From the NCBI GenBank assembly GCA_012033205.1, contig JAAUSO010000033.1, forward strand, positions 1-49,479: a DNA stretch of 49,479 nucleotides, given 5' to 3'. Shown piece after piece: positions 1 through 49,479 of the stretch. This DNA is from Richelia sp. SL_2_1. Its GTDB lineage: Bacteria > Cyanobacteriota > Cyanobacteriia > Cyanobacteriales > Nostocaceae. The translations under genes were made by a program, and so were the position numbers. The notes beneath the pieces were generated by a model, which had not been told where the DNA came from, ran no database searches, and was given only the letters and a program-made list of their open reading frames with translations. The number at the start of each line of letters is the position of its first letter. Position 1 is the first letter of the stretch.

Positions 1-10
1 ATGCTACATT

Positions 11-37
11 TAATTCGCGAAATTATTACGCGAATTA
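11..37. repeat. Perfect 9-bp stem-loop downstream of the giant gene
   Basis: TAATTCGCG (11-19) pairs with CGCGAATTA (29-37) across a 9-base loop. It lies about 70 bases beyond the stop of the giant minus-strand gene, so it may end or stabilise that transcript. On the minus strand no U-tract follows, so it is not a classical intrinsic terminator. Confidence 0.45.
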
Positions 38-105
38 GCTTTTCACTATCTCCCCCTTACTTCATTTTATTTCTCTAATCTTCAAGTCTTTGCAGCCACT
101 TACTT

Positions 106-3100
106 TCAGCTTATCTTAGTGCCATTCGTTTCTGATAGAATATTACCGCGTTCGTCGTAGGTATAAGCAGTAGAATAGCCGCGTGCATCTTTAACGATTT
201 GCGTTGATGCATCTAGGTTGTAGCTTAATTCAACTTTATTACCATCAACGTCAATGATTTCCCTGAGCTTTCCATCTTCACCATATTGTGTTTTAACTCC
301 TTCCCTACCCAACGGGTCAATAATCTTATCTAAATAATGCTCCCGCTCCGGATTATATTCCATCCGCGTCACATTCTCTTCCCTATCCGTAACGCTGACC
401 AAATCCCCATTATCGTCATACTCATACCTAATCAACTCACCAGAAGGGTCTTTAACAGAAGTAATTCTACTGCTCGCATCTCTTTCAAAGGTTATCTTCT
501 GACCAGTAGAACTCGTAACAGCTTCATCCGTATAAGTTAGCGTATTCCCATTGGTATCAGTAACTTTAAGTAAATCACCACTAACCCCATCAATCTCATA
601 TTTAATACCTTCCTTGGTTGTTAGTACATAAGTACCCCCATACAAACCATCTGCGGGGTTGTAAGGATTGCCGGACAAACCATAGTATTTGCCAGTATTT
701 TTATTGCGAATGATATAAGTATCTTTAACTGTCAAAGTGCTGGTAACACCGTCATCCGCTTCAAATTCGGGACGGTACATAATTGCACTGGTAAGCGGAC
801 CAACTACCTTAGCCGTTTCTTGATCAACCTTGGGCTTAAAGGTAAATACTTCCCGCTTACCACCAGGTAAGGTAATGTATACGCGACTTCTATCGTCAAA
901 GCCATTTTGTCTACCAAGAATTTCTAATTCTTCAGTAGGTTTACCAACGCTAGTCCTTAAATCAGTATCCCTAAACTCCATCCGCCAACCGTAACCAAAG
1001 TCATCCGTATCATTACTAGTTAACGTGTCATAGGTTCTAGTTAAAGTAATCGGAATCCCAGTTACAGGTACTTCCAAATCGGTAAACGACAACCGGAAAT
1101 TACCAAGCTTCAACTCACCAGCGACATCAACTACTTGGTCAGCATAGCTAATCTTACCGCCATTATCAGCAACTTCTAACCGGACAATATACGAATCATT
1201 CTGCAACAGCGATGGGTCAAATTTTTCTGCTAATAACCCATTATTAATCTGCGTGGGATTATCATTACGCCATATTTCTTTAAATTCACTCCCGTCAATC
1301 GGTGCAACCAACAACCGATAATAATCTAAACTACCATCATCAGTAATCGTGGCGCGAATCGAAGTTGGTGCCTTGACAAAATCGCCATCGTTAATTCCTT
1401 CCAACTTAAAGTCTACCGTCGGTGCTGTTACATCGCTTGGGTCTACCACAAACACATCAAACGTAGCTTGTCCAATATTACCCGCAGCATCGGTAGCTTT
1501 CGCAATAGCCCTTATGGTTCCCGCAGTCGTTGCTTTAACAGTACCAATCCCGTTTGCATCCAGTACAACGTCCGTACCATCCACCAACAACTGTAATCCT
1601 GCTACCTTAATATTATCAGTTGCCCGCGCCTGGAAGGTGATGGTATCGTTCAAATTGACCGTATCGCTAAGGGCAATTAATCGAACTTGAGGCGCGATCG
1701 CATCAGCTGCGACTACTAAATTATACGACTGGGAGTTAGTTCCACCATTACCATCATCAACCGCAACCACTACATTATGGCTACCCACATTACTAGTAGT
1801 CGGATTCCACCGCAACCTACCCAAGTTATCCAGAGTCATCCCCTTACCCAAAGACGTAGCATCGAGGGAATAGGTTAAGCGATCGCCATCTGCATCAAAT
1901 GCCTTGATATCATAAACATAGGTACTACCAGGTATTACAGTAGTTGGAGCAGTTGAACTAATTACAGGGTTAGAGTTAGCACGTGCGGTGAGTGTGAAGC
2001 GTTGTGCAGCACCTAGTCCTCCCCGATCAACAGCACCGACGACTATTTGATGCGTACCAGCAGTAGGATTAGTCCAAGTCAGCAAACCAGTGGTGGAACT
2101 AATACTCATTCCCGCTGGACTTGACAGCAACTGGTAAGTTAGCGTATCTCCTGCATCCGGGTCAGTTGCCACAACTTGGTAGCGGTAAGTGGTAGTACTA
2201 CCAATACCAGTCACAAATACTGGGGTAGAAGTAATGCTGGGGGCATTATTTGTAGCGACTGTACCAACGTTGATGCCGTAGGTTTGGCTTGCAGTACCAC
2301 CTTGGGTGTCCCCAACTGTGACTTCAACATTGTTCAAACCAACTTGACTTGTTGTAGGAGTCCACTGAATAACCCCGTTACTATCAATAGTTATGCCCTT
2401 GTTGCGAGATATTGAGTCAATGCTGTATGCAAGGGCATCGTTTTCTGGGTCAGTTGCAATTACTGTATAAGTATATCGTTGGTTTTGAGTAGCTTTTGTT
2501 ATTGGTGTAGAAACTATTTGTGGTGCCGTGTTTACTCCAGTAACATTTAGAGTAAATTCCTGACCAACATACTGCCCCAACGCATCAGTTAACCGCACCG
2601 CTACTGTATGTTCTCCAATTTGGTTAGCTGTTGGGTTCCAACGTAGGGTGCCTGTTGTGACATCAATAACCATACCCAAGGGTGCTTGATCGAGACTCCA
2701 TAGCAGCAAATCATTATCTGGGTCGGTGCCTGTTAGGTTGTACTGATACTCACGCTCAATATTAGTAACAGTATTGGGAGCAGAAGTAATACTGGGTGCG
2801 CGATTAACCGCAAAATTACTGAGATTGAGAGTAAACGATTGAGTATCACTTCCCCCTTGATTATCAGCTACACGCAGCACCACCTCCGCAGAACCAAATT
2901 GGTTGGCACTAGGAGTCCAAGTAATAACGTCGTTATTAATTGTCATCCCGGTTGGTGCTGACAACAGGCTATAGGTGAGCAGGTCACCATCGGCATCAGT
3001 AGCTTCTATTTTGTAGAAGTAAGTATTGCCCAATTGGGTGGTGGTGCGTGCAGTTGAAGTAATTATTGGAGCACTGTTAGGTCTGGCTGAGTCTACAATC

Positions 3101-6100
3101 AAATTGAGCGTCTGTAAAGCTTCCCCACCCTTACCGTCGGTAGCACGGATTAAAATTTGCCAAGGTTCCACAACACCAGTGAGACCGGAAATAAAAGTAC
3201 CGCCTTTTTGTGCATTTGTTGGAGTCCAAGAAACTAAACCAGTATTACGATTAATTGATACTCCGTCGGCAAGCCGGGGATTGGTTGTATTTGACACAAT
3301 CTCATAAATAATTATGTCTCCATCTAAATCCTGCGCTTTTGCTTGATACTGGAGTTGCTTGCCTACTTGAGGACGAATATTTGGCGCAACATCCGTGAAC
3401 ACAGGAGGGCTGTTTTGTGGTTTAACATCAACTTGGAAGTATTGCAAATCAATACCACTTCTACCGTCCCTAACTCGTAGCATGGCATCAAATTTACCGA
3501 CTTGCTCTATTGTAGGTGTCCAGACTACAATGCCAGTTAAGGCATCAACTGTCATGCCATCTGGCTTCAAAGATAAGTCATAGGTGAGGGTATCGCTATC
3601 AGGGTCAGTAGCTAAAGCTTTGTACGAGAAAGTCTCGCTTACAAAAGCGTTGGTTGGAGCATTGTTAGTAAAGCGTGGCTGATTATTAGGTATGGAGGTT
3701 ACAGGTGCGCTTAACCCAAAGTTACCGCTACGGAATTCTTCGGCACCAGTAATGGTAAACGTATGAATACCACCAGTAGTAGGAGCCGTTTGGGTATAAC
3801 CATTTGGCAGCACAGTGCGTACCTTGTAAGTGCCTGGTAGCAAGTTGGAGAAACTGTACCGACCAGTTTCTACCTCTTCGGTTGTCGGGTCGTCAGCCAG
3901 CGTCACTGTATTAGGTTCATTATCATCAAGGACTCCGTTGTTGTTTAAATCTAAATAAACGGCGACTGACGCTAGACCTGGTTCTAATAAATACCTACCA
4001 TCAAGACCGCTAAATATGTCAACTAATCCCTGAACTGACATGATCCTAGAAGCATCGGGATCAATGTTCTTTAATTGGTTTATATCAGCACCAGCGCCAA
4101 TACCAAAAGCTTTAAGATTGATTTGTGCTGATATAAGTCTACTTACAACCGATGGGTCTAAACTGCCAGCACCATCTGATAAAAAGATGACATTACCCTT
4201 ACCTACTTGTGTGTTTAAAGCAGTAAAGATACTTTCTGCGGATTCTAAAGGTGGTGTAAAATCAGTGCCTCCACCGAGATCGATGTTTAATACTTCTCTA
4301 ATATCTAAAATTCCATTACTATTTACGTCAGCATTGGGAGTTGTTGTCACCTGAATACCCGGAGCAACTGGGTTCATATCAAGAATGGTAGCAGTATCAC
4401 TGAATACAACTACAGCAACGCGAGCCGTTCCACCTAGACCCCGATCAATTAATTGCTGGTTCAAAGCCACCACACTGGCTATTTCGGTGTCCAGAATAGT
4501 CAAATTACTATTAAAAAGATAGTCATTTAATTCTGCGGTAGTCCAATCGATGGTGCGTCCATCTGTACTCCCAGAGTTATCAACTATCATCACAACATCT
4601 GGCACCAGACCCTGAATTAACTTTGTGTCAAGAATACTGTTGCGATTTTGGTCATTCCATACCAGACCCTGAATTTTACCAAAAGTATCAAAGACTTCAA
4701 CTTTAAAGTCTTGAGTGCCAACTCCACCGCGACCATCTGTAAGCTGAACCTTAAAGTCATAGTTGCCAGTACTAGTTGGAGACCAAGTAATTTCACCTGT
4801 CGAAGCATTGATGACTGCTCCTGTTGGTGCCACGAGCAAACGATAGAAAAGCGAGTCATTGTCAGGATCAATGCCCTTGACTTTATATCTGTATACAGTT
4901 TCATTCAAACCAAAAAGGGTTATGGGGTCGCTGATAATAACTGGGGAATTATTTCCATCTTCGGGACGCACCCGAATCTTGAATGATTGCGAAGCTTTTC
5001 CTCCTCGTCCATCCAAAACATCTAGTAATACACGGTGAGTACCCAGATCATCAAGATTGCGATCAATCTCTCCCAAACCAGGAATCAGTACAAAATTATT
5101 AGATGTGTCAGGTGTTGTGGTACTGCCACCAACAGAACTGCTAGTTGCCCTGAAGTTGTAATCAATAGGAGTAGTGGAGGAACCGCGTACTGCGAGAACA
5201 TAGGTTCCGGCTTTTTCAGGAGTTACTTCAAAGTCAGGAGTCGTTGAACTGGGTGTCGCAATTGCTGCACCCGATGGTTCGTAAAGTACCCAGTTGGCAT
5301 TAATCCATTGTGTTGCGGTTAAGTCAAAATTGAATTTTTGTCCAACGGCAGCATAGAATTGGTAGAACTCTACTTCAGCACCTGGATCGAGTCGCCCGGT
5401 TACAGGAGTATTAAAAGCGAGAGTAGAAACCGTTTCTAAATCTACCAAACGGAAACTGTAATTACCTGTTGCATTATTATTACTACTAATTACTAAGCGG
5501 TAAGTGCCAGTTTCTAAGAGCGATAAAGGTTGATTGCTGTCAGTATTTGTAGACCAAGTAACAACTTCTTTACCGCTAGGGCTGAAGAGTTTAGCGATAA
5601 TGTTGCTACTTCCAGTCAAACCATCAAAGAACAGCCTGGTACCTGCTGTACCATCAAAAGCATAAATATCTTGTTTGCCCGGTGTGTTAATAAAACCAGG
5701 AACAGTGCTGCCAAAATTCAAAGCTTGTGCTGTTCCTACGCGGAATTGGAAGTTTTCTGTGGTAGTAACATTAGTTCTACCACCTACCATCAAAGTATAA
5801 ATCCCATCACTGGCTAGTTTGGTGGACAAATCGGAGCTACCAAGTTGTCTATCAAAGTTACTTGCAACCAATTGATTACCAGGTCCGTAAACTGCCCAAC
5901 CAGTACCATTATTAGTGTTCCACTCTCCAAATAAGTCAAAATACAGGTGCTGCCCTTTGTTACCAGTAAATTTATACAGTCGTGCTTGGCTTGCTGGACT
6001 CAGGCTTCCTGGTGTATTCGTATTTAACGTTAGATTTGTAGCCTGTGCAAAGTCGAGGAGACGGAAGCTATAGCTGCCTATACTTTTTTGATCTCCATCA

Positions 6101-9100
6101 ACAATTACTCGGTAGATACCAGCTTCATTAAGTGTAAATGGTTCCTGCTGCTGTTCAGTTGAGAGGCGATTGTAAATAACAGCACCGCTGGGGCTGATTA
6201 TTTGATACCCTATAGCGTCAGTTCCTGTAAGACTATCTAATATTAGCCGTTGACCCACAGACCCTGTAAACGTATAAGTGTCTTGTTCGCCAATGACACC
6301 AATGCTGCCGACTACGGTACTGCCCACATTCATACTATTGGTTGTAGAAGATGGTGCAACAACTCGGAACTGGTAATTTGTTTGTCCGCTAGTTGAACCA
6401 TTGAATGCTAAGACATAATTACCACTAGCTGTTAGAGCAAGTTCTGTATCGGAACCGCTCTGACGGGTAGTGATAATTTGATTTCCAGGTCCATAAAGCG
6501 TCCAAGTTGACTGAATACCAGTAAAATTATTCTCAAAATACAGATACTGATTAGCTGTGCCGCTAAAAGTATACAATTGAGTTTGATTCGCAGCAACGTT
6601 AGCCCCATACACATAGCCAAGTGAAAACCCTGAAGCAGCAGCATTTAGCAGTCGAAAGCTATAATTACCTGTTGTTGTTCCCGGAGCATCAACAACAATA
6701 CGGTAAGTCCCAGCCTCCGCAAGGGTAAATAGTTCTCGATTCTCCGATGCCCGTAAATTGAAAATTTCGATTCCACTCGGAGATATCAAACGCACACTGG
6801 TTGAGGCACCGTCAGTGATACCGTCGAAGAACAGACGCTGACCCACTGAACCACTAAATATGTAAGTATCTTGTTCGCCTGCTTCACTAATGCTGCCACT
6901 AATTGTGGAACCCAAAGAGATACTTGTTGTGGTTTGCACGGGTGTGACCACCTGGAATTGATAATTAGCTTCGCTGCTACCTTTTCCAATGTTAGCCAAC
7001 AGGTACTGACCAGTACTTGGTAAAATTATTTCAAAGTCTTCACCTAAAACTTTACTGTCTAGTTGCTGTCCACCCGGACTATACAGAGTCCAAGTGTTCG
7101 GCGTTGTACCTGCAATCGAATCAAAGTATAAATATTGACCAGCCGTTCCGTTGAAGCGATAGAGGTCTGTCTCAAATCCACCATTCGAGAAAGAATTAAA
7201 AATGTTTGTGTCTAAACTAAATGCGGCACTACCAAAATTATCAAGTAAACGGAAATTAACCGACGTATTGGTAGCAGAATTATTACTTACAATCAGGAAA
7301 TAAGTACCGCTTTCTCCAAGCGCGATCGGTTCGCTATCTAATTGCCCTTGGGTAAAGAGAATTTGCTTGCCACCAGGTGTAAACAAACTAACAGTGGCAT
7401 TAGGATTATTACTGTTAAGAGCATCGTAGAAAATTTGCTGACCAACCGTTCCATTAAATTTATAGGTTCTCGTTGAACTAGGATTTAAAGAAACATCAGT
7501 GAAAGTATTTAGAGTTAGGTCAGTAGTTGCATTTAAATCTATTAAAGAGTAGCGGTATTCGCCGTTACCTTCCAATCTCAGAGTGTAGGTTCCCGATTGT
7601 TGCAATTGAACGAGGTTGCTATCAACAGCAGCATTAATTGCAAAAACTTGGTTACTGCTGGGGTCAAGAAGACTCGCTGTTACACCGTTGCTAACGGCGT
7701 TAGAAATTTGACTATCGAAGTATACAAAAGTACCTGCCCTTGCCGTGAAGGTGTTATTAATTTGCCCAGTTGTAATACTACCAGAACGTATCGTTCCAAA
7801 ACCAGAGTTGATTCCACTGGGGGAGGAAATGCTATCTACCCGGAAGCTGAAGTTAGCGCCTGTACTTACTGAAGTATTGCGTAGAGCTAAGATGTAAGAG
7901 CCATTAGTTGGCAACAATGCTTCAAAATCATTACTTAATAGTGCCTGATTAACCACAGAACCATCTGGTGCATATAGTACCCAATCAGCGTTCTGTGTAG
8001 CCATTAAGCTATCAAACCTCAATCTTTGTCCTGCCGTACCGTTGAGGCTGAACAATCTAGTTTGCGAAGCAGATAAACTACTACTAGTTGTTGCCGAAAG
8101 TGCGAGACTGTTTGCGGAAGCTAAATTATTCAGCACAAAGCTATAATTCCCGATTGCGTCACCTAACCCATCAATAATTAAACGGTGTGTTCCTGTCTCT
8201 AAAAGCACAATCGGATTGCTGTCGGTGGTGGTATTACCGTTCCACACGGTTACTCCACTAGGGCTTACAAGATTTGCTGTGAAATTGTTGTTACTGATTC
8301 TAGAATCAAAGTATAAGCGTTGCCCTAAAGTAGTGGCGTTGAAAGTGTAAACATCTTGCTCGCCAAGTCTACTGATACCTGAACTAACTAAGCTTCCCAA
8401 AGTCAGAGCAGTTGTGGGAGATGTTGAAGGTACGACCTGAATTCTATAATTAATTGGAGTTGCAGTACCGTCCCCGCGCAACATAAGATAGTAAGTTCCA
8501 CTACTAGGAAGTACTACTTCAAAATCATTGTCCAGTGGCTTTGAATCAATAAGTTGGTTTCCTGATCCATAAAGCAGCCAGGTAGCATTGGGGGAAGCAG
8601 TTTGGCTATCTAAATACAGTCGGTTTCCCGCATTCCCTGTAAATTTAAATAGGTTAGTTGATGACCCTGGATTTAATGTGCCATTCGTAACCGAACTCGT
8701 CGTCAATGTTGCAGCGGTAGATAAATTATGGAGTCGGAAACTGTAGCTACCTTTCGTTTCTTCTACACCTTCAACAATCAACTGATAACTACCATTTTCT
8801 AATAAAATAACTGGATGGCGTGTAGCATCTGAATTAATTCTAGTATTAAAAATTTCAATTCCACTAGGACTTACTAATCGTGCGTTAATATTGGGAGATT
8901 CTTGCAAAGCATCTAAGAATAACCTCGTATCAGCGCTGGCTGAAAATCTGTAAATATCTTGTTCTCTTGTTTTGGCAATTTCACCAGATACTGTACTGCC
9001 AAAACTGAGTGATGTTAAAAGTGGGTTATGACTAACTAGCCGGAATTGATAGTCAATTGGACTATCGCTATTGCTCTGTATTACCAGAGTATAAGTGTTA

Positions 9101-12100
9101 ATTGCTGGTAGCGTTACTTCTAAATCAGTATTTAGAGTGCCTGTGCGAATAATTTGATTGCTAAGACCGTATAGTGTCCAAGAAGCATTTGGGGAACCTA
9201 ATTGAGAATCGAAATACAGACGCTGATTTGCAGATGTAGTTGACAACCGATACAAATGAGTTTCTTTACCTGAGTCGAGTCGGTTAGAAACATCAGTATC
9301 CAAGTTAATCGAGTTAGCGATCGCCGCATTCAACAACTTAAAGCTGTACGCACCCGTTGTAGCACCATCCCCATCTATTACTAAACGGTAGGCACCATCT
9401 TCTTCTAAAGTAAACAGACCCGAATCACTACCATCTAATCTGTAATTAGTGAAATACTTCTGTCCATCTCCACTGGGACTTATCAGGGTAGCATATATTC
9501 CCGCGTTTGCAGATATTGTGTCTAAGTATAGCTTAGTTCCTTTAGTACTTGTAAAGGTGTAAACATTTTGTTCGCCCTTTTTAGAAATGTTGCCATTAAC
9601 GGTATTGGGAGTACTATTAGTTCCCAAAGTCAGCGGTGTAGAATTTGAGTCGTGGCGAATGATACGGAAACTGTAACTTATATTTTCGTTGTAATTACCT
9701 TTGCCCCGCAATACTAAAACGTACTGCCCATTAGCAGGTAGCTCTACCTCCATGTCATTCCAAGCGTTGTCAGTGGGAGTAGAGGCAATCACCTGGTTGT
9801 TCGCATCATAAATTACCCAGTCAAGATTCCTGTTACTACTTAGGGTTTCTAAGTATAACCTTTGACCTGCACTGCCATTGAAGCGGTATGCGTCATCTTC
9901 CGAGCCAGGAGTGAGTACGCCAGTAATATTTTGTTCAAAATTAGCTACTGGCGCTGCGTTGAAGTCAATTAAGCTAAAACCGTATTCACCTGTAGTCCCA
10001 GAAACGACCAAGCTGTAGTTGCCAGTTTCAGTTAAGATAACGGGACCTTGGTAGTTAGTATTACTATCAATTAACTTATTCCCACTAGGAGTAAATAACT
10101 CAAATGTTTGAGAGTCGCTACCAATCAAAGAGTCAAAATAGATACGGTCGCCCCTAATTCCACCAAAAGTAAATGTATCGCGTTCACTGGAGCTAGTAAT
10201 CCGCTCGATCGCAGTATTGCCCAGTACCTTTATTGTTCCTGGTGTCCATGTAATCTCACCAGTGGCTGGGTTAACCGTCATCCCTTCGGGTGCGAGCGCT
10301 AAATTGTAGGTCAGATTATCGCCATCGGGGTCTGTAGCATCAGCATCATATTTATACTCAGTGTTAACTACTGCATCTACTTTCGGTGTAGTAGTAAATA
10401 CAGGGGGACGGTTAAACGGTGCATCAATTACTGATAGATTATATCTTTGAGTTTCTACCCCACCGCGACTATCGCTAACTTCCACGACAATTGACTGGTT
10501 GCCTCTGTTACTGGTGGTGGTATTCCAAGTAATCAGCCCAGTCTTATCATCAACGATCATCCCAGTAGGTGCCACCAACAATTTATAAGTAAGTGTATCC
10601 TCATTGGGGTCAGTAGCATTTACACTATAGCGGTATTGCTGCCCAGCTATAATTTCAACAACAGGTTTACTATCAATTATTGGCTTTTTATTTAACTGTG
10701 CCAGTACCACTAAATCGGGTTTGAACTGTATGCTATTCGGGTTGTAGAATACCAATGTACGCTCAAGGGTTTCTCCATCTTTATTAAGTTTGCCATCTGT
10801 AACCAAGCTAGAAAAGTCGTAGTATGGCATACCATCTGGTGTAATACCATCTGGATTGCGTAATACTACGCTTGGGTCATTGATGTTTTTGACTGCAACT
10901 AATAAAGGTGTATCAACGCTATAAGTACCCGTATTGCCAATGGAAATATCTGTATAGAGTAGCTTTGTATCTGCGTTGTAGCTAGTACGACCATATTCGG
11001 GCGCTAAACTATTCGATACATCGGTTAGCAAGTTGAAGTTAGGTGTTGTCCCAGGTCTAATTTCTGTTGCAAATGTGCTTTGTGTCGGTGCAGTAGTACC
11101 CACAGGTGCCGCAGTCAGAGTAAAGTTAGTAATCTTGACGTTAGTAGTAGTGTCGCTATCGTTGTTGACGAGACGGAAGATTAATTGTGCTTCTCCTGAT
11201 TTGACACCGATCAAATTCAAGCTGACAGTTCTAGTTGTAGCATCGTAGCTTGCACCAGCACCCGTTGCTGCACCTTCACCTTCAGTGAGATTGAAGAAAG
11301 TATCTCTACCTTTGGCTATCGTATGAACTATCGAGTTACCATCTTTATCAACTAATGCAACTTCAAATGCGTCATTTATAGATTTGAGGTCATTTAAATC
11401 AAAGGTGGGGTCAATCTTGAAGCTGAGAATTGACGGATAAGCAGGAACAAGCAATGGGAAGCTGCGCTGCTCCCTAAAGTTAGTTTGTTCAGCAAGGGTT
11501 ATTTGACTGCCAATAATAATATTTTGCGTGGTTTTGAGTCCTAGGGCATCAGTTGCTGTTAAAGCAATATTGAACAAGCCTAATTGCGAATTGTTCGGCG
11601 TACCAGTTAATGTAGCAGTACCATTACTTCCGTTCGTGAGAGTCAACCAACTTGGTAATCCTGTTGTGGTAATGGTGCGCGTATCTCCCACATCAGGGTC
11701 CGCAGTAGTGATATTGTAGGTGAAAGTGTTATCAGCAGAGATGTTCGTGTTTGCAGGTGTGCTGGTAAAGCTGGGTGCCTCATTGACGTTGGTAACACTA
11801 ATGATAAATTCTTGGGTAGTGTCTGCGCCATTAGCATCAGTACTGCGAACTGTAATGGTATGCTGATTATTATTTTCAAAATCAAGCAGTGTATCCGAAG
11901 CTACCTGCAATTGGTTATTGACAATGCGGAAACGTCCAGACGCATTATCTACCAAAGTATAGCTATAGCTGCTACCTGAACTCGTATCATTCGTGTTCAG
12001 TTGACCAATAACTGTCCCAGTCGGGCTGTTTTCTGCGATCGCGTTATTGGTTAGGGTGATAGTAGCTTGGGGCTGGCGCGTGATGGTTGTAGAGAAAATG

Positions 12101-13149
12101 CTAGTATTGCCAGCAATATCTGTAGCCTGCGCTGTAAATAAATTGTCTCCCATCACCAAGGAGACCGACGTAAAAGTGAATTTACCAGTACTGTCCGATG
12201 TTGTTACTACGTTAGTTTGCTGTAAAGTTACAGTAGTGTTTGCGGTCGTTTGACCTGTCAAATTTACAGTAGCTAACTGAGTTTTACGGTCGCCAGTTAC
12301 ACCAGAGTCAGAAGCAGCATCCAGGTTGAAGGTTGGTTGTGCTGGTGGAGTGGTATCAAGGATAAAACCAAAACCCTCCCTGGACACCTCTTGGAACCCT
12401 CCTGAGTTCCGTTTTGTTGATATATACAGAGCATATCCGCCATCTAATAAGGGACCTCGATTAATTGTTTCTAAAAGAGTGCGGTTAAAGATATTAACGC
12501 CCGTTTGTCGTTGCAAATACGGCAATATATCTACATAGTTAGCTTCTGGAATGTTACCAATACCTGCTTTCCATTGAGTAACTTCTTCGGGGAATGGGAC
12601 TGTTACCCTGATAGTTGGGTCACTTGTAACCTTATCTGTGTTTGTAGAGCCACCGGGTGCAGTATCGTTAATTAAGTTGAACGAAGTAAACTTTGGTGGT
12701 CCGTCGAAGAAACTTGATGTTGTATTTAAAGTCTCGATACTCTGCGGTTGAGATAATGGGGAAACAAGTGGTGTCGAAGTGGTGCTACCTGTTAACGGGT
12801 CAACGTTTTGATTATTTAACTTGTAATTATTTTTATCAGTATTGAGATTAGTGGTTGTTTGGGGCAGAAAAAATGTGGGTTTTTGGTCAAAGACAGTACC
12901 AACAGATGGAACATAAGTTGCTGCGCCTTTTTGCGTGCTTTTAATTGGGTCACTTACTTCCGTATTACTATCTGGAGTAAGCTTGTCTAATTCTTTACTA
13001 ATGAGGTCTGAACCACTAGGTGCGTCAAATGCCTTGAGAAATTCTGCAAGTGGTGTGTTGTCATCAAGTGAAGCTTGTTCTAATAGCGAAGGAGGTACAA
13101 TACCACCGTTGTCGAGTCCGTTTTTAACCAAGTTGTTAGTGCCTGCCAT
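106..13149 (-). CDS. Giant multidomain surface/secreted protein (Ig-like, PPC-like array, vWA, RHS/YD tail), 4347 aa
   Basis: This is a very large modular extracellular-type protein without an N-terminal signal peptide, so export by type I secretion or another non-Sec route is likely. Approximate residue order: 1-180 low-complexity start; 280-550 Big/cadherin/putative-Ig modules; 830-980 putative Ig; 980-2675 seventeen tandem beta modules; 2675-2830 putative Ig; 2840-3130 an SdrD-B-like module interrupted by a vWA domain (MIDAS DNSGS); 3130-3860 seven putative Ig modules with DPDxD-type loops; 3860-4020 two further Ig-like modules; 4023-4347 an RHS start (TRTYD, FGYGWR) and a few YD repeats. 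The frame stops in the middle of the YD region (ends NGTKIS), short of the long YD barrel and toxin tip usual in RHS proteins, so the C-terminus may be truncated. I see no RTX GGxGxD repeats. The ATG has no obvious Shine-Dalgarno. The 246-aa gene upstream is co-directional, 167 bp away. Adhesion or contact function is inference. Confidence 0.85.
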   Translation of the reverse strand: MAGTNNLVKNGLDNGGIVPPSLLEQASLDDNTPLAEFLKAFDAPSGSDLISKELDKLTPDSNTEVSDPIKSTQKGAATYVPSVGTVFDQKPTFFLPQTTTNLNTDKNNYKLNNQNVDPLTGSTTSTPLVSPLSQPQSIETLNTTSSFFDGPPKFTSFNLINDTAPGGSTNTDKVTSDPTIRVTVPFPEEVTQWKAGIGNIPEANYVDILPYLQRQTGVNIFNRTLLETINRGPLLDGGYALYISTKRNSGGFQEVSREGFGFILDTTPPAQPTFNLDAASDSGVTGDRKTQLATVNLTGQTTANTTVTLQQTNVVTTSDSTGKFTFTSVSLVMGDNLFTAQATDIAGNTSIFSTTITRQPQATITLTNNAIAENSPTGTVIGQLNTNDTSSGSSYSYTLVDNASGRFRIVNNQLQVASDTLLDFENNNQHTITVRSTDANGADTTQEFIISVTNVNEAPSFTSTPANTNISADNTFTYNITTADPDVGDTRTITTTGLPSWLTLTNGSNGTATLTGTPNNSQLGLFNIALTATDALGLKTTQNIIIGSQITLAEQTNFREQRSFPLLVPAYPSILSFKIDPTFDLNDLKSINDAFEVALVDKDGNSIVHTIAKGRDTFFNLTEGEGAATGAGASYDATTRTVSLNLIGVKSGEAQLIFRLVNNDSDTTTNVKITNFTLTAAPVGTTAPTQSTFATEIRPGTTPNFNLLTDVSNSLAPEYGRTSYNADTKLLYTDISIGNTGTYSVDTPLLVAVKNINDPSVVLRNPDGITPDGMPYYDFSSLVTDGKLNKDGETLERTLVFYNPNSIQFKPDLVVLAQLNKKPIIDSKPVVEIIAGQQYRYSVNATDPNEDTLTYKLLVAPTGMIVDDKTGLITWNTTTSNRGNQSIVVEVSDSRGGVETQRYNLSVIDAPFNRPPVFTTTPKVDAVVNTEYKYDADATDPDGDNLTYNLALAPEGMTVNPATGEITWTPGTIKVLGNTAIERITSSSERDTFTFGGIRGDRIYFDSLIGSDSQTFELFTPSGNKLIDSNTNYQGPVILTETGNYSLVVSGTTGEYGFSLIDFNAAPVANFEQNITGVLTPGSEDDAYRFNGSAGQRLYLETLSSNRNLDWVIYDANNQVIASTPTDNAWNDMEVELPANGQYVLVLRGKGNYNENISYSFRIIRHDSNSTPLTLGTNSTPNTVNGNISKKGEQNVYTFTSTKGTKLYLDTISANAGIYATLISPSGDGQKYFTNYRLDGSDSGLFTLEEDGAYRLVIDGDGATTGAYSFKLLNAAIANSINLDTDVSNRLDSGKETHLYRLSTTSANQRLYFDSQLGSPNASWTLYGLSNQIIRTGTLNTDLEVTLPAINTYTLVIQSNSDSPIDYQFRLVSHNPLLTSLSFGSTVSGEIAKTREQDIYRFSASADTRLFLDALQESPNINARLVSPSGIEIFNTRINSDATRHPVILLENGSYQLIVEGVEETKGSYSFRLHNLSTAATLTTSSVTNGTLNPGSSTNLFKFTGNAGNRLYLDSQTASPNATWLLYGSGNQLIDSKPLDNDFEVVLPSSGTYYLMLRGDGTATPINYRIQVVPSTSPTTALTLGSLVSSGISRLGEQDVYTFNATTLGQRLYFDSRISNNNFTANLVSPSGVTVWNGNTTTDSNPIVLLETGTHRLIIDGLGDAIGNYSFVLNNLASANSLALSATTSSSLSASQTRLFSLNGTAGQRLRFDSLMATQNADWVLYAPDGSVVNQALLSNDFEALLPTNGSYILALRNTSVSTGANFSFRVDSISSPSGINSGFGTIRSGSITTGQINNTFTARAGTFVYFDSQISNAVSNGVTASLLDPSSNQVFAINAAVDSNLVQLQQSGTYTLRLEGNGEYRYSLIDLNATTDLTLNTFTDVSLNPSSTRTYKFNGTVGQQIFYDALNSNNPNATVSLFTPGGKQILFTQGQLDSEPIALGESGTYFLIVSNNSATNTSVNFRLLDNFGSAAFSLDTNIFNSFSNGGFETDLYRFNGTAGQYLYFDSIAGTTPNTWTLYSPGGQQLDSKVLGEDFEIILPSTGQYLLANIGKGSSEANYQFQVVTPVQTTTSISLGSTISGSISEAGEQDTYIFSGSVGQRLFFDGITDGASTSVRLISPSGIEIFNLRASENRELFTLAEAGTYRIVVDAPGTTTGNYSFRLLNAAASGFSLGYVYGANVAANQTQLYTFSGTANQYLYFENNFTGIQSTWTLYGPGNQIITTRQSGSDTELALTASGNYVLAFNGSTSGQTNYQFRVVAPSSTTNSMNVGSTVVGSIGVIGEQDTYTFTGSVGQRLILDSLTGTDAIGYQIISPSGAVIYNRLSTEQQQEPFTLNEAGIYRVIVDGDQKSIGSYSFRLLDFAQATNLTLNTNTPGSLSPASQARLYKFTGNKGQHLYFDLFGEWNTNNGTGWAVYGPGNQLVASNFDRQLGSSDLSTKLASDGIYTLMVGGRTNVTTTENFQFRVGTAQALNFGSTVPGFINTPGKQDIYAFDGTAGTRLFFDGLTGSSNIIAKLFSPSGKEVVTWSTNTDSNQPLSLLETGTYRLVISSNNNATGNYSFRLVDLETVSTLAFNTPVTGRLDPGAEVEFYQFYAAVGQKFNFDLTATQWINANWVLYEPSGAAIATPSSTTPDFEVTPEKAGTYVLAVRGSSTTPIDYNFRATSSSVGGSTTTPDTSNNFVLIPGLGEIDRNLDDLGTHRVLLDVLDGRGGKASQSFKIRVRPEDGNNSPVIISDPITLFGLNETVYRYKVKGIDPDNDSLFYRLLVAPTGAVINASTGEITWSPTSTGNYDFKVQLTDGRGGVGTQDFKVEVFDTFGKIQGLVWNDQNRNSILDTKLIQGLVPDVVMIVDNSGSTDGRTIDWTTAELNDYLFNSNLTILDTEIASVVALNQQLIDRGLGGTARVAVVVFSDTATILDMNPVAPGIQVTTTPNADVNSNGILDIREVLNIDLGGGTDFTPPLESAESIFTALNTQVGKGNVIFLSDGAGSLDPSVVSRLISAQINLKAFGIGAGADINQLKNIDPDASRIMSVQGLVDIFSGLDGRYLLEPGLASVAVYLDLNNNGVLDDNEPNTVTLADDPTTEEVETGRYSFSNLLPGTYKVRTVLPNGYTQTAPTTGGIHTFTITGAEEFRSGNFGLSAPVTSIPNNQPRFTNNAPTNAFVSETFSYKALATDPDSDTLTYDLSLKPDGMTVDALTGIVVWTPTIEQVGKFDAMLRVRDGRSGIDLQYFQVDVKPQNSPPVFTDVAPNIRPQVGKQLQYQAKAQDLDGDIIIYEIVSNTTNPRLADGVSINRNTGLVSWTPTNAQKGGTFISGLTGVVEPWQILIRATDGKGGEALQTLNLIVDSARPNSAPIITSTARTTTQLGNTYFYKIEATDADGDLLTYSLLSAPTGMTINNDVITWTPSANQFGSAEVVLRVADNQGGSDTQSFTLNLSNFAVNRAPSITSAPNTVTNIEREYQYNLTGTDPDNDLLLWSLDQAPLGMVIDVTTGTLRWNPTANQIGEHTVAVRLTDALGQYVGQEFTLNVTGVNTAPQIVSTPITKATQNQRYTYTVIATDPENDALAYSIDSISRNKGITIDSNGVIQWTPTTSQVGLNNVEVTVGDTQGGTASQTYGINVGTVATNNAPSITSTPVFVTGIGSTTTYRYQVVATDPDAGDTLTYQLLSSPAGMSISSTTGLLTWTNPTAGTHQIVVGAVDRGGLGAAQRFTLTARANSNPVISSTAPTTVIPGSTYVYDIKAFDADGDRLTYSLDATSLGKGMTLDNLGRLRWNPTTSNVGSHNVVVAVDDGNGGTNSQSYNLVVAADAIAPQVRLIALSDTVNLNDTITFQARATDNIKVAGLQLLVDGTDVVLDANGIGTVKATTAGTIRAIAKATDAAGNIGQATFDVFVVDPSDVTAPTVDFKLEGINDGDFVKAPTSIRATITDDGSLDYYRLLVAPIDGSEFKEIWRNDNPTQINNGLLAEKFDPSLLQNDSYIVRLEVADNGGKISYADQVVDVAGELKLGNFRLSFTDLEVPVTGIPITLTRTYDTLTSNDTDDFGYGWRMEFRDTDLRTSVGKPTEELEILGRQNGFDDRSRVYITLPGGKREVFTFKPKVDQETAKVVGPLTSAIMYRPEFEADDGVTSTLTVKDTYIIRNKNTGKYYGLSGNPYNPADGLYGGTYVLTTKEGIKYEIDGVSGDLLKVTDTNGNTLTYTDEAVTSSTGQKITFERDASSRITSVKDPSGELIRYEYDDNGDLVSVTDREENVTRMEYNPEREHYLDKIIDPLGREGVKTQYGEDGKLREIIDVDGNKVELSYNLDASTQIVKDARGYSTAYTYDERGNILSETNGTKIS
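5130..10210 (-). repeat. Coding tandem array of 17 ~100-residue PPC-like beta modules, alternating two subtypes
   Basis: Within the giant gene the translation repeats a module of about 300 bp. Subtype A carries GEQD-YTF, G-RLFFD, SPSG and GTYRLVVDG-type strands and ends YSFRLL. Subtype B carries LYRF-G, GQ-LYFDS, W-LYGPGNQ and DFEV-LP and ends Y-FRVV. The order is A and B in alternation, with one extra A-like module in the middle, giving about 8 B and 9 A. The fold resembles bacterial pre-peptidase C-terminal (PPC) domains; that assignment is by pattern only. Copies have diverged at DNA level, so this is an old expansion. Confidence 0.75.
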
Positions 13150-13316
13150 GTTGTGTTTGTCTGTTATAAATCTGTTTTTTTAAAAGGTCTTAAAATTTAA
13201 TATATAGGATATAAAAATATTGCACATGGGCTTAAGTCCCTTATATTTACTTGGAACTAAAGCCCGATTAATTAGTTTTTATTTGCCAGATTAAAGCGAT
13301 AAAATCTCGTTCTAAG

Positions 13317-14057
13317 TTAAACTACCGCAGCAGCATAATTTGTGAATACATTACTGTTTGCTGAAGAGTTTGCTTCTTCTTGAATCATAAACTTGGTAGT
13401 GACAACTGACGAAAAAGTTTCTAAATTAGTTTGCCAATTCTCAATGATTTGATGTATGTTAGCAACACGTTCTGTATTTGTTTCACCGCTTACAGAATAG
13501 CTAAAACTACCAGCAAACATCACAATTGGGATGGTTATTTCCTCTGACGACTCGCGCAGTGCTGCTTGTGCAACATTTAGATACAAAGGAGCGTGAGGGA
13601 ATTTGAACAATAAGCTAAGTGATGCTTGCATGGATGCTTCATCCTCAGATTTCAAGAGATTCGGAGATATCAGGTTTTGTTTGATGTAATCGCACGCTGC
13701 TTCTTGAGATTCAAAAGGTATGTAACCTCTAAAATTAATTCTGATGGTTTCATATTCTACGTTAGGGAATGCTTGAATATATTTATTAACACTATCGGCA
13801 GCAATAATAGATTCAAATTCTTTGTCTTTAATTGCCTCTATAACTAATACTAGGTCTTGTTGAGCAACAAAAGTTAAGCCAGACGTTAAGGTAGTTTGAG
13901 TGTAATTTGTTGTTACGATGGAAGGACTCGCCTCTGTATCGGATGCTTCTATAACTCCAACGCCTTTAAGAACATCAAAGTTGACGAAGCTGACACTATT
14001 ATAATTTTTAGGAGCTAAGGCAAATTCTATATTTGAAACAGAAAAGGCTAGTTGCAT
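13317..14057 (-). CDS. Unrecognised 246-aa protein upstream of the giant gene
   Basis: I do not recognise this protein. It is acidic with no evident signal peptide or membrane segment, mixed alpha/beta in appearance, and has an Ala/Asn/Ser-rich C-terminal tail. It starts at an ATG with a strong Shine-Dalgarno (AGGGGGAT at 14063-14070 read on the minus strand, about 5 bases before the ATG). It ends 167 bp before the giant gene on the same strand, and the two are probably co-transcribed. A dedicated chaperone or accessory of the giant protein, or a second cargo of the divergent secretion cassette, is possible from position only; nothing in the sequence proves it. Confidence 0.7.
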   Translation of the reverse strand: MQLAFSVSNIEFALAPKNYNSVSFVNFDVLKGVGVIEASDTEASPSIVTTNYTQTTLTSGLTFVAQQDLVLVIEAIKDKEFESIIAADSVNKYIQAFPNVEYETIRINFRGYIPFESQEAACDYIKQNLISPNLLKSEDEASMQASLSLLFKFPHAPLYLNVAQAALRESSEEITIPIVMFAGSFSYSVSGETNTERVANIHQIIENWQTNLETFSSVVTTKFMIQEEANSSANSNVFTNYAAAVV

Positions 14058-14670
14058 TTTTCATCCCCCTGATACTAATTTGATACAGTCGCGCACTCTG
14101 CTTTTATCTCGCGTGTCGCTCGTATTTATAACAAGACCACTCCTACCTTTTTACAAAACTATTTGAACTCGTACAATAGGAGAAATTACGTATTTTGATT
14201 TTTCCTTAATAAAAGTTGTATTTCCAAGTATTCTAGGTTGCTAGCATAATTATATTATTAACATTGGACTTGTATTCATAGTGCATATACAGGGAGAAAC
14301 AGTACAATTACGTAACCAGTAAACCAAAAAGTTTTTCCCTGCATCGCGATCACTTTGATGGTGTCTCAAGCTTAGGCTTTTTAAAAACTCATGTTTTGAA
14401 TCACCTCACTCTATTGCCGTATTATCACGTACTCTAGTTCTAATAAATAGGGTTGCTTTTAAGTAGTATCAAGGTTGCCATCATTATAATTACTAAGCAA
14501 TCCTTAAGCAGGAAATTTGTATTTAAAACAATACGACCATTTTAAAGAAGTCGGAAGTGAAGACTTTGTGTTTCCGCTTGGGTTGGGGGTTAAAATCCTT
14601 ATCTCCAGAAAGTTACTTTCAATTTCCGACTTCTATTTCAGGCTGCTTTCTCGTACCGAAGTTTATTGCT
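14058..14670. promoter_or_regulatory. Divergent intergenic region between giant-gene operon and secretion cassette
   Basis: About 600 bp without a convincing gene separate the two divergent units, so promoters for both must lie here. The upstream part of the isomerase frame (14557-14670) is open but reads unlike protein from this family and is probably untranslated. I could not fix a promoter with certainty. Confidence 0.5.
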
Positions 14671-15450
14671 ATGGCACACCACATTCAACTCGGCAACCAA
14701 ACAATATCACCCACGGAGTTACCCCAACTACTGGCGGAGTATCAACTATTGCCACAGTTTCAACGCGAAGTAATCATTAACAAAGCCATTACTGATATCG
14801 AACTAACTCCCCAAGAGAAAGCCAATTCTATAGAGCAATTCTCCCAACAGAACAAACTGACGACACCCGAAGCTCAAGCTGCTGCACAACAACAACTCTG
14901 TATCACCTCACAGCAATTTGAAGCCATAGCTACAAAAGAATTGCGGATAGAAAAATTCAAAATCGCCACATGGGGCAATAAACTCGAACAATACTTCCTC
15001 CAATACAAACCCCAATTTGATCAAGTTGTGTACTCCCTCCTCCGTACCGAAAATAGTGAAATAGCACAGGAATTATTCTTCCGCATCCAAGATGGTGATG
15101 CCACATTTGCTGATTGTGCCAAACACTACTCACAAGGAACCGAAGCACAAACAGGTGGTTTAATTGGTCCAGTTCCAATTAGTCAACCCCATCCCGCAAT
15201 AGCGCAGAAATTAGGCACATCTAAAACGGGACAAATATTACCACCAATGAAGTTAGAGAATTGGTACGTAATTATACGCTTAGAGAAGTTGATCGGGGCG
15301 CAATTAGATGATGCCACCCGTACCACCCTCCTCAATCATTTATTTGAACAATGGTTGGCACAACAAATTCAAAATACACCAATTTCAATTGTGAATGGGA
15401 ATAATTCTTCATTAAACCAACCCCAACTATCTATAGCACTCGCAGTTTAA
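14671..15450 (+). CDS. PpiC/SurA-type peptidylprolyl isomerase of the secretion cassette
   Basis: This is a parvulin-type prolyl cis-trans isomerase of the kind found beside cyanobacterial type I secretion genes. Residues 1-100 form a helical SurA-like N-domain and about 110-205 a PpiC domain: EIAQELFFRI, then DGDATFADCAKHYS, then the GG-IGPV turn and the hydrophobic GQI-PP strand. The frame is open from 14557, but I chose ATG 14671 because family members begin directly with a short GNQ-type strand and the upstream residues are atypical; no good Shine-Dalgarno precedes it. The exporter gene follows 181 bp downstream on the same strand. It has no signal peptide, so it probably acts in the cytoplasm on the cargo before export. 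Cargo assignment to the giant protein is inference. Confidence 0.8.
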   Translation: MAHHIQLGNQTISPTELPQLLAEYQLLPQFQREVIINKAITDIELTPQEKANSIEQFSQQNKLTTPEAQAAAQQQLCITSQQFEAIATKELRIEKFKIATWGNKLEQYFLQYKPQFDQVVYSLLRTENSEIAQELFFRIQDGDATFADCAKHYSQGTEAQTGGLIGPVPISQPHPAIAQKLGTSKTGQILPPMKLENWYVIIRLEKLIGAQLDDATRTTLLNHLFEQWLAQQIQNTPISIVNGNNSSLNQPQLSIALAV

Positions 15451-15631
15451 CCGTCATCTATTGCCATCGGATTACGTAAAAACACTGTTGTCATCATTAC
15501 AGAGAGCAAGCCATCCTAAGACAAGTTTTGTTGCGTAAAAACACATAACTATAAATGCAATTATATGACAACTTGGGGTAACAGCAATCGTTTGATTATC
15601 CGGCGTTTCCATCAGAGACGGGAGTAATGCA

Positions 15632-18592
15632 ATGACCACCAGTACCGACATCTACCAGGAGCTTCTAGCTAAAATCACACCGTTTGACCGTCTTGACTCG
15701 ACGGTGTTAGAGGGTATTATTCACAAACTCCAACCATTGCGCTACCGGATGGGACAGGCAATTCTAGTCAAAGAAAACCTGCCTGCAAATATTTATATTC
15801 TCCACACCGGACAAGCACGGTTATTGGGATACTGCCTCGATTCAATTGCCCCGCAAACATTAGAAAAACTCGAACCAGGTGCAATAATTGGTGCAACAGG
15901 TATTATTCGAGGTGTACCATGCGAAACTGCGATCGCATCTACTGAATCGGTATGTCTCACCCTCAAAGTATCTGACTTTCAAGAATTATTGTCTCAACAA
16001 CCTGACATCGCAGCGTATTTCCGCAACCAATTAAGTTTAATTGAAGCATACGACTTAATCGGAGTAGAAACCAATCGTCGGGGTAAAGTTGTAAACGATT
16101 TGAAAGAATTAGCAATTCGATCTTTAAAACACGCTACCGTACTCAACCTACCACCTGATAAAATTCCACTTTCTCAAATCGACCCCAATCTACTATGGTT
16201 AGTCAGCAGTTCGGGTAGTAACTATCCTGTTGGCAGCGTTATTGATACAACCAATAATCAACAATACATCCAATCTACAGATAAAGGAATACGGCTGATC
16301 GGGTTTACTGACCCCACATTATCATTCTCGAAAGCCAAAGAAGAAATATTATATGAAACATCAATTATTCCCAACCAGCACTCTTCCATACCATTCGCAC
16401 CCGAAAAACCAGAAGTAGCATCAGAAGCAACTAACAAGCAGATAAAATATCCCTACATTCATGGAAAAGGATTAGTTAATGCAACACTTGCTTGTTTCCA
16501 AATGCTAGCATTATTATGGAATATGCCGTGGAAACGCGATGTACTTAGACGTGCATTAGAAAATAACTATAAGCGTACAGGCAATATATCGATTGAAATA
16601 TGCGGTGCTGTTGCCGAATTGATGGGTTTGAAAGCACAACTTGTAGAAGTACCCGCAGTTGCAGTATCAAAACTTCCTACACCCGTATTACTTTCCTGGC
16701 AAGACACCTTTGCAATACTTTACCATACTACAGAAAAAGAATTAACCCTCGCCGTCCCCGAAACTGGAATTGTTCGTAAAAAAACCGAAGCATTCATCGA
16801 TATTTGGGGTCAAGATGGACAAGTATTACTATTACAATCAACGCCTGAAACACCGAAAAAGCGGTTTAATTTAAGTTGGTTCCTGCCATCAATCAAAAAA
16901 CATAAAGCCGCACTAATCGAAGTCTTTATTGCATCGTTATTTGTTCAACTCTTAGGACTAGCTAACCCATTAATTACCCAAGTAATTATTGATAAAGTCA
17001 TTATCCAAAATGGGATAAACACTCTTAATGTCTTGGGTGGTTTACTCATTGTCATAGCAATTATTGAAGGTATAGTTACTTGGTTACGGACTAACCTATT
17101 TGTCGATACTACCAACCGTATAGATTTAAGTTTGGGTACTGAAGTTATCGACCACTTATTAAGATTACCATTACGCTACTTCGAGAAACGCCCCGTAGGA
17201 GAAATATCCAGCAGGATAAACGAACTTGAAAATATTCGCTCGTTCCTCACAGGTACAGCATTAACAGTTGTATTAGATGCTATATTCTCGGTAGTTTATA
17301 TTTGTGTAATGATTTTATATAGTTGGTTGCTGACCATAGTAGCACTAGCAACTGTACCATTATTCGCATTACTTACATTTATATTTGCACCAATTATTCG
17401 CAGTCAAACTCGTACAAAAGCTGAACGCAATGCCGAAACCCAATCATATTTAGTTGAAGTGGTATCGGGTATTCAAACAGTTAAAGCCCAGAATATTGAA
17501 CTAAATTCCAGATGGAACTGGCAAACTCGCTACGGTAAATATATTAGTTCTAGTTTCCGAAATGTAATTACTTCCAATACTGCTGGTTCATTGAGCAATT
17601 TCCTCAATAAACTATCTGGCTTACTCTTATTATGGGTGGGTGCATATTTAGTATTGAAGCAAGAAATCACGCTAGGGGAATTGATTGCATTTAGAATTAT
17701 TGCTGGTTACGTTACAAGTCCGTTATTACGATTAATCCAACTGTGGCAAAACTTTCAAGAAACAGCATTATCCTTGGAAAGATTAGCCGATATACTAGAT
17801 ACTCCTCAAGAAAGCGAATTAGCTGGTAAAAATAATATACCAATGCCAGCAATTGTTGGTGAAATCAAATACGAAAATGTTACCTTTAGTTTTGCTAAAT
17901 CCTCTAACCTGCAACTCAATGGTGTCTCAATTGAAATCCCTAATGGTGCATTTATTGGAATAGTCGGACAAAGTGGTGCTGGAAAAAGTACTCTCACCAA
18001 GTTGATACCTCGATTGTACGAACTTGATGCGGGAAGGATTCTCATCGATGGGTATGATATCTCAAAGGTGGAATTATACTCGTTGCGTCGGCAAATCGGG
18101 ATGGTACTGCAAGATACTCTTCTATTTGATACCACCATCCAGGAAAATATTGCCCTAATAGTACCTGATGCTACACCAGAAGAAATTGTAGAAGCAGCAC
18201 ATATAGCTTGCGCCCATGACTTTATCATGAACTTACCCAATGGATATAACACCCGTGTGGGAGAAAGGGGTTCGGCATTGTCAGGAGGACAAAAGCAAAG
18301 AATTGCGATCGCACGAACAGTACTCCAGAATCCACCTTTATTGATTATGGATGAAGCAACTAGTGCGCTTGATTACGCTACCGAAAGACAAGTTTGTTCA
18401 AACCTACAAGCTGCGTTTAGAGGACGCACCGTATTGTTTATTACCCATAGATTAGCAACTATCAAGAATGCTGACATTATCTTGATGATGAGTCAAGGGA
18501 AGGTAGCAGAACAAGGCACTCATGACGAATTAATGGGAATGAAAGGTCTTTATTATTGCTTGTATCAACAGCAAGAAGCAGTTAGCTTTTAG
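15632..18592 (+). CDS. HlyB-like type I secretion ABC transporter with N-terminal cyclic-nucleotide-binding-like domain
   Basis: This is the inner-membrane ATPase of a type I secretion system, 986 aa. Residues about 20-140 are cNMP-binding-like; 270-405 a C39 peptidase-like domain; 420-720 the six-helix exporter domain; 740-986 the ABC ATPase with Walker A GQSGAGKST (~778), signature LSGGQKQR (~882), Walker B LLIMDEATSALD (~903) and the H-loop in THRLATI. In the C39-like region the catalytic Cys position reads NATLACF (Ala in place of Cys) and the usual Asp-Pro near the catalytic Asp reads AVPETG. It is therefore probably a non-cleaving, cargo-binding CLD domain as in HlyB. The start at 15632 has a GGGAG Shine-Dalgarno. 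The adaptor gene follows 174 bp downstream. An outer-membrane TolC partner is absent here and presumably chromosomal. Confidence 0.93.
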   Translation: MTTSTDIYQELLAKITPFDRLDSTVLEGIIHKLQPLRYRMGQAILVKENLPANIYILHTGQARLLGYCLDSIAPQTLEKLEPGAIIGATGIIRGVPCETAIASTESVCLTLKVSDFQELLSQQPDIAAYFRNQLSLIEAYDLIGVETNRRGKVVNDLKELAIRSLKHATVLNLPPDKIPLSQIDPNLLWLVSSSGSNYPVGSVIDTTNNQQYIQSTDKGIRLIGFTDPTLSFSKAKEEILYETSIIPNQHSSIPFAPEKPEVASEATNKQIKYPYIHGKGLVNATLACFQMLALLWNMPWKRDVLRRALENNYKRTGNISIEICGAVAELMGLKAQLVEVPAVAVSKLPTPVLLSWQDTFAILYHTTEKELTLAVPETGIVRKKTEAFIDIWGQDGQVLLLQSTPETPKKRFNLSWFLPSIKKHKAALIEVFIASLFVQLLGLANPLITQVIIDKVIIQNGINTLNVLGGLLIVIAIIEGIVTWLRTNLFVDTTNRIDLSLGTEVIDHLLRLPLRYFEKRPVGEISSRINELENIRSFLTGTALTVVLDAIFSVVYICVMILYSWLLTIVALATVPLFALLTFIFAPIIRSQTRTKAERNAETQSYLVEVVSGIQTVKAQNIELNSRWNWQTRYGKYISSSFRNVITSNTAGSLSNFLNKLSGLLLLWVGAYLVLKQEITLGELIAFRIIAGYVTSPLLRLIQLWQNFQETALSLERLADILDTPQESELAGKNNIPMPAIVGEIKYENVTFSFAKSSNLQLNGVSIEIPNGAFIGIVGQSGAGKSTLTKLIPRLYELDAGRILIDGYDISKVELYSLRRQIGMVLQDTLLFDTTIQENIALIVPDATPEEIVEAAHIACAHDFIMNLPNGYNTRVGERGSALSGGQKQRIAIARTVLQNPPLLIMDEATSALDYATERQVCSNLQAAFRGRTVLFITHRLATIKNADIILMMSQGKVAEQGTHDELMGMKGLYYCLYQQQEAVSF

Positions 18593-18766
18593 CTTTTAGC
18601 GTTTGAAGAAAGGAATTAAGCATACGTTTAGTTTCAACTAGTTCATTACTCAATTTTTCATAACTATACTAACAAGCCCATTTTTAAGCAACATATGAAA
18701 CGTTTTTTATCTATATCAATCTCAAACATTCACTTATTAAAGCTAATAGCTAATCGCTAAAAACCT

Positions 18767-20350
18767 ATGAATAACAGCAATAGTAACGGCAATGGTAAAA
18801 CTAATGAATCAATACCTACAATGGTGTCCATGCAGCAATTAGAAGAATTAGCTACCTTAGTATCACAACCATCTGATAAAATTCAACCAAAACCACCTAA
18901 TCATGCACCACCTTATATCCCAGAATTTGAGCAACCTGCTATATTAAAGCAGTCAAAAAATTGGTCGAGAGCCATATTATGGACTTTGATGATAGTAACA
19001 GCAGGTACATTCATTTGGGCAAACGTGACTAAAATTGAAGAAGCTGTATCGGCAACAGGAAAACTCGAAGCATCGGGTGCAACAAAAGATGTTCAAGCAC
19101 CAGTTGGTGGAGTAGTTAAAGAAATATTTGTTGAAGATGGGATGCAAGTTAAACAAGGTGAAAAGCTACTTACCCTCGATAATACGACTTCCTTAGTTCA
19201 AATGGAATCATTGCAAAAAATACGTACTAGCTTGATGCAAGAAAACCAATTTTATCAATCGCAATTAAAAGGTAGCAATTCGGTAGATGTTACCTTACTG
19301 CAAGTACCCGCATCAATGATAGATTTAACTAAAAGTCGTGCCGCACTGTTAGCTGAAAATCAAGTTTATCGCACTCAATTTGATGGTCATTCCAAGAATA
19401 GGTTATCCTCAGACCAATTAGAAAGAGTTACCTCCAGTCAAGTAGAATTAGATGCAAGGGTAACTGCATCGCAATCAGAAATAGAACAACTCCAACGCCA
19501 ATTTGAGCAAACTAATATTAAGATTGCTTCAATTATTGATACCCTGAAAATGAACCAGGGTATTTTAAATAATGTTAGCTCCTTGGCTCAACAGGGGGCA
19601 ATATCCCAAATTCAACTTCTCAAACAACAAGAGGAAGTGCGTAATGCTCAATCTCAACTTGACCAACTTACTCAAGAAAAAGCCAGATTATTAGCCGAAA
19701 TATCTGGTGGAAAAGCTAAATTACAAAATACTTACGCAGTATCCCGTAAAGATTGGCTTGATAAAATTGCTGTAAATAATCAAAAAATTGCTGAAATTGA
19801 CGGTCAACTTACCAAAGCAATAGTTGAGAATAATAAGAAGATAGCCGAAACTGATTCGCAAATTAGTCAAACCCAGATGAATCTTAAGTACCAGGAGATA
19901 AAAGCACCAACCAGCGGTACGGTATTTGAACTCAAGGCAAAATCTCCAGGGTTTGTAGCATCATCAACTGAACCCATATTAAAGATTGTTCCCAATGACA
20001 AACTTTTAGCAAAAGTATTCATTACTAATAAGGATATTGGTTTTGTAAAAGAAGGAATGACGGTTGACGTGCGAATTGATTCGTTTCCCTTTAGCGAATT
20101 CGGTGATATCAAAGGTAAACTTGTGTCCATAGGTTCTGACGCATTACCACCCGACCAAATTTATCCATTTTATCGATTCCCTGCCAAAGTCGAATTATCT
20201 AGTCAGCAATTTTTGGTATCCCAAAGGAATATCCCCTTGCAGTCAGGGATGGGAGTGAACGCAAACATTAAGATACGCGATCGCAAAGTGATATCAATAT
20301 TTACTGATATGTTTACTAACGGTGTAGAAAGTTTTAAGAATGTAAGGTAG
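18767..20350 (+). CDS. HlyD-family membrane fusion (adaptor) protein
   Basis: This is the periplasmic adaptor that links the ABC exporter to a TolC-like channel, 527 aa. It has a cytoplasmic Asn/Ser-rich and Pro-rich start, one membrane helix at about 65-83 (AILWTLMIVTAGTFIW), and a lipoyl/biotinyl half-motif at about 100-145 (APVGGVVKEIFVEDG, then V-QGEKLLTLD). A long coiled coil spans about 190-380, followed by the second lipoyl half (IKAPTSGTVFEL) and a C-terminal beta barrel. Length and order match HlyD-type adaptors. It is on the same strand and 174 bp after the exporter. No clear Shine-Dalgarno precedes the ATG. Confidence 0.92.
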   Translation: MNNSNSNGNGKTNESIPTMVSMQQLEELATLVSQPSDKIQPKPPNHAPPYIPEFEQPAILKQSKNWSRAILWTLMIVTAGTFIWANVTKIEEAVSATGKLEASGATKDVQAPVGGVVKEIFVEDGMQVKQGEKLLTLDNTTSLVQMESLQKIRTSLMQENQFYQSQLKGSNSVDVTLLQVPASMIDLTKSRAALLAENQVYRTQFDGHSKNRLSSDQLERVTSSQVELDARVTASQSEIEQLQRQFEQTNIKIASIIDTLKMNQGILNNVSSLAQQGAISQIQLLKQQEEVRNAQSQLDQLTQEKARLLAEISGGKAKLQNTYAVSRKDWLDKIAVNNQKIAEIDGQLTKAIVENNKKIAETDSQISQTQMNLKYQEIKAPTSGTVFELKAKSPGFVASSTEPILKIVPNDKLLAKVFITNKDIGFVKEGMTVDVRIDSFPFSEFGDIKGKLVSIGSDALPPDQIYPFYRFPAKVELSSQQFLVSQRNIPLQSGMGVNANIKIRDRKVISIFTDMFTNGVESFKNVR

Positions 20351-21057
20351 GTTTGACTCAGTACCCCTGAAGACGGCGTACCAATTTAGTACTAGTCGAA
20401 AGCCCTACTTTTACGTTAAAACCCAATTTTTAAATCTAAAATTTGAGCGCAAAAATTATTCTAGCCTTTAAATTTTGATGGGTGCGAAGCCCAAACCCTG
20501 ATTAATACGTGGGTAAAAACTTCACCTTAACAGGGGTAGTTTGACTCAGATAGCTTCGCTTGCTCATAAAGGAGATTGCAGTGCTGTAAGATAGCTCCAA
20601 TTCTTTTAACACAAGTGCTCTAGCTATGGGGATGAAACCAAGGCAATTAAACTTAGACTCATTTTAACGGGATGGTGAAGTTACCACCGCTACTATCAAA
20701 TAGAAAAAAGTTGAAGCCAGCAATAGCTTTAATTGGAGTTTAGTCAATCAGATTGTAGCCTCACGCCGATTATGTAGACAGCGGTTATCGTTATTACTTG
20801 CTTTCTAGAAAATATCTAAGTATTATCGCACGGAACCGTGCGAAACAAGGTGTCGATAAATACGACGGCTATGGTGTTTACGCTACAACTCTTTATAAAA
20901 ACATTCCACACGTTATAGCTAAAAGCACCTGTGAAAAACGGGCGTTATGATGCCCCGCATTAGAGAAATAACGTTAGTAAACGAGTAATATAGCGGATTG
21001 CGCGAGTATCATCGCTCGTTTTAACGGAGTGGTCACAGGTGCGGCTCGCTCGGAGTA
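20351..21057. other. ~700-bp region without an intact gene; palindromes and a decayed frame
   Basis: No complete gene is seen. A stop-free stretch (20759-20950, plus) gives a protein-like sequence without a start codon and may be a gene remnant. A perfect hairpin TCGCACGG-AA-CCGTGCGA lies at 20826-20843. A 10-bp inverted pair GCACCTGTGA (20925-20934) / TCACAGGTGC (21033-21042) brackets the last ~120 bp before the relaxase stop. The motif TTTGACTCAG occurs twice, near 20353 and 20539. Confidence 0.45.
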
Positions 21058-22830
21058 TCAGTCTAATTCAATACCTCGCTTAACCGATTTTTGTCTTTGT
21101 TGCAGTCTTTCCCTTTCTTGTAGAAGCTGTTCGCGAAGAAGTCGTAAATCATCATTCCAAGTTTCACCCGCTTGAGGCTTGACTCTACGAGTTTCTTCCA
21201 ATTGTTCCGATACTTGTTTGGCGAGTTTCTCTCCAGAAGATGTAGCGCTATAAGCTAAAATAATTTCGCCACCCTTTGACTGAATGCGTTGCAGTAAATG
21301 TATCTGACTTTCTGAAATAGAACCATTTGCTGTTAGAAATACCGTTGGTTTTTTAGGCTTTGGGTTGAGCGATGCAAGGGACAATACTTCAATCGGCGAA
21401 TCTGCTAAAGCAACTTGAGGTAGTTTACCTTCGTTAAACCCTATACCAAACCAGCCTTCTGTACGACTAGAACCTAATGCTACTCCATTGAATTTCTCAC
21501 CTACAATACTAGCTCCCGTTATTACGGTTCCTTGCTTTAAATGTTCTCTACTGGGGGCAATTAAGTAGTGCTTAATTACAGCATTCCCTTGATTATCAGC
21601 ATAGATACGATTGTGGGAATGCTCTGTTTCTAAAACTTTGTCGCTAATTCCATAGGTGTTGGTGAGATAGCTTTTTGCTTGCTGCCATTTCTGTTCCGAA
21701 GAGGAAGGTGGTTGGAATTTAGGTGTGGGGTATTGGAGAATTTCTGGTTTTATCTTCTTCATAAAGTTGGCGATCGCCACATCGGAACCAAAGTTATCGG
21801 CGAGCCAACCAATGCTTTCACGTTGTTCTACATCCAAAACTGTTTGTACTAAATCGATGGGATTTTCTCCAGTTTCTTCAGAATTAGAAGAAGCAGACTT
21901 GGTAGCAAACTTGTTGTCGTTAATCATCAGTAACCTGTCTGTACTAAGCCAAAGTAAAGGTTTATTTTTATCGCGCTCGAATCCCAGTTGATAGGCTACA
22001 TCTTCCAAAGAAATATCATAGGGCGATTTGGATAACTCTTCTAATTTCTTTTTTTGAATCTGAATTTGCAGCTGCAACTGTTGGTTTTGTCTTCTTAATT
22101 CATCAGCTTCTTTTTGTTTTGCAAGTGCAGTTGCTTCGATCTCCCGACGCTGACGTTCCGCTCTATCCCTGTCCCTAGCTTTATCGCGCAGTACTTCAAT
22201 ATTATCTGTTTGAGGAGAATTAATATTAGTGTAATATCGTCCGATATCAATATGTGTCGCCTTACTTCCCCGTATCCCGCGTTCCAAACCAAGGGGTTTC
22301 ATCGCTTGAGCGTAATCATCTTGCCATTCCCGTAATAATTTGGGAGAACCGAAAAACGCACTGGCATTGAGTTTACCGCGTTTATCAATTGGCACCATAT
22401 GTGCGTGGATGTGGGGTGTAACCTCATCCAAGTGAGCGGCGGCTGAGATTATGCGATTGTGCGGAACGGAAATTCCTTCGGGTGTAACGCTAAATCGTTC
22501 CTGCAACCATTGCTTGTTGAAGTTGAGCCAACGGTTTAATTGTAATTGTTCGTATTCACCGGGTTCTGTTTGAGTACTGGGACGAAAAAACTCCGGGGAC
22601 GCAGATAAAACTAGTTCTACACACAGCACGGCATTCTTGCGAATAGTTTGATTGCCAATATGATTAAAGGTTTCTTCGACTAAATTTTGTTCGGGATTGC
22701 CCATTAACCAAACATTCTCTTTATAGGGATTAGCATTGAGCGTTTCTCTATCGCGTTGAACGTGACTTGCAGAACCCGCAATTTGTCCCCCAGTTTTTAG
22801 TTTTTTCGTTAAAAAAATTGCGTATGCCAT
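21058..22830 (-). CDS. MobV-family relaxase (Mob/Pre) with C-terminal primase/TOPRIM-like region
   Basis: This is a plasmid mobilisation relaxase that nicks oriT. Residues 1-200 form the Mob/Pre domain: an early SHVQRDRETLNANP segment and the metal-binding motif H-LDE-TPHIHAHMVP at about 137-151. A charged coiled coil covers about 215-275. Residues about 285-385 resemble the degenerate CHC2-like region of small primases (NPIDLVQTVL then WLADNFG), without zinc cysteines. Residues about 430-545 resemble a TOPRIM fold (ADSPIEVLSL, TVFLTANGS, IILAYSATSSGEKLA), but the DxD of active TOPRIMs is missing. So it looks like a relaxase joined to an inactive primase module. It is alone on its strand; the helicase lies 777 bp upstream. 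Confidence 0.88.
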   Translation of the reverse strand: MAYAIFLTKKLKTGGQIAGSASHVQRDRETLNANPYKENVWLMGNPEQNLVEETFNHIGNQTIRKNAVLCVELVLSASPEFFRPSTQTEPGEYEQLQLNRWLNFNKQWLQERFSVTPEGISVPHNRIISAAAHLDEVTPHIHAHMVPIDKRGKLNASAFFGSPKLLREWQDDYAQAMKPLGLERGIRGSKATHIDIGRYYTNINSPQTDNIEVLRDKARDRDRAERQRREIEATALAKQKEADELRRQNQQLQLQIQIQKKKLEELSKSPYDISLEDVAYQLGFERDKNKPLLWLSTDRLLMINDNKFATKSASSNSEETGENPIDLVQTVLDVEQRESIGWLADNFGSDVAIANFMKKIKPEILQYPTPKFQPPSSSEQKWQQAKSYLTNTYGISDKVLETEHSHNRIYADNQGNAVIKHYLIAPSREHLKQGTVITGASIVGEKFNGVALGSSRTEGWFGIGFNEGKLPQVALADSPIEVLSLASLNPKPKKPTVFLTANGSISESQIHLLQRIQSKGGEIILAYSATSSGEKLAKQVSEQLEETRRVKPQAGETWNDDLRLLREQLLQERERLQQRQKSVKRGIELD

Positions 22831-23607
22831 ATTATGTAATTCTTAATTTTTATAGATGTTGTATCTGCGGCTCTGTGTGGCGCAAGGTAATTCGTAATAT
22901 TCATAGAAGCGCAGTGCTTTTCGAGCCTATGCTTGTGTATTTTATGTATGTGAAGTAATTAAATAGAAAACGAGTAAAGACTTATTTAATTGTCGAAGCA
23001 CCAACTATATTTATCTTCTTCAAATAAATTATCAGTTTGGGGTTATTAAACCGTAAGTCAGTAAAGAGCGTCCTTCAATATTTCTCAATCCTTCTATTTA
23101 CAATAAAAATAGATAATCAATGAAGGAACTTGAAGGAATTAAATAAATTCCGTAATAAGTACACTCTAGGGTTTAAAGAAGGAGCTAGCGCAACGCTCGT
23201 GTGCGGGGAAAATGGCAGATGCCGAGCGCTATTTACGACGCGGAATTTAATACAGAAGTTGGAAGAAGGAATAATTCACAAGAAAGACAACAGAACTTGG
23301 TAAAGGCAAATATTAGTGGTAGATGAAACGCACCGCTAGCGGCTATCCGAGAAAAAAATTAAATTTATTATTCTGCCTGTTTACATATTTTTCAGGTAAG
23401 TATTAATCCCCATTAACTTGTCTTAATCCTTCTTATACATATCTGGAGAATCCCCAAGAATAATTGAGCATAAAATTGAAATGAAATTAAGTTTCTATGT
23501 TTCGATGAATTAGGCAGGAGGGCTAATAAATTAATTACGAATTACGTTCGCGTAAGCCTCACTGCAAGCGCTGTTCCGATTTGGTAAAACATTCACCCAA
23601 ATTACCT
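22831..23607. other. 777-bp non-coding region upstream of the relaxase; possible oriT
   Basis: No gene is supported here. For MobV plasmids oriT usually lies just upstream of mob, so this is the natural place to look. Visible structures are GGAATT-AAATA-AATTCC (23135-23151) and the palindrome CCGCTAGCGG (23333-23342). Neither matches a known nick site by eye. Confidence 0.3.
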
Positions 23608-26538
23608 TCAAGCAGCTTGACGCGGATGCGCCATATCGCGTAATTCCCCATGCTGGTTAATATGCTCGACAAGCATTTTAGAATAGCCACCTGCTTGTTC
23701 TAAACGCTCCAAATTGCCGACCAAAATAAACAACTCCTTGGCGCGACTTACAGCCACATTCAGTAGATTTGGACGGCGGTTGATAAACCACAAACTATCC
23801 GACGGACGACACTGGCGAGTTGATAGAATAATCGCTGATTTTTCGCCTCCTTGGAAGGTATGAACCGTACCAATACTGCCAGGAGAAAAATCTTGCCAAA
23901 CTGATTGCAAATGCGATTTGAGCGCATTCGCTTGACGGCGGTAGGGAGAAATGATTCCTATCGTTTTATCGTTGTCTGACGAATCAATGCAGTAGCCCGC
24001 TTCGAGTAGTTGAGCCACAATTCTTTCCACCGCCAACACTTCAGCCGGGTTGGTGTGGGATTCGTATTCACCGCTCACATGGTATGCAATTAGGTTGGAG
24101 CCAAGCAGTGATGGTTTATCTGGGGTTTTGACAACCATGCCGTAATTACAAACGCGATCGCAATATGAAATAATCGGCTCCACGCAGCGATAGTGTTCTT
24201 TGAGAATAATCCCTTGTCCCATATCTCCGGGTTTTCCGCTTGCACCAGCAGCCCGATGGTAGGCGGTAGCAGTACTGGTAGCTGTAGGGCTGTAGAGGTC
24301 GTAATATTCTGCTGTTAGTCCCCGTGCATTAAAAGCTTGGTTACAGTACTGTTCTAGGGTTTGCTGGGTTAAATTCATCACTGGTTCGAGCTGCATGGGG
24401 TCGCCCACAAACAATGCTTGTAGAGAGCGCACTAACACCGGAAACGCTTGGTGGAGTGGTATCATCCCGGCTTCGTCTACAATTACCCGGTCAATACAAC
24501 CGCTGTCGGGGTAGGGGAAGAGGTTGCGGATTGAATGCAGAGTTGATGTAAATACGGGGAATATAAGGCTGAGGTTGCGGTAAATATTGCGCCAATCGCG
24601 TGCTATGGTGCGGAATGCATCCCATTCGCCGTTGAGAAAGGCGATATAAGTTTTGATAGAGCTAATCACTTCCGAATTGCGTTGTAAGGCGATTAGTTGC
24701 AGATACTGCCACGATAGTTCAAACAACTGCACTTGTAGGTGATGATTTTCGGTGTTGCTGGGGGTACAGTTTTCTTGGATGGGAATTGATGCAAGTTTCT
24801 CTTCAAGCTGTATTTTGCGAGTTTTCATCTCTTCAAGACGACGAAGGGCATTTGACATATTTCCTAAATGTTCGCGCCATTGGTTTGCAGCTTCTAATTG
24901 CGCCGTAAGAGTAGATTTAGCAGCAATTAACGATTCTCGCGTCAACGGCATTTGAAATGGAAAAGGTGTCGCCAGGGTTGCAGATATGGGAATTTCAATT
25001 TGTTGGTACAGTCGTTTGAGAATATGTCGGTCAGTAGTTTTAGTCAATTGTCGCCAGAGTTTGACTAGCCAGCGTTGAAATCTTGTCCACCAATTATTAT
25101 TTCTGCTTTTATTTAATCCGTTTTTAGTACAGTACAATGCACGAATTGCATTATTTAGATGCGGTTCTATTTCCAAGTAAGCATCAAATGGGTATTGGGA
25201 ATAGTCAGTTTTAATAAGTTGCAGATTGAGTTGATGGGAATCACCATTACTCCGTAGTAACTGAGAGGAATCTGTACTAACTGCTCTTTCCTGGTTGGCT
25301 ATTTCTTCTACCAAAACTTGAATATCTACATTCAACCGTTTCAATAATTCGTTATCAGCAGCTTGTTGTTTTACGTAAAATTGGTCTTGGTTTTGTAGAT
25401 TTTGAATTTGGTTTTCTACTGCTAACAATTGAGCAGATATTTCTGCTAATTTGCTTGCGTCAAAACTTTGTTGTTGCAACCAATCAAGCGCAGCCTGTAG
25501 CTTCGGCAGTAATTGTTGATTAATTAACTCTTTACTACCTCCTGATAAATAAAAACGTTCCGTTCCTGTTATGGGGGATAATCTTTCCTCAACATTAGTT
25601 ACTGCCCGATTATTAGTACTGGTAACTAAAGTTAGATTGCTTATATCTTCTCCTGTTTGTGCTAAATGTAGCGCCCTTTTTACTACTTGCTGCGCTATGA
25701 GATGTAGGGTAATCGTTGTTTTAGCATTACCTGGTGGTCCAAAAGCTGCGGTAAGAGGATTTTTTTGAGCGTGTTTGAGAACTGCGGCTTGCGAGTCGGT
25801 TGGGGGATGGGTAGGAAAAGCGCCACTATACAATGTTTCATGGGTTGGTTCTTTGGGTTTCCCAAACAAATATTCGTAAGCAGGATGTCCCGGTTGCGCC
25901 CATGAATGTGGTGTGTCCAGAATTTTCTGCAAATCTTTTTTTAAGTTGTAATTCCAATTTCCCAAACTGCACTGAAATAGATAAGGATTGCGCTTGGTTG
26001 TGAACGGTTTGGGAGGTACTTCAATCAAGTCAACAAAATCCTGTAAAGTTTGAAAGGGTTTTTTAAAGGTCGTTTCTAAAAATACTTTTAACCCTTCAAG
26101 CGTTACTAAATTTTCTGCTTCCTCTTCATCTAATTCGTAGAATTCCATCAAGTTAGGAATGATTGGTTGAAAGCTGCAACTATTTAAGTCCCATCCTTTA
26201 GCGCGATAATTGCCCGTAAATATTGCAGAAATATCAATCGCAAATAGGGGATAAAAGCGGCGGCTGTTATCAATGACTCGCCAAATAGAAGGAAACGTCA
26301 CGGCTATTTTAAAATCATTAGTTTTACCTTTTTTGACAACTTGCTGATATTGCTGTTTGAGTTCCTTGAAAGTAGATTCATGCAATGAGAGATTGTCGCC
26401 AATGATAGAAATACCTTTATCAAAGATTTGGTTGCTATCATCGGCAGCATTGATTTGCGCTCGGCAGAGGTTTTCTAGGTAGAAGAAATCTAGCCAAGCA
26501 TTTAATATCTTGGTAATTTTTGAATGGTGATTGGACAT
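23608..26538 (-). CDS. Large SF1 (Upf1/Dna2-like) DNA/RNA helicase, 976 aa
   Basis: This is an AAA_11/AAA_12-type superfamily 1 helicase. Helicase motifs in order: Walker A GPPGNAKTT (~266), long coiled-coil insertion (~340-620), motif II VDEAGM (~688), motif III GDPMQLEPV (~714), motif IV-like GIISPYRRQ, motif V GTVHTFQGGEKS (~890) and motif VI NVAVSRAKEL (~930). The Walker A is unusual: the Gly before the catalytic Lys is Ala (the standard form is GPPGTGKTT). The 230-residue N-domain is unrecognised. It lies between the relaxase and parB on the same strand but more than 200 bp from each, so it probably has its own promoter. A role in replication, conjugal processing or defence cannot be decided. 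Confidence 0.88.
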   Translation of the reverse strand: MSNHHSKITKILNAWLDFFYLENLCRAQINAADDSNQIFDKGISIIGDNLSLHESTFKELKQQYQQVVKKGKTNDFKIAVTFPSIWRVIDNSRRFYPLFAIDISAIFTGNYRAKGWDLNSCSFQPIIPNLMEFYELDEEEAENLVTLEGLKVFLETTFKKPFQTLQDFVDLIEVPPKPFTTKRNPYLFQCSLGNWNYNLKKDLQKILDTPHSWAQPGHPAYEYLFGKPKEPTHETLYSGAFPTHPPTDSQAAVLKHAQKNPLTAAFGPPGNAKTTITLHLIAQQVVKRALHLAQTGEDISNLTLVTSTNNRAVTNVEERLSPITGTERFYLSGGSKELINQQLLPKLQAALDWLQQQSFDASKLAEISAQLLAVENQIQNLQNQDQFYVKQQAADNELLKRLNVDIQVLVEEIANQERAVSTDSSQLLRSNGDSHQLNLQLIKTDYSQYPFDAYLEIEPHLNNAIRALYCTKNGLNKSRNNNWWTRFQRWLVKLWRQLTKTTDRHILKRLYQQIEIPISATLATPFPFQMPLTRESLIAAKSTLTAQLEAANQWREHLGNMSNALRRLEEMKTRKIQLEEKLASIPIQENCTPSNTENHHLQVQLFELSWQYLQLIALQRNSEVISSIKTYIAFLNGEWDAFRTIARDWRNIYRNLSLIFPVFTSTLHSIRNLFPYPDSGCIDRVIVDEAGMIPLHQAFPVLVRSLQALFVGDPMQLEPVMNLTQQTLEQYCNQAFNARGLTAEYYDLYSPTATSTATAYHRAAGASGKPGDMGQGIILKEHYRCVEPIISYCDRVCNYGMVVKTPDKPSLLGSNLIAYHVSGEYESHTNPAEVLAVERIVAQLLEAGYCIDSSDNDKTIGIISPYRRQANALKSHLQSVWQDFSPGSIGTVHTFQGGEKSAIILSTRQCRPSDSLWFINRRPNLLNVAVSRAKELFILVGNLERLEQAGGYSKMLVEHINQHGELRDMAHPRQAA

Positions 26539-26752
26539 TTTTATAGCGTTTAACTAAATCTTGACAAGGAGCAGCAGCATCAGTTCCTGCGATTAACGTG
26601 CGATGGGATTTATACCCATAACTTTCATTTTTTTCTGTGTTTCCTCTCTTCAACCGAACGGTGGTGCTTTCTTTGGAAGACAGTACAAAACTATTTCATG
26701 ACTATACTAACTTCCGCATAATTTTGAAAAAAATATCAAGCTGAATTAGCTG

Positions 26753-27754
26753 CTATAAGTTGTTCCAATTGGTGATAAGAGGTTCTAATTTCGAGCGCTT
26801 ATGGGGGTCTGACCAAAGACGTAACTTTTTAATTTGACTAAGTACAGACGTAACGCGCTTTGGATAATCGCCATTTTCTGTTGACATTTGAGTTTCTTCT
26901 GCCAAAGCTTGGGTATTATTAAGAGCGCAGATTTTTTCTTTTATTGTTCTCAAAGACCAGTTTTGGGATACTACTTGTTCTAAAAAATCTACACGCTGCG
27001 ACTGGTCTTTAATTTTGTTAATAAATTTAGCTTTTGTGTACTCAATCAAACCGTTTCTCAATGCTTGTTGAATATCTGGAAACAACTTGAGTAAGGGGAG
27101 TCTTGAGGAAACAAACGATTGCCAAGATAACCTACCAAGCGCATCAAACAAATTTTGAATTATTTGATATTTGGAACTAACCAAAACGTTTTGGTTAGAA
27201 TTTCCTTTTTCTTCATTCGCCATCTTATAAAGTAGGGATACTACACTATCAGTTGGCATTTCCAGTTTGATTGCAAGCAATTCCAGAATGCCTTCTGTTT
27301 CTTCAAAGGCGTTTAAATCCTCCCGCTGCAAGTTTTCGATCAGGCGGATTTCCTTAACCTGGTTATCGTCAAGGAAGAGTACATTAACCGGAACCTCTTT
27401 TAAACCAATTTTTTGAGCAGCTTTAAAACGGCGATCGCCACAAATTAGTTCGTAGGTGTCATCCGTCAGGGGACGCACTATTAGGGGTTCGAGGATTCCT
27501 TGTTCTTGGATTGATTGCGCTAATTTATCAAGCTTTTCTGGGTCAAAATAACGCCGGGGTTGTTGTTTATCTGGGAATATTTTTTCTATAGATAAAGTTC
27601 TCAGTTTCTGCGAATTCTCTTTAGTATCTGCACTATCTTGATTTGAATCCAAATTGTTGTCAGCAGACTTACTCTTTTTAGAGGAATTATAATTCGATTC
27701 TAAAAGTGCATCAATTCCACTAGAAAGACTAGAAGTTATAAGTTTTTTGCTCAT
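26753..27754 (-). CDS. parB: ParB-family partition protein
   Basis: This is a centromere-binding CTPase-type partition protein, 333 aa. A Ser/Asn-rich start is followed by the ParB/Srx domain (about 50-150) with the nucleotide-binding motifs GDRRFKAA (~105) and ENLQREDLN (~144). The helix-turn-helix domain covers about 150-290 (SSRLPLLKLFPDIQQAL then GLIEYTKAK), with a short basic C-terminus. It is paired with ParA 203 bp upstream on the same strand, the usual parA-parB order. A paralogue of the C-terminal half is encoded at 48950-49479. Confidence 0.93.
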   Translation of the reverse strand: MSKKLITSSLSSGIDALLESNYNSSKKSKSADNNLDSNQDSADTKENSQKLRTLSIEKIFPDKQQPRRYFDPEKLDKLAQSIQEQGILEPLIVRPLTDDTYELICGDRRFKAAQKIGLKEVPVNVLFLDDNQVKEIRLIENLQREDLNAFEETEGILELLAIKLEMPTDSVVSLLYKMANEEKGNSNQNVLVSSKYQIIQNLFDALGRLSWQSFVSSRLPLLKLFPDIQQALRNGLIEYTKAKFINKIKDQSQRVDFLEQVVSQNWSLRTIKEKICALNNTQALAEETQMSTENGDYPKRVTSVLSQIKKLRLWSDPHKRSKLEPLITNWNNL

Positions 27755-27957
27755 GATATCTTCGATTGCGACTGTACTCTAATTAATCAATTACGTTTTT
27801 GTACTCGTTGGAAATTAAATGAAGGGAGCTTGTGCGGAACTTATCTATTCCAATCCAGATGGTTTATAAGAACGTTCAAACCTTTTTCACTCGAAACAGA
27901 AACGTTTCTTTCTATTCATCTCCGAGCGCGATAGTCTTCTAAGAACGCTTTTATCAC

Positions 27958-28710
27958 CTACATTGATTCAATACCATTAGCTAATTCTTCAAACACATTA
28001 ACTGCTGGATGTTTGGGAGCGTGCATGGCGAGGGGCATTCGCTTTTCAGAAGCATCGGTAAATGCCGTACTTCTTGGCACGGGAGGAAACACTTTTCCAA
28101 CTTGAGATAGAGTTTCTTGAATCGTTCCTAATGCTCTTGTATCGTGAGAATTACGGCTATCGTATTTTGTAGGAACGAAGCCTGCTACAAGTAAATCGCG
28201 GTTGATTTTTGATTTAACTCTTGCAACAGTTTTTAATAGTTCGCTGCTTCCTTCAAGTGATTTAAAATGCGTCTCAATTGGTACGAGAATGTAATTACTA
28301 GCAACCAGCGAAATGTAACTCAAAATCCCTAAACTGGGAGGACAATCAATCAAGATATAATCGTAGTTATCCTTAATGGGTTCGAGTGCTTCATGTAGGC
28401 GAAACTCCCGCATATCAGCATTAGCAAGCTGAGACTCAGCCAACGATAGCGCGATATTTGTTGGTGCTAAATCCATGCCATTTATGCCTTCATGAATTGG
28501 CAGGGGTTGCTCCTCAACTACAGCATCATAGATAGTTTTCTCCAACTCTCTAGGAACTAAACCCATGAAAGTTGTTAGCGTTGCTTGCGGGTCCATATCA
28601 ACAAGCAACACGCGACGATTTCGCCGGGAAAGGTGATAGCCCAAATTTTGGGTAAGCGTGCTTTTCGCTACCCCACCCGCTTGGTTAAATTCGGCTATGA
28701 TTTTGGTCAT
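27958..28710 (-). CDS. parA: ParA-family partition ATPase
   Basis: This is a plasmid-segregation ATPase that works with ParB. From ATG 28710 it encodes 250 aa. The P-loop is FNQAGGVAKSTLTQ, the switch I/Walker A' region contains DMDPQATLT, and the Walker B region contains YILIDCPPSLG. The frame is open to 28809, but the added residues do not look like ParA and the strand MTKIIAEFNQ is where the fold begins, so 28710 is preferred. The signature lysine of the deviant Walker A (KGGxxK) is Ala here and the second Gly is also Ala (AGGVAK). The region upstream holds CTGT/ACAG palindromes suited to autoregulation. Confidence 0.93.
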   Translation of the reverse strand: MTKIIAEFNQAGGVAKSTLTQNLGYHLSRRNRRVLLVDMDPQATLTTFMGLVPRELEKTIYDAVVEEQPLPIHEGINGMDLAPTNIALSLAESQLANADMREFRLHEALEPIKDNYDYILIDCPPSLGILSYISLVASNYILVPIETHFKSLEGSSELLKTVARVKSKINRDLLVAGFVPTKYDSRNSHDTRALGTIQETLSQVGKVFPPVPRSTAFTDASEKRMPLAMHAPKHPAVNVFEELANGIESM

Positions 28711-28809
28711 ACTTTGATGTCCAGCTATGAGTGTAAATTGGTAAAGACACACGTATCCGCCACAGCGATACGCCCCAGTTATGGAGCGTGACACTGTAAA
28801 ATAGCGCAT

Positions 28810-28874
28810 CTGTATACAGTTACGTCAGACGACAATACACGTAACAGTCTGTACTTGTAATTCTGTAATTACAG
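28810..28874. promoter_or_regulatory. Cluster of CTGT...ACAG palindromes upstream of parA (putative operators)
   Basis: CTGTATACAG (28810-28819) and CTGTAATTACAG (28863-28874) are perfect palindromes; ACAGTCTGT (28846-28854) holds the same half-sites in reverse order. They lie between the divergent parA and XRE-pentapeptide genes and probably bind a dimeric regulator, either ParA or the XRE protein, or act as a parS-like site. Confidence 0.5.
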
Positions 28875-28923
28875 TTTAAGACTGTTTTATTAAATACGAC
28901 AAGTTAAAACTGTGAAGATTTTC

Positions 28924-29037
28924 TTATTTACTCTTTTTTCGCTCTAAAATTACTTATACTTCCTTATTAATTTCCTCTGCATCCCCCGCATTTAAGCGGT
29001 TTTTTAATCGGTAATCATAAGAGCGAAAAGTAAATAA
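28924..29037. repeat. 18-bp inverted repeat flanking a 75-bp spacer
   Basis: The right arm (29020-29037) is the reverse complement of the left arm (28924-28945), except for a 4-base insertion in the left arm. The spacer contains CCGC-ATTTAA-GCGG followed by TTTTTT (about 28987-29006), a possible weak plus-strand terminator. It lies in the parA / XRE-pentapeptide intergenic region. Confidence 0.5.
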
Positions 29038-29297
29038 TTAAGTAATGTTAAGAAAAATGGCATAGTAGAAGAATATTGAAGTACGGCTCCTTCTTAACTA
29101 CCATGCGTTTTTATTACTCCTAAAAGCTTATTTTAGGAATGAACATTAAACTCTGGCTTAATAAGTCATATTTTCTTCATTAATTAAAAGCAGTTTTATG
29201 TCCCGTGGCATAAATAAGTAGTCAGAAATGATTCGTTCGCTAAAACTATTTGCTTTCAGGAGCTTAGAATAAGCAGTTTTATGGAGCAGCAAATTGC

Positions 29298-30599
29298 ATG
29301 GATTCAAACGAGAAAGAAATCTTTCCTTCTCTTGTACGAGATATACGTAAAAAGATAAACCTTTCACAAAGGGAGTTTGGTAAATTATTTGACCCTCCCG
29401 TTAAGCAACAGTCGGTTGCTTCTTGGGAGCGCGGGTTAACAGTACCTGACCGCAAGTACTGGTCAAAACTAGCGGAATTACTAGATATGGAGGTGGGGCG
29501 TTTCTACGAATATGTAGGTACAAATGTTGCTTCGGGAGCTAATGTATTAGAAGATATTGCCGTTAAAATCAGGAGTTTGGGTGCATCAGAACTCAACTCA
29601 ATTAACGAACTTATCGCTCAACAGTGGACGAATCTTGAGAAAGAACCGGACTCAGCCGATAAAACGCACTTGCGAATTCTGAGAAAAGGGGCTGCAACCT
29701 GGAACCAGTGGAGAGAAAAACATCCCTCTATTAAGCCCAATCTAAGAAGTGTCGATTTGAGCGAGATTAACTATATTGATTTAAGCCAATACAATCTTGC
29801 TAGTGCTGACCTAACTAATCTTAAGGGCTTTGCCACTAATTTTTATCAAACTAACCTTGTTGGCGCTAATTTAAGTGGTACAAATCTGCGAAATGCAAAT
29901 TTTTGTCAAGCTGATATGAGGGCTTGTAACCTCAGTAATGCTGCTATCCTTAATTCACACTTACTTGAAGTAAATCTTAATGAAGCCAATCTTAGTAATG
30001 CAGTTTTAACGGATTTAAACTTGAGTCAAGCTAGTTTAATTAAAGCCAATCTTAGCAATGCTAATCTTACAGGAGCAGATTTAAGCGATGTGAATTTGCG
30101 ACAAGCGATAGTAGATGGAGCAATATTTGTTAACTGTAAAATTGCTGGAATTAGTTTGTGGGATGTGGATTTAACTCATATCAAACAATCGGGTAATCTT
30201 GATGTTTCTGCGCTTAACAAAAACGGCATTAAGCAAGATGATTTAGCATGGGCGTTGTTTTGCAACTTACGACATCAACAACCAGAACTTTTTGAAACGG
30301 AGAACTTAAAGAAATTTCTTGATGAAGAACAAGAAGTTATACGTATCGCGTCCGAACTTGTTGAAAAATACGGTGGGGAATCGCCTGGGGGTAATTCTCG
30401 CTTATATACAAAAATGCATGATTTTTCGTTTTATAAAATTTATCAAAATTTAGATTTACTAGAAATTATTGTTAGTAGTGAAGATAGTTTCGCGGTTATT
30501 TTACGAGTAAATAATGGATGTATAGATAGCAATATAAAACCGAAGGATATCAAAAATATTAAAGCGCTGCTGGAGTTAGAAAAAAATAAGTCCCGATAA
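29298..30599 (+). CDS. XRE-family HTH protein with pentapeptide repeats
   Basis: This 433-aa protein fuses a Cro/CI-type helix-turn-helix to a right-handed beta-helix. Residues about 10-65 are the HTH (KINLSQREFGKLF, then QQSVASWERG). About 148-275 hold pentapeptide repeats of the A(D/N)LS type (for example ANLSGTNLRNANF). The last ~150 residues are unrecognised. Pentapeptide proteins can mimic DNA or scaffold proteins; together with the HTH this suggests a sequence-specific regulator or anti-nuclease/gyrase factor, but that is inference. It is divergent from parA and convergent with the ATPase/HNH pair. Confidence 0.85.
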   Translation: MDSNEKEIFPSLVRDIRKKINLSQREFGKLFDPPVKQQSVASWERGLTVPDRKYWSKLAELLDMEVGRFYEYVGTNVASGANVLEDIAVKIRSLGASELNSINELIAQQWTNLEKEPDSADKTHLRILRKGAATWNQWREKHPSIKPNLRSVDLSEINYIDLSQYNLASADLTNLKGFATNFYQTNLVGANLSGTNLRNANFCQADMRACNLSNAAILNSHLLEVNLNEANLSNAVLTDLNLSQASLIKANLSNANLTGADLSDVNLRQAIVDGAIFVNCKIAGISLWDVDLTHIKQSGNLDVSALNKNGIKQDDLAWALFCNLRHQQPELFETENLKKFLDEEQEVIRIASELVEKYGGESPGGNSRLYTKMHDFSFYKIYQNLDLLEIIVSSEDSFAVILRVNNGCIDSNIKPKDIKNIKALLELEKNKSR

Positions 30600-30820
30600 T
30601 AACTATATAACTATTAGAGGAATTTAATTAGTTGCTGTTAGCTAAAAAACAGGTACTTTTAATCATATAAAATTATTTTTACCAGCAATTAATCAGCATT
30701 TATTTTCTTAAAGTTTTGTTATGCTACGTTTCCTATAATAACTGTCGGAGAGTATAATTATTTATGTTCTAGAGTCGCTTTTACTCTTAAATTTTAAGCA
30801 GGTAATTGATATTATTGCCT

Positions 30821-30952
30821 CTAATCTGCTTGCTGCTGTTTTTTAACTGCACGGGCGATGAGGGGAGCTTTCTTTTCTAATCCTTGTAGAGTTAAATCTC
30901 CATCCAAATATAATTGATACCATGATTGTCGCTGGCGCAGAACTCGTTCATC
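30821..30952 (-). pseudogene. Displaced C-terminal segment of the HNH gene (+1 frame)
   Basis: Beyond the HNH stop at 30948 the neighbouring frame reads on as convincing protein (DERVLRQRQSWYQLYLDG, then AP-IARAVKK) to a TAG at 30821-30823. The switch lies at the CTC-GGA-TGA junction, where one extra base separates the frames. It is either a recent single-base mutation, a sequence error or a +1 programmed frameshift. Confidence 0.65.
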
Positions 30953-31397
30953 CGAGGCGCAATCGTAACCGTTTCAAGGTAAATTCTGCTTTCTGACGTT
31001 GTTGCTCCGGAACTTTATCTGTTAACACCAACTGTAAAGAAGGAAGCAGAATTTCAAACCAATCATCTCCCAAATCAAAAGGGTCAAGTACTTGGTCATC
31101 AAGCGTACCTTTACAACTATTAATCCAAGCAGAAGCAAAGCGTAAATTACTCCATTCGTAAGCCAAATTGCGATAATTATCGCGGCTAAGATAATGTTCT
31201 ACAGTACCTACTGGTTCGTACATTACTGAATATGCACAAAGATTGTTAAAGCCATCGGCTAAATTACTTTTGAAAGATGACCAATAGTCTCTAGTTCCTT
31301 TTTTGGGGTCGGGATTTTTTGCTAACCAAGCATTTCCTGGTTGCCGTGCTTTTTTATCAAAATCTGGTGGTTCTGGCGGAGGTTCAAACGGTATCAT
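30948..31397 (-). CDS. HNH-type nuclease of a Septu-like pair (frame-broken near its C-terminus)
   Basis: This is a putative HNH endonuclease encoded directly after an SMC-like ATPase, the arrangement of Septu (PtuA/PtuB) and of the effector pair in some retrons. Core residues: CAYS (~55), VEHYLS (~66), LAYEWSNLRFA and WINSCKGT (~91-98), the form of HNH proteins in which His is followed by an N-x-x-K end. The usual zinc-binding Cys pairs are incomplete (CAYS, not CxxC). The gene starts 7 bp after the ATPase stop, so the two are one transcript. The 149-residue frame stops where a further ~40 residues continue in the +1 frame (30821-30952). The catalytic core lies before the break, so the protein may still work. 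The Septu name is by organisation, not proven. Confidence 0.75.
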   Translation of the reverse strand: MIPFEPPPEPPDFDKKARQPGNAWLAKNPDPKKGTRDYWSSFKSNLADGFNNLCAYSVMYEPVGTVEHYLSRDNYRNLAYEWSNLRFASAWINSCKGTLDDQVLDPFDLGDDWFEILLPSLQLVLTDKVPEQQRQKAEFTLKRLRLRLG

Positions 31398-31404
31398 CTA
31401 TGTG

Positions 31405-32652
31405 TTATAACCCCGCCGACAAACCAGAATTTCTTTTTTCTGATGTGACTATCCAACGCGCCCAAAATGGGTCGTGTCCGGGTAAAAGTCTTTGCAATTG
31501 AAGATGAATTTGTGGTTGGGTTCTCAAGTTTTCTGGAAAAACATTCAAATCGTCATGGCGCATCCAGGCTTCTGCGGCTTCAATTGCATTTTCTGCTTCT
31601 TTAGAACGGGCTTGTTTGAGTCCAAAAATTTCTGAGGTTAACCATCCAACTATATCTCCTTGTTTTGACCAAGGTATTTCATTAAGAGTGACTTCTCTAT
31701 CTTCTAATTCAAATAAAAATAATCTATCTTCTTCCTCATTAAAATCTGGTTCTAAGGAAGCAAGCACCAGTGGAGAATGAGTAGTAACTAAAGCCTGTAT
31801 ATTTATATTATTTTGTAATTCACACGCCACATCTAAAATAGCTGGTAAAATTACTCTTTGCCACTGGGGATGTAGGTGAGATTCAACTTCATCTATTAAT
31901 AAAACTATTTGATTTATTGGCTTTTCTTGGCGCAGTTCAGAAGCTTTTTTATGTTCGTACCAAGTCCACACTAGTAGATAAGCTAATCCCAAAATCCGCT
32001 TCATTCCGGCAGAAGCCTGAGTTACGGGAACGTTACCATAAGGCAGATTAACTGTAGGAATATCGCGCACGTCTTCCACAGAAACTCGCGTTGGTTCTCC
32101 AATCTCTATCCATTCCGAGGGATGAGGTGCAAGTTTTTTAATAACGTTAGAAAATAGTTGAAAGGGATATTTATTAGGTTGATTTTGCCATGTAACCCAA
32201 TCTTGAATCAAACCGTTACAAAGAACTTTACCGTTTAATTTTAAGCCATTCCAAAGCGTATCTGGATTAAAATTATAAGCATTATCCCGTTTACGTGCGG
32301 GGTCAAAAACAGAAAAACCACCATCAACACGCACGTAAATAATTACCTCTTTTAATAAGGGAGGCATTTGTAAATTACGCCATTGTTGTTCGGAGAAATC
32401 AAAGTCACTTTGATATTCTTTTATGTTTTTTTCGGTGCTAACTAGGCAGTTAATTTTGGGGTTTTCTTCTTTATTTCGTTGTGGATAAGCAGATTGGTCT
32501 ACCCAGTTTCCAGTGATTACCCACCAAGCAACATCGAGTAAAAAACTTTTACCCAAACCGTTATCGCCCGTAAATATATTGAGTCTATCGGCAAATTCAA
32601 CATCAAAATGGTCAGCCGGACCAACTTGCTGGAGGTGGATTTCTTTTAACAT
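31405..32652 (-). CDS. AAA/SMC-like ATPase of a Septu-like pair
   Basis: This 415-aa protein is an ABC/SMC-type (AAA_21-like) ATPase. It has Walker A FTGDNGLGKSF (~30), a signature-like ASAGMKRIL (~215), Walker B VLLIDEVESHLHP (~250) and the H-loop in VTTHSPLVLAS (~294). In Septu and related systems such ATPases (PtuA) sense infection and control the HNH partner, which is encoded 7 bp downstream here. It lacks the long coiled coil of true SMC proteins and the TOPRIM domain of OLD nucleases. It has its own promoter region, as the next gene upstream is divergent. Confidence 0.85.
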   Translation of the reverse strand: MLKEIHLQQVGPADHFDVEFADRLNIFTGDNGLGKSFLLDVAWWVITGNWVDQSAYPQRNKEENPKINCLVSTEKNIKEYQSDFDFSEQQWRNLQMPPLLKEVIIYVRVDGGFSVFDPARKRDNAYNFNPDTLWNGLKLNGKVLCNGLIQDWVTWQNQPNKYPFQLFSNVIKKLAPHPSEWIEIGEPTRVSVEDVRDIPTVNLPYGNVPVTQASAGMKRILGLAYLLVWTWYEHKKASELRQEKPINQIVLLIDEVESHLHPQWQRVILPAILDVACELQNNINIQALVTTHSPLVLASLEPDFNEEEDRLFLFELEDREVTLNEIPWSKQGDIVGWLTSEIFGLKQARSKEAENAIEAAEAWMRHDDLNVFPENLRTQPQIHLQLQRLLPGHDPFWARWIVTSEKRNSGLSAGL

Positions 32653-32904
32653 TTAACTATCCAAATCTAATATAAACGTGAATCGATTCTCTAATCATCC
32701 CCATTTCCCTACCGTTCGTTGTGGTGCAATTTTAGATTGTAAACTTACCAAAGAATGGATGTGAATAACATATAGGGGACAGCGAAGGTTTCCCAAGTGT
32801 CCGTTAAACTCAAATGTAAGCGTCGTTGTACGCTCTCAACTACGTGAGCGCCTTCTTAGTCGCAACGGCACGAACTAGTCGCAACAATAAGCGGGTATCC
32901 GTCA

Positions 32905-33168
32905 ATGTATAATACAGAACTTCCTACTAATCAGTCTGACTTTGCAGAACTACTCCGCCGAGTTTTGGCGGGTGAAGAAGTTGTTCTTTCTCAAGCTGGC
33001 AATCCCGTTGCCCGTATTGTGCCTGTTACGAGACAGCCATCACCAAGAATTCCAGGATTAGACCGTGGTAAGGTGGTTATCGCTCCTGACTTTGACGAAC
33101 CCCTACCGGAGGATGTTTTGAACGACTTTCTCAATCCCCTAGACATCCACAATGAAAGCATTACTTGA
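32905..33168 (+). CDS. Phd/YefM-family antitoxin
   Basis: This 87-aa antitoxin has the Phd/YefM DNA-binding fold at about 1-55 (FAELLRRVLAGEEVVLSQAG, then VARIVPV) and a flexible acidic C-terminal tail that would wrap the toxin. Its end overlaps the toxin start by 17 bp, so the two are translationally coupled. Autoregulation is usual in this family; the upstream region has TAGTCGCAAC twice, near 32858 and 32877. Confidence 0.92.
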   Translation: MYNTELPTNQSDFAELLRRVLAGEEVVLSQAGNPVARIVPVTRQPSPRIPGLDRGKVVIAPDFDEPLPEDVLNDFLNPLDIHNESIT

Positions 33169-33538
33169 TACCCATGCATTTATATGGTGGGTTACAGACG
33201 ATTCCCGACTTTCATCCACGGCTCGCGGTATAATTGCTGACGAGGGTAATGTAGTGTTCTTGAGTGCTGCGAGTGCATGGGAAATCGTTATCAAAGTACG
33301 TTTGGGAAAACTGAATTTACCAGAACCACCAGAAACTTACATTCCAAGTCGGTTGACAATGAATCGATTCTCCAGTCTACCGATTCAAATGGTTCATGCT
33401 TTACAAGTAGTAAATTTACCGGACTTTCACCGTGACCCTTTTGACAGAATAATCATTGCTCAAAGCCAAGTGGAGAAAATGCCGATTGTAACTGTAGATA
33501 CTCAAGTCACTCGGTATCCTGTTGATGTGATTTGGTAA
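33152..33538 (+). CDS. PIN-domain toxin (VapC-type ribonuclease)
   Basis: This 128-aa PIN-domain protein has the acidic residues of VapC toxins: Asp in LLDTHAFIWW (~5), Glu in SAASAWEIVIK (~44), and Asp in HRDPFDRIIIAQ (~95) with a further Asp in VTVD (~114). It likely cleaves RNA when free of the Phd-type antitoxin encoded just upstream in an overlapping frame. This antitoxin-then-PIN pairing is common on cyanobacterial replicons. Confidence 0.92.
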   Translation: MKALLDTHAFIWWVTDDSRLSSTARGIIADEGNVVFLSAASAWEIVIKVRLGKLNLPEPPETYIPSRLTMNRFSSLPIQMVHALQVVNLPDFHRDPFDRIIIAQSQVEKMPIVTVDTQVTRYPVDVIW

Positions 33539-33539
33539 C

Positions 33540-33563
33540 TTGAAGGCGTGGAACGCCCTTCAA
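33540..33563. terminator. Stem-loop between convergent toxin and rep genes
   Basis: TTGAAGGCGT (33540-33549) pairs with ACGCCCTTCAA (33553-33563) with one bulged base. It sits right after the PIN toxin stop and before the end of the opposing gene, so it may serve both directions. No long U-tract. Confidence 0.45.
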
Positions 33564-33611
33564 CACTACCACTGCCAGTTCAAGCCGTCGCAACGCCACA
33601 CTCTAGGCGCT

Positions 33612-35033
33612 CTACTCCGAGGCGCGTTCGGTAAACGCTGACTCCAAACTAAACGGCAAGCACCCAGGATTACCATCTGCCCAAGCTTCTGCCTCTGCTA
33701 CTAACACGGAGCATCCCGAATCCAAGTAAAATTGGTACTTGGCGATTTGTTCCAAGCGCGATCGCTCTTGCCCTAGTAACAAACGTCCTGTTATCACGCA
33801 ATAAGTCCTTACCGCTTTCTGGGCATCGGATAACGCTTTCAGTCGCAATCTAGTAGCTTGTCTCAATTCCTCAATTTCTGGGGAAACCCCAGAGTCCGTT
33901 GATCCAAATGCAGTTGGATTGGCGGTGAATAGTCCCTTTTCTGCAATGCCGCTTATATCAGTCGGGGCATTCTCTACGGGTTCTGGTGGCGCAACTTCTG
34001 GCTTTGATTGCTCCAAAGCCGTACTACCAGCACCTACACCCCTAGAGGCGCTTTCCACGGGTTCTGGTGGCACAGCTTTCTCGGAAGGCGCAGTACAATC
34101 TGCTTGATCGAGATTGATTGATAAGTTTTTATTATCGCCATTTTCAGCCGCGCCGCCGCTCTGTTGGTATTTAAAATGCTTATCAGAGTTATTTTCTCTC
34201 GATTGTAAATGGTTTAAAGATTCTAATGAATCATTTGAATTAGTAAATTCGTTGTTGGAATTGTTGCAATTGTTAAGATTATTTACATTTTCAATAATTT
34301 CTGGATTTTCTAAATTCTCTGGATTTTCAATCTCAGAATTTAATTCGTTATTTGAATTATCAAAACAATTTTCAATTTCAAGATTTTCAATTTCAGAATT
34401 TGGTTGATTGTTGGAATTGTTAAAAATATTTACATTTTCAATTTCTGGACTTTCAACTTCCACGCACTCAACTTGATCCGAGACTTCGGAAGCAGACGAC
34501 TCCCCCTGCGGGGAAGCGTCTGCGGGAGGCAGGCACAAAACCTTCATATAGGGGAAATACCCGTACTCGCCCATCTGGTAAGTGTTTCGGACGTTTTTAT
34601 TTTGGTCAACGCTTATTTGCTGGTTAAAATACCCGTACTTGTCCGTCTGACAAGCATTTGAGCTATTTTCTGCCCAGGGGTCTTCCACATAAAAATTCGG
34701 ATGCCACAGGTGGAGATATTTCCGCAGCGTTTCTCTAGAAATGGTTTTACCAAAACTACGTTTGTATTCAGCACAGAGCGCCAAAGTTCGGTCGGTTATT
34801 CCTTCGGGTAAGCCCGTACTCCATTCCAATGCTTTTACCGACCAACGAATGCGCCTTTGGGCTTCCTGGCTGCGCTGTTCGCTCTGTGCTTTACGTCGGT
34901 CAAATGGTATTACGTTATCTTTGGTTTTGGGTTTTCTAGTGTTCCCCCCACCTGCAATTATCTCCGCAAATGTGGCTGCAAAGGTTTCACGGGGGCGTTC
35001 TGGGTAGCTGGCATATTCGGAATACCATTGTTG
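33612..35033 (-). CDS. Second frame of a split replication gene (C-terminal part)
   Basis: The open frame runs from 35033 to the stop at 33612. The only standard start is a TTG at 34829; there is no ATG or GTG near the start, while convincing protein sequence continues upstream of that TTG and overlaps the end of the primase-like frame by about 75 bp. Residues downstream of the overlap resemble the helical DNA-binding region that follows the primase in cyanobacterial plasmid replication proteins (RRIRWSVKALE, ITDRTLALCAEYKRSFG, TLRKYLHLWHP). Then comes a long Asn/Glu-rich low-complexity linker (peptides ENLEN, NNSNN) and a C-terminal helix pair (RLRLKALSDAQKAVRTYC). The most likely reading is one Rep protein interrupted by a frameshift around 35025. 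Confidence 0.6.
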   Translation of the reverse strand, partial: QQWYSEYASYPERPRETFAATFAEIIAGGGNTRKPKTKDNVIPFDRRKAQSEQRSQEAQRRIRWSVKALEWSTGLPEGITDRTLALCAEYKRSFGKTISRETLRKYLHLWHPNFYVEDPWAENSSNACQTDKYGYFNQQISVDQNKNVRNTYQMGEYGYFPYMKVLCLPPADASPQGESSASEVSDQVECVEVESPEIENVNIFNNSNNQPNSEIENLEIENCFDNSNNELNSEIENPENLENPEIIENVNNLNNCNNSNNEFTNSNDSLESLNHLQSRENNSDKHFKYQQSGGAAENGDNKNLSINLDQADCTAPSEKAVPPEPVESASRGVGAGSTALEQSKPEVAPPEPVENAPTDISGIAEKGLFTANPTAFGSTDSGVSPEIEELRQATRLRLKALSDAQKAVRTYCVITGRLLLGQERSRLEQIAKYQFYLDSGCSVLVAEAEAWADGNPGCLPFSLESAFTERASE

Positions 35034-36046
35034 TTAATACTGTTTCTAGCCCATTGACGTATCCTAGCTTCTATTTCATGTTGGTGTCCGCAATATTCTG
35101 TGTAGCCAGGGGCGTTTGTAGCGACTTCTAAGGCGTATTTAACTAATTCTTCGTACTCTAACCCCAAAAATACTATTCCATAGCCTACAAGGATTTGTAG
35201 ATAGGTGTTTGTTTGTCCTTTTCCCGTCCACCCGGTGGCGATGATTTCTTCCCAGTCAGTACGCCAAGAAAGAGCATCTTTAGAAAAAGATTTGCTGTAC
35301 CTTTCTTTGGTTATCGTTTTTCTGGCTTTTCTGGCGAATCTTTTAAGTTTTGTTAAATCTTGGCGGCTTGCTGCGCGATCGCAGTGGTCTAAGAAGACTT
35401 CTACGCTGTCGCCGATTGGTTCCAGGTCGTCATCTAGGAGTAAGGCACCGCTATGGGGCTGCATGGGGCAGCGGATAGCGTTGTAGTTGGTGACTGTGTT
35501 GCTACCGTAGGGTTTGGCGTTGGGAAAGACTTCTAGATGTCCTTGGCGGATGCTCAAACCTGCTTTTCTTAATGTTATTTCTAAAGCGCAAGCGAGCGAG
35601 AAGGTAGGTATTTGGGTTTCTAAGGGGATTATTAGGTGGTAGCCACCGCTGTGACTGGATTGTATGGGGACTATATCGGTGATGCCAATCGCTTCTAGGG
35701 CGTATCGGATTTTTTTAACGGATTCTGGGTTATGGTAGTCGCCGCCGTTATCTAGGTCAATTACGCCGAATTTCGTGGTGTTCCCAAAGCGGATACCCAC
35801 CAGTTTGGACGAGTCTTGGTGATAGTTCCACAGCGTGGAAGCTTGCAGGTAATAGCTAATAGTACGCCATGCTGGTTTTTCTTCTTTGCACGGTGCAGAA
35901 GCTACTATTGCGCCATGAGGGTGGTAGAAGCATTGTACATAACGCTTGCCCACGGGGTCGGCAGGTGAATGGGGTTTGTGTTTTTTGTTGTCAGAAGCCG
36001 GACGGCTTGAAAAGCGGTTATTTTCTGGTTTTTTTGGTAAATACAT
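34958..36046 (-). CDS. Primase/polymerase-like plasmid replication protein, N-terminal part
   Basis: This 362-aa reading frame resembles archaeo-eukaryotic primase (AEP)-type replication proteins of plasmids. The metal-binding motif is GVIDLDNGG (about 95) and the nucleotide-binding motif is SSHSGGYHLIIPL (about 130), followed by a PriCT-like helical region (GQTNTYLQILVGYG, then EIEARIRQWARN). The last ~30 residues (NNNGIPNMPATQ to the stop) look unlike the family, whereas the overlapping -1 frame continues with family-like sequence, so the gene seems split by a frameshift near 35025. The start at 36046 is close to a large structured non-coding region that probably contains the origin and copy-control elements. 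Confidence 0.75.
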   Translation of the reverse strand: MYLPKKPENNRFSSRPASDNKKHKPHSPADPVGKRYVQCFYHPHGAIVASAPCKEEKPAWRTISYYLQASTLWNYHQDSSKLVGIRFGNTTKFGVIDLDNGGDYHNPESVKKIRYALEAIGITDIVPIQSSHSGGYHLIIPLETQIPTFSLACALEITLRKAGLSIRQGHLEVFPNAKPYGSNTVTNYNAIRCPMQPHSGALLLDDDLEPIGDSVEVFLDHCDRAASRQDLTKLKRFARKARKTITKERYSKSFSKDALSWRTDWEEIIATGWTGKGQTNTYLQILVGYGIVFLGLEYEELVKYALEVATNAPGYTEYCGHQHEIEARIRQWARNSINNNGIPNMPATQNAPVKPLQPHLRR

Positions 36047-36141
36047 ATGGCTGCTCCGATGCTTGATGATCGGGGTAGCCGCAAACTTGTTTTGGTTAAT
36101 CTCGTTCCGTGTAACTTAGAATGAAAATCTTGAATTTTTTG

Positions 36142-36162
36142 CGCTGGGGTATTTTTCCAGCG
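36142..36162. other. Stem-loop CGCTGG...CCAGCG in rep leader
   Basis: CGCTGG (36142-36147) pairs with CCAGCG (36157-36162) across an AT-rich loop. It directly precedes the strong terminator at 36167-36198 and lies inside the long inverted repeat. Confidence 0.5.
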
Positions 36163-36166
36163 TGCT

Positions 36167-36198
36167 GAGACGAGTGCAAATCGTCTCGCGGTTTTTTT
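36167..36198 (+). terminator. Strong intrinsic terminator (plus strand) antisense to the rep leader
   Basis: GAGACGA (36167-36173), a 7-base loop, TCGTCTC (36181-36187), then GCGG and seven T (36192-36198). No gene on the plus strand leads into it, so it should end a short non-coding RNA transcribed away from, and antisense to, the rep 5' region. A weak promoter candidate (TTGGTT at 36092-36097, TAGAAT at 36117-36122) lies upstream. Confidence 0.65.
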
Positions 36199-36278
36199 CA
36201 GTCTTTGGAACGGATGGGACTAGGACTACTACAACAGTAGGAACTAGGACTATCTCTAGGCGGACAACAAGGCGAACT

Positions 36279-36299
36279 ACCGCTTTACTGCGGTGTTTT
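36279..36299 (+). terminator. Second terminator-like hairpin
   Basis: ACCGC (36279-36283), loop TTTACT, GCGGT (36290-36294), then GTTTT. It lies between the arms of the long inverted repeat and backs up the terminator at 36167-36198. Confidence 0.4.
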
Positions 36300-36346
36300 C
36301 TGGTGTTTCCTTCTTAGTTACACGGAACGGGATTAACCAAGCACAA

Positions 36347-36891
36347 GGCGAACTACCCAGCTTTTTCTTGCGCTAAAGTCAGGATTCCCTGACATATGAG
36401 AATAGTTTAATTTTTTACAAATACATACTTCCTCCTTGTTTTGGTTACTGAAGCGAACAAGAGTGGAGGGTTTCCGCGTTTTTGTGCAACTGTCTACTAC
36501 TTTCTTTTTGTGAGCCGGAATTTAACGATTTAAAAAATGTCCAATTGTGGCAAAAAAAGCTGTACAGAGAGACGCAACTTGTAATAAGATGTGTGTGTAG
36601 CACAAAGCGGAGTCATCTCTGGTTAAGACTTAAACAGTAATTGAAAAGCCGTCCAAGCAATCCACACTGGTTAGGTTCTTTTAGATATAACCCTCCGTTG
36701 AATATTCAATTTTTAGGGCAAAATTCGCTTACTTTAAGCTTTTTTGCCCTTTAAACGTTTTCATTCATGTACAACCTCCTTAAATAATTTAAAGCCCCTA
36801 TCAATTAATAAGAACTAATTTTACTTTTTGCTGCTCCTGAATATCGCAGCAAGAATTGTTCTGCGTAAACAAAACTAATGCACTTATCATA
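36347..36891. other. Non-coding, structured region between rep element and duplicated gene block
   Basis: No gene is seen. It holds two clear hairpins: GTCAGG-ATTC-CCTGAC (36378-36393) and AGGGCAAAA / TTTTGCCCT (36715-36723 and 36742-36750). It is AT-rich and upstream of rep, so it may include the replication origin. I found no clear set of iterons. Confidence 0.4.
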
Positions 36892-37244
36892 CTATTGCCT
36901 GGGAGCAAAGGTAAAAGAAATTGCAAAAAAGAATAAAAAATAGGCGAGAGGCGAAGAAGGTTGATTTTGTCTTTTATCTAAGAATTCTTGAATGGCGATT
37001 TCTAAAGCTTCTGTAAGTTGAATTTCGTTTTCAACACAATAAACCCGAAAGCTTTGAGCTAACGATTTCGGGGTAAGACCTGTAATTTGCGAATAGTTAG
37101 GGTTGCAGTTTTTCCCGTTAAGTTCTAGCTCAAACTCTTGAATCAGCGCTTTTTCAATTTGAACGCTGAGCATTTAGGTAAATGTAAACGTTCAACTAAT
37201 GGCAACGATGGCAGGTCTAAAGGGTTAATTCTTGCTACATTCAC
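36892..37244 (-). pseudogene. Degenerate second GIY-YIG copy fused to a ribbon-helix-helix-like domain
   Basis: The ATG-started frame (36892-37173, 93 aa) begins LSVQIEKALIQEFELELNG, which matches the C-terminal end of the neighbouring GIY-YIG nuclease (EIETALINHFEPLLNG). It then switches to the ribbon-helix-helix-like sequence found at 37711-37947. Upstream, another frame (37174-37244) reads INPLDLPSLPLVERLHLP, matching the N-terminus of the same nuclease (IDPLELPSLPLTERSQLP). So this locus is a second nuclease copy that lost its middle (~45 codons, including the GIY and YIG strands) and shifted frame, then joined a DNA-binding domain. The product may still be made from the internal ATG. Confidence 0.65.
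36959..37105. repeat. Direct repeat, copy 1 (147 bp)
   Basis: Nearly identical to 37748-37894; I count about 7 differences by eye over 147 bases. It encodes the shared ribbon-helix-helix-like segment. Confidence 0.85.
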
Positions 37245-37705
37245 TGGTTATCTTCTCTTTGTTTGCGCTCTCTACGTTCAATCAATGCTCTTTTGACTAT
37301 TGCGAGGATTAGCTGCGGTACACTTCTGAACTCTTCTTCAGCCCACCGTTGCAATTCCTCATAATCTTCTGGCTCAAAAGTAACGGTAGTTCTGGGTTTT
37401 TTGAATGGCAACTCCGAGCCATTTAGCAGCGGCTCGAAGTGATTTATGAGAGCAGTTTCTATTTCAATTAGCAGGTGGTGTTCACTGCATTCAAACCATG
37501 CAACTCTTACTGATTCGTTTAATTCTTTAAGCTGTTCCCATCTGTGATGACCTAACCAACGGTCACGCAGATTAACCGTTCGTCCGATATACAAAACACT
37601 TTTATCCGTTAGAACAAAGTATACGCATGGCTGTCTTGGTAGCTGTGAACGTTCAGTTAATGGTAGGGATGGCAATTCAAGTGGATCAATATTGTAATAG
37701 TTCAT
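37241..37705 (-). CDS. GIY-YIG nuclease with C-terminal ribbon-helix-helix-like domain
   Basis: This is a small endonuclease-family protein, 154 aa. The catalytic fold shows the VYFV strand (~28), SVLYIGRTVNLRDRW (GIY-YIG second strand plus Arg, ~36-50), a His in LGHHRW and the metal-binding Glu in EIETALINHF, with NG near the end. Residues about 103-145 look like a ribbon-helix-helix DNA-binding or oligomerisation domain (RTTVTFEPEDYEEL, then LILAIVKRALIE). It lies between two copies of a 147-bp direct repeat and next to its own degenerate copy. The role is unknown: a stand-alone nuclease, a regulator or a mobile passenger. Confidence 0.85.
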   Translation of the reverse strand: MNYYNIDPLELPSLPLTERSQLPRQPCVYFVLTDKSVLYIGRTVNLRDRWLGHHRWEQLKELNESVRVAWFECSEHHLLIEIETALINHFEPLLNGSELPFKKPRTTVTFEPEDYEELQRWAEEEFRSVPQLILAIVKRALIERRERKQREDNQ

Positions 37706-37710
37706 GCGTT

Positions 37711-37947
37711 CTACTTATTTTGGTTTATTTCTTCTTCGGTTGAAGGAGGTTGATTTTGTCTTTTGTCTAAGAATTCTTGAATGGCCACTTCTAAGGCTTC
37801 TGTAAGTTGAATTTCGTTTTCAACACAATAAACCCGAAAGCTTTGAGCTAACGACTTCGGGATAAGACCAGTAATTTGCGAATAGTTAGGGTTGTTACGT
37901 CTGCCCAATATCTCTTCCTTGAATACTTTATATAAACCATTTTCCAT
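37711..37947 (-). CDS. Small ribbon-helix-helix-like protein
   Basis: This protein is 78 aa from ATG 37947. That start is chosen over the longer frame to 37992 because AAGG lies about six bases before it and the extra N-terminus (Cys and Gln rich) is not shared with the paralogue. The core PKSLAQSFRVYC-ENE then TEALE-AIQEFLDKR fits a CopG/ParG-like ribbon-helix-helix. It ends 5 bp before the GIY-YIG start and is probably co-transcribed with it. It could be a plasmid copy-number or partition regulator; that is inference. Confidence 0.65.
   Translation of the reverse strand: MENGLYKVFKEEILGRRNNPNYSQITGLIPKSLAQSFRVYCVENEIQLTEALEVAIQEFLDKRQNQPPSTEEEINQNK
37748..37894. repeat. Direct repeat, copy 2 (147 bp)
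   Basis: Partner of 36959-37105, in the same orientation, 643 bp apart. Recombination between the copies would remove the GIY-YIG nuclease gene. Confidence 0.85.
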
Positions 37948-38310
37948 TTTTACCTTGCAATAACAAAATTTTGATATATTGCGCTGTTGCAACAGCGCAA
38001 TATTGTGTTAGCCTAGCATCATAAATAAAAAACCCAAAATCCTTACGCTGCCAAAATTACAGCCTATTTTTGGGGCAAATTCGTATTGCCGTTGAGCCTA
38101 TGAGCAAGGGTACATATATAGGTACTTATGAGAGGAGTCTAATTACATCAAAACATTGAAAACTCTTGCCCAGAGGTTATTTCAAGCCTTGAAAAAATGA
38201 TTTTCATTCAATTGTTGTCCAACTTATCAGATAGGTGTCCAAGGGTATTGATACATGGTTCAAAGTTATTGACGTACCTGATAACTAAGAATTTAGGGAT
38301 AGCTATCTAC

Positions 38311-38339
38311 TTGATACATCACCTCCGTATATCTATGTA
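38311..38339 (+). promoter_or_regulatory. Candidate sigma-70-type promoter of the 38-43 kb operon
   Basis: TTGATA (38311-38316), 17-base spacer, TATGTA (38334-38339), then ATG at 38360. The predicted leader is only about 15 bases and carries no clear Shine-Dalgarno. The rest of 37993-38310 is non-coding. Confidence 0.5.
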
Positions 38340-38359
38340 GTATTAGTAGTAATTAATAT

Positions 38360-38872
38360 ATGACAAACAAAAACTACTTAAGAAAGTACGCTCAGCTCAG
38401 AAGCCTTTACGAGCAGACTTTAGGAAAGAAAATCTCGGATATAACTTGGTACAGGTTGGTTGCTTCGATGAAGCGCCACTTAGGGTTTGCAGTAGAAAAT
38501 CCTTCAAGTGAAGCGATAGTCAAGTCAGTTGCACAATTCAAGTCACGCTATAAGCGATTTTCGTTTACGAGTGAAGATTTCCAAGAATGCTGGAAAGTCT
38601 TTCATAAATATAGAAACAGTAATCAAACCTTTACTTGTGACTCGTTTCTACACGACTTGACAAAAACATTAGAGATAAACGAAATACCTAGAAGCACAAA
38701 ATATCACTGGTTTAGTCGCTGTGGATTATCTTATTCAGCCAATAAAAAGTTCAATAACGATGATTTCGCATTAGTTGCACTTGGTGCTGCCAAATGGGCA
38801 TTTAATAAGCGCATTACTGGCTCAAAATTTAACACGCCCAAACCTAGAATTGAAGTTTTAGCTATTGAATGA
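38360..38872 (+). CDS. Unrecognised basic protein, first gene of the 38-43 kb operon (170 aa)
   Basis: I do not recognise this protein. It is basic (many Lys/Arg) and aromatic-rich, with repeated helical segments (YLRKYAQLRSLYEQTLGKK, WYRLVASMKRHLG, FQECWKVFHKYRN). No membrane helix or catalytic motif is seen; the basic helical character would suit nucleic-acid binding. It heads a plus-strand gene run and has a promoter-like sequence just upstream. The next gene is 85 bp away. Confidence 0.7.
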   Translation: MTNKNYLRKYAQLRSLYEQTLGKKISDITWYRLVASMKRHLGFAVENPSSEAIVKSVAQFKSRYKRFSFTSEDFQECWKVFHKYRNSNQTFTCDSFLHDLTKTLEINEIPRSTKYHWFSRCGLSYSANKKFNNDDFALVALGAAKWAFNKRITGSKFNTPKPRIEVLAIE

Positions 38873-38957
38873 ATATGACTCAAGGACGGAATTTCAAAAT
38901 CAAACAATTAGAGTTAATTATCTTGAATTAATAGTTTAGTAACTGGAGAAAAACGAC

Positions 38958-39554
38958 ATGGCTACTACAAAATTTCAGAACAACGTTCGGACAAGATTGT
39001 ACAAGAAGAATTATCAGGGTTTTTCACAAAGCGATTTTTTAGAAGCTGCAAAAATTATAGGCTGCGATGATTTAGATAACCCTACCCACGAACAAATAAA
39101 AGCAGGGGTACAGTACTTGATTGATAAACATAATCAATCTCTAGCTTTGACAGAATCAGAAGCTACTCAAAGAACGGAAAATTCAACCGCCATTACCAAT
39201 CAGCAAAAAGAACAATTAATATCAGTACAAGCTGAATCGTTGGGAATAGAGTTGAGCGAATCAGAAATCACAGATATTTCTCAAACCGTTAGCGATTCAT
39301 TTACCGACTTCGTTAGTGCTGTAGAAACTATCAACTCATCAATCAAAGATTATGCACAAAGTAAATTTGATGAAGTTGAACAAAAAATTGATTCTAGCAA
39401 CAGCAACCTGCGTGACTATATCAATAAGAGAACTACCAGCTTGCAAAGAAAGAGTGTAGAAGGAGCTATAACAACAAAGGAGGTACTAGAGCAAAAAAGC
39501 TCTAGCCTCAAAAGCTTCTTCAAAAGTCTCTCAGCAGCTTTCAAAACACAGTAA
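38958..39554 (+). CDS. Unrecognised soluble helical protein of the operon (198 aa)
   Basis: I do not recognise it. The first ~60 residues are compact and basic (NVRTRLYKKNYQGF, then DFLEAAKIIGCDD), with spacing like the start of the preceding gene product. Residues 70-180 are acidic and helical with coiled-coil periodicity (SDSFTDFVSAVETIN, KFDEVEQKIDSSNSN), and the tail is basic. No membrane helix. Its stop overlaps a downstream open frame in the +1 register that carries a membrane helix (see 39706-39888). A Shine-Dalgarno-like GGAG lies upstream of the ATG. Confidence 0.7.
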   Translation: MATTKFQNNVRTRLYKKNYQGFSQSDFLEAAKIIGCDDLDNPTHEQIKAGVQYLIDKHNQSLALTESEATQRTENSTAITNQQKEQLISVQAESLGIELSESEITDISQTVSDSFTDFVSAVETINSSIKDYAQSKFDEVEQKIDSSNSNLRDYINKRTTSLQRKSVEGAITTKEVLEQKSSSLKSFFKSLSAAFKTQ

Positions 39555-39705
39555 TCACTTAACGTTTAGCAGAGCATTCAAGCTGCTATCAATCGTTATT
39601 CCTGCTTTATTCTTAATAGATTACTGTTACCAATCAATCAGCTATCACTTCAAATACCAAGCCTACTTAGAAAGAAAAGACAGAATACAGCAATACCAAC
39701 AATGG

Positions 39706-39888
39706 ATGCAATATCAATGTACAGAAATACTAACAGAAGAGAGGATTAATCGCTGTGAAAAATACTGGCAAGCTAAAAAACTTGGTTTCTTCCAAATCGC
39801 GCCACCTAGAAAGACAACTTCGTGGAAAATTCAACGCTTCCACAAACCTAATTTACAGGGCATTAATGGGCGACCAAAAAGCACTTAA
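39706..39888 (+). CDS. Small membrane-protein frame overlapping the next gene; start unclear
   Basis: The frame is open from 39490 to 39888 and reads as real protein. About 30 residues in lies a membrane helix (FKLLSIVIPALFLIDYC), then a basic segment with paired cysteines (QYQCTEIL, INRCEKYW) and a basic tail. The first ATG is 39706, after the helix. No ATG, GTG or TTG precedes the helix, so either a rare start (for example CTG near 39583) or +1 frameshifting from the upstream gene would be needed. It overlaps the 217-aa gene by 134 bp in another frame. It may instead be a remnant. Confidence 0.35.
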   Translation: MQYQCTEILTEERINRCEKYWQAKKLGFFQIAPPRKTTSWKIQRFHKPNLQGINGRPKST

Positions 39889-40408
39889 ACTAATCGGTCA
39901 AATGGGAAATGATGGAGCCAAAATAAGCGAATTTGCCCCCAAAGTTAAAGACAACATGATTGCTGCTATTAAAGGAGCAGAAGATTTAAATACAACCCTA
40001 GCAGCCATTTATAAACAAGCTGGTGTAAGTGGAGAACGAATAGAACGAGAAATACAATCATCCATTCTCGCCGACGATAAATTAGCAAATCAATTAGAAG
40101 AACTAAACCTTGACTTTGAAGGAGCTAAGAGCAAAGAAGAATTGCGCCATAAACAAGCTAAAGAACATATTACATTAAAAGCTTGGGTAGACCGTCATAT
40201 GATGTCAATCGATGGCGAATACAAGATGCTGCAAGAAGAATTAAAGACAGAAGTAAGACAGCAAACAATTGATTTACAACATGATAAAGAACTGGGTAAC
40301 TATTATCTTGATGCTGGCGATAATGCTAGAGACGATTTAAAACCCAAGAAACAATATGCAGGTCGTTCAATAATTCAAAAAATCAAAAATGCAATTCTTG
40401 GATTCTAG
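39755..40408 (+). CDS. Unrecognised coiled-coil protein of the operon (217 aa)
   Basis: I do not recognise it. The GTG start at 39755 has a good Shine-Dalgarno (AGAGAGG about 10 bases upstream); an internal ATG at 39866 is an alternative. Residues 1-40 are very basic, followed by an alternating hydrophobic helix region (IGQMGNDGAKISEFAPK), then an acidic coiled coil (LANQLEELNLDFEG) and a basic C-terminal helix (IIQKIKNAILGF). No catalytic motif or membrane helix is apparent. The gap to the next gene is 180 bp. Confidence 0.7.
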   Translation: MKNTGKLKNLVSSKSRHLERQLRGKFNASTNLIYRALMGDQKALKLIGQMGNDGAKISEFAPKVKDNMIAAIKGAEDLNTTLAAIYKQAGVSGERIEREIQSSILADDKLANQLEELNLDFEGAKSKEELRHKQAKEHITLKAWVDRHMMSIDGEYKMLQEELKTEVRQQTIDLQHDKELGNYYLDAGDNARDDLKPKKQYAGRSIIQKIKNAILGF

Positions 40409-40588
40409 TTGTCATTCGCAAGTTAGAAGTTGGAGAAGAGAAGATTCACAGGCTACCTTTCAAACATTCTTCCCTATAACTATAACTTTGATGGGAGAAG
40501 TTTGAATAATCAAGTAAGAATACTACCATTTATCCATCTTCCTTCTTCAATTATCCTTCTTTTTTATTCCCTCTTACTTCATTAACAT

Positions 40589-41149
40589 ATGTTAGATAAA
40601 TTTGAAGATTTAGAAGAACAAGAACATTCAGAAACTATCCCAGATACTCAATTACCCAAAGACTTAATACAGCATCTGGAAGAACGTAAAAAACATAGAA
40701 AGCAAGTCATTCAAACAACGGAACTAGTACAGAAATATTTTATAAGTTGGTCGTTAAGTACTAGCGGATTTTTTCTTGCACGACTGCTTTTATTAATCAA
40801 CGGTGGTGCATCTTTATGGCTTGCAGCAGGACTATGTTTTTCTATTTGTTCAATCAGTTCAATAGTTGGTTTATCTGGGTTTAGAGCTAATTATAACGAC
40901 GGATTTGAGGTTGAAGGAATGGAAAAACCAGTAAAAACAATAGGTGGCTTTGTAATCGCTGCTGGAAGCACTTGGCTAGCTATCAAAGATTATCAATACT
41001 TCCAGCAAATGACTACAGATAGCGCCTATCAAATCAGTGCAGACATTCAGACTATTTATCAAGAAAGACCTTGGTTAGACCCCTGGTTATCAATTGGTAT
41101 TGCGGCATTCATAGTAATTAGTTCGTTATTTCTTATTAGCAGGAGATGA
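40589..41149 (+). CDS. Four-helix membrane protein of the operon (186 aa)
   Basis: I do not recognise this family. A charged 55-residue cytoplasmic start is followed by four hydrophobic segments, at about 58-74, 76-96, 112-128 and 162-182 (for example WLSIGIAAFIVISSLFLI), ending in an RR tail. It overlaps the downstream ATPase gene by 4 bp (ATGA), so the two are translationally coupled and probably form one complex in the membrane. Confidence 0.75.
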   Translation: MLDKFEDLEEQEHSETIPDTQLPKDLIQHLEERKKHRKQVIQTTELVQKYFISWSLSTSGFFLARLLLLINGGASLWLAAGLCFSICSISSIVGLSGFRANYNDGFEVEGMEKPVKTIGGFVIAAGSTWLAIKDYQYFQQMTTDSAYQISADIQTIYQERPWLDPWLSIGIAAFIVISSLFLISRR

Positions 41150-42669
41150 GTAAAAATACGATTGAACTATCAGCTATTGTCATATCAGCAGTAGTCGGCT
41201 TAACCGGCTTCTGCTTTTCTCATTCACGTCAACCTTACCCACTAGCACAAATACAATTCTGTCCGCAAACTGCTAATAAAAAAGAGAACATTTTAACTGA
41301 TAATAATATTGCTAAAAAACTTAAATATTATGACTTAGAAAAAGCACAAAAGAAACTAGATAGTAAATACTGCCATCAACCAAGATATGTCCTTGCAGAA
41401 GAGTGGGATAAATATAACAGCTACGGCTCAATTATTCCATACATGGGTAGCACAATTAGCTTAGTAAGAATTATCCCTAGAGATAACCCTTATCAAATAT
41501 ACGGTAATATAGCTTCCGTTCTAGGATTGTGGGGTATTTCATTAACGCTAGCTTCTCGTGTCGGTAGGCTTAAAAAATCCGATTATCAACTAGGAGAAGA
41601 AGAAAAAACCACAGCTTATTATAATTGGCAACAACACCGACGCAACCGAGATATCAAACAACACTCAAACCAACTACATACAGATACTTTAAAAGATGGC
41701 TTAACTCAAGAAGATTTGCAGCAAAGAAAAGAATTAGGGCTAACCGATGATGAAAACGAAGCTATCAAAAATCAACTGCAACTAGAAGATTATCTCAAAG
41801 CCAGAGCCGTAAAACATTCCGACATGGACAAACAAATTGCTTCTAATTTACTAGATAAACACAAAGCAGAAAAAGAAATAGATAAATTACAAAATAAAAA
41901 ATCATCTCAAACAAATATTAATCAACAAGGAAGCGACAAACAACTGGTTAACTCCCTTATAGAAGCCCTCAAATCCCATGAAGACGGTTGGCTGTATGAC
42001 CTTATCAAAAACGCTAAACCCCTATGGCTCATAGGTTCTCAAGGTAGCGGTAAAACCAATACCGCAGGTGCGATAGCGAAGCGCTGCTGCAAGCAGATCG
42101 CATTAATTCGTAAATACTGCTTCGATGCACCAATTTACCAACTAATTGATAGACACGCTACCGGAGAAAACTGGGAAGTATGGAAACTACTTGATGCTAC
42201 ATTAAAAGCCGAATCAGAAGAAGAAATCGGACAGTCTTTGGAGGATGCAACTGATAGATGGTTACAAAGAATCAAAGAAAAACCATCTACCAAACAACAA
42301 ATAATTATTGATGAATTTACCAACCTGAAGAAAATTGATAGCTGTAAAGAAGCAGCAATGAAATTCTTCTCCATGCATCTTACAGATACCCGTAAAGCTA
42401 AAGAATACTTCATTGGTGTTAACCACTATTTTACTAATGAAAGCACCGTAGAAGGAACATTTGAAGCCAGGAAATCAGGAACAATTCAACTTAAAAAGTT
42501 CTCAGCCAATGGAGAAACACCATTATCTAGAGTGCAGATTGTACATGGATTGGTTGATGAGAATGGCAACGAATTGGAAGAAGTAGAAAGAACATTACCA
42601 GTGTGGTTGAAAGCCAATAATATTTATGGGCATTTTAACGGTAAACCAATAGATTTTAATCATGAATAG
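41146..42669 (+). CDS. Membrane-anchored P-loop ATPase (FtsK/TraG/HerA-like in layout), 507 aa
   Basis: This is a P-loop ATPase with two N-terminal membrane helices (about 6-24 and 122-142), a loop with three Cys between them, and a cytoplasmic charged linker. The ATPase has Walker A LIGSQGSGKTNTAGA (~297) and Walker B QQIIIDEFTNLKK (~385), then a stretch with an NHYFTNEST sensor-like segment and a C-terminal PVWLK end. This layout resembles type IV coupling proteins or a minimal FtsK, but the ATPase core is short and I cannot place it in a known family. It overlaps the upstream four-helix protein by 4 bp and the next membrane protein by 8 bp, so the three form a coupled unit. It may power DNA or protein movement across the membrane, or a defence complex. 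Confidence 0.8.
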   Translation: MSKNTIELSAIVISAVVGLTGFCFSHSRQPYPLAQIQFCPQTANKKENILTDNNIAKKLKYYDLEKAQKKLDSKYCHQPRYVLAEEWDKYNSYGSIIPYMGSTISLVRIIPRDNPYQIYGNIASVLGLWGISLTLASRVGRLKKSDYQLGEEEKTTAYYNWQQHRRNRDIKQHSNQLHTDTLKDGLTQEDLQQRKELGLTDDENEAIKNQLQLEDYLKARAVKHSDMDKQIASNLLDKHKAEKEIDKLQNKKSSQTNINQQGSDKQLVNSLIEALKSHEDGWLYDLIKNAKPLWLIGSQGSGKTNTAGAIAKRCCKQIALIRKYCFDAPIYQLIDRHATGENWEVWKLLDATLKAESEEEIGQSLEDATDRWLQRIKEKPSTKQQIIIDEFTNLKKIDSCKEAAMKFFSMHLTDTRKAKEYFIGVNHYFTNESTVEGTFEARKSGTIQLKKFSANGETPLSRVQIVHGLVDENGNELEEVERTLPVWLKANNIYGHFNGKPIDFNHE

Positions 42670-43129
42670 AATAAAAAATAAATTACAACAATTTCAAGAA
42701 ATAGGGATTTGGTATTCGTTAGCTTGCTTATCAAGCTGGGCAACAGCTATAAGTATTAGCATATTTATTGTTTCTGGATTTGGATTAATAGCTTTACCAC
42801 TAACAGGGAATAAAACTCCCTATTCACTTAAAAAGACAAATTATGGAAGCTGTGGATTTGCAATTGGGTTTATTTTATTAGGAGCAGGAGCAGCAGCCCA
42901 GGGGGATAGGGATACTTCATATATGCTGGTTAGATTAAGTAGAAGATATGAAAATGATAAGGGAGAAAGGGGAGATTATTTATCCTCTCAATGTTTGGGT
43001 TGTAAATATGCTTCGGGCAATTATTTATTACCTTGCGCTGTTAATCCTAATCTTAAAAAAGATGAATATTGTAGTTATTTTAAAGTTAAATCTGAGAATA
43101 CTTCTATTGTGGATGAGTTGGAAAAATAG
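42662..43129 (+). CDS. Two-helix membrane protein with a C-terminal four-Cys motif (155 aa)
   Basis: I do not recognise it. Two hydrophobic helices lie at about 18-45 (SISIFIVSGFGLIALPL) and 62-80 (CGFAIGFILLGAGAAA). The cytoplasmic tail holds four cysteines in the pattern C-x2-C-x10-C-x11-C (CLGCKY, LLPCAVNP, EYCSYF), typical of a small metal-binding knuckle. It overlaps the ATPase gene by 8 bp and is the last gene of the operon. Confidence 0.72.
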   Translation: MNRIKNKLQQFQEIGIWYSLACLSSWATAISISIFIVSGFGLIALPLTGNKTPYSLKKTNYGSCGFAIGFILLGAGAAAQGDRDTSYMLVRLSRRYENDKGERGDYLSSQCLGCKYASGNYLLPCAVNPNLKKDEYCSYFKVKSENTSIVDELEK

Positions 43130-43287
43130 CAATGCTATATAAAATCATCCTTGAAATAAATAATTTTAACGTACAATAATACATATTATTTTAAACTTAT
43201 AAATTAAGAAATAATCACCAATAAATAACGTCATTCCAACGTCAATTCATTCTTATTTATATCCACCACTAATCGTTTATTTTGTAA

Positions 43288-43647
43288 TCATTGACGACCA
43301 AGTAAAACTTCCGTTAAACCTTTACCAACGTGTACGGGAATATCAAGTTCTTGACCATCAAAATTAACTCTACCCATATAGATTTCAAATCTTACATCTC
43401 TCCGTGCAGTCCGCATGATTTGTTGGTCAATATAAGTCCAACCCAGTGCATCTAAATCTTGCTCATCAATCGCTAACCAATAAGAAAATCCCGTATCGAG
43501 CATCGCATCAACTGGCAATTCCAATCCATCAGAAGTTATTAAATTAATTTCAAAAAGTAGCGCATCCTCATCACCCTTCGGGTTCGCCAGTTTGCTTATG
43601 CCGGGGAACCCGTCCACCGCAACTGGCTCACCAAAAAATCCGTTCAT
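43288..43647 (-). CDS. Clan AA (retropepsin-like) aspartic protease family protein
   Basis: This is a 119-aa single-domain aspartic protease-like protein: the active-site DTG lies in AMLDTGFSYWLAI (~57), followed by a hydrophobic-hydrophobic-Gly end (VLLGRQ). Single-copy proteins of this type dimerise in the retropepsin family. The ATG at 43647 shares one base with the stop of the upstream small protein (TAATG), so they are translationally coupled; the frame continues to 43662 but without a better start. The substrate is unknown; the coupled partner is a candidate. Confidence 0.85.
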   Translation of the reverse strand: MNGFFGEPVAVDGFPGISKLANPKGDEDALLFEINLITSDGLELPVDAMLDTGFSYWLAIDEQDLDALGWTYIDQQIMRTARRDVRFEIYMGRVNFDGQELDIPVHVGKGLTEVLLGRQ

Positions 43648-43970
43648 TATATTGTTCCGCAAGCCCCAGTCTCGTTAATTCGGAAAGTATGGTGTATTTT
43701 ACCAGGATACTTTTCACGACACTTTTGCCAAGCCACTTCTAAATTCTTATCAACGAAATATTCACCACTGTCCGGTTCAACAGTAACATACCAGTTATAA
43801 TGAGTTTCAATTAATTCCGATTTCACTTTATCAAATACTGGTTTGCAACGCTGGTAAAAAGCCTCACGTTCAGCTTCACGCTGCGCTTTTTGTTCTTCCG
43901 TCCATTGTATTTCTGGGAATATTCTTCCTCTACGGGCAGTGCGAGTAGATTTATAATAGGTCATATTCAC
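43647..43970 (-). CDS. Small protein with a DSGEYF motif, coupled to the protease (107 aa)
   Basis: I do not know its function. A basic start with an RTARRGRIFPE segment is followed by a charged helix (EEQKAQREAEREAFYQ) and a C-terminal alpha/beta part with VTVEPDSGEYFVD and KYPGK. The same VEPDSGEYF / KYPG signature occurs in 44087-44362, so the two are paralogues. Its stop overlaps the protease start. It may be the protease's partner, substrate or antitoxin-like regulator. Confidence 0.75.
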   Translation of the reverse strand: MNMTYYKSTRTARRGRIFPEIQWTEEQKAQREAEREAFYQRCKPVFDKVKSELIETHYNWYVTVEPDSGEYFVDKNLEVAWQKCREKYPGKIHHTFRINETGACGTI

Positions 43971-44086
43971 TTCTCCAAATTAAATTATTATAAACTGCGA
44001 GTAATATTTTTTAAATTAAGGCTTATTGACGCTCCAACCAGAATGCAATTTTAATCATTTATACTTCCCATTCTTAATTTATTATA

Positions 44087-44362
44087 CTATGTTAATTTAA
44101 AAGTACAAATTAATCGTCCTGGATATTTTATTGCAAGTTCCCTCTGAGCGACTTTTTTGTTAGCATTAATAAAATACTCGCCACTATCGGATTCTATAGC
44201 AACATACCCCAAACGCCCGTGATTATTGCTTAATTCAGAACAAAGCTTATTATAAATTGAACGCGCACGCGCAATATATCCCGGACTTGCCTTCTTAGAT
44301 GTAAATTTATTAGTGTACTGCCTCATTCCCACCCAAGGGCTTCTAAAAGAAGAATTGCTCAT
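44087..44362 (-). CDS. Paralogue of the DSGEYF-motif protein (91 aa)
   Basis: A shorter relative of 43647-43970: a basic N-terminus, a helix with IYNKLCSELS, then VAIESDSGEYFIN and KYPGRLICTF. It lies 116 bp upstream of its paralogue on the same strand but has no protease directly after it. Function is unknown. Confidence 0.7.
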   Translation of the reverse strand: MSNSSFRSPWVGMRQYTNKFTSKKASPGYIARARSIYNKLCSELSNNHGRLGYVAIESDSGEYFINANKKVAQRELAIKYPGRLICTFKLT

Positions 44363-44406
44363 ATTATTAATTACTCCTACAATAAGAGAAATTATTACTT
44401 ATTCCT

Positions 44407-45021
44407 TTACATTACTGGATGATATAAACCCGTATCTTGATTATATTCCCACCCAATATTAGAAGTATCCCGACGCTTGCACCACGCCACAAAATGCGGA
44501 GATGGTAAATCAATTCTTTGCTTGCGTACAGTTTCTAAACTTACACCGAATCTCAAAGCTAAACCTTCCTCTGTTAACGGCTGTATTCGCGGAGTTTGCC
44601 TAGAGGAAGAAGAATTGTTGTAGTAAGATTTTTTATTATTTTTATGTTGATTATTTAGATGATTTTGTATCTGTCTGATGGCATCAGTAAATTGCTCTAT
44701 TCTAGAAACAATAGAATCAACTTTATCTTCTAAATTGTTTATGCGTTCGGCATCAACAATTTCATTACTACTACATTCATCCGTCTTATTTGACTCAACT
44801 TTATCAAGACGTTCCATTATTTCAGATAAAGTTTTAGAATTAGTATCATACCTACTACTGCTGCTACAATAAAACGTTGAAATTAACTCTTCTAAACCTT
44901 GAAGAATCTCACTTGTTCTTCCTTGACGATGCAACCGGGATAATTCCCGTACTGCCCCTATTATTGGAGTAGGCACGCGAATCATTTGACTGGGCTTATG
45001 TTCTGGAGAAGAATCGGGCAT
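44407..45021 (-). CDS. Coiled-coil protein with C-terminal HTH-like domain (204 aa)
   Basis: Residues 1-60 are helical with a plasmid-protein look (RVPTPIIGAVRELSRLHRQG). About 85-135 form an acidic coiled coil. About 155-180 form an HTH-like segment (LTEEGLALRFGVSLETVRKQR) followed by a W-x-R region (AWCKRRDTSNIGWEYNQDTG). A DNA-binding role is likely; such proteins occur on cyanobacterial plasmids, but I can name no family. It is transcribed away from the recombinase. Confidence 0.72.
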   Translation of the reverse strand: MPDSSPEHKPSQMIRVPTPIIGAVRELSRLHRQGRTSEILQGLEELISTFYCSSSSRYDTNSKTLSEIMERLDKVESNKTDECSSNEIVDAERINNLEDKVDSIVSRIEQFTDAIRQIQNHLNNQHKNNKKSYYNNSSSSRQTPRIQPLTEEGLALRFGVSLETVRKQRIDLPSPHFVAWCKRRDTSNIGWEYNQDTGLYHPVM

Positions 45022-45404
45022 AGCTAACAGCGTAGACTACAAGCGATCAAATCGATATCAAACCGATAGCAATGATATCAGCATATCTTGTATTGGTTAC
45101 ACCCGTTGCAGCCAATTGTGTAGGGAAGGCGCATAAGTTGAAAATTTCTGCTTCAACCGTTCGGAAAGTTGCTGTCCTCTTACAGGATAAAGAAGACGGC
45201 GCTTTCTTTATGACGGCGGTGCTACAGGGTGTCACGAAAACACAGGGATTACAGCCACTCGTTTTCATCTCCAGCGCGACAAATTTTCATTTTATGCGCG
45301 AACTTACAGGGGTAATAACTGCCGAAAACTTGGATTGTGTAAGGGAAGGACAAAGAAACGGTAGAATAAATATCGAAAATAAAACTTTTCGATAGTTGTT
45401 TATT
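45022..45404. other. Intergenic region upstream of the recombinase
   Basis: A frame on each strand spans much of this 380 bp, but neither looks like a known family. A plasmid resolution or attachment site for the recombinase could be here. A perfect 9-bp stem-loop lies at its end (45371-45394). Confidence 0.4.
45371..45394. promoter_or_regulatory. Perfect 9-bp hairpin before the recombinase start
   Basis: TATCGAAAA (45371-45379), loop TAAAAC, TTTTCGATA (45386-45394). It is 10 bases before the ATG at 45405, where it could mask the ribosome-binding region or serve as an operator or half of a recombination site. Confidence 0.5.
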
Positions 45405-46370
45405 ATGTTACTCCCAGACAAGTCGCATACTGATATAATTACTAACCCTTTTGCCATTGCAGCAGAACGCGATTTGTTGCAGGAGTTGTTAGTGGGGAAG
45501 CGCAACAAAAGTACCCGTCATGAGTATGCTAAGGATTTAAGAAAGTTTTTTCAAGCTGTGGCAGCAAAGGAACCGACACCTGAGTTGGTGGCGCAGTTTT
45601 TAGAAATGGAAAGGTTTTCTGCTGTAACTTTGGTGTTGCGGTATAAGGCACAGCTGATTGATTTGGGATTGAAGGAAGCTACTGTTAATCGGCGGTTGGC
45701 GGCAATTAAGGCGTTGGTTAATTATGCTTATAATGTGGGCAAGTGCAGTTGGACTTTAGCTGATATCAAAAGTGAAAAGGTAAAGCAGTACCGGGATACG
45801 ACGGGAATTAGTCCCGAAGCTTTTAAAAAAATGTTAGCAATACCGGATAGAGACACGTTGAAAGGTAAGCGGGATTATGCCTTGTTGCGGCTGTTGTGGG
45901 CGAACGCGCTACGCAGGGAGGAAATATCCCGATGTAATCTTGAAGACTTGGATTTGGAAGCAAAGACGCTGGCTATTCTGGGGAAGGGGCGGGGTACGCA
46001 GAAGGAAATTATTGATTTACATCATAAGAGTTGTGCGGCGCTTATGGATTGGTTGTGGGTGCGGAAGGAATTAGATATTAAGCAGCCGTTGTTCGTTTCT
46101 TTACGTCCGCGCTACGGACACAGGTTGACGGGTGACGGTATCCGCAAGATTGTGGCGGGGATATCCAAGGAGGCGGGGATTTCTAAAATCATCAGCCCGC
46201 ACAAAATCCGGCATTCGTCGGTAACTGCGGCGCTAGATGCGAGTGGAGGGGATGTTAGAAGCGTGCAAAAGTTGAGCCGTCACGCTTCTTTAAATACTTT
46301 GATGATTTACGATGATAACCGCACCAAGGCACAGGGAAAAATTACTGCGCTTTTGGAAGATTTGGTTTAA
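45405..46370 (+). CDS. Tyrosine recombinase (XerC/D-like)
   Basis: This is a site-specific recombinase, 321 aa from ATG 45405. The longer frame from TTG 45396 overlaps nothing useful and ATG is the standard start. The N-terminal core-binding domain is about 25-115 (KSTRHEYAKDLRKFF). The catalytic residues are seen: Arg in NALRREEI (~166), Lys in the beta-hairpin (GKGRGTQKEI), H-x-x-R in SPHKIRHSS (~265), His in LSRHAS and the nucleophilic Tyr in TLMIYDD (~300). It is probably the plasmid multimer resolvase. A remnant of a second copy is at 47135-47196. Confidence 0.93.
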   Translation: MLLPDKSHTDIITNPFAIAAERDLLQELLVGKRNKSTRHEYAKDLRKFFQAVAAKEPTPELVAQFLEMERFSAVTLVLRYKAQLIDLGLKEATVNRRLAAIKALVNYAYNVGKCSWTLADIKSEKVKQYRDTTGISPEAFKKMLAIPDRDTLKGKRDYALLRLLWANALRREEISRCNLEDLDLEAKTLAILGKGRGTQKEIIDLHHKSCAALMDWLWVRKELDIKQPLFVSLRPRYGHRLTGDGIRKIVAGISKEAGISKIISPHKIRHSSVTAALDASGGDVRSVQKLSRHASLNTLMIYDDNRTKAQGKITALLEDLV

Positions 46371-46387
46371 AACACCAAGATTTTTCG

Positions 46388-46416
46388 GTGCATTAGGACT
46401 GAAGTCCATAACGCAC
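46388..46416. terminator. Imperfect hairpin between convergent recombinase and doc genes
   Basis: GTGC / GCAC and GGACT / AGTCC pair across the 46-bp gap between the two converging stop codons. It is a likely shared terminator, without a long U-tract. Confidence 0.35.
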
Positions 46417-46417
46417 C

Positions 46418-46804
46418 CTACCGAACTTTGACATGAGATTTTAACCAATCTGTAAATGCTTCGCGCTTAAGTTTACCCGATGCTAGGGATAGGAAGATAG
46501 ATTCTTGTTCATCTACAGAAGCATCAATTTCTACACCATTCATGACCAGAAAAACCTCCATTGCTGCATGACCAATCCGCTTATTACCATCGATAAATGG
46601 ATGATTCATTACCAGCGAAAACCCTATTGCAGAAGCTTTATCTACAAGTGTTGGATAAAGCTCCTCCCCGCCAAAAGTCATGTGAGGTTGAGCAAGTGCA
46701 GATTCTAAAGCACCCAAGTCTCTTATACCCAATGCTCCCCCAGACTGCTCAATAATTTGACGATGAAGTTCAATAACTTCAATAAGCACTAAGTAACGAA
46801 TCAT
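46418..46804 (-). CDS. doc: Fic/Doc-family toxin (death on curing)
   Basis: This 128-aa protein belongs to the Doc branch of the Fic family. The catalytic motif is HPFIDGNKR (~66-74), matching HxFx(D/A)GN(K/R). Doc toxins modify EF-Tu by phosphorylation in the characterised phage P1 case. The partner antitoxin gene ends 1 bp upstream, giving the usual antitoxin-toxin operon. Confidence 0.93.
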   Translation of the reverse strand: MIRYLVLIEVIELHRQIIEQSGGALGIRDLGALESALAQPHMTFGGEELYPTLVDKASAIGFSLVMNHPFIDGNKRIGHAAMEVFLVMNGVEIDASVDEQESIFLSLASGKLKREAFTDWLKSHVKVR

Positions 46805-46805
46805 C

Positions 46806-46997
46806 CTAATCGCCGATAAAGTTCAGCATTTTTTGCATTACGTAATTAGCAGCTTCTGTAAAATCACTTTTAGGATGGTTTAATAAATCTTCTACACTCG
46901 CAGATAATAACTCTTCGGTGGAGATTCCCAATTTTTGCGCTAATTCCTGTAATTTTTGCAGTTGATGTTCTGAGATACTAATCGTTATTGCTACCAT
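46806..46997 (-). CDS. Small antitoxin of the Doc pair (63 aa)
   Basis: A ribbon-helix-helix-like N-terminus (AITISISEHQLQKLQ, then GISTEELLSASVEDLL) is followed by a tail that would neutralise the Doc partner. The two genes are 1 bp apart and co-directional. It resembles the small RHH antitoxins often paired with Doc in cyanobacteria rather than the Phd fold. Confidence 0.8.
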   Translation of the reverse strand: MVAITISISEHQLQKLQELAQKLGISTEELLSASVEDLLNHPKSDFTEAANYVMQKMLNFIGD

Positions 46998-47134
46998 ATA
47001 ACCTCATTACACTTAACTATTTTCCTGTTGTTCTAATAAAGTAACCTTTCTCATAAATTGCAGAAAAATCAACCTTCTTCCTCTCCTAAAACTTCCAATT
47101 GTTCAGTAAAAAATACCCTTCCATAGCTCGGCGG

Positions 47135-47196
47135 ATATACAATGATAACCGCACCGGCTAGCGCAGGATAAGATTACTACACTTTTAGAAGATTGA
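47135..47196 (+). pseudogene. Remnant of a tyrosine recombinase 3' end
   Basis: Two short frames match the end of the recombinase at 45405-46370: IYNDNRTG, then after a frame break AQDKITTLLED and a stop, against IYDDNRTKAQGKITALLEDLV. It suggests a second, largely lost copy, or a duplication or deletion event here. Confidence 0.6.
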
Positions 47197-47227
47197 GTTT
47201 GAGAAAGATAATCGTTATCATCAGCGA

Positions 47228-47668
47228 CTACTGCTCACATTTATCCTCCATGTTGTGTGATTCCTCTACTTCATCCTCAACTTGATTTAAATCAAGTTGT
47301 ACCCCGAACGGTAGGGTATTAAAGCCGTCCTTTTCTAAAGCTAAAATTGCTTCTTCTACGGACGAGTTGTTGATTGTTTCTTGACTCACTAGGGATGAAA
47401 GTAAGTTGTAAGCTTGAAGGTATTGATAAGCAGTATAATCAATCCAGCGGTTTTGGAAGAAAAGCGCATCGTGAAGTGCTATTACTACGAATGTCAGGGG
47501 ATTGTCCATGTATTTATCGCGCAGCAGGTGCATTTTTCGCAACAAGTTATCTGCATATACAGCTGCCATTGGCTCTCCAGAATAGGTGGAAAGTTTTTGT
47601 AAATCTTCCAAGATATGGTCGGTGATTTCTGCTGCTGAAATTTCTAAAACTGTTTGCTCTGCGTTCAT
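47228..47668 (-). CDS. Unrecognised helical protein downstream of the DUF4365-like unit (146 aa)
   Basis: An all-helical, acidic protein with no membrane helix. Segments such as ISAAEITDHILEDLQKLS, AAVYADNLLRKMHLL and VVIALHDALFFQNRW are visible; the acidic C-terminus could be a tail for a partner. I do not recognise it. It lies 30 bp after the preceding gene on the same strand, so is probably its operon mate. Confidence 0.7.
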   Translation of the reverse strand: MNAEQTVLEISAAEITDHILEDLQKLSTYSGEPMAAVYADNLLRKMHLLRDKYMDNPLTFVVIALHDALFFQNRWIDYTAYQYLQAYNLLSSLVSQETINNSSVEEAILALEKDGFNTLPFGVQLDLNQVEDEVEESHNMEDKCEQ

Positions 47669-47698
47669 ACGTGAATTATCTGTGTAATTTTAAATAAT

Positions 47699-48238
47699 TT
47701 AATTAAACTTACCATCTTTATCTATACTAAATGAGTACGGATTTTTGAGTATAAATGTATTATTTTCTTTGATTAAGTCGCCCTTACAGGTAACTGGTAA
47801 GCGTTCTTGATAAGCTTTAATAGCTAAAATGTAGTCGTGGTTAGCTAGTTCCGTATGAATTGGACGCAGTTTATCGACAACTACACCTAGTAGTGTCATT
47901 TCTCCGCTTAGTTTGTCAGCGTTGGGATTTGCAATTTGCATTACAATTCCTTGAATGGTTATGTTGGGATAATCAGTAATTAATTCGCTCAAAATCTCAA
48001 TTTGCGAGCGCTTTTCTGATAAAGCAAGTGTTTCTAGTACTTCTCCCATCCGCCGAGGAAAGTCGATAATTTCTGGTTGCAAAGGAAGTAAGATTTCAAA
48101 TTCGTCAGCTAATGTCCAAATTAAGGCTTTCTCTCCGTTTTTTTGTTGTAGCTGCCAGCCATGTTCTTTTAAATAGGTTTCTACTCGTTGGGGAGAGAGG
48201 TTTTTTAAGATATCTACGTCTTGAATAGTGGCTTTCAT
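47699..48238 (-). CDS. Unrecognised partner of the DUF4365-like protein (179 aa)
   Basis: I do not recognise a family. The N-terminus (SPQRVETYLKEHGWQL, then ALIWTLADEFEILLPL) and the following helices (FPRRMGEVLETLALSE) look globular; the last part has short beta strands. It overlaps the upstream DUF4365-like gene by 4 bp (ATGA), which implies coupled translation and a joint function. Confidence 0.75.
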   Translation of the reverse strand: MKATIQDVDILKNLSPQRVETYLKEHGWQLQQKNGEKALIWTLADEFEILLPLQPEIIDFPRRMGEVLETLALSEKRSQIEILSELITDYPNITIQGIVMQIANPNADKLSGEMTLLGVVVDKLRPIHTELANHDYILAIKAYQERLPVTCKGDLIKENNTFILKNPYSFSIDKDGKFN

Positions 48239-48738
48239 AGTGGTTCTCCGGCTGCGATGCGTTCCATTATTGTTTTGAGTGCATCAGTACTAAAAAGATT
48301 TTTGCGCGGGATTTCAACGGTGATAGTTGTTTGGTTTACAACTGGTGGTTGTCCTCTTAACGATAACCAGTAACCACAACATTTTAAACACAGGGATTCT
48401 TCTGATTGTAACAGCCATTCGTTTGTATCAGAGGGAACTATAACCACGATTAGTATTTGCGGCACATAGGGGTCGTCATAACTCAACTCTTCATAATTTT
48501 TAACGTTTAATCTATATTTTATCGATTCTTCTTTAAGAACATTTTGAGAAGTAGATTTAATTTGTACGTCAAACCGTGGTAAACGTTTGGATTTAAGTTT
48601 TCCTGGTACGGTAATGGTGGCATCAATGCCGCTATCATCTAACCTACGTGTGGCTGCTTGTAAGGAATAACCTGCTGCCGCAGTGACTGCATACACATAT
48701 GCGTAACTAAAGTCTTCTTTCTGGGTGTTGAGGTTCAT
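48235..48738 (-). CDS. DUF4365-like putative PD-(D/E)XK nuclease (167 aa)
   Basis: Residues about 25-60 carry the pattern of the DUF4365 family: RRLDDSGIDATITV and DVQIKST, in which Asp-Gly-Ile-Asp and Q-x-K match the D...(E/Q)xK catalytic layout of restriction-like nucleases. The middle part is beta-rich (PQILIVVIVP) and the end basic. The gene is first in a three-gene minus-strand unit with a 4-bp overlap to the next. A nuclease or defence role is a reasonable inference from the fold pattern and neighbours, not demonstrated. Confidence 0.72.
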   Translation of the reverse strand: MNLNTQKEDFSYAYVYAVTAAAGYSLQAATRRLDDSGIDATITVPGKLKSKRLPRFDVQIKSTSQNVLKEESIKYRLNVKNYEELSYDDPYVPQILIVVIVPSDTNEWLLQSEESLCLKCCGYWLSLRGQPPVVNQTTITVEIPRKNLFSTDALKTIMERIAAGEPL

Positions 48739-48949
48739 TATAGGTGGCTTTATTTACATACAGCTTATTGTCATAAAAGTGCGAACAGAGGTGCATCTTA
48801 CTGTACTCAGTACTAAGAGGTATAGAAGTTTTTTTTTGCATGAATAGGGAATATTTTAATTCTGGGTTGATTAAATAATTCCTCTGAAGGCTTGAAACAG
48901 CGTAACAAGCGGACGCATTCGTAAAATATTGAACATTTCAAGAAACGGT

Positions 48950-49479
48950 TTAATTTTGCTTCGTCTCGCTTTCCAAAAGCAACTTTTCTAAATCACCCAA
49001 CAATTTCTCCAACTTCTTACGCTTTCTGGTGTCGTCCCATATTTTGGTACTCTTCAATCGCTTGCCAACATCCGAGTATCGTCTAGTTAGTTGTTGCTGT
49101 TCGGTTTCCTCACTGTCGGTTTGGTTAAGTTCATGTTTTTGTATCAGTTCTTTAATTTGAGTGAGTGATAAATTTTGAGAAATTGCATCATTTAATAAGT
49201 CAGAACGCTGCTGCTCATCTTTAACTCTCGCAATCGCTCTCGCCTTGGTATATTCTATTTTCCCTCGGCGTAGTACTTCAAGTACATCTGAGGGTAGATT
49301 TAGCAGCGGCAAGCGGCTCGTGCGGAAGCTTTCGGCATTAAATTTACCAATACCAGCTAAAATAGTTTCGATTTGTTCTAACTTACGGGAAACGTTTTCC
49401 GTTAACTCTATTTTGCGTTTTTTAGCGTTAGCAGCTTCGTTAAGAACTGATTTAATTTCTTCTGGTTTAACATCCATTA
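48950..49479 (-). CDS. Second ParB-family protein, C-terminal part (cut by window end)
   Basis: This 175-residue segment aligns with the C-terminal half of the ParB at 26753-27754: SFRTSRLPLLNLPSDVLEVL then GKIEYTKARAIARVKD match SFVSSRLPLLKLFPDIQQAL then GLIEYTKAKFINKIKD. It contains the helix-turn-helix region but not the nucleotide-binding motifs, which should lie beyond the window edge. The ATG at 49477 is probably an internal Met. A gap of ~210 bp separates it from the DUF4365-like gene. Confidence 0.85.
   Translation of the reverse strand, partial: MDVKPEEIKSVLNEAANAKKRKIELTENVSRKLEQIETILAGIGKFNAESFRTSRLPLLNLPSDVLEVLRRGKIEYTKARAIARVKDEQQRSDLLNDAISQNLSLTQIKELIQKHELNQTDSEETEQQQLTRRYSDVGKRLKSTKIWDDTRKRKKLEKLLGDLEKLLLESETKQN

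Follow-up and report, generated by a model that had tools for sequence, protein, structure and literature searches.

A five-gene operon on small plasmids of filamentous cyanobacteria: a putative DNA-moving envelope machine with a candidate +1 frameshift

The window analysed here, a stretch of 49,479 nucleotides from Richelia sp. SL_2_1, carries an operon whose core is a unit of five genes, g1-g5 (38360-42669), rather than the six-gene unit first described. This set, a core on small plasmids of filamentous cyanobacteria, is previously undescribed; no earlier account of the operon was found in the titles and abstract openings of the open-licence PMC literature. It is best read as a plasmid DNA translocase that is independent of relaxase and T4SS and serves either transfer or segregation. 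Our first choice, tentative and at rather less than an even chance, is that g1-g5 form an envelope machine by which a plasmid moves its own DNA, spreading it from cell to cell by pumping the double strand. The most elaborate version--a new relaxase-free and T4SS-free plasmid spreading machine of filamentous cyanobacteria, combining a membrane core with a DNA-specificity cassette and a HerA/FtsK-type motor, both exchangeable, and using +1 frameshifting to set how much of a DNA adaptor is membrane-anchored--is possible and, taken with all its parts, somewhat unlikely. Passages of a survey (PMC8600333) count 374 of 424 cyanobacterial plasmids (88%) as likely immobile under the current model. Small plasmids with a conserved motor operon of this kind, under selection and anchored in the membrane, would possess a means of transfer or segregation invisible to standard mobility typing; were the elaborate version true, many "immobile" cyanobacterial plasmids would have their own means of moving between cells.

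The features referred to below are the following:

38110..38359, + strand: non-coding cis-region before g1, conserved over ~250 bp (alignment with five close copies)
38360..38872, + strand: g1, ORF for a basic, all-helical protein of 170 aa, pI 9.8; proposed DNA-recognition component
38958..39554, + strand: g2, ORF with N-terminal domain, variable linker and coiled coil; zero-frame product of 198 aa
39507..39515, + strand: candidate +1 shift site CTC AAA AGC, where a slip of one base lets the P-site AAA pair with AAA again
39514..39888, + strand: +1 extension of g2, with a transmembrane stretch at ~39562-39625 followed by a tail with two Cys
39755..40408, + strand: g3, ORF with GTG start for a soluble protein of 217 aa; overlaps the g2 extension
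40589..41149, + strand: g4, ORF for an integral membrane protein of 186 aa (alignment A4)
41146..42669, + strand: g5, ORF of 507 aa with two N-terminal membrane helices, coiled-coil stalk and RecA-type motor
42073..42096, + strand: in-frame insertion of 24 nt (8 aa) in g5, immediately behind the Walker A helix; made of a short dispersed repeat
42662..43129, + strand: g6, ORF with hydrophobic stretches and Cys residues; accessory, outside the core

Are these real genes? All six co-directional frames of the original prediction (38360-43129) are in the ORF list of the window, with overlaps of 4 and 8 nt within g4-g5-g6. Of 47 fetched loci, 37 have all five core genes whole and in order, nine are truncated by an edge, and one (L082) is an exception. 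(In one of the 37, L071, g5 is split over two frames.) That g1-g5 are real genes follows from their dN/dS, which is 0.03-0.25 when six close copies are compared with the window (one pair could not be scored for g1): 0.06-0.25 for g1 (five pairs), 0.12-0.18 for g2, 0.07-0.10 for g5 and 0.03-0.08, the lowest in the core, for g3. The homologues also occur together: of 45 g5 plasmids, 40 are listed, and 39 of these appear in the g3 list too; among 386 genomes all 19 that are g3-positive lie within the 22 that are g5-positive. A search with the L010 copy of g3 matched 45 plasmid records, 43 of them with coverage of 80% or more. No family could be named at the outset, and none can now: Pfam and NCBIfam searches of the six proteins reached no curated family cut-off, and Pfam scans of aligned members of g1 (28), g3 (32), g4 (32) and g5 (39) returned nothing coherent except general AAA in g5.

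The Walker A (GSQGSGKT) and Walker B (IIIDEF) motifs that marked g5 as a P-loop ATPase are present, and residues G297, G300, K303, D389 and E390 are invariant in 18 rows of alignment A1. An AF2 model, built on the L045 protein (93% identical to g5 of the window), predicts a membrane-anchored architecture: a pair of N-terminal membrane helices flanking a domain that contains Cys, a long coiled-coil stalk and a C-terminal RecA-type motor. Foldseek places FtsK first (E 7.4e-6), an EssC domain (D3) at rank 4 and TcpA (6o1w) at rank 16 (E 1.2e-4); RadA is second-best, KaiC, RecA and ClpX also score, and global TM-scores are low throughout. The modelled fold is similar to those of motors of this general type, and the comparison does not by itself assign a subfamily. 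Profiles are sparing: at E<=0.01 neither FtsK_SpoIIIE nor HerA (DUF87) matches any of 39 g5 members, and AAA_22 is found in 12 of the 39, at best with 1e-4. Among distant relatives, the L124 ATPase, which is preceded by a g3 homologue, is matched over its motor part by the g5 profile at 8e-17 and lies above the HerA/DUF87 cut-off (2.5e-9). L129, where no g3 was seen, scores 23.3 bits with DUF87 against a cut-off of 23.2, and eight other distant g5 relatives are below the cut-off or have no match. Tails of distant relatives look winged-helix-like by eye, no profile having been used. The 24-nt insertion is shared by the window and L041 and missing from L042 and L045 and from the other 17 rows of A1; an 18-nt piece of it occurs six times in the genome, which also holds 13 g5 matches at E<=1e-15, some of them partial.

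The g1-g5 unit resides mostly on Nostocales plasmids, and its named hosts belong to genera that we take, from their names, to be filamentous. Among the 45 g5 plasmids none is typed conjugative and 26 are typed mobilizable. Coupling-protein families do not match g1-g6, nor are VirB4/VirD4-type ATPases or mating-pair proteins found in g1-g6 beyond chance (the best such match being TraF to g4, at 0.41). These results lend no support to the suggested reduced conjugative apparatus if a T4SS is meant; its companion, a DNA-translocating apparatus with a membrane-anchored ATPase, is supported by the fold of g5, by the HerA-type relative L124 and by the operon's place among plasmid backbone genes. A proposed check for co-occurring MobV relaxases had a divided outcome: there is one on the window (PF01076, 5.4e-30), while relaxases look optional for carriers of the module at large, a MOBP-type relaxase cluster being present in 9 of 63 loci, many of which are short. 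One carrier of 18,433 bp, typed non-mobilizable, has ParA, a Prim-Pol protein, the operon and other unassigned ORFs; the operon is a main module of minimal plasmids. Cell-to-cell spread is our first choice because the module is found on plasmids without recognised relaxase or T4SS, and because the named hosts are filamentous.

How might such a machine work? We infer DNA binding, a hexameric assembly, DNA as the cargo, the direction of its movement and its transfer between cells, and would put these together as follows: 1) g1, perhaps with the N-terminal domain of g2, would recognise the cis-region ahead of the operon. 2) The g2 coiled coil would tie this recognition complex to the membrane. 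Through +1 frameshifting at AAA AGN, some g2 would be made with a membrane anchor at its C-terminus, and the ratio of free to anchored adaptor would be set in this way. 3) g3, g4 and g5 would form the membrane core. 4) The FtsK/HerA-like motor of g5 would pump double-stranded DNA through that core, and the plasmid would spread directly from cell to cell in the manner of Streptomyces TraB/Spd.

The TraB/Spd systems of pIJ101 and pSVH1 are alike in belonging to small plasmids of a multicellular host, in having a single membrane-linked FtsK-type motor and accessory membrane proteins, and in doing without a T4SS; passages of PMC4170104 and PMC5365140 describe transfer by an FtsK-type motor with Spd proteins, no T4SS and a sequence-specific cis-locus. 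Unlike TraB, g5 matches no FtsK profile and, in the window, stops after the motor, without the C-terminal DNA-recognition helix-turn-helix domain; it is accompanied by the family-less g1-g4 and a candidate frameshift. Cyanobacteria, moreover, are diderm, unlike Streptomyces. The transjugation ATPase TdtA of Thermus shares the FtsK-HerA superfamily motor; passages of PMC5365140 have it as needed for DNA donation and report it as without secretion signal and adjoining a nurA-like gene, whereas g5 has two predicted membrane helices. TcpA, the coupling ATPase of Clostridium plasmid pCW3, is likewise a plasmid-encoded motor and a fold match of g5, but works, according to a passage of PMC5365140, in a T4SS-like system; none of the 45 g5 plasmids is typed conjugative.

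The same plasmid company can be read as segregation rather than transfer: a plasmid FtsK/Xer-like system whose motor clears or positions copies at the septum and resolves multimers with a downstream tyrosine recombinase. We hold this to be unlikely, and the most serious of the alternatives. A tyrosine recombinase is indeed present in 36 of 63 loci (at 45396-46370 in the window), with 38 of 41 genes lying downstream, and FtsK, the partner of XerCD, is the best fold of g5; the linkage is loose, however (median 4 kb, same strand in 29 of 41), and the recombinase family ranges wider: 117 plasmid records match it at E<=1e-20, while g5 has 45. ParA, in at least 21 of 63 loci, cuts both ways, placing the operon among segregation genes and also signifying that partition is already provided for. 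A possible actin-like gene precedes some distant relatives of the operon, but its ParM match is weak (E 0.08), and there is none for L108. Spd-type genes influence stability in Streptomyces too (so a passage of PMC4170104). The resemblance to FtsK/SpoIIIE stops short of the profiles, as already noted: FtsK_gamma has no match in this genome, and the genes that do pass the FtsK_SpoIIIE cut-off include no g5 copy.

The adaptor of the envelope machine, g2, is where the original prediction can be added to: it had overlooked a +1 frame encoding a membrane helix between g2 and g3, along with the conserved ~250 bp upstream of g1. From comparison of g2 ends (members in alignment A7), g2 probably yields a second, membrane-anchored protein through a +1 ribosomal slip, which makes the site a candidate programmed frameshift. 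At the end of g2, 47 of 49 loci have a +1 frame that is open for at least 20 nt before the gene's stop and followed by a hydrophobic stretch. The corresponding count for the ends of g1, g3 and g5 (either frame) is 0-2 of 47-49, and for that of g4 it is 11 of 48 (+1) and 3 of 48 (+2). The downstream +1 ORF overlaps g2 and is under protein-level selection: its helix part (39571-39750) has dN/dS of 0.04-0.11 across six pairs within the window group, the part that overlaps g3 being set aside for misaligned frames with stops. The two Cys of the tail recur in related copies. The shift-prone site is conserved at the nucleotide level: within the +1-open g2 end, in-frame AAA AGN is present in 40 of 48 loci, compared with 3.4% of 11,319 background windows, and Lys-Ser is written AAA AGY in 51 of 56 cases there versus 65 of 374 elsewhere in the operons, these counts not being independent, as the shift-site families are related. 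(Grouped by g2 tail, AAA AGN is in every member of 12 of 19 families at 50% linkage, 7 of 14 at 40% and 4 of 11 at 35%.) The window has two more in-frame AAA AGY in the same overlap (39495-39500 and 39522-39527), and AAA AGC is in all three further same-genome paralogues where g2 was found (10 stretches examined). Three of the eight loci without AAA AGN have TTT CGN (0.4% of windows); five have neither. In one plasmid (L104/L119) the frame across the g2 stop is +2 instead of +1. Zero-frame fusions of g2 to a transmembrane stretch are absent from 49 g2 frames at a hydropathy threshold of 1.3, with the exception of L044 (1.52). Folding near the shift site in five stretches gave z of 0.28, -1.29, 0.05, -3.96 (L064) and 0.19: no consistent stimulatory RNA structure was found, L064 folding clearly better than shuffles and the other four not. 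Not all +1 frameshift sites need one.

Might the +1 ORF instead be a small membrane protein in its own right, with translation beginning at a non-standard codon or at one within the overlap? Some annotators do call it as a gene (L011 11985-12278), and at least one ATG, GTG or TTG precedes the helix in 26 of 49 loci. The other 23, the window and eight close copies among them, have no such start ahead of the helix, though in the window and its close copies the helix is strongly selected; nor would a separate protein need AAA AGN conserved at the nucleotide level inside g2. We consider it improbable. The candidate frameshift has a value of its own, as a conserved bacterial +1 site that would turn a soluble coiled-coil protein into a membrane-anchored one.

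A recombination breakpoint near 39200 divides g2, and comparison of copies shows the stretch ~38110-39200 to be swapped as one block. This cassette, made up of the cis-region, g1 and the first part of g2, is exchanged independently of the membrane core, and so is the ATPase half of g5; exchangeable cassettes are natural experiments on specificity among plasmids that share one cell. From ~38100 to g1 identity is 73-95%, and upstream of ~38100 it is 28-54% (scored for two close copies); in L043, which carries a different g1 type, the stretch from ~38100 to g1 is at background (40-46%). The cis-region contains an imperfect inverted repeat (TTATCAGATAGGT at 38224-38236, ACGTACCTGATAA at 38272-38284; 85% complementary). 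The promoter-like sequence reported ahead of the genes was not recovered: a sigma-70-like consensus scan gave no + strand site of that type at 37900-38360, and the scanned region as a whole had 12 sites against 20.6 in shuffles. g1 is as basic as was claimed and is proposed as the DNA-recognition component. Its AF2 model (pLDDT 87.4) has seven helices and no fold match in the PDB at E<=0.001; calmodulin-like folds, most of the first-listed hits, are not meaningful. At 33% identity the 43 g1 loci form six sequence clusters. No DNA-binding family is matched consistently, Arg_repressor (0.003) being found in one of 28 members.

Exchange of g1 and the g2 N-terminal domain together with the cis-region fits DNA recognition better than protein secretion by an EssC/EccC-like motor whose substrates would be small helical proteins. 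Chains of EssC and EccC rank among the best fold matches of g5, and g3 is a small conserved protein; but g5 has one motor domain where the EssC layout is tandem, and the operon is linked to plasmid replication and partition genes, so that secretion seems very unlikely. Defence and phage packaging have little support. An anti-phage or entry-exclusion system, as had also been suggested, is most improbable: swapped parts such as the ATPase half are a pattern of defence genes too, but the PADLOC matches, g2 at 1.8e-4 (17.4 bits) and g5 at 2.7e-4 (18.5 bits), are weak, none of the six proteins does better, and defence sits poorly with a main module of minimal plasmids. A virion-packaging module of a plasmid-like virus is less probable still: PHROG 29669, of unknown function, matches g5 at 4.4e-12 and one viral-collection contig (L040) carries the operon, but a search of 50,697 phage records with three g5 queries came back empty at E<=1, and of the 24 annotated proteins on the 18.4 kb carrier the 10 that were checked gave no structural PHROG at E<=0.01.

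Two smaller points concern the end of the operon. g4 is a membrane protein, as described; of the four helices named for it, a simple hydropathy scan shows two strong hydrophobic stretches. g6, thought to be made as one complex with g4 and g5, is a lineage-specific extra outside the core: it is absent beside 94%-identical paralogues, its dN/dS is 0.40-0.79, and it was found in the window and six close relatives (L041, L042, L044, L045, L046 and L048), with one further weak match at 2e-5.

The six open reading frames predicted originally are all present, with the last three overlapping by 4 and 8 nt as claimed; the features on which the argument depends are these:

38110-38359, non-coding: conserved cis-region
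38360-38872, + strand: g1, basic helical protein
38958-39554, + strand: g2, coiled-coil protein
39514-39888, + strand: extension, the +1 frame across the g2 stop, with a membrane helix
39755-40408, + strand: g3, soluble protein
40589-41149, + strand: g4, membrane protein
41146-42669, + strand: g5, membrane-anchored P-loop ATPase
42662-43129, + strand: g6, accessory protein

Pfam and NCBIfam give no match above a curated cut-off for any of g1-g6, and PADLOC yields weak matches only; PHROG 29669, to which no function is assigned, matches g5 (4.4e-12). Purifying selection acts on g1-g5: dN/dS against six close-copy comparators is 0.06-0.25 for g1 (leaving out the unscorable comparison with L044), 0.12-0.18 for g2, 0.03-0.08 for g3, 0.06-0.20 for g4 and 0.07-0.10 for g5. 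For g6 it is 0.40-0.79, and g6 is located in the window and in L041, L042, L044, L045, L046 and L048 (L-numbers designate related loci), with a further weak match in the own-genome paralogue L115 (2e-5); the proposal that the last three genes specify one complex therefore stops short of g6. A consensus scan lends no support to the promoter that had been placed ahead of the operon.

Profile searches of 47 loci (L040-L086: 46 from a genome-contig scan, one from viral-contig scans) find g1-g2-g3-g4-g5 complete, ordered and on a single strand in 37, counting L071, whose g5 is split over two frames. Nine are cut by the edge of the locus or contig (L080 among them, with g1 at its contig's other end), and the sole exception is L082, with g5 and a fragment of g4 only. 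L040, a 51 kb contig of the IMG/VR viral collection with a complete operon aboard, could be a plasmid that was misclassified as viral.

Might g2 also be made in a membrane-anchored form? g2 and g3 are both present in 49 of the 58 loci given (L104 and L119 are the same plasmid). Taking the best stretch in any frame, a hydrophobic frame is open across the g2 stop in 49/49, and it is the +1 frame in 47. As a control, frames open for 20 nt or more ahead of the stop and leading into a hydrophobic stretch were counted at each gene end: at g2, +1 in 47/49 and +2 in 2/49; at g1, 0/48 for each; at g3, 2/49 and 1/49; at g4, 11/48 and 3/48; at g5, 0/47 for each. In the window group dN/dS of the helix part is 0.04-0.11. 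In the window and all eight of its close copies the helix is preceded by no ATG, GTG or TTG, and 23/49 loci are without a standard start there. Of the ways in which a membrane-anchored g2 could arise, programmed +1 frameshifting comes out first and is probable; its main rival is a separate small membrane protein begun at a non-standard codon. With L104 excluded, 40/48 loci have an in-frame AAA AGN in the +1-open part of g2; among 11,319 length-matched windows from the rest of the operons the rate is 3.4%. Lys-Ser is written AAA AGY in 51/56 cases in that part vs 65/374 elsewhere. On AAA A a tRNA in the P site can slip forward by one base and pair perfectly again, as it can from UUU to UUC on TTT C; three of the eight exceptions (L121, L126, L073) have an in-frame TTT CGN (background, 0.4% of 9,516 windows), and L119, L098, L056, L058 and L081 have neither. 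The AAA AGN counts are weakened because the loci are related: families with the motif in all members number 12/19, 7/14 and 4/11 at 50%, 40% and 35% linkage. Among ten stretches looked at, the further own-genome paralogues in which g2 was found (L109, L111, L115) have AAA AGC. A search for RNA structure near the shift site gave nothing consistent, one of five stretches (L064) folding well.

For the L045 protein, which is 93% identical to g5, AlphaFold2 (pLDDT 75.8, pTM 0.49) predicts two membrane helices with a small domain between them; the second helix continues into a coiled coil of ~130 residues, and the ATPase is at the C-terminus. The best Foldseek match is FtsK (E 7.4e-6), followed by RadA; EssC domain D3 ranks fourth (target TM 0.51) and TcpA, a conjugation ATPase, sixteenth. 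KaiC, RecA and ClpX are also among the matches, and global TM-scores are low. The FtsK_SpoIIIE profile matches 0/39 g5 members at E<=0.01. The g5 profile still detects the motors of more distant loci; that of L124 (8e-17), with a g3 homologue and, in the g4 position, an ORF of 187 aa ahead of it, passes the HerA/DUF87 cut-off (2.5e-9), L129, in which no g3 is seen, reaches it by 0.1 bit, and eight other distant relatives scanned do not reach it. On this transitive argument, and not by direct membership, we count g5 among the FtsK-HerA clan. An in-frame 24-nt dispersed repeat (42073-42096) just behind the Walker A helix is present in the window and L041, absent from L042, L045 and the other rows of the 18-row g5 alignment; an 18-nt piece of it has six copies in the genome.

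Profiles do not find g1 or g2 in the distant loci L097, L099, L100, L102, L103, L105-L108, L122-L125 and L127-L129, nine of which have a recognizable g3. By eye, the C-terminal tails of several distant motors look winged-helix-like, which would be in keeping with a shift of DNA recognition to the motor itself, and possible actin-like (ParM-type) genes precede some of these operons (L108 13941-14999, L127 12096-13118); sequence search gives E 0.08 for one of these two and nothing for the other.

Comparison among the loci shows exchange in modules. Between window and L043, nucleotide identity stays at the background level of 31-59% as far as ~39,200, a point within g2; it is 85-100% in the 300 bp that follow and, short dips aside, remains high through g5. 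Similarity to L042 and L045 starts at ~38,110, about 250 bp before g1. The cis-region, g1 and the g2 N-domain are therefore one exchange unit. The ATPase half of g5 is another: in L056 it is 78% identical, with g3, g4 and the g5 membrane half at 23-27%. In L067 g1 and the g2 N-domain are at 42-50%, and g3, g4 and the g5 membrane half are not shared (19-33%). A DNA-specificity cassette would be expected to have this form, a cis-region moving together with g1 and the N-domain of g2, and the unit is a candidate for one; the g1 model matches no known fold.

Taken together, a motor at the membrane, set among plasmid backbone genes, and a candidate specificity cassette of DNA type fit movement of plasmid DNA. 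Sequence data suit transfer between cells and segregation alike. Neighbour clustering over 63 loci of unequal lengths finds a tyrosine recombinase in 36/63, ParA in 21/63 and a MOBP-type relaxase in 9/63, with Prim-Pol-type replication proteins upstream of the operon; an 18,433 bp Calothrix plasmid has ParA, a Prim-Pol protein, the operon and unassigned ORFs. Because tyrosine recombinase and ParA are such frequent neighbours, FtsK/Xer-like segregation by the plasmid motor keeps some standing, as an unlikely yet serious reading. We favour transfer of the TraB kind on two grounds: the module is found repeatedly on plasmids, whether or not they have a relaxase (of the 45 PLSDB records matching g5, 0 are typed conjugative, 26 mobilizable and 19 non-mobilizable), and plasmid transfer has an analogous solution in another multicellular bacterium (PMC5365140, PMC4170104).

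g3 likewise matches 45 PLSDB records; of 40 g5 records listed, 39 are also in the g3 list (the exception is AP025021), and six g3 records fall outside those 40. The g5 carriers among the matches listed measure from 18 kb up to 366 kb; apart from one (Allocoleopsis), their names are those of Nostocales. Across 386 genomes of the phylum g5 occurs in 22, 19 of them in the window's own family, and g3 in 19, all within the 22. Several named strains have three or four such plasmids each; of the 16 g5 matches that the own genome (7.55 Mb, 359 contigs) yields at E<=10, 13 reach E<=1e-15; these lie on 13 contigs, and several are partial.

A literature search of titles and abstract openings, with subscription papers mostly outside its reach, found no description of the operon. 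We place the motor within a known kind and leave the machine as a whole unassigned. One survey puts 374/424 cyanobacterial plasmids down as likely immobile on the current model (PMC8600333), which is why a system that has gone unseen would matter.

The window, one contig of 49,479 bp, is itself plasmid-like, with ParA, ParB, a MobV relaxase (PF01076, 5.4e-30) and an ORF most of whose relatives on plasmids carry the annotation tyrosine recombinase or integrase; the nearest named relatives of its g5 are in Plectonema cf. radiosum, Rivularia sp. and Calothrix parasitica (89-95%). Two short ORFs (36892-37173 and 37711-37992) share a nearly identical stretch on either side of ORF 37241-37705, which by eye resembles a GIY-YIG protein and looks as if inserted with duplication. 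A 4,347-aa ORF near a peptidase-containing ABC exporter and a HlyD-type protein (106-13149 and 15632-20350) is likely to make this a type I secretion locus with a giant substrate. Upstream of the operon, at 31405-32652, lies an ATPase matching AAA_21/AAA_15, a group that includes many defence ATPases.
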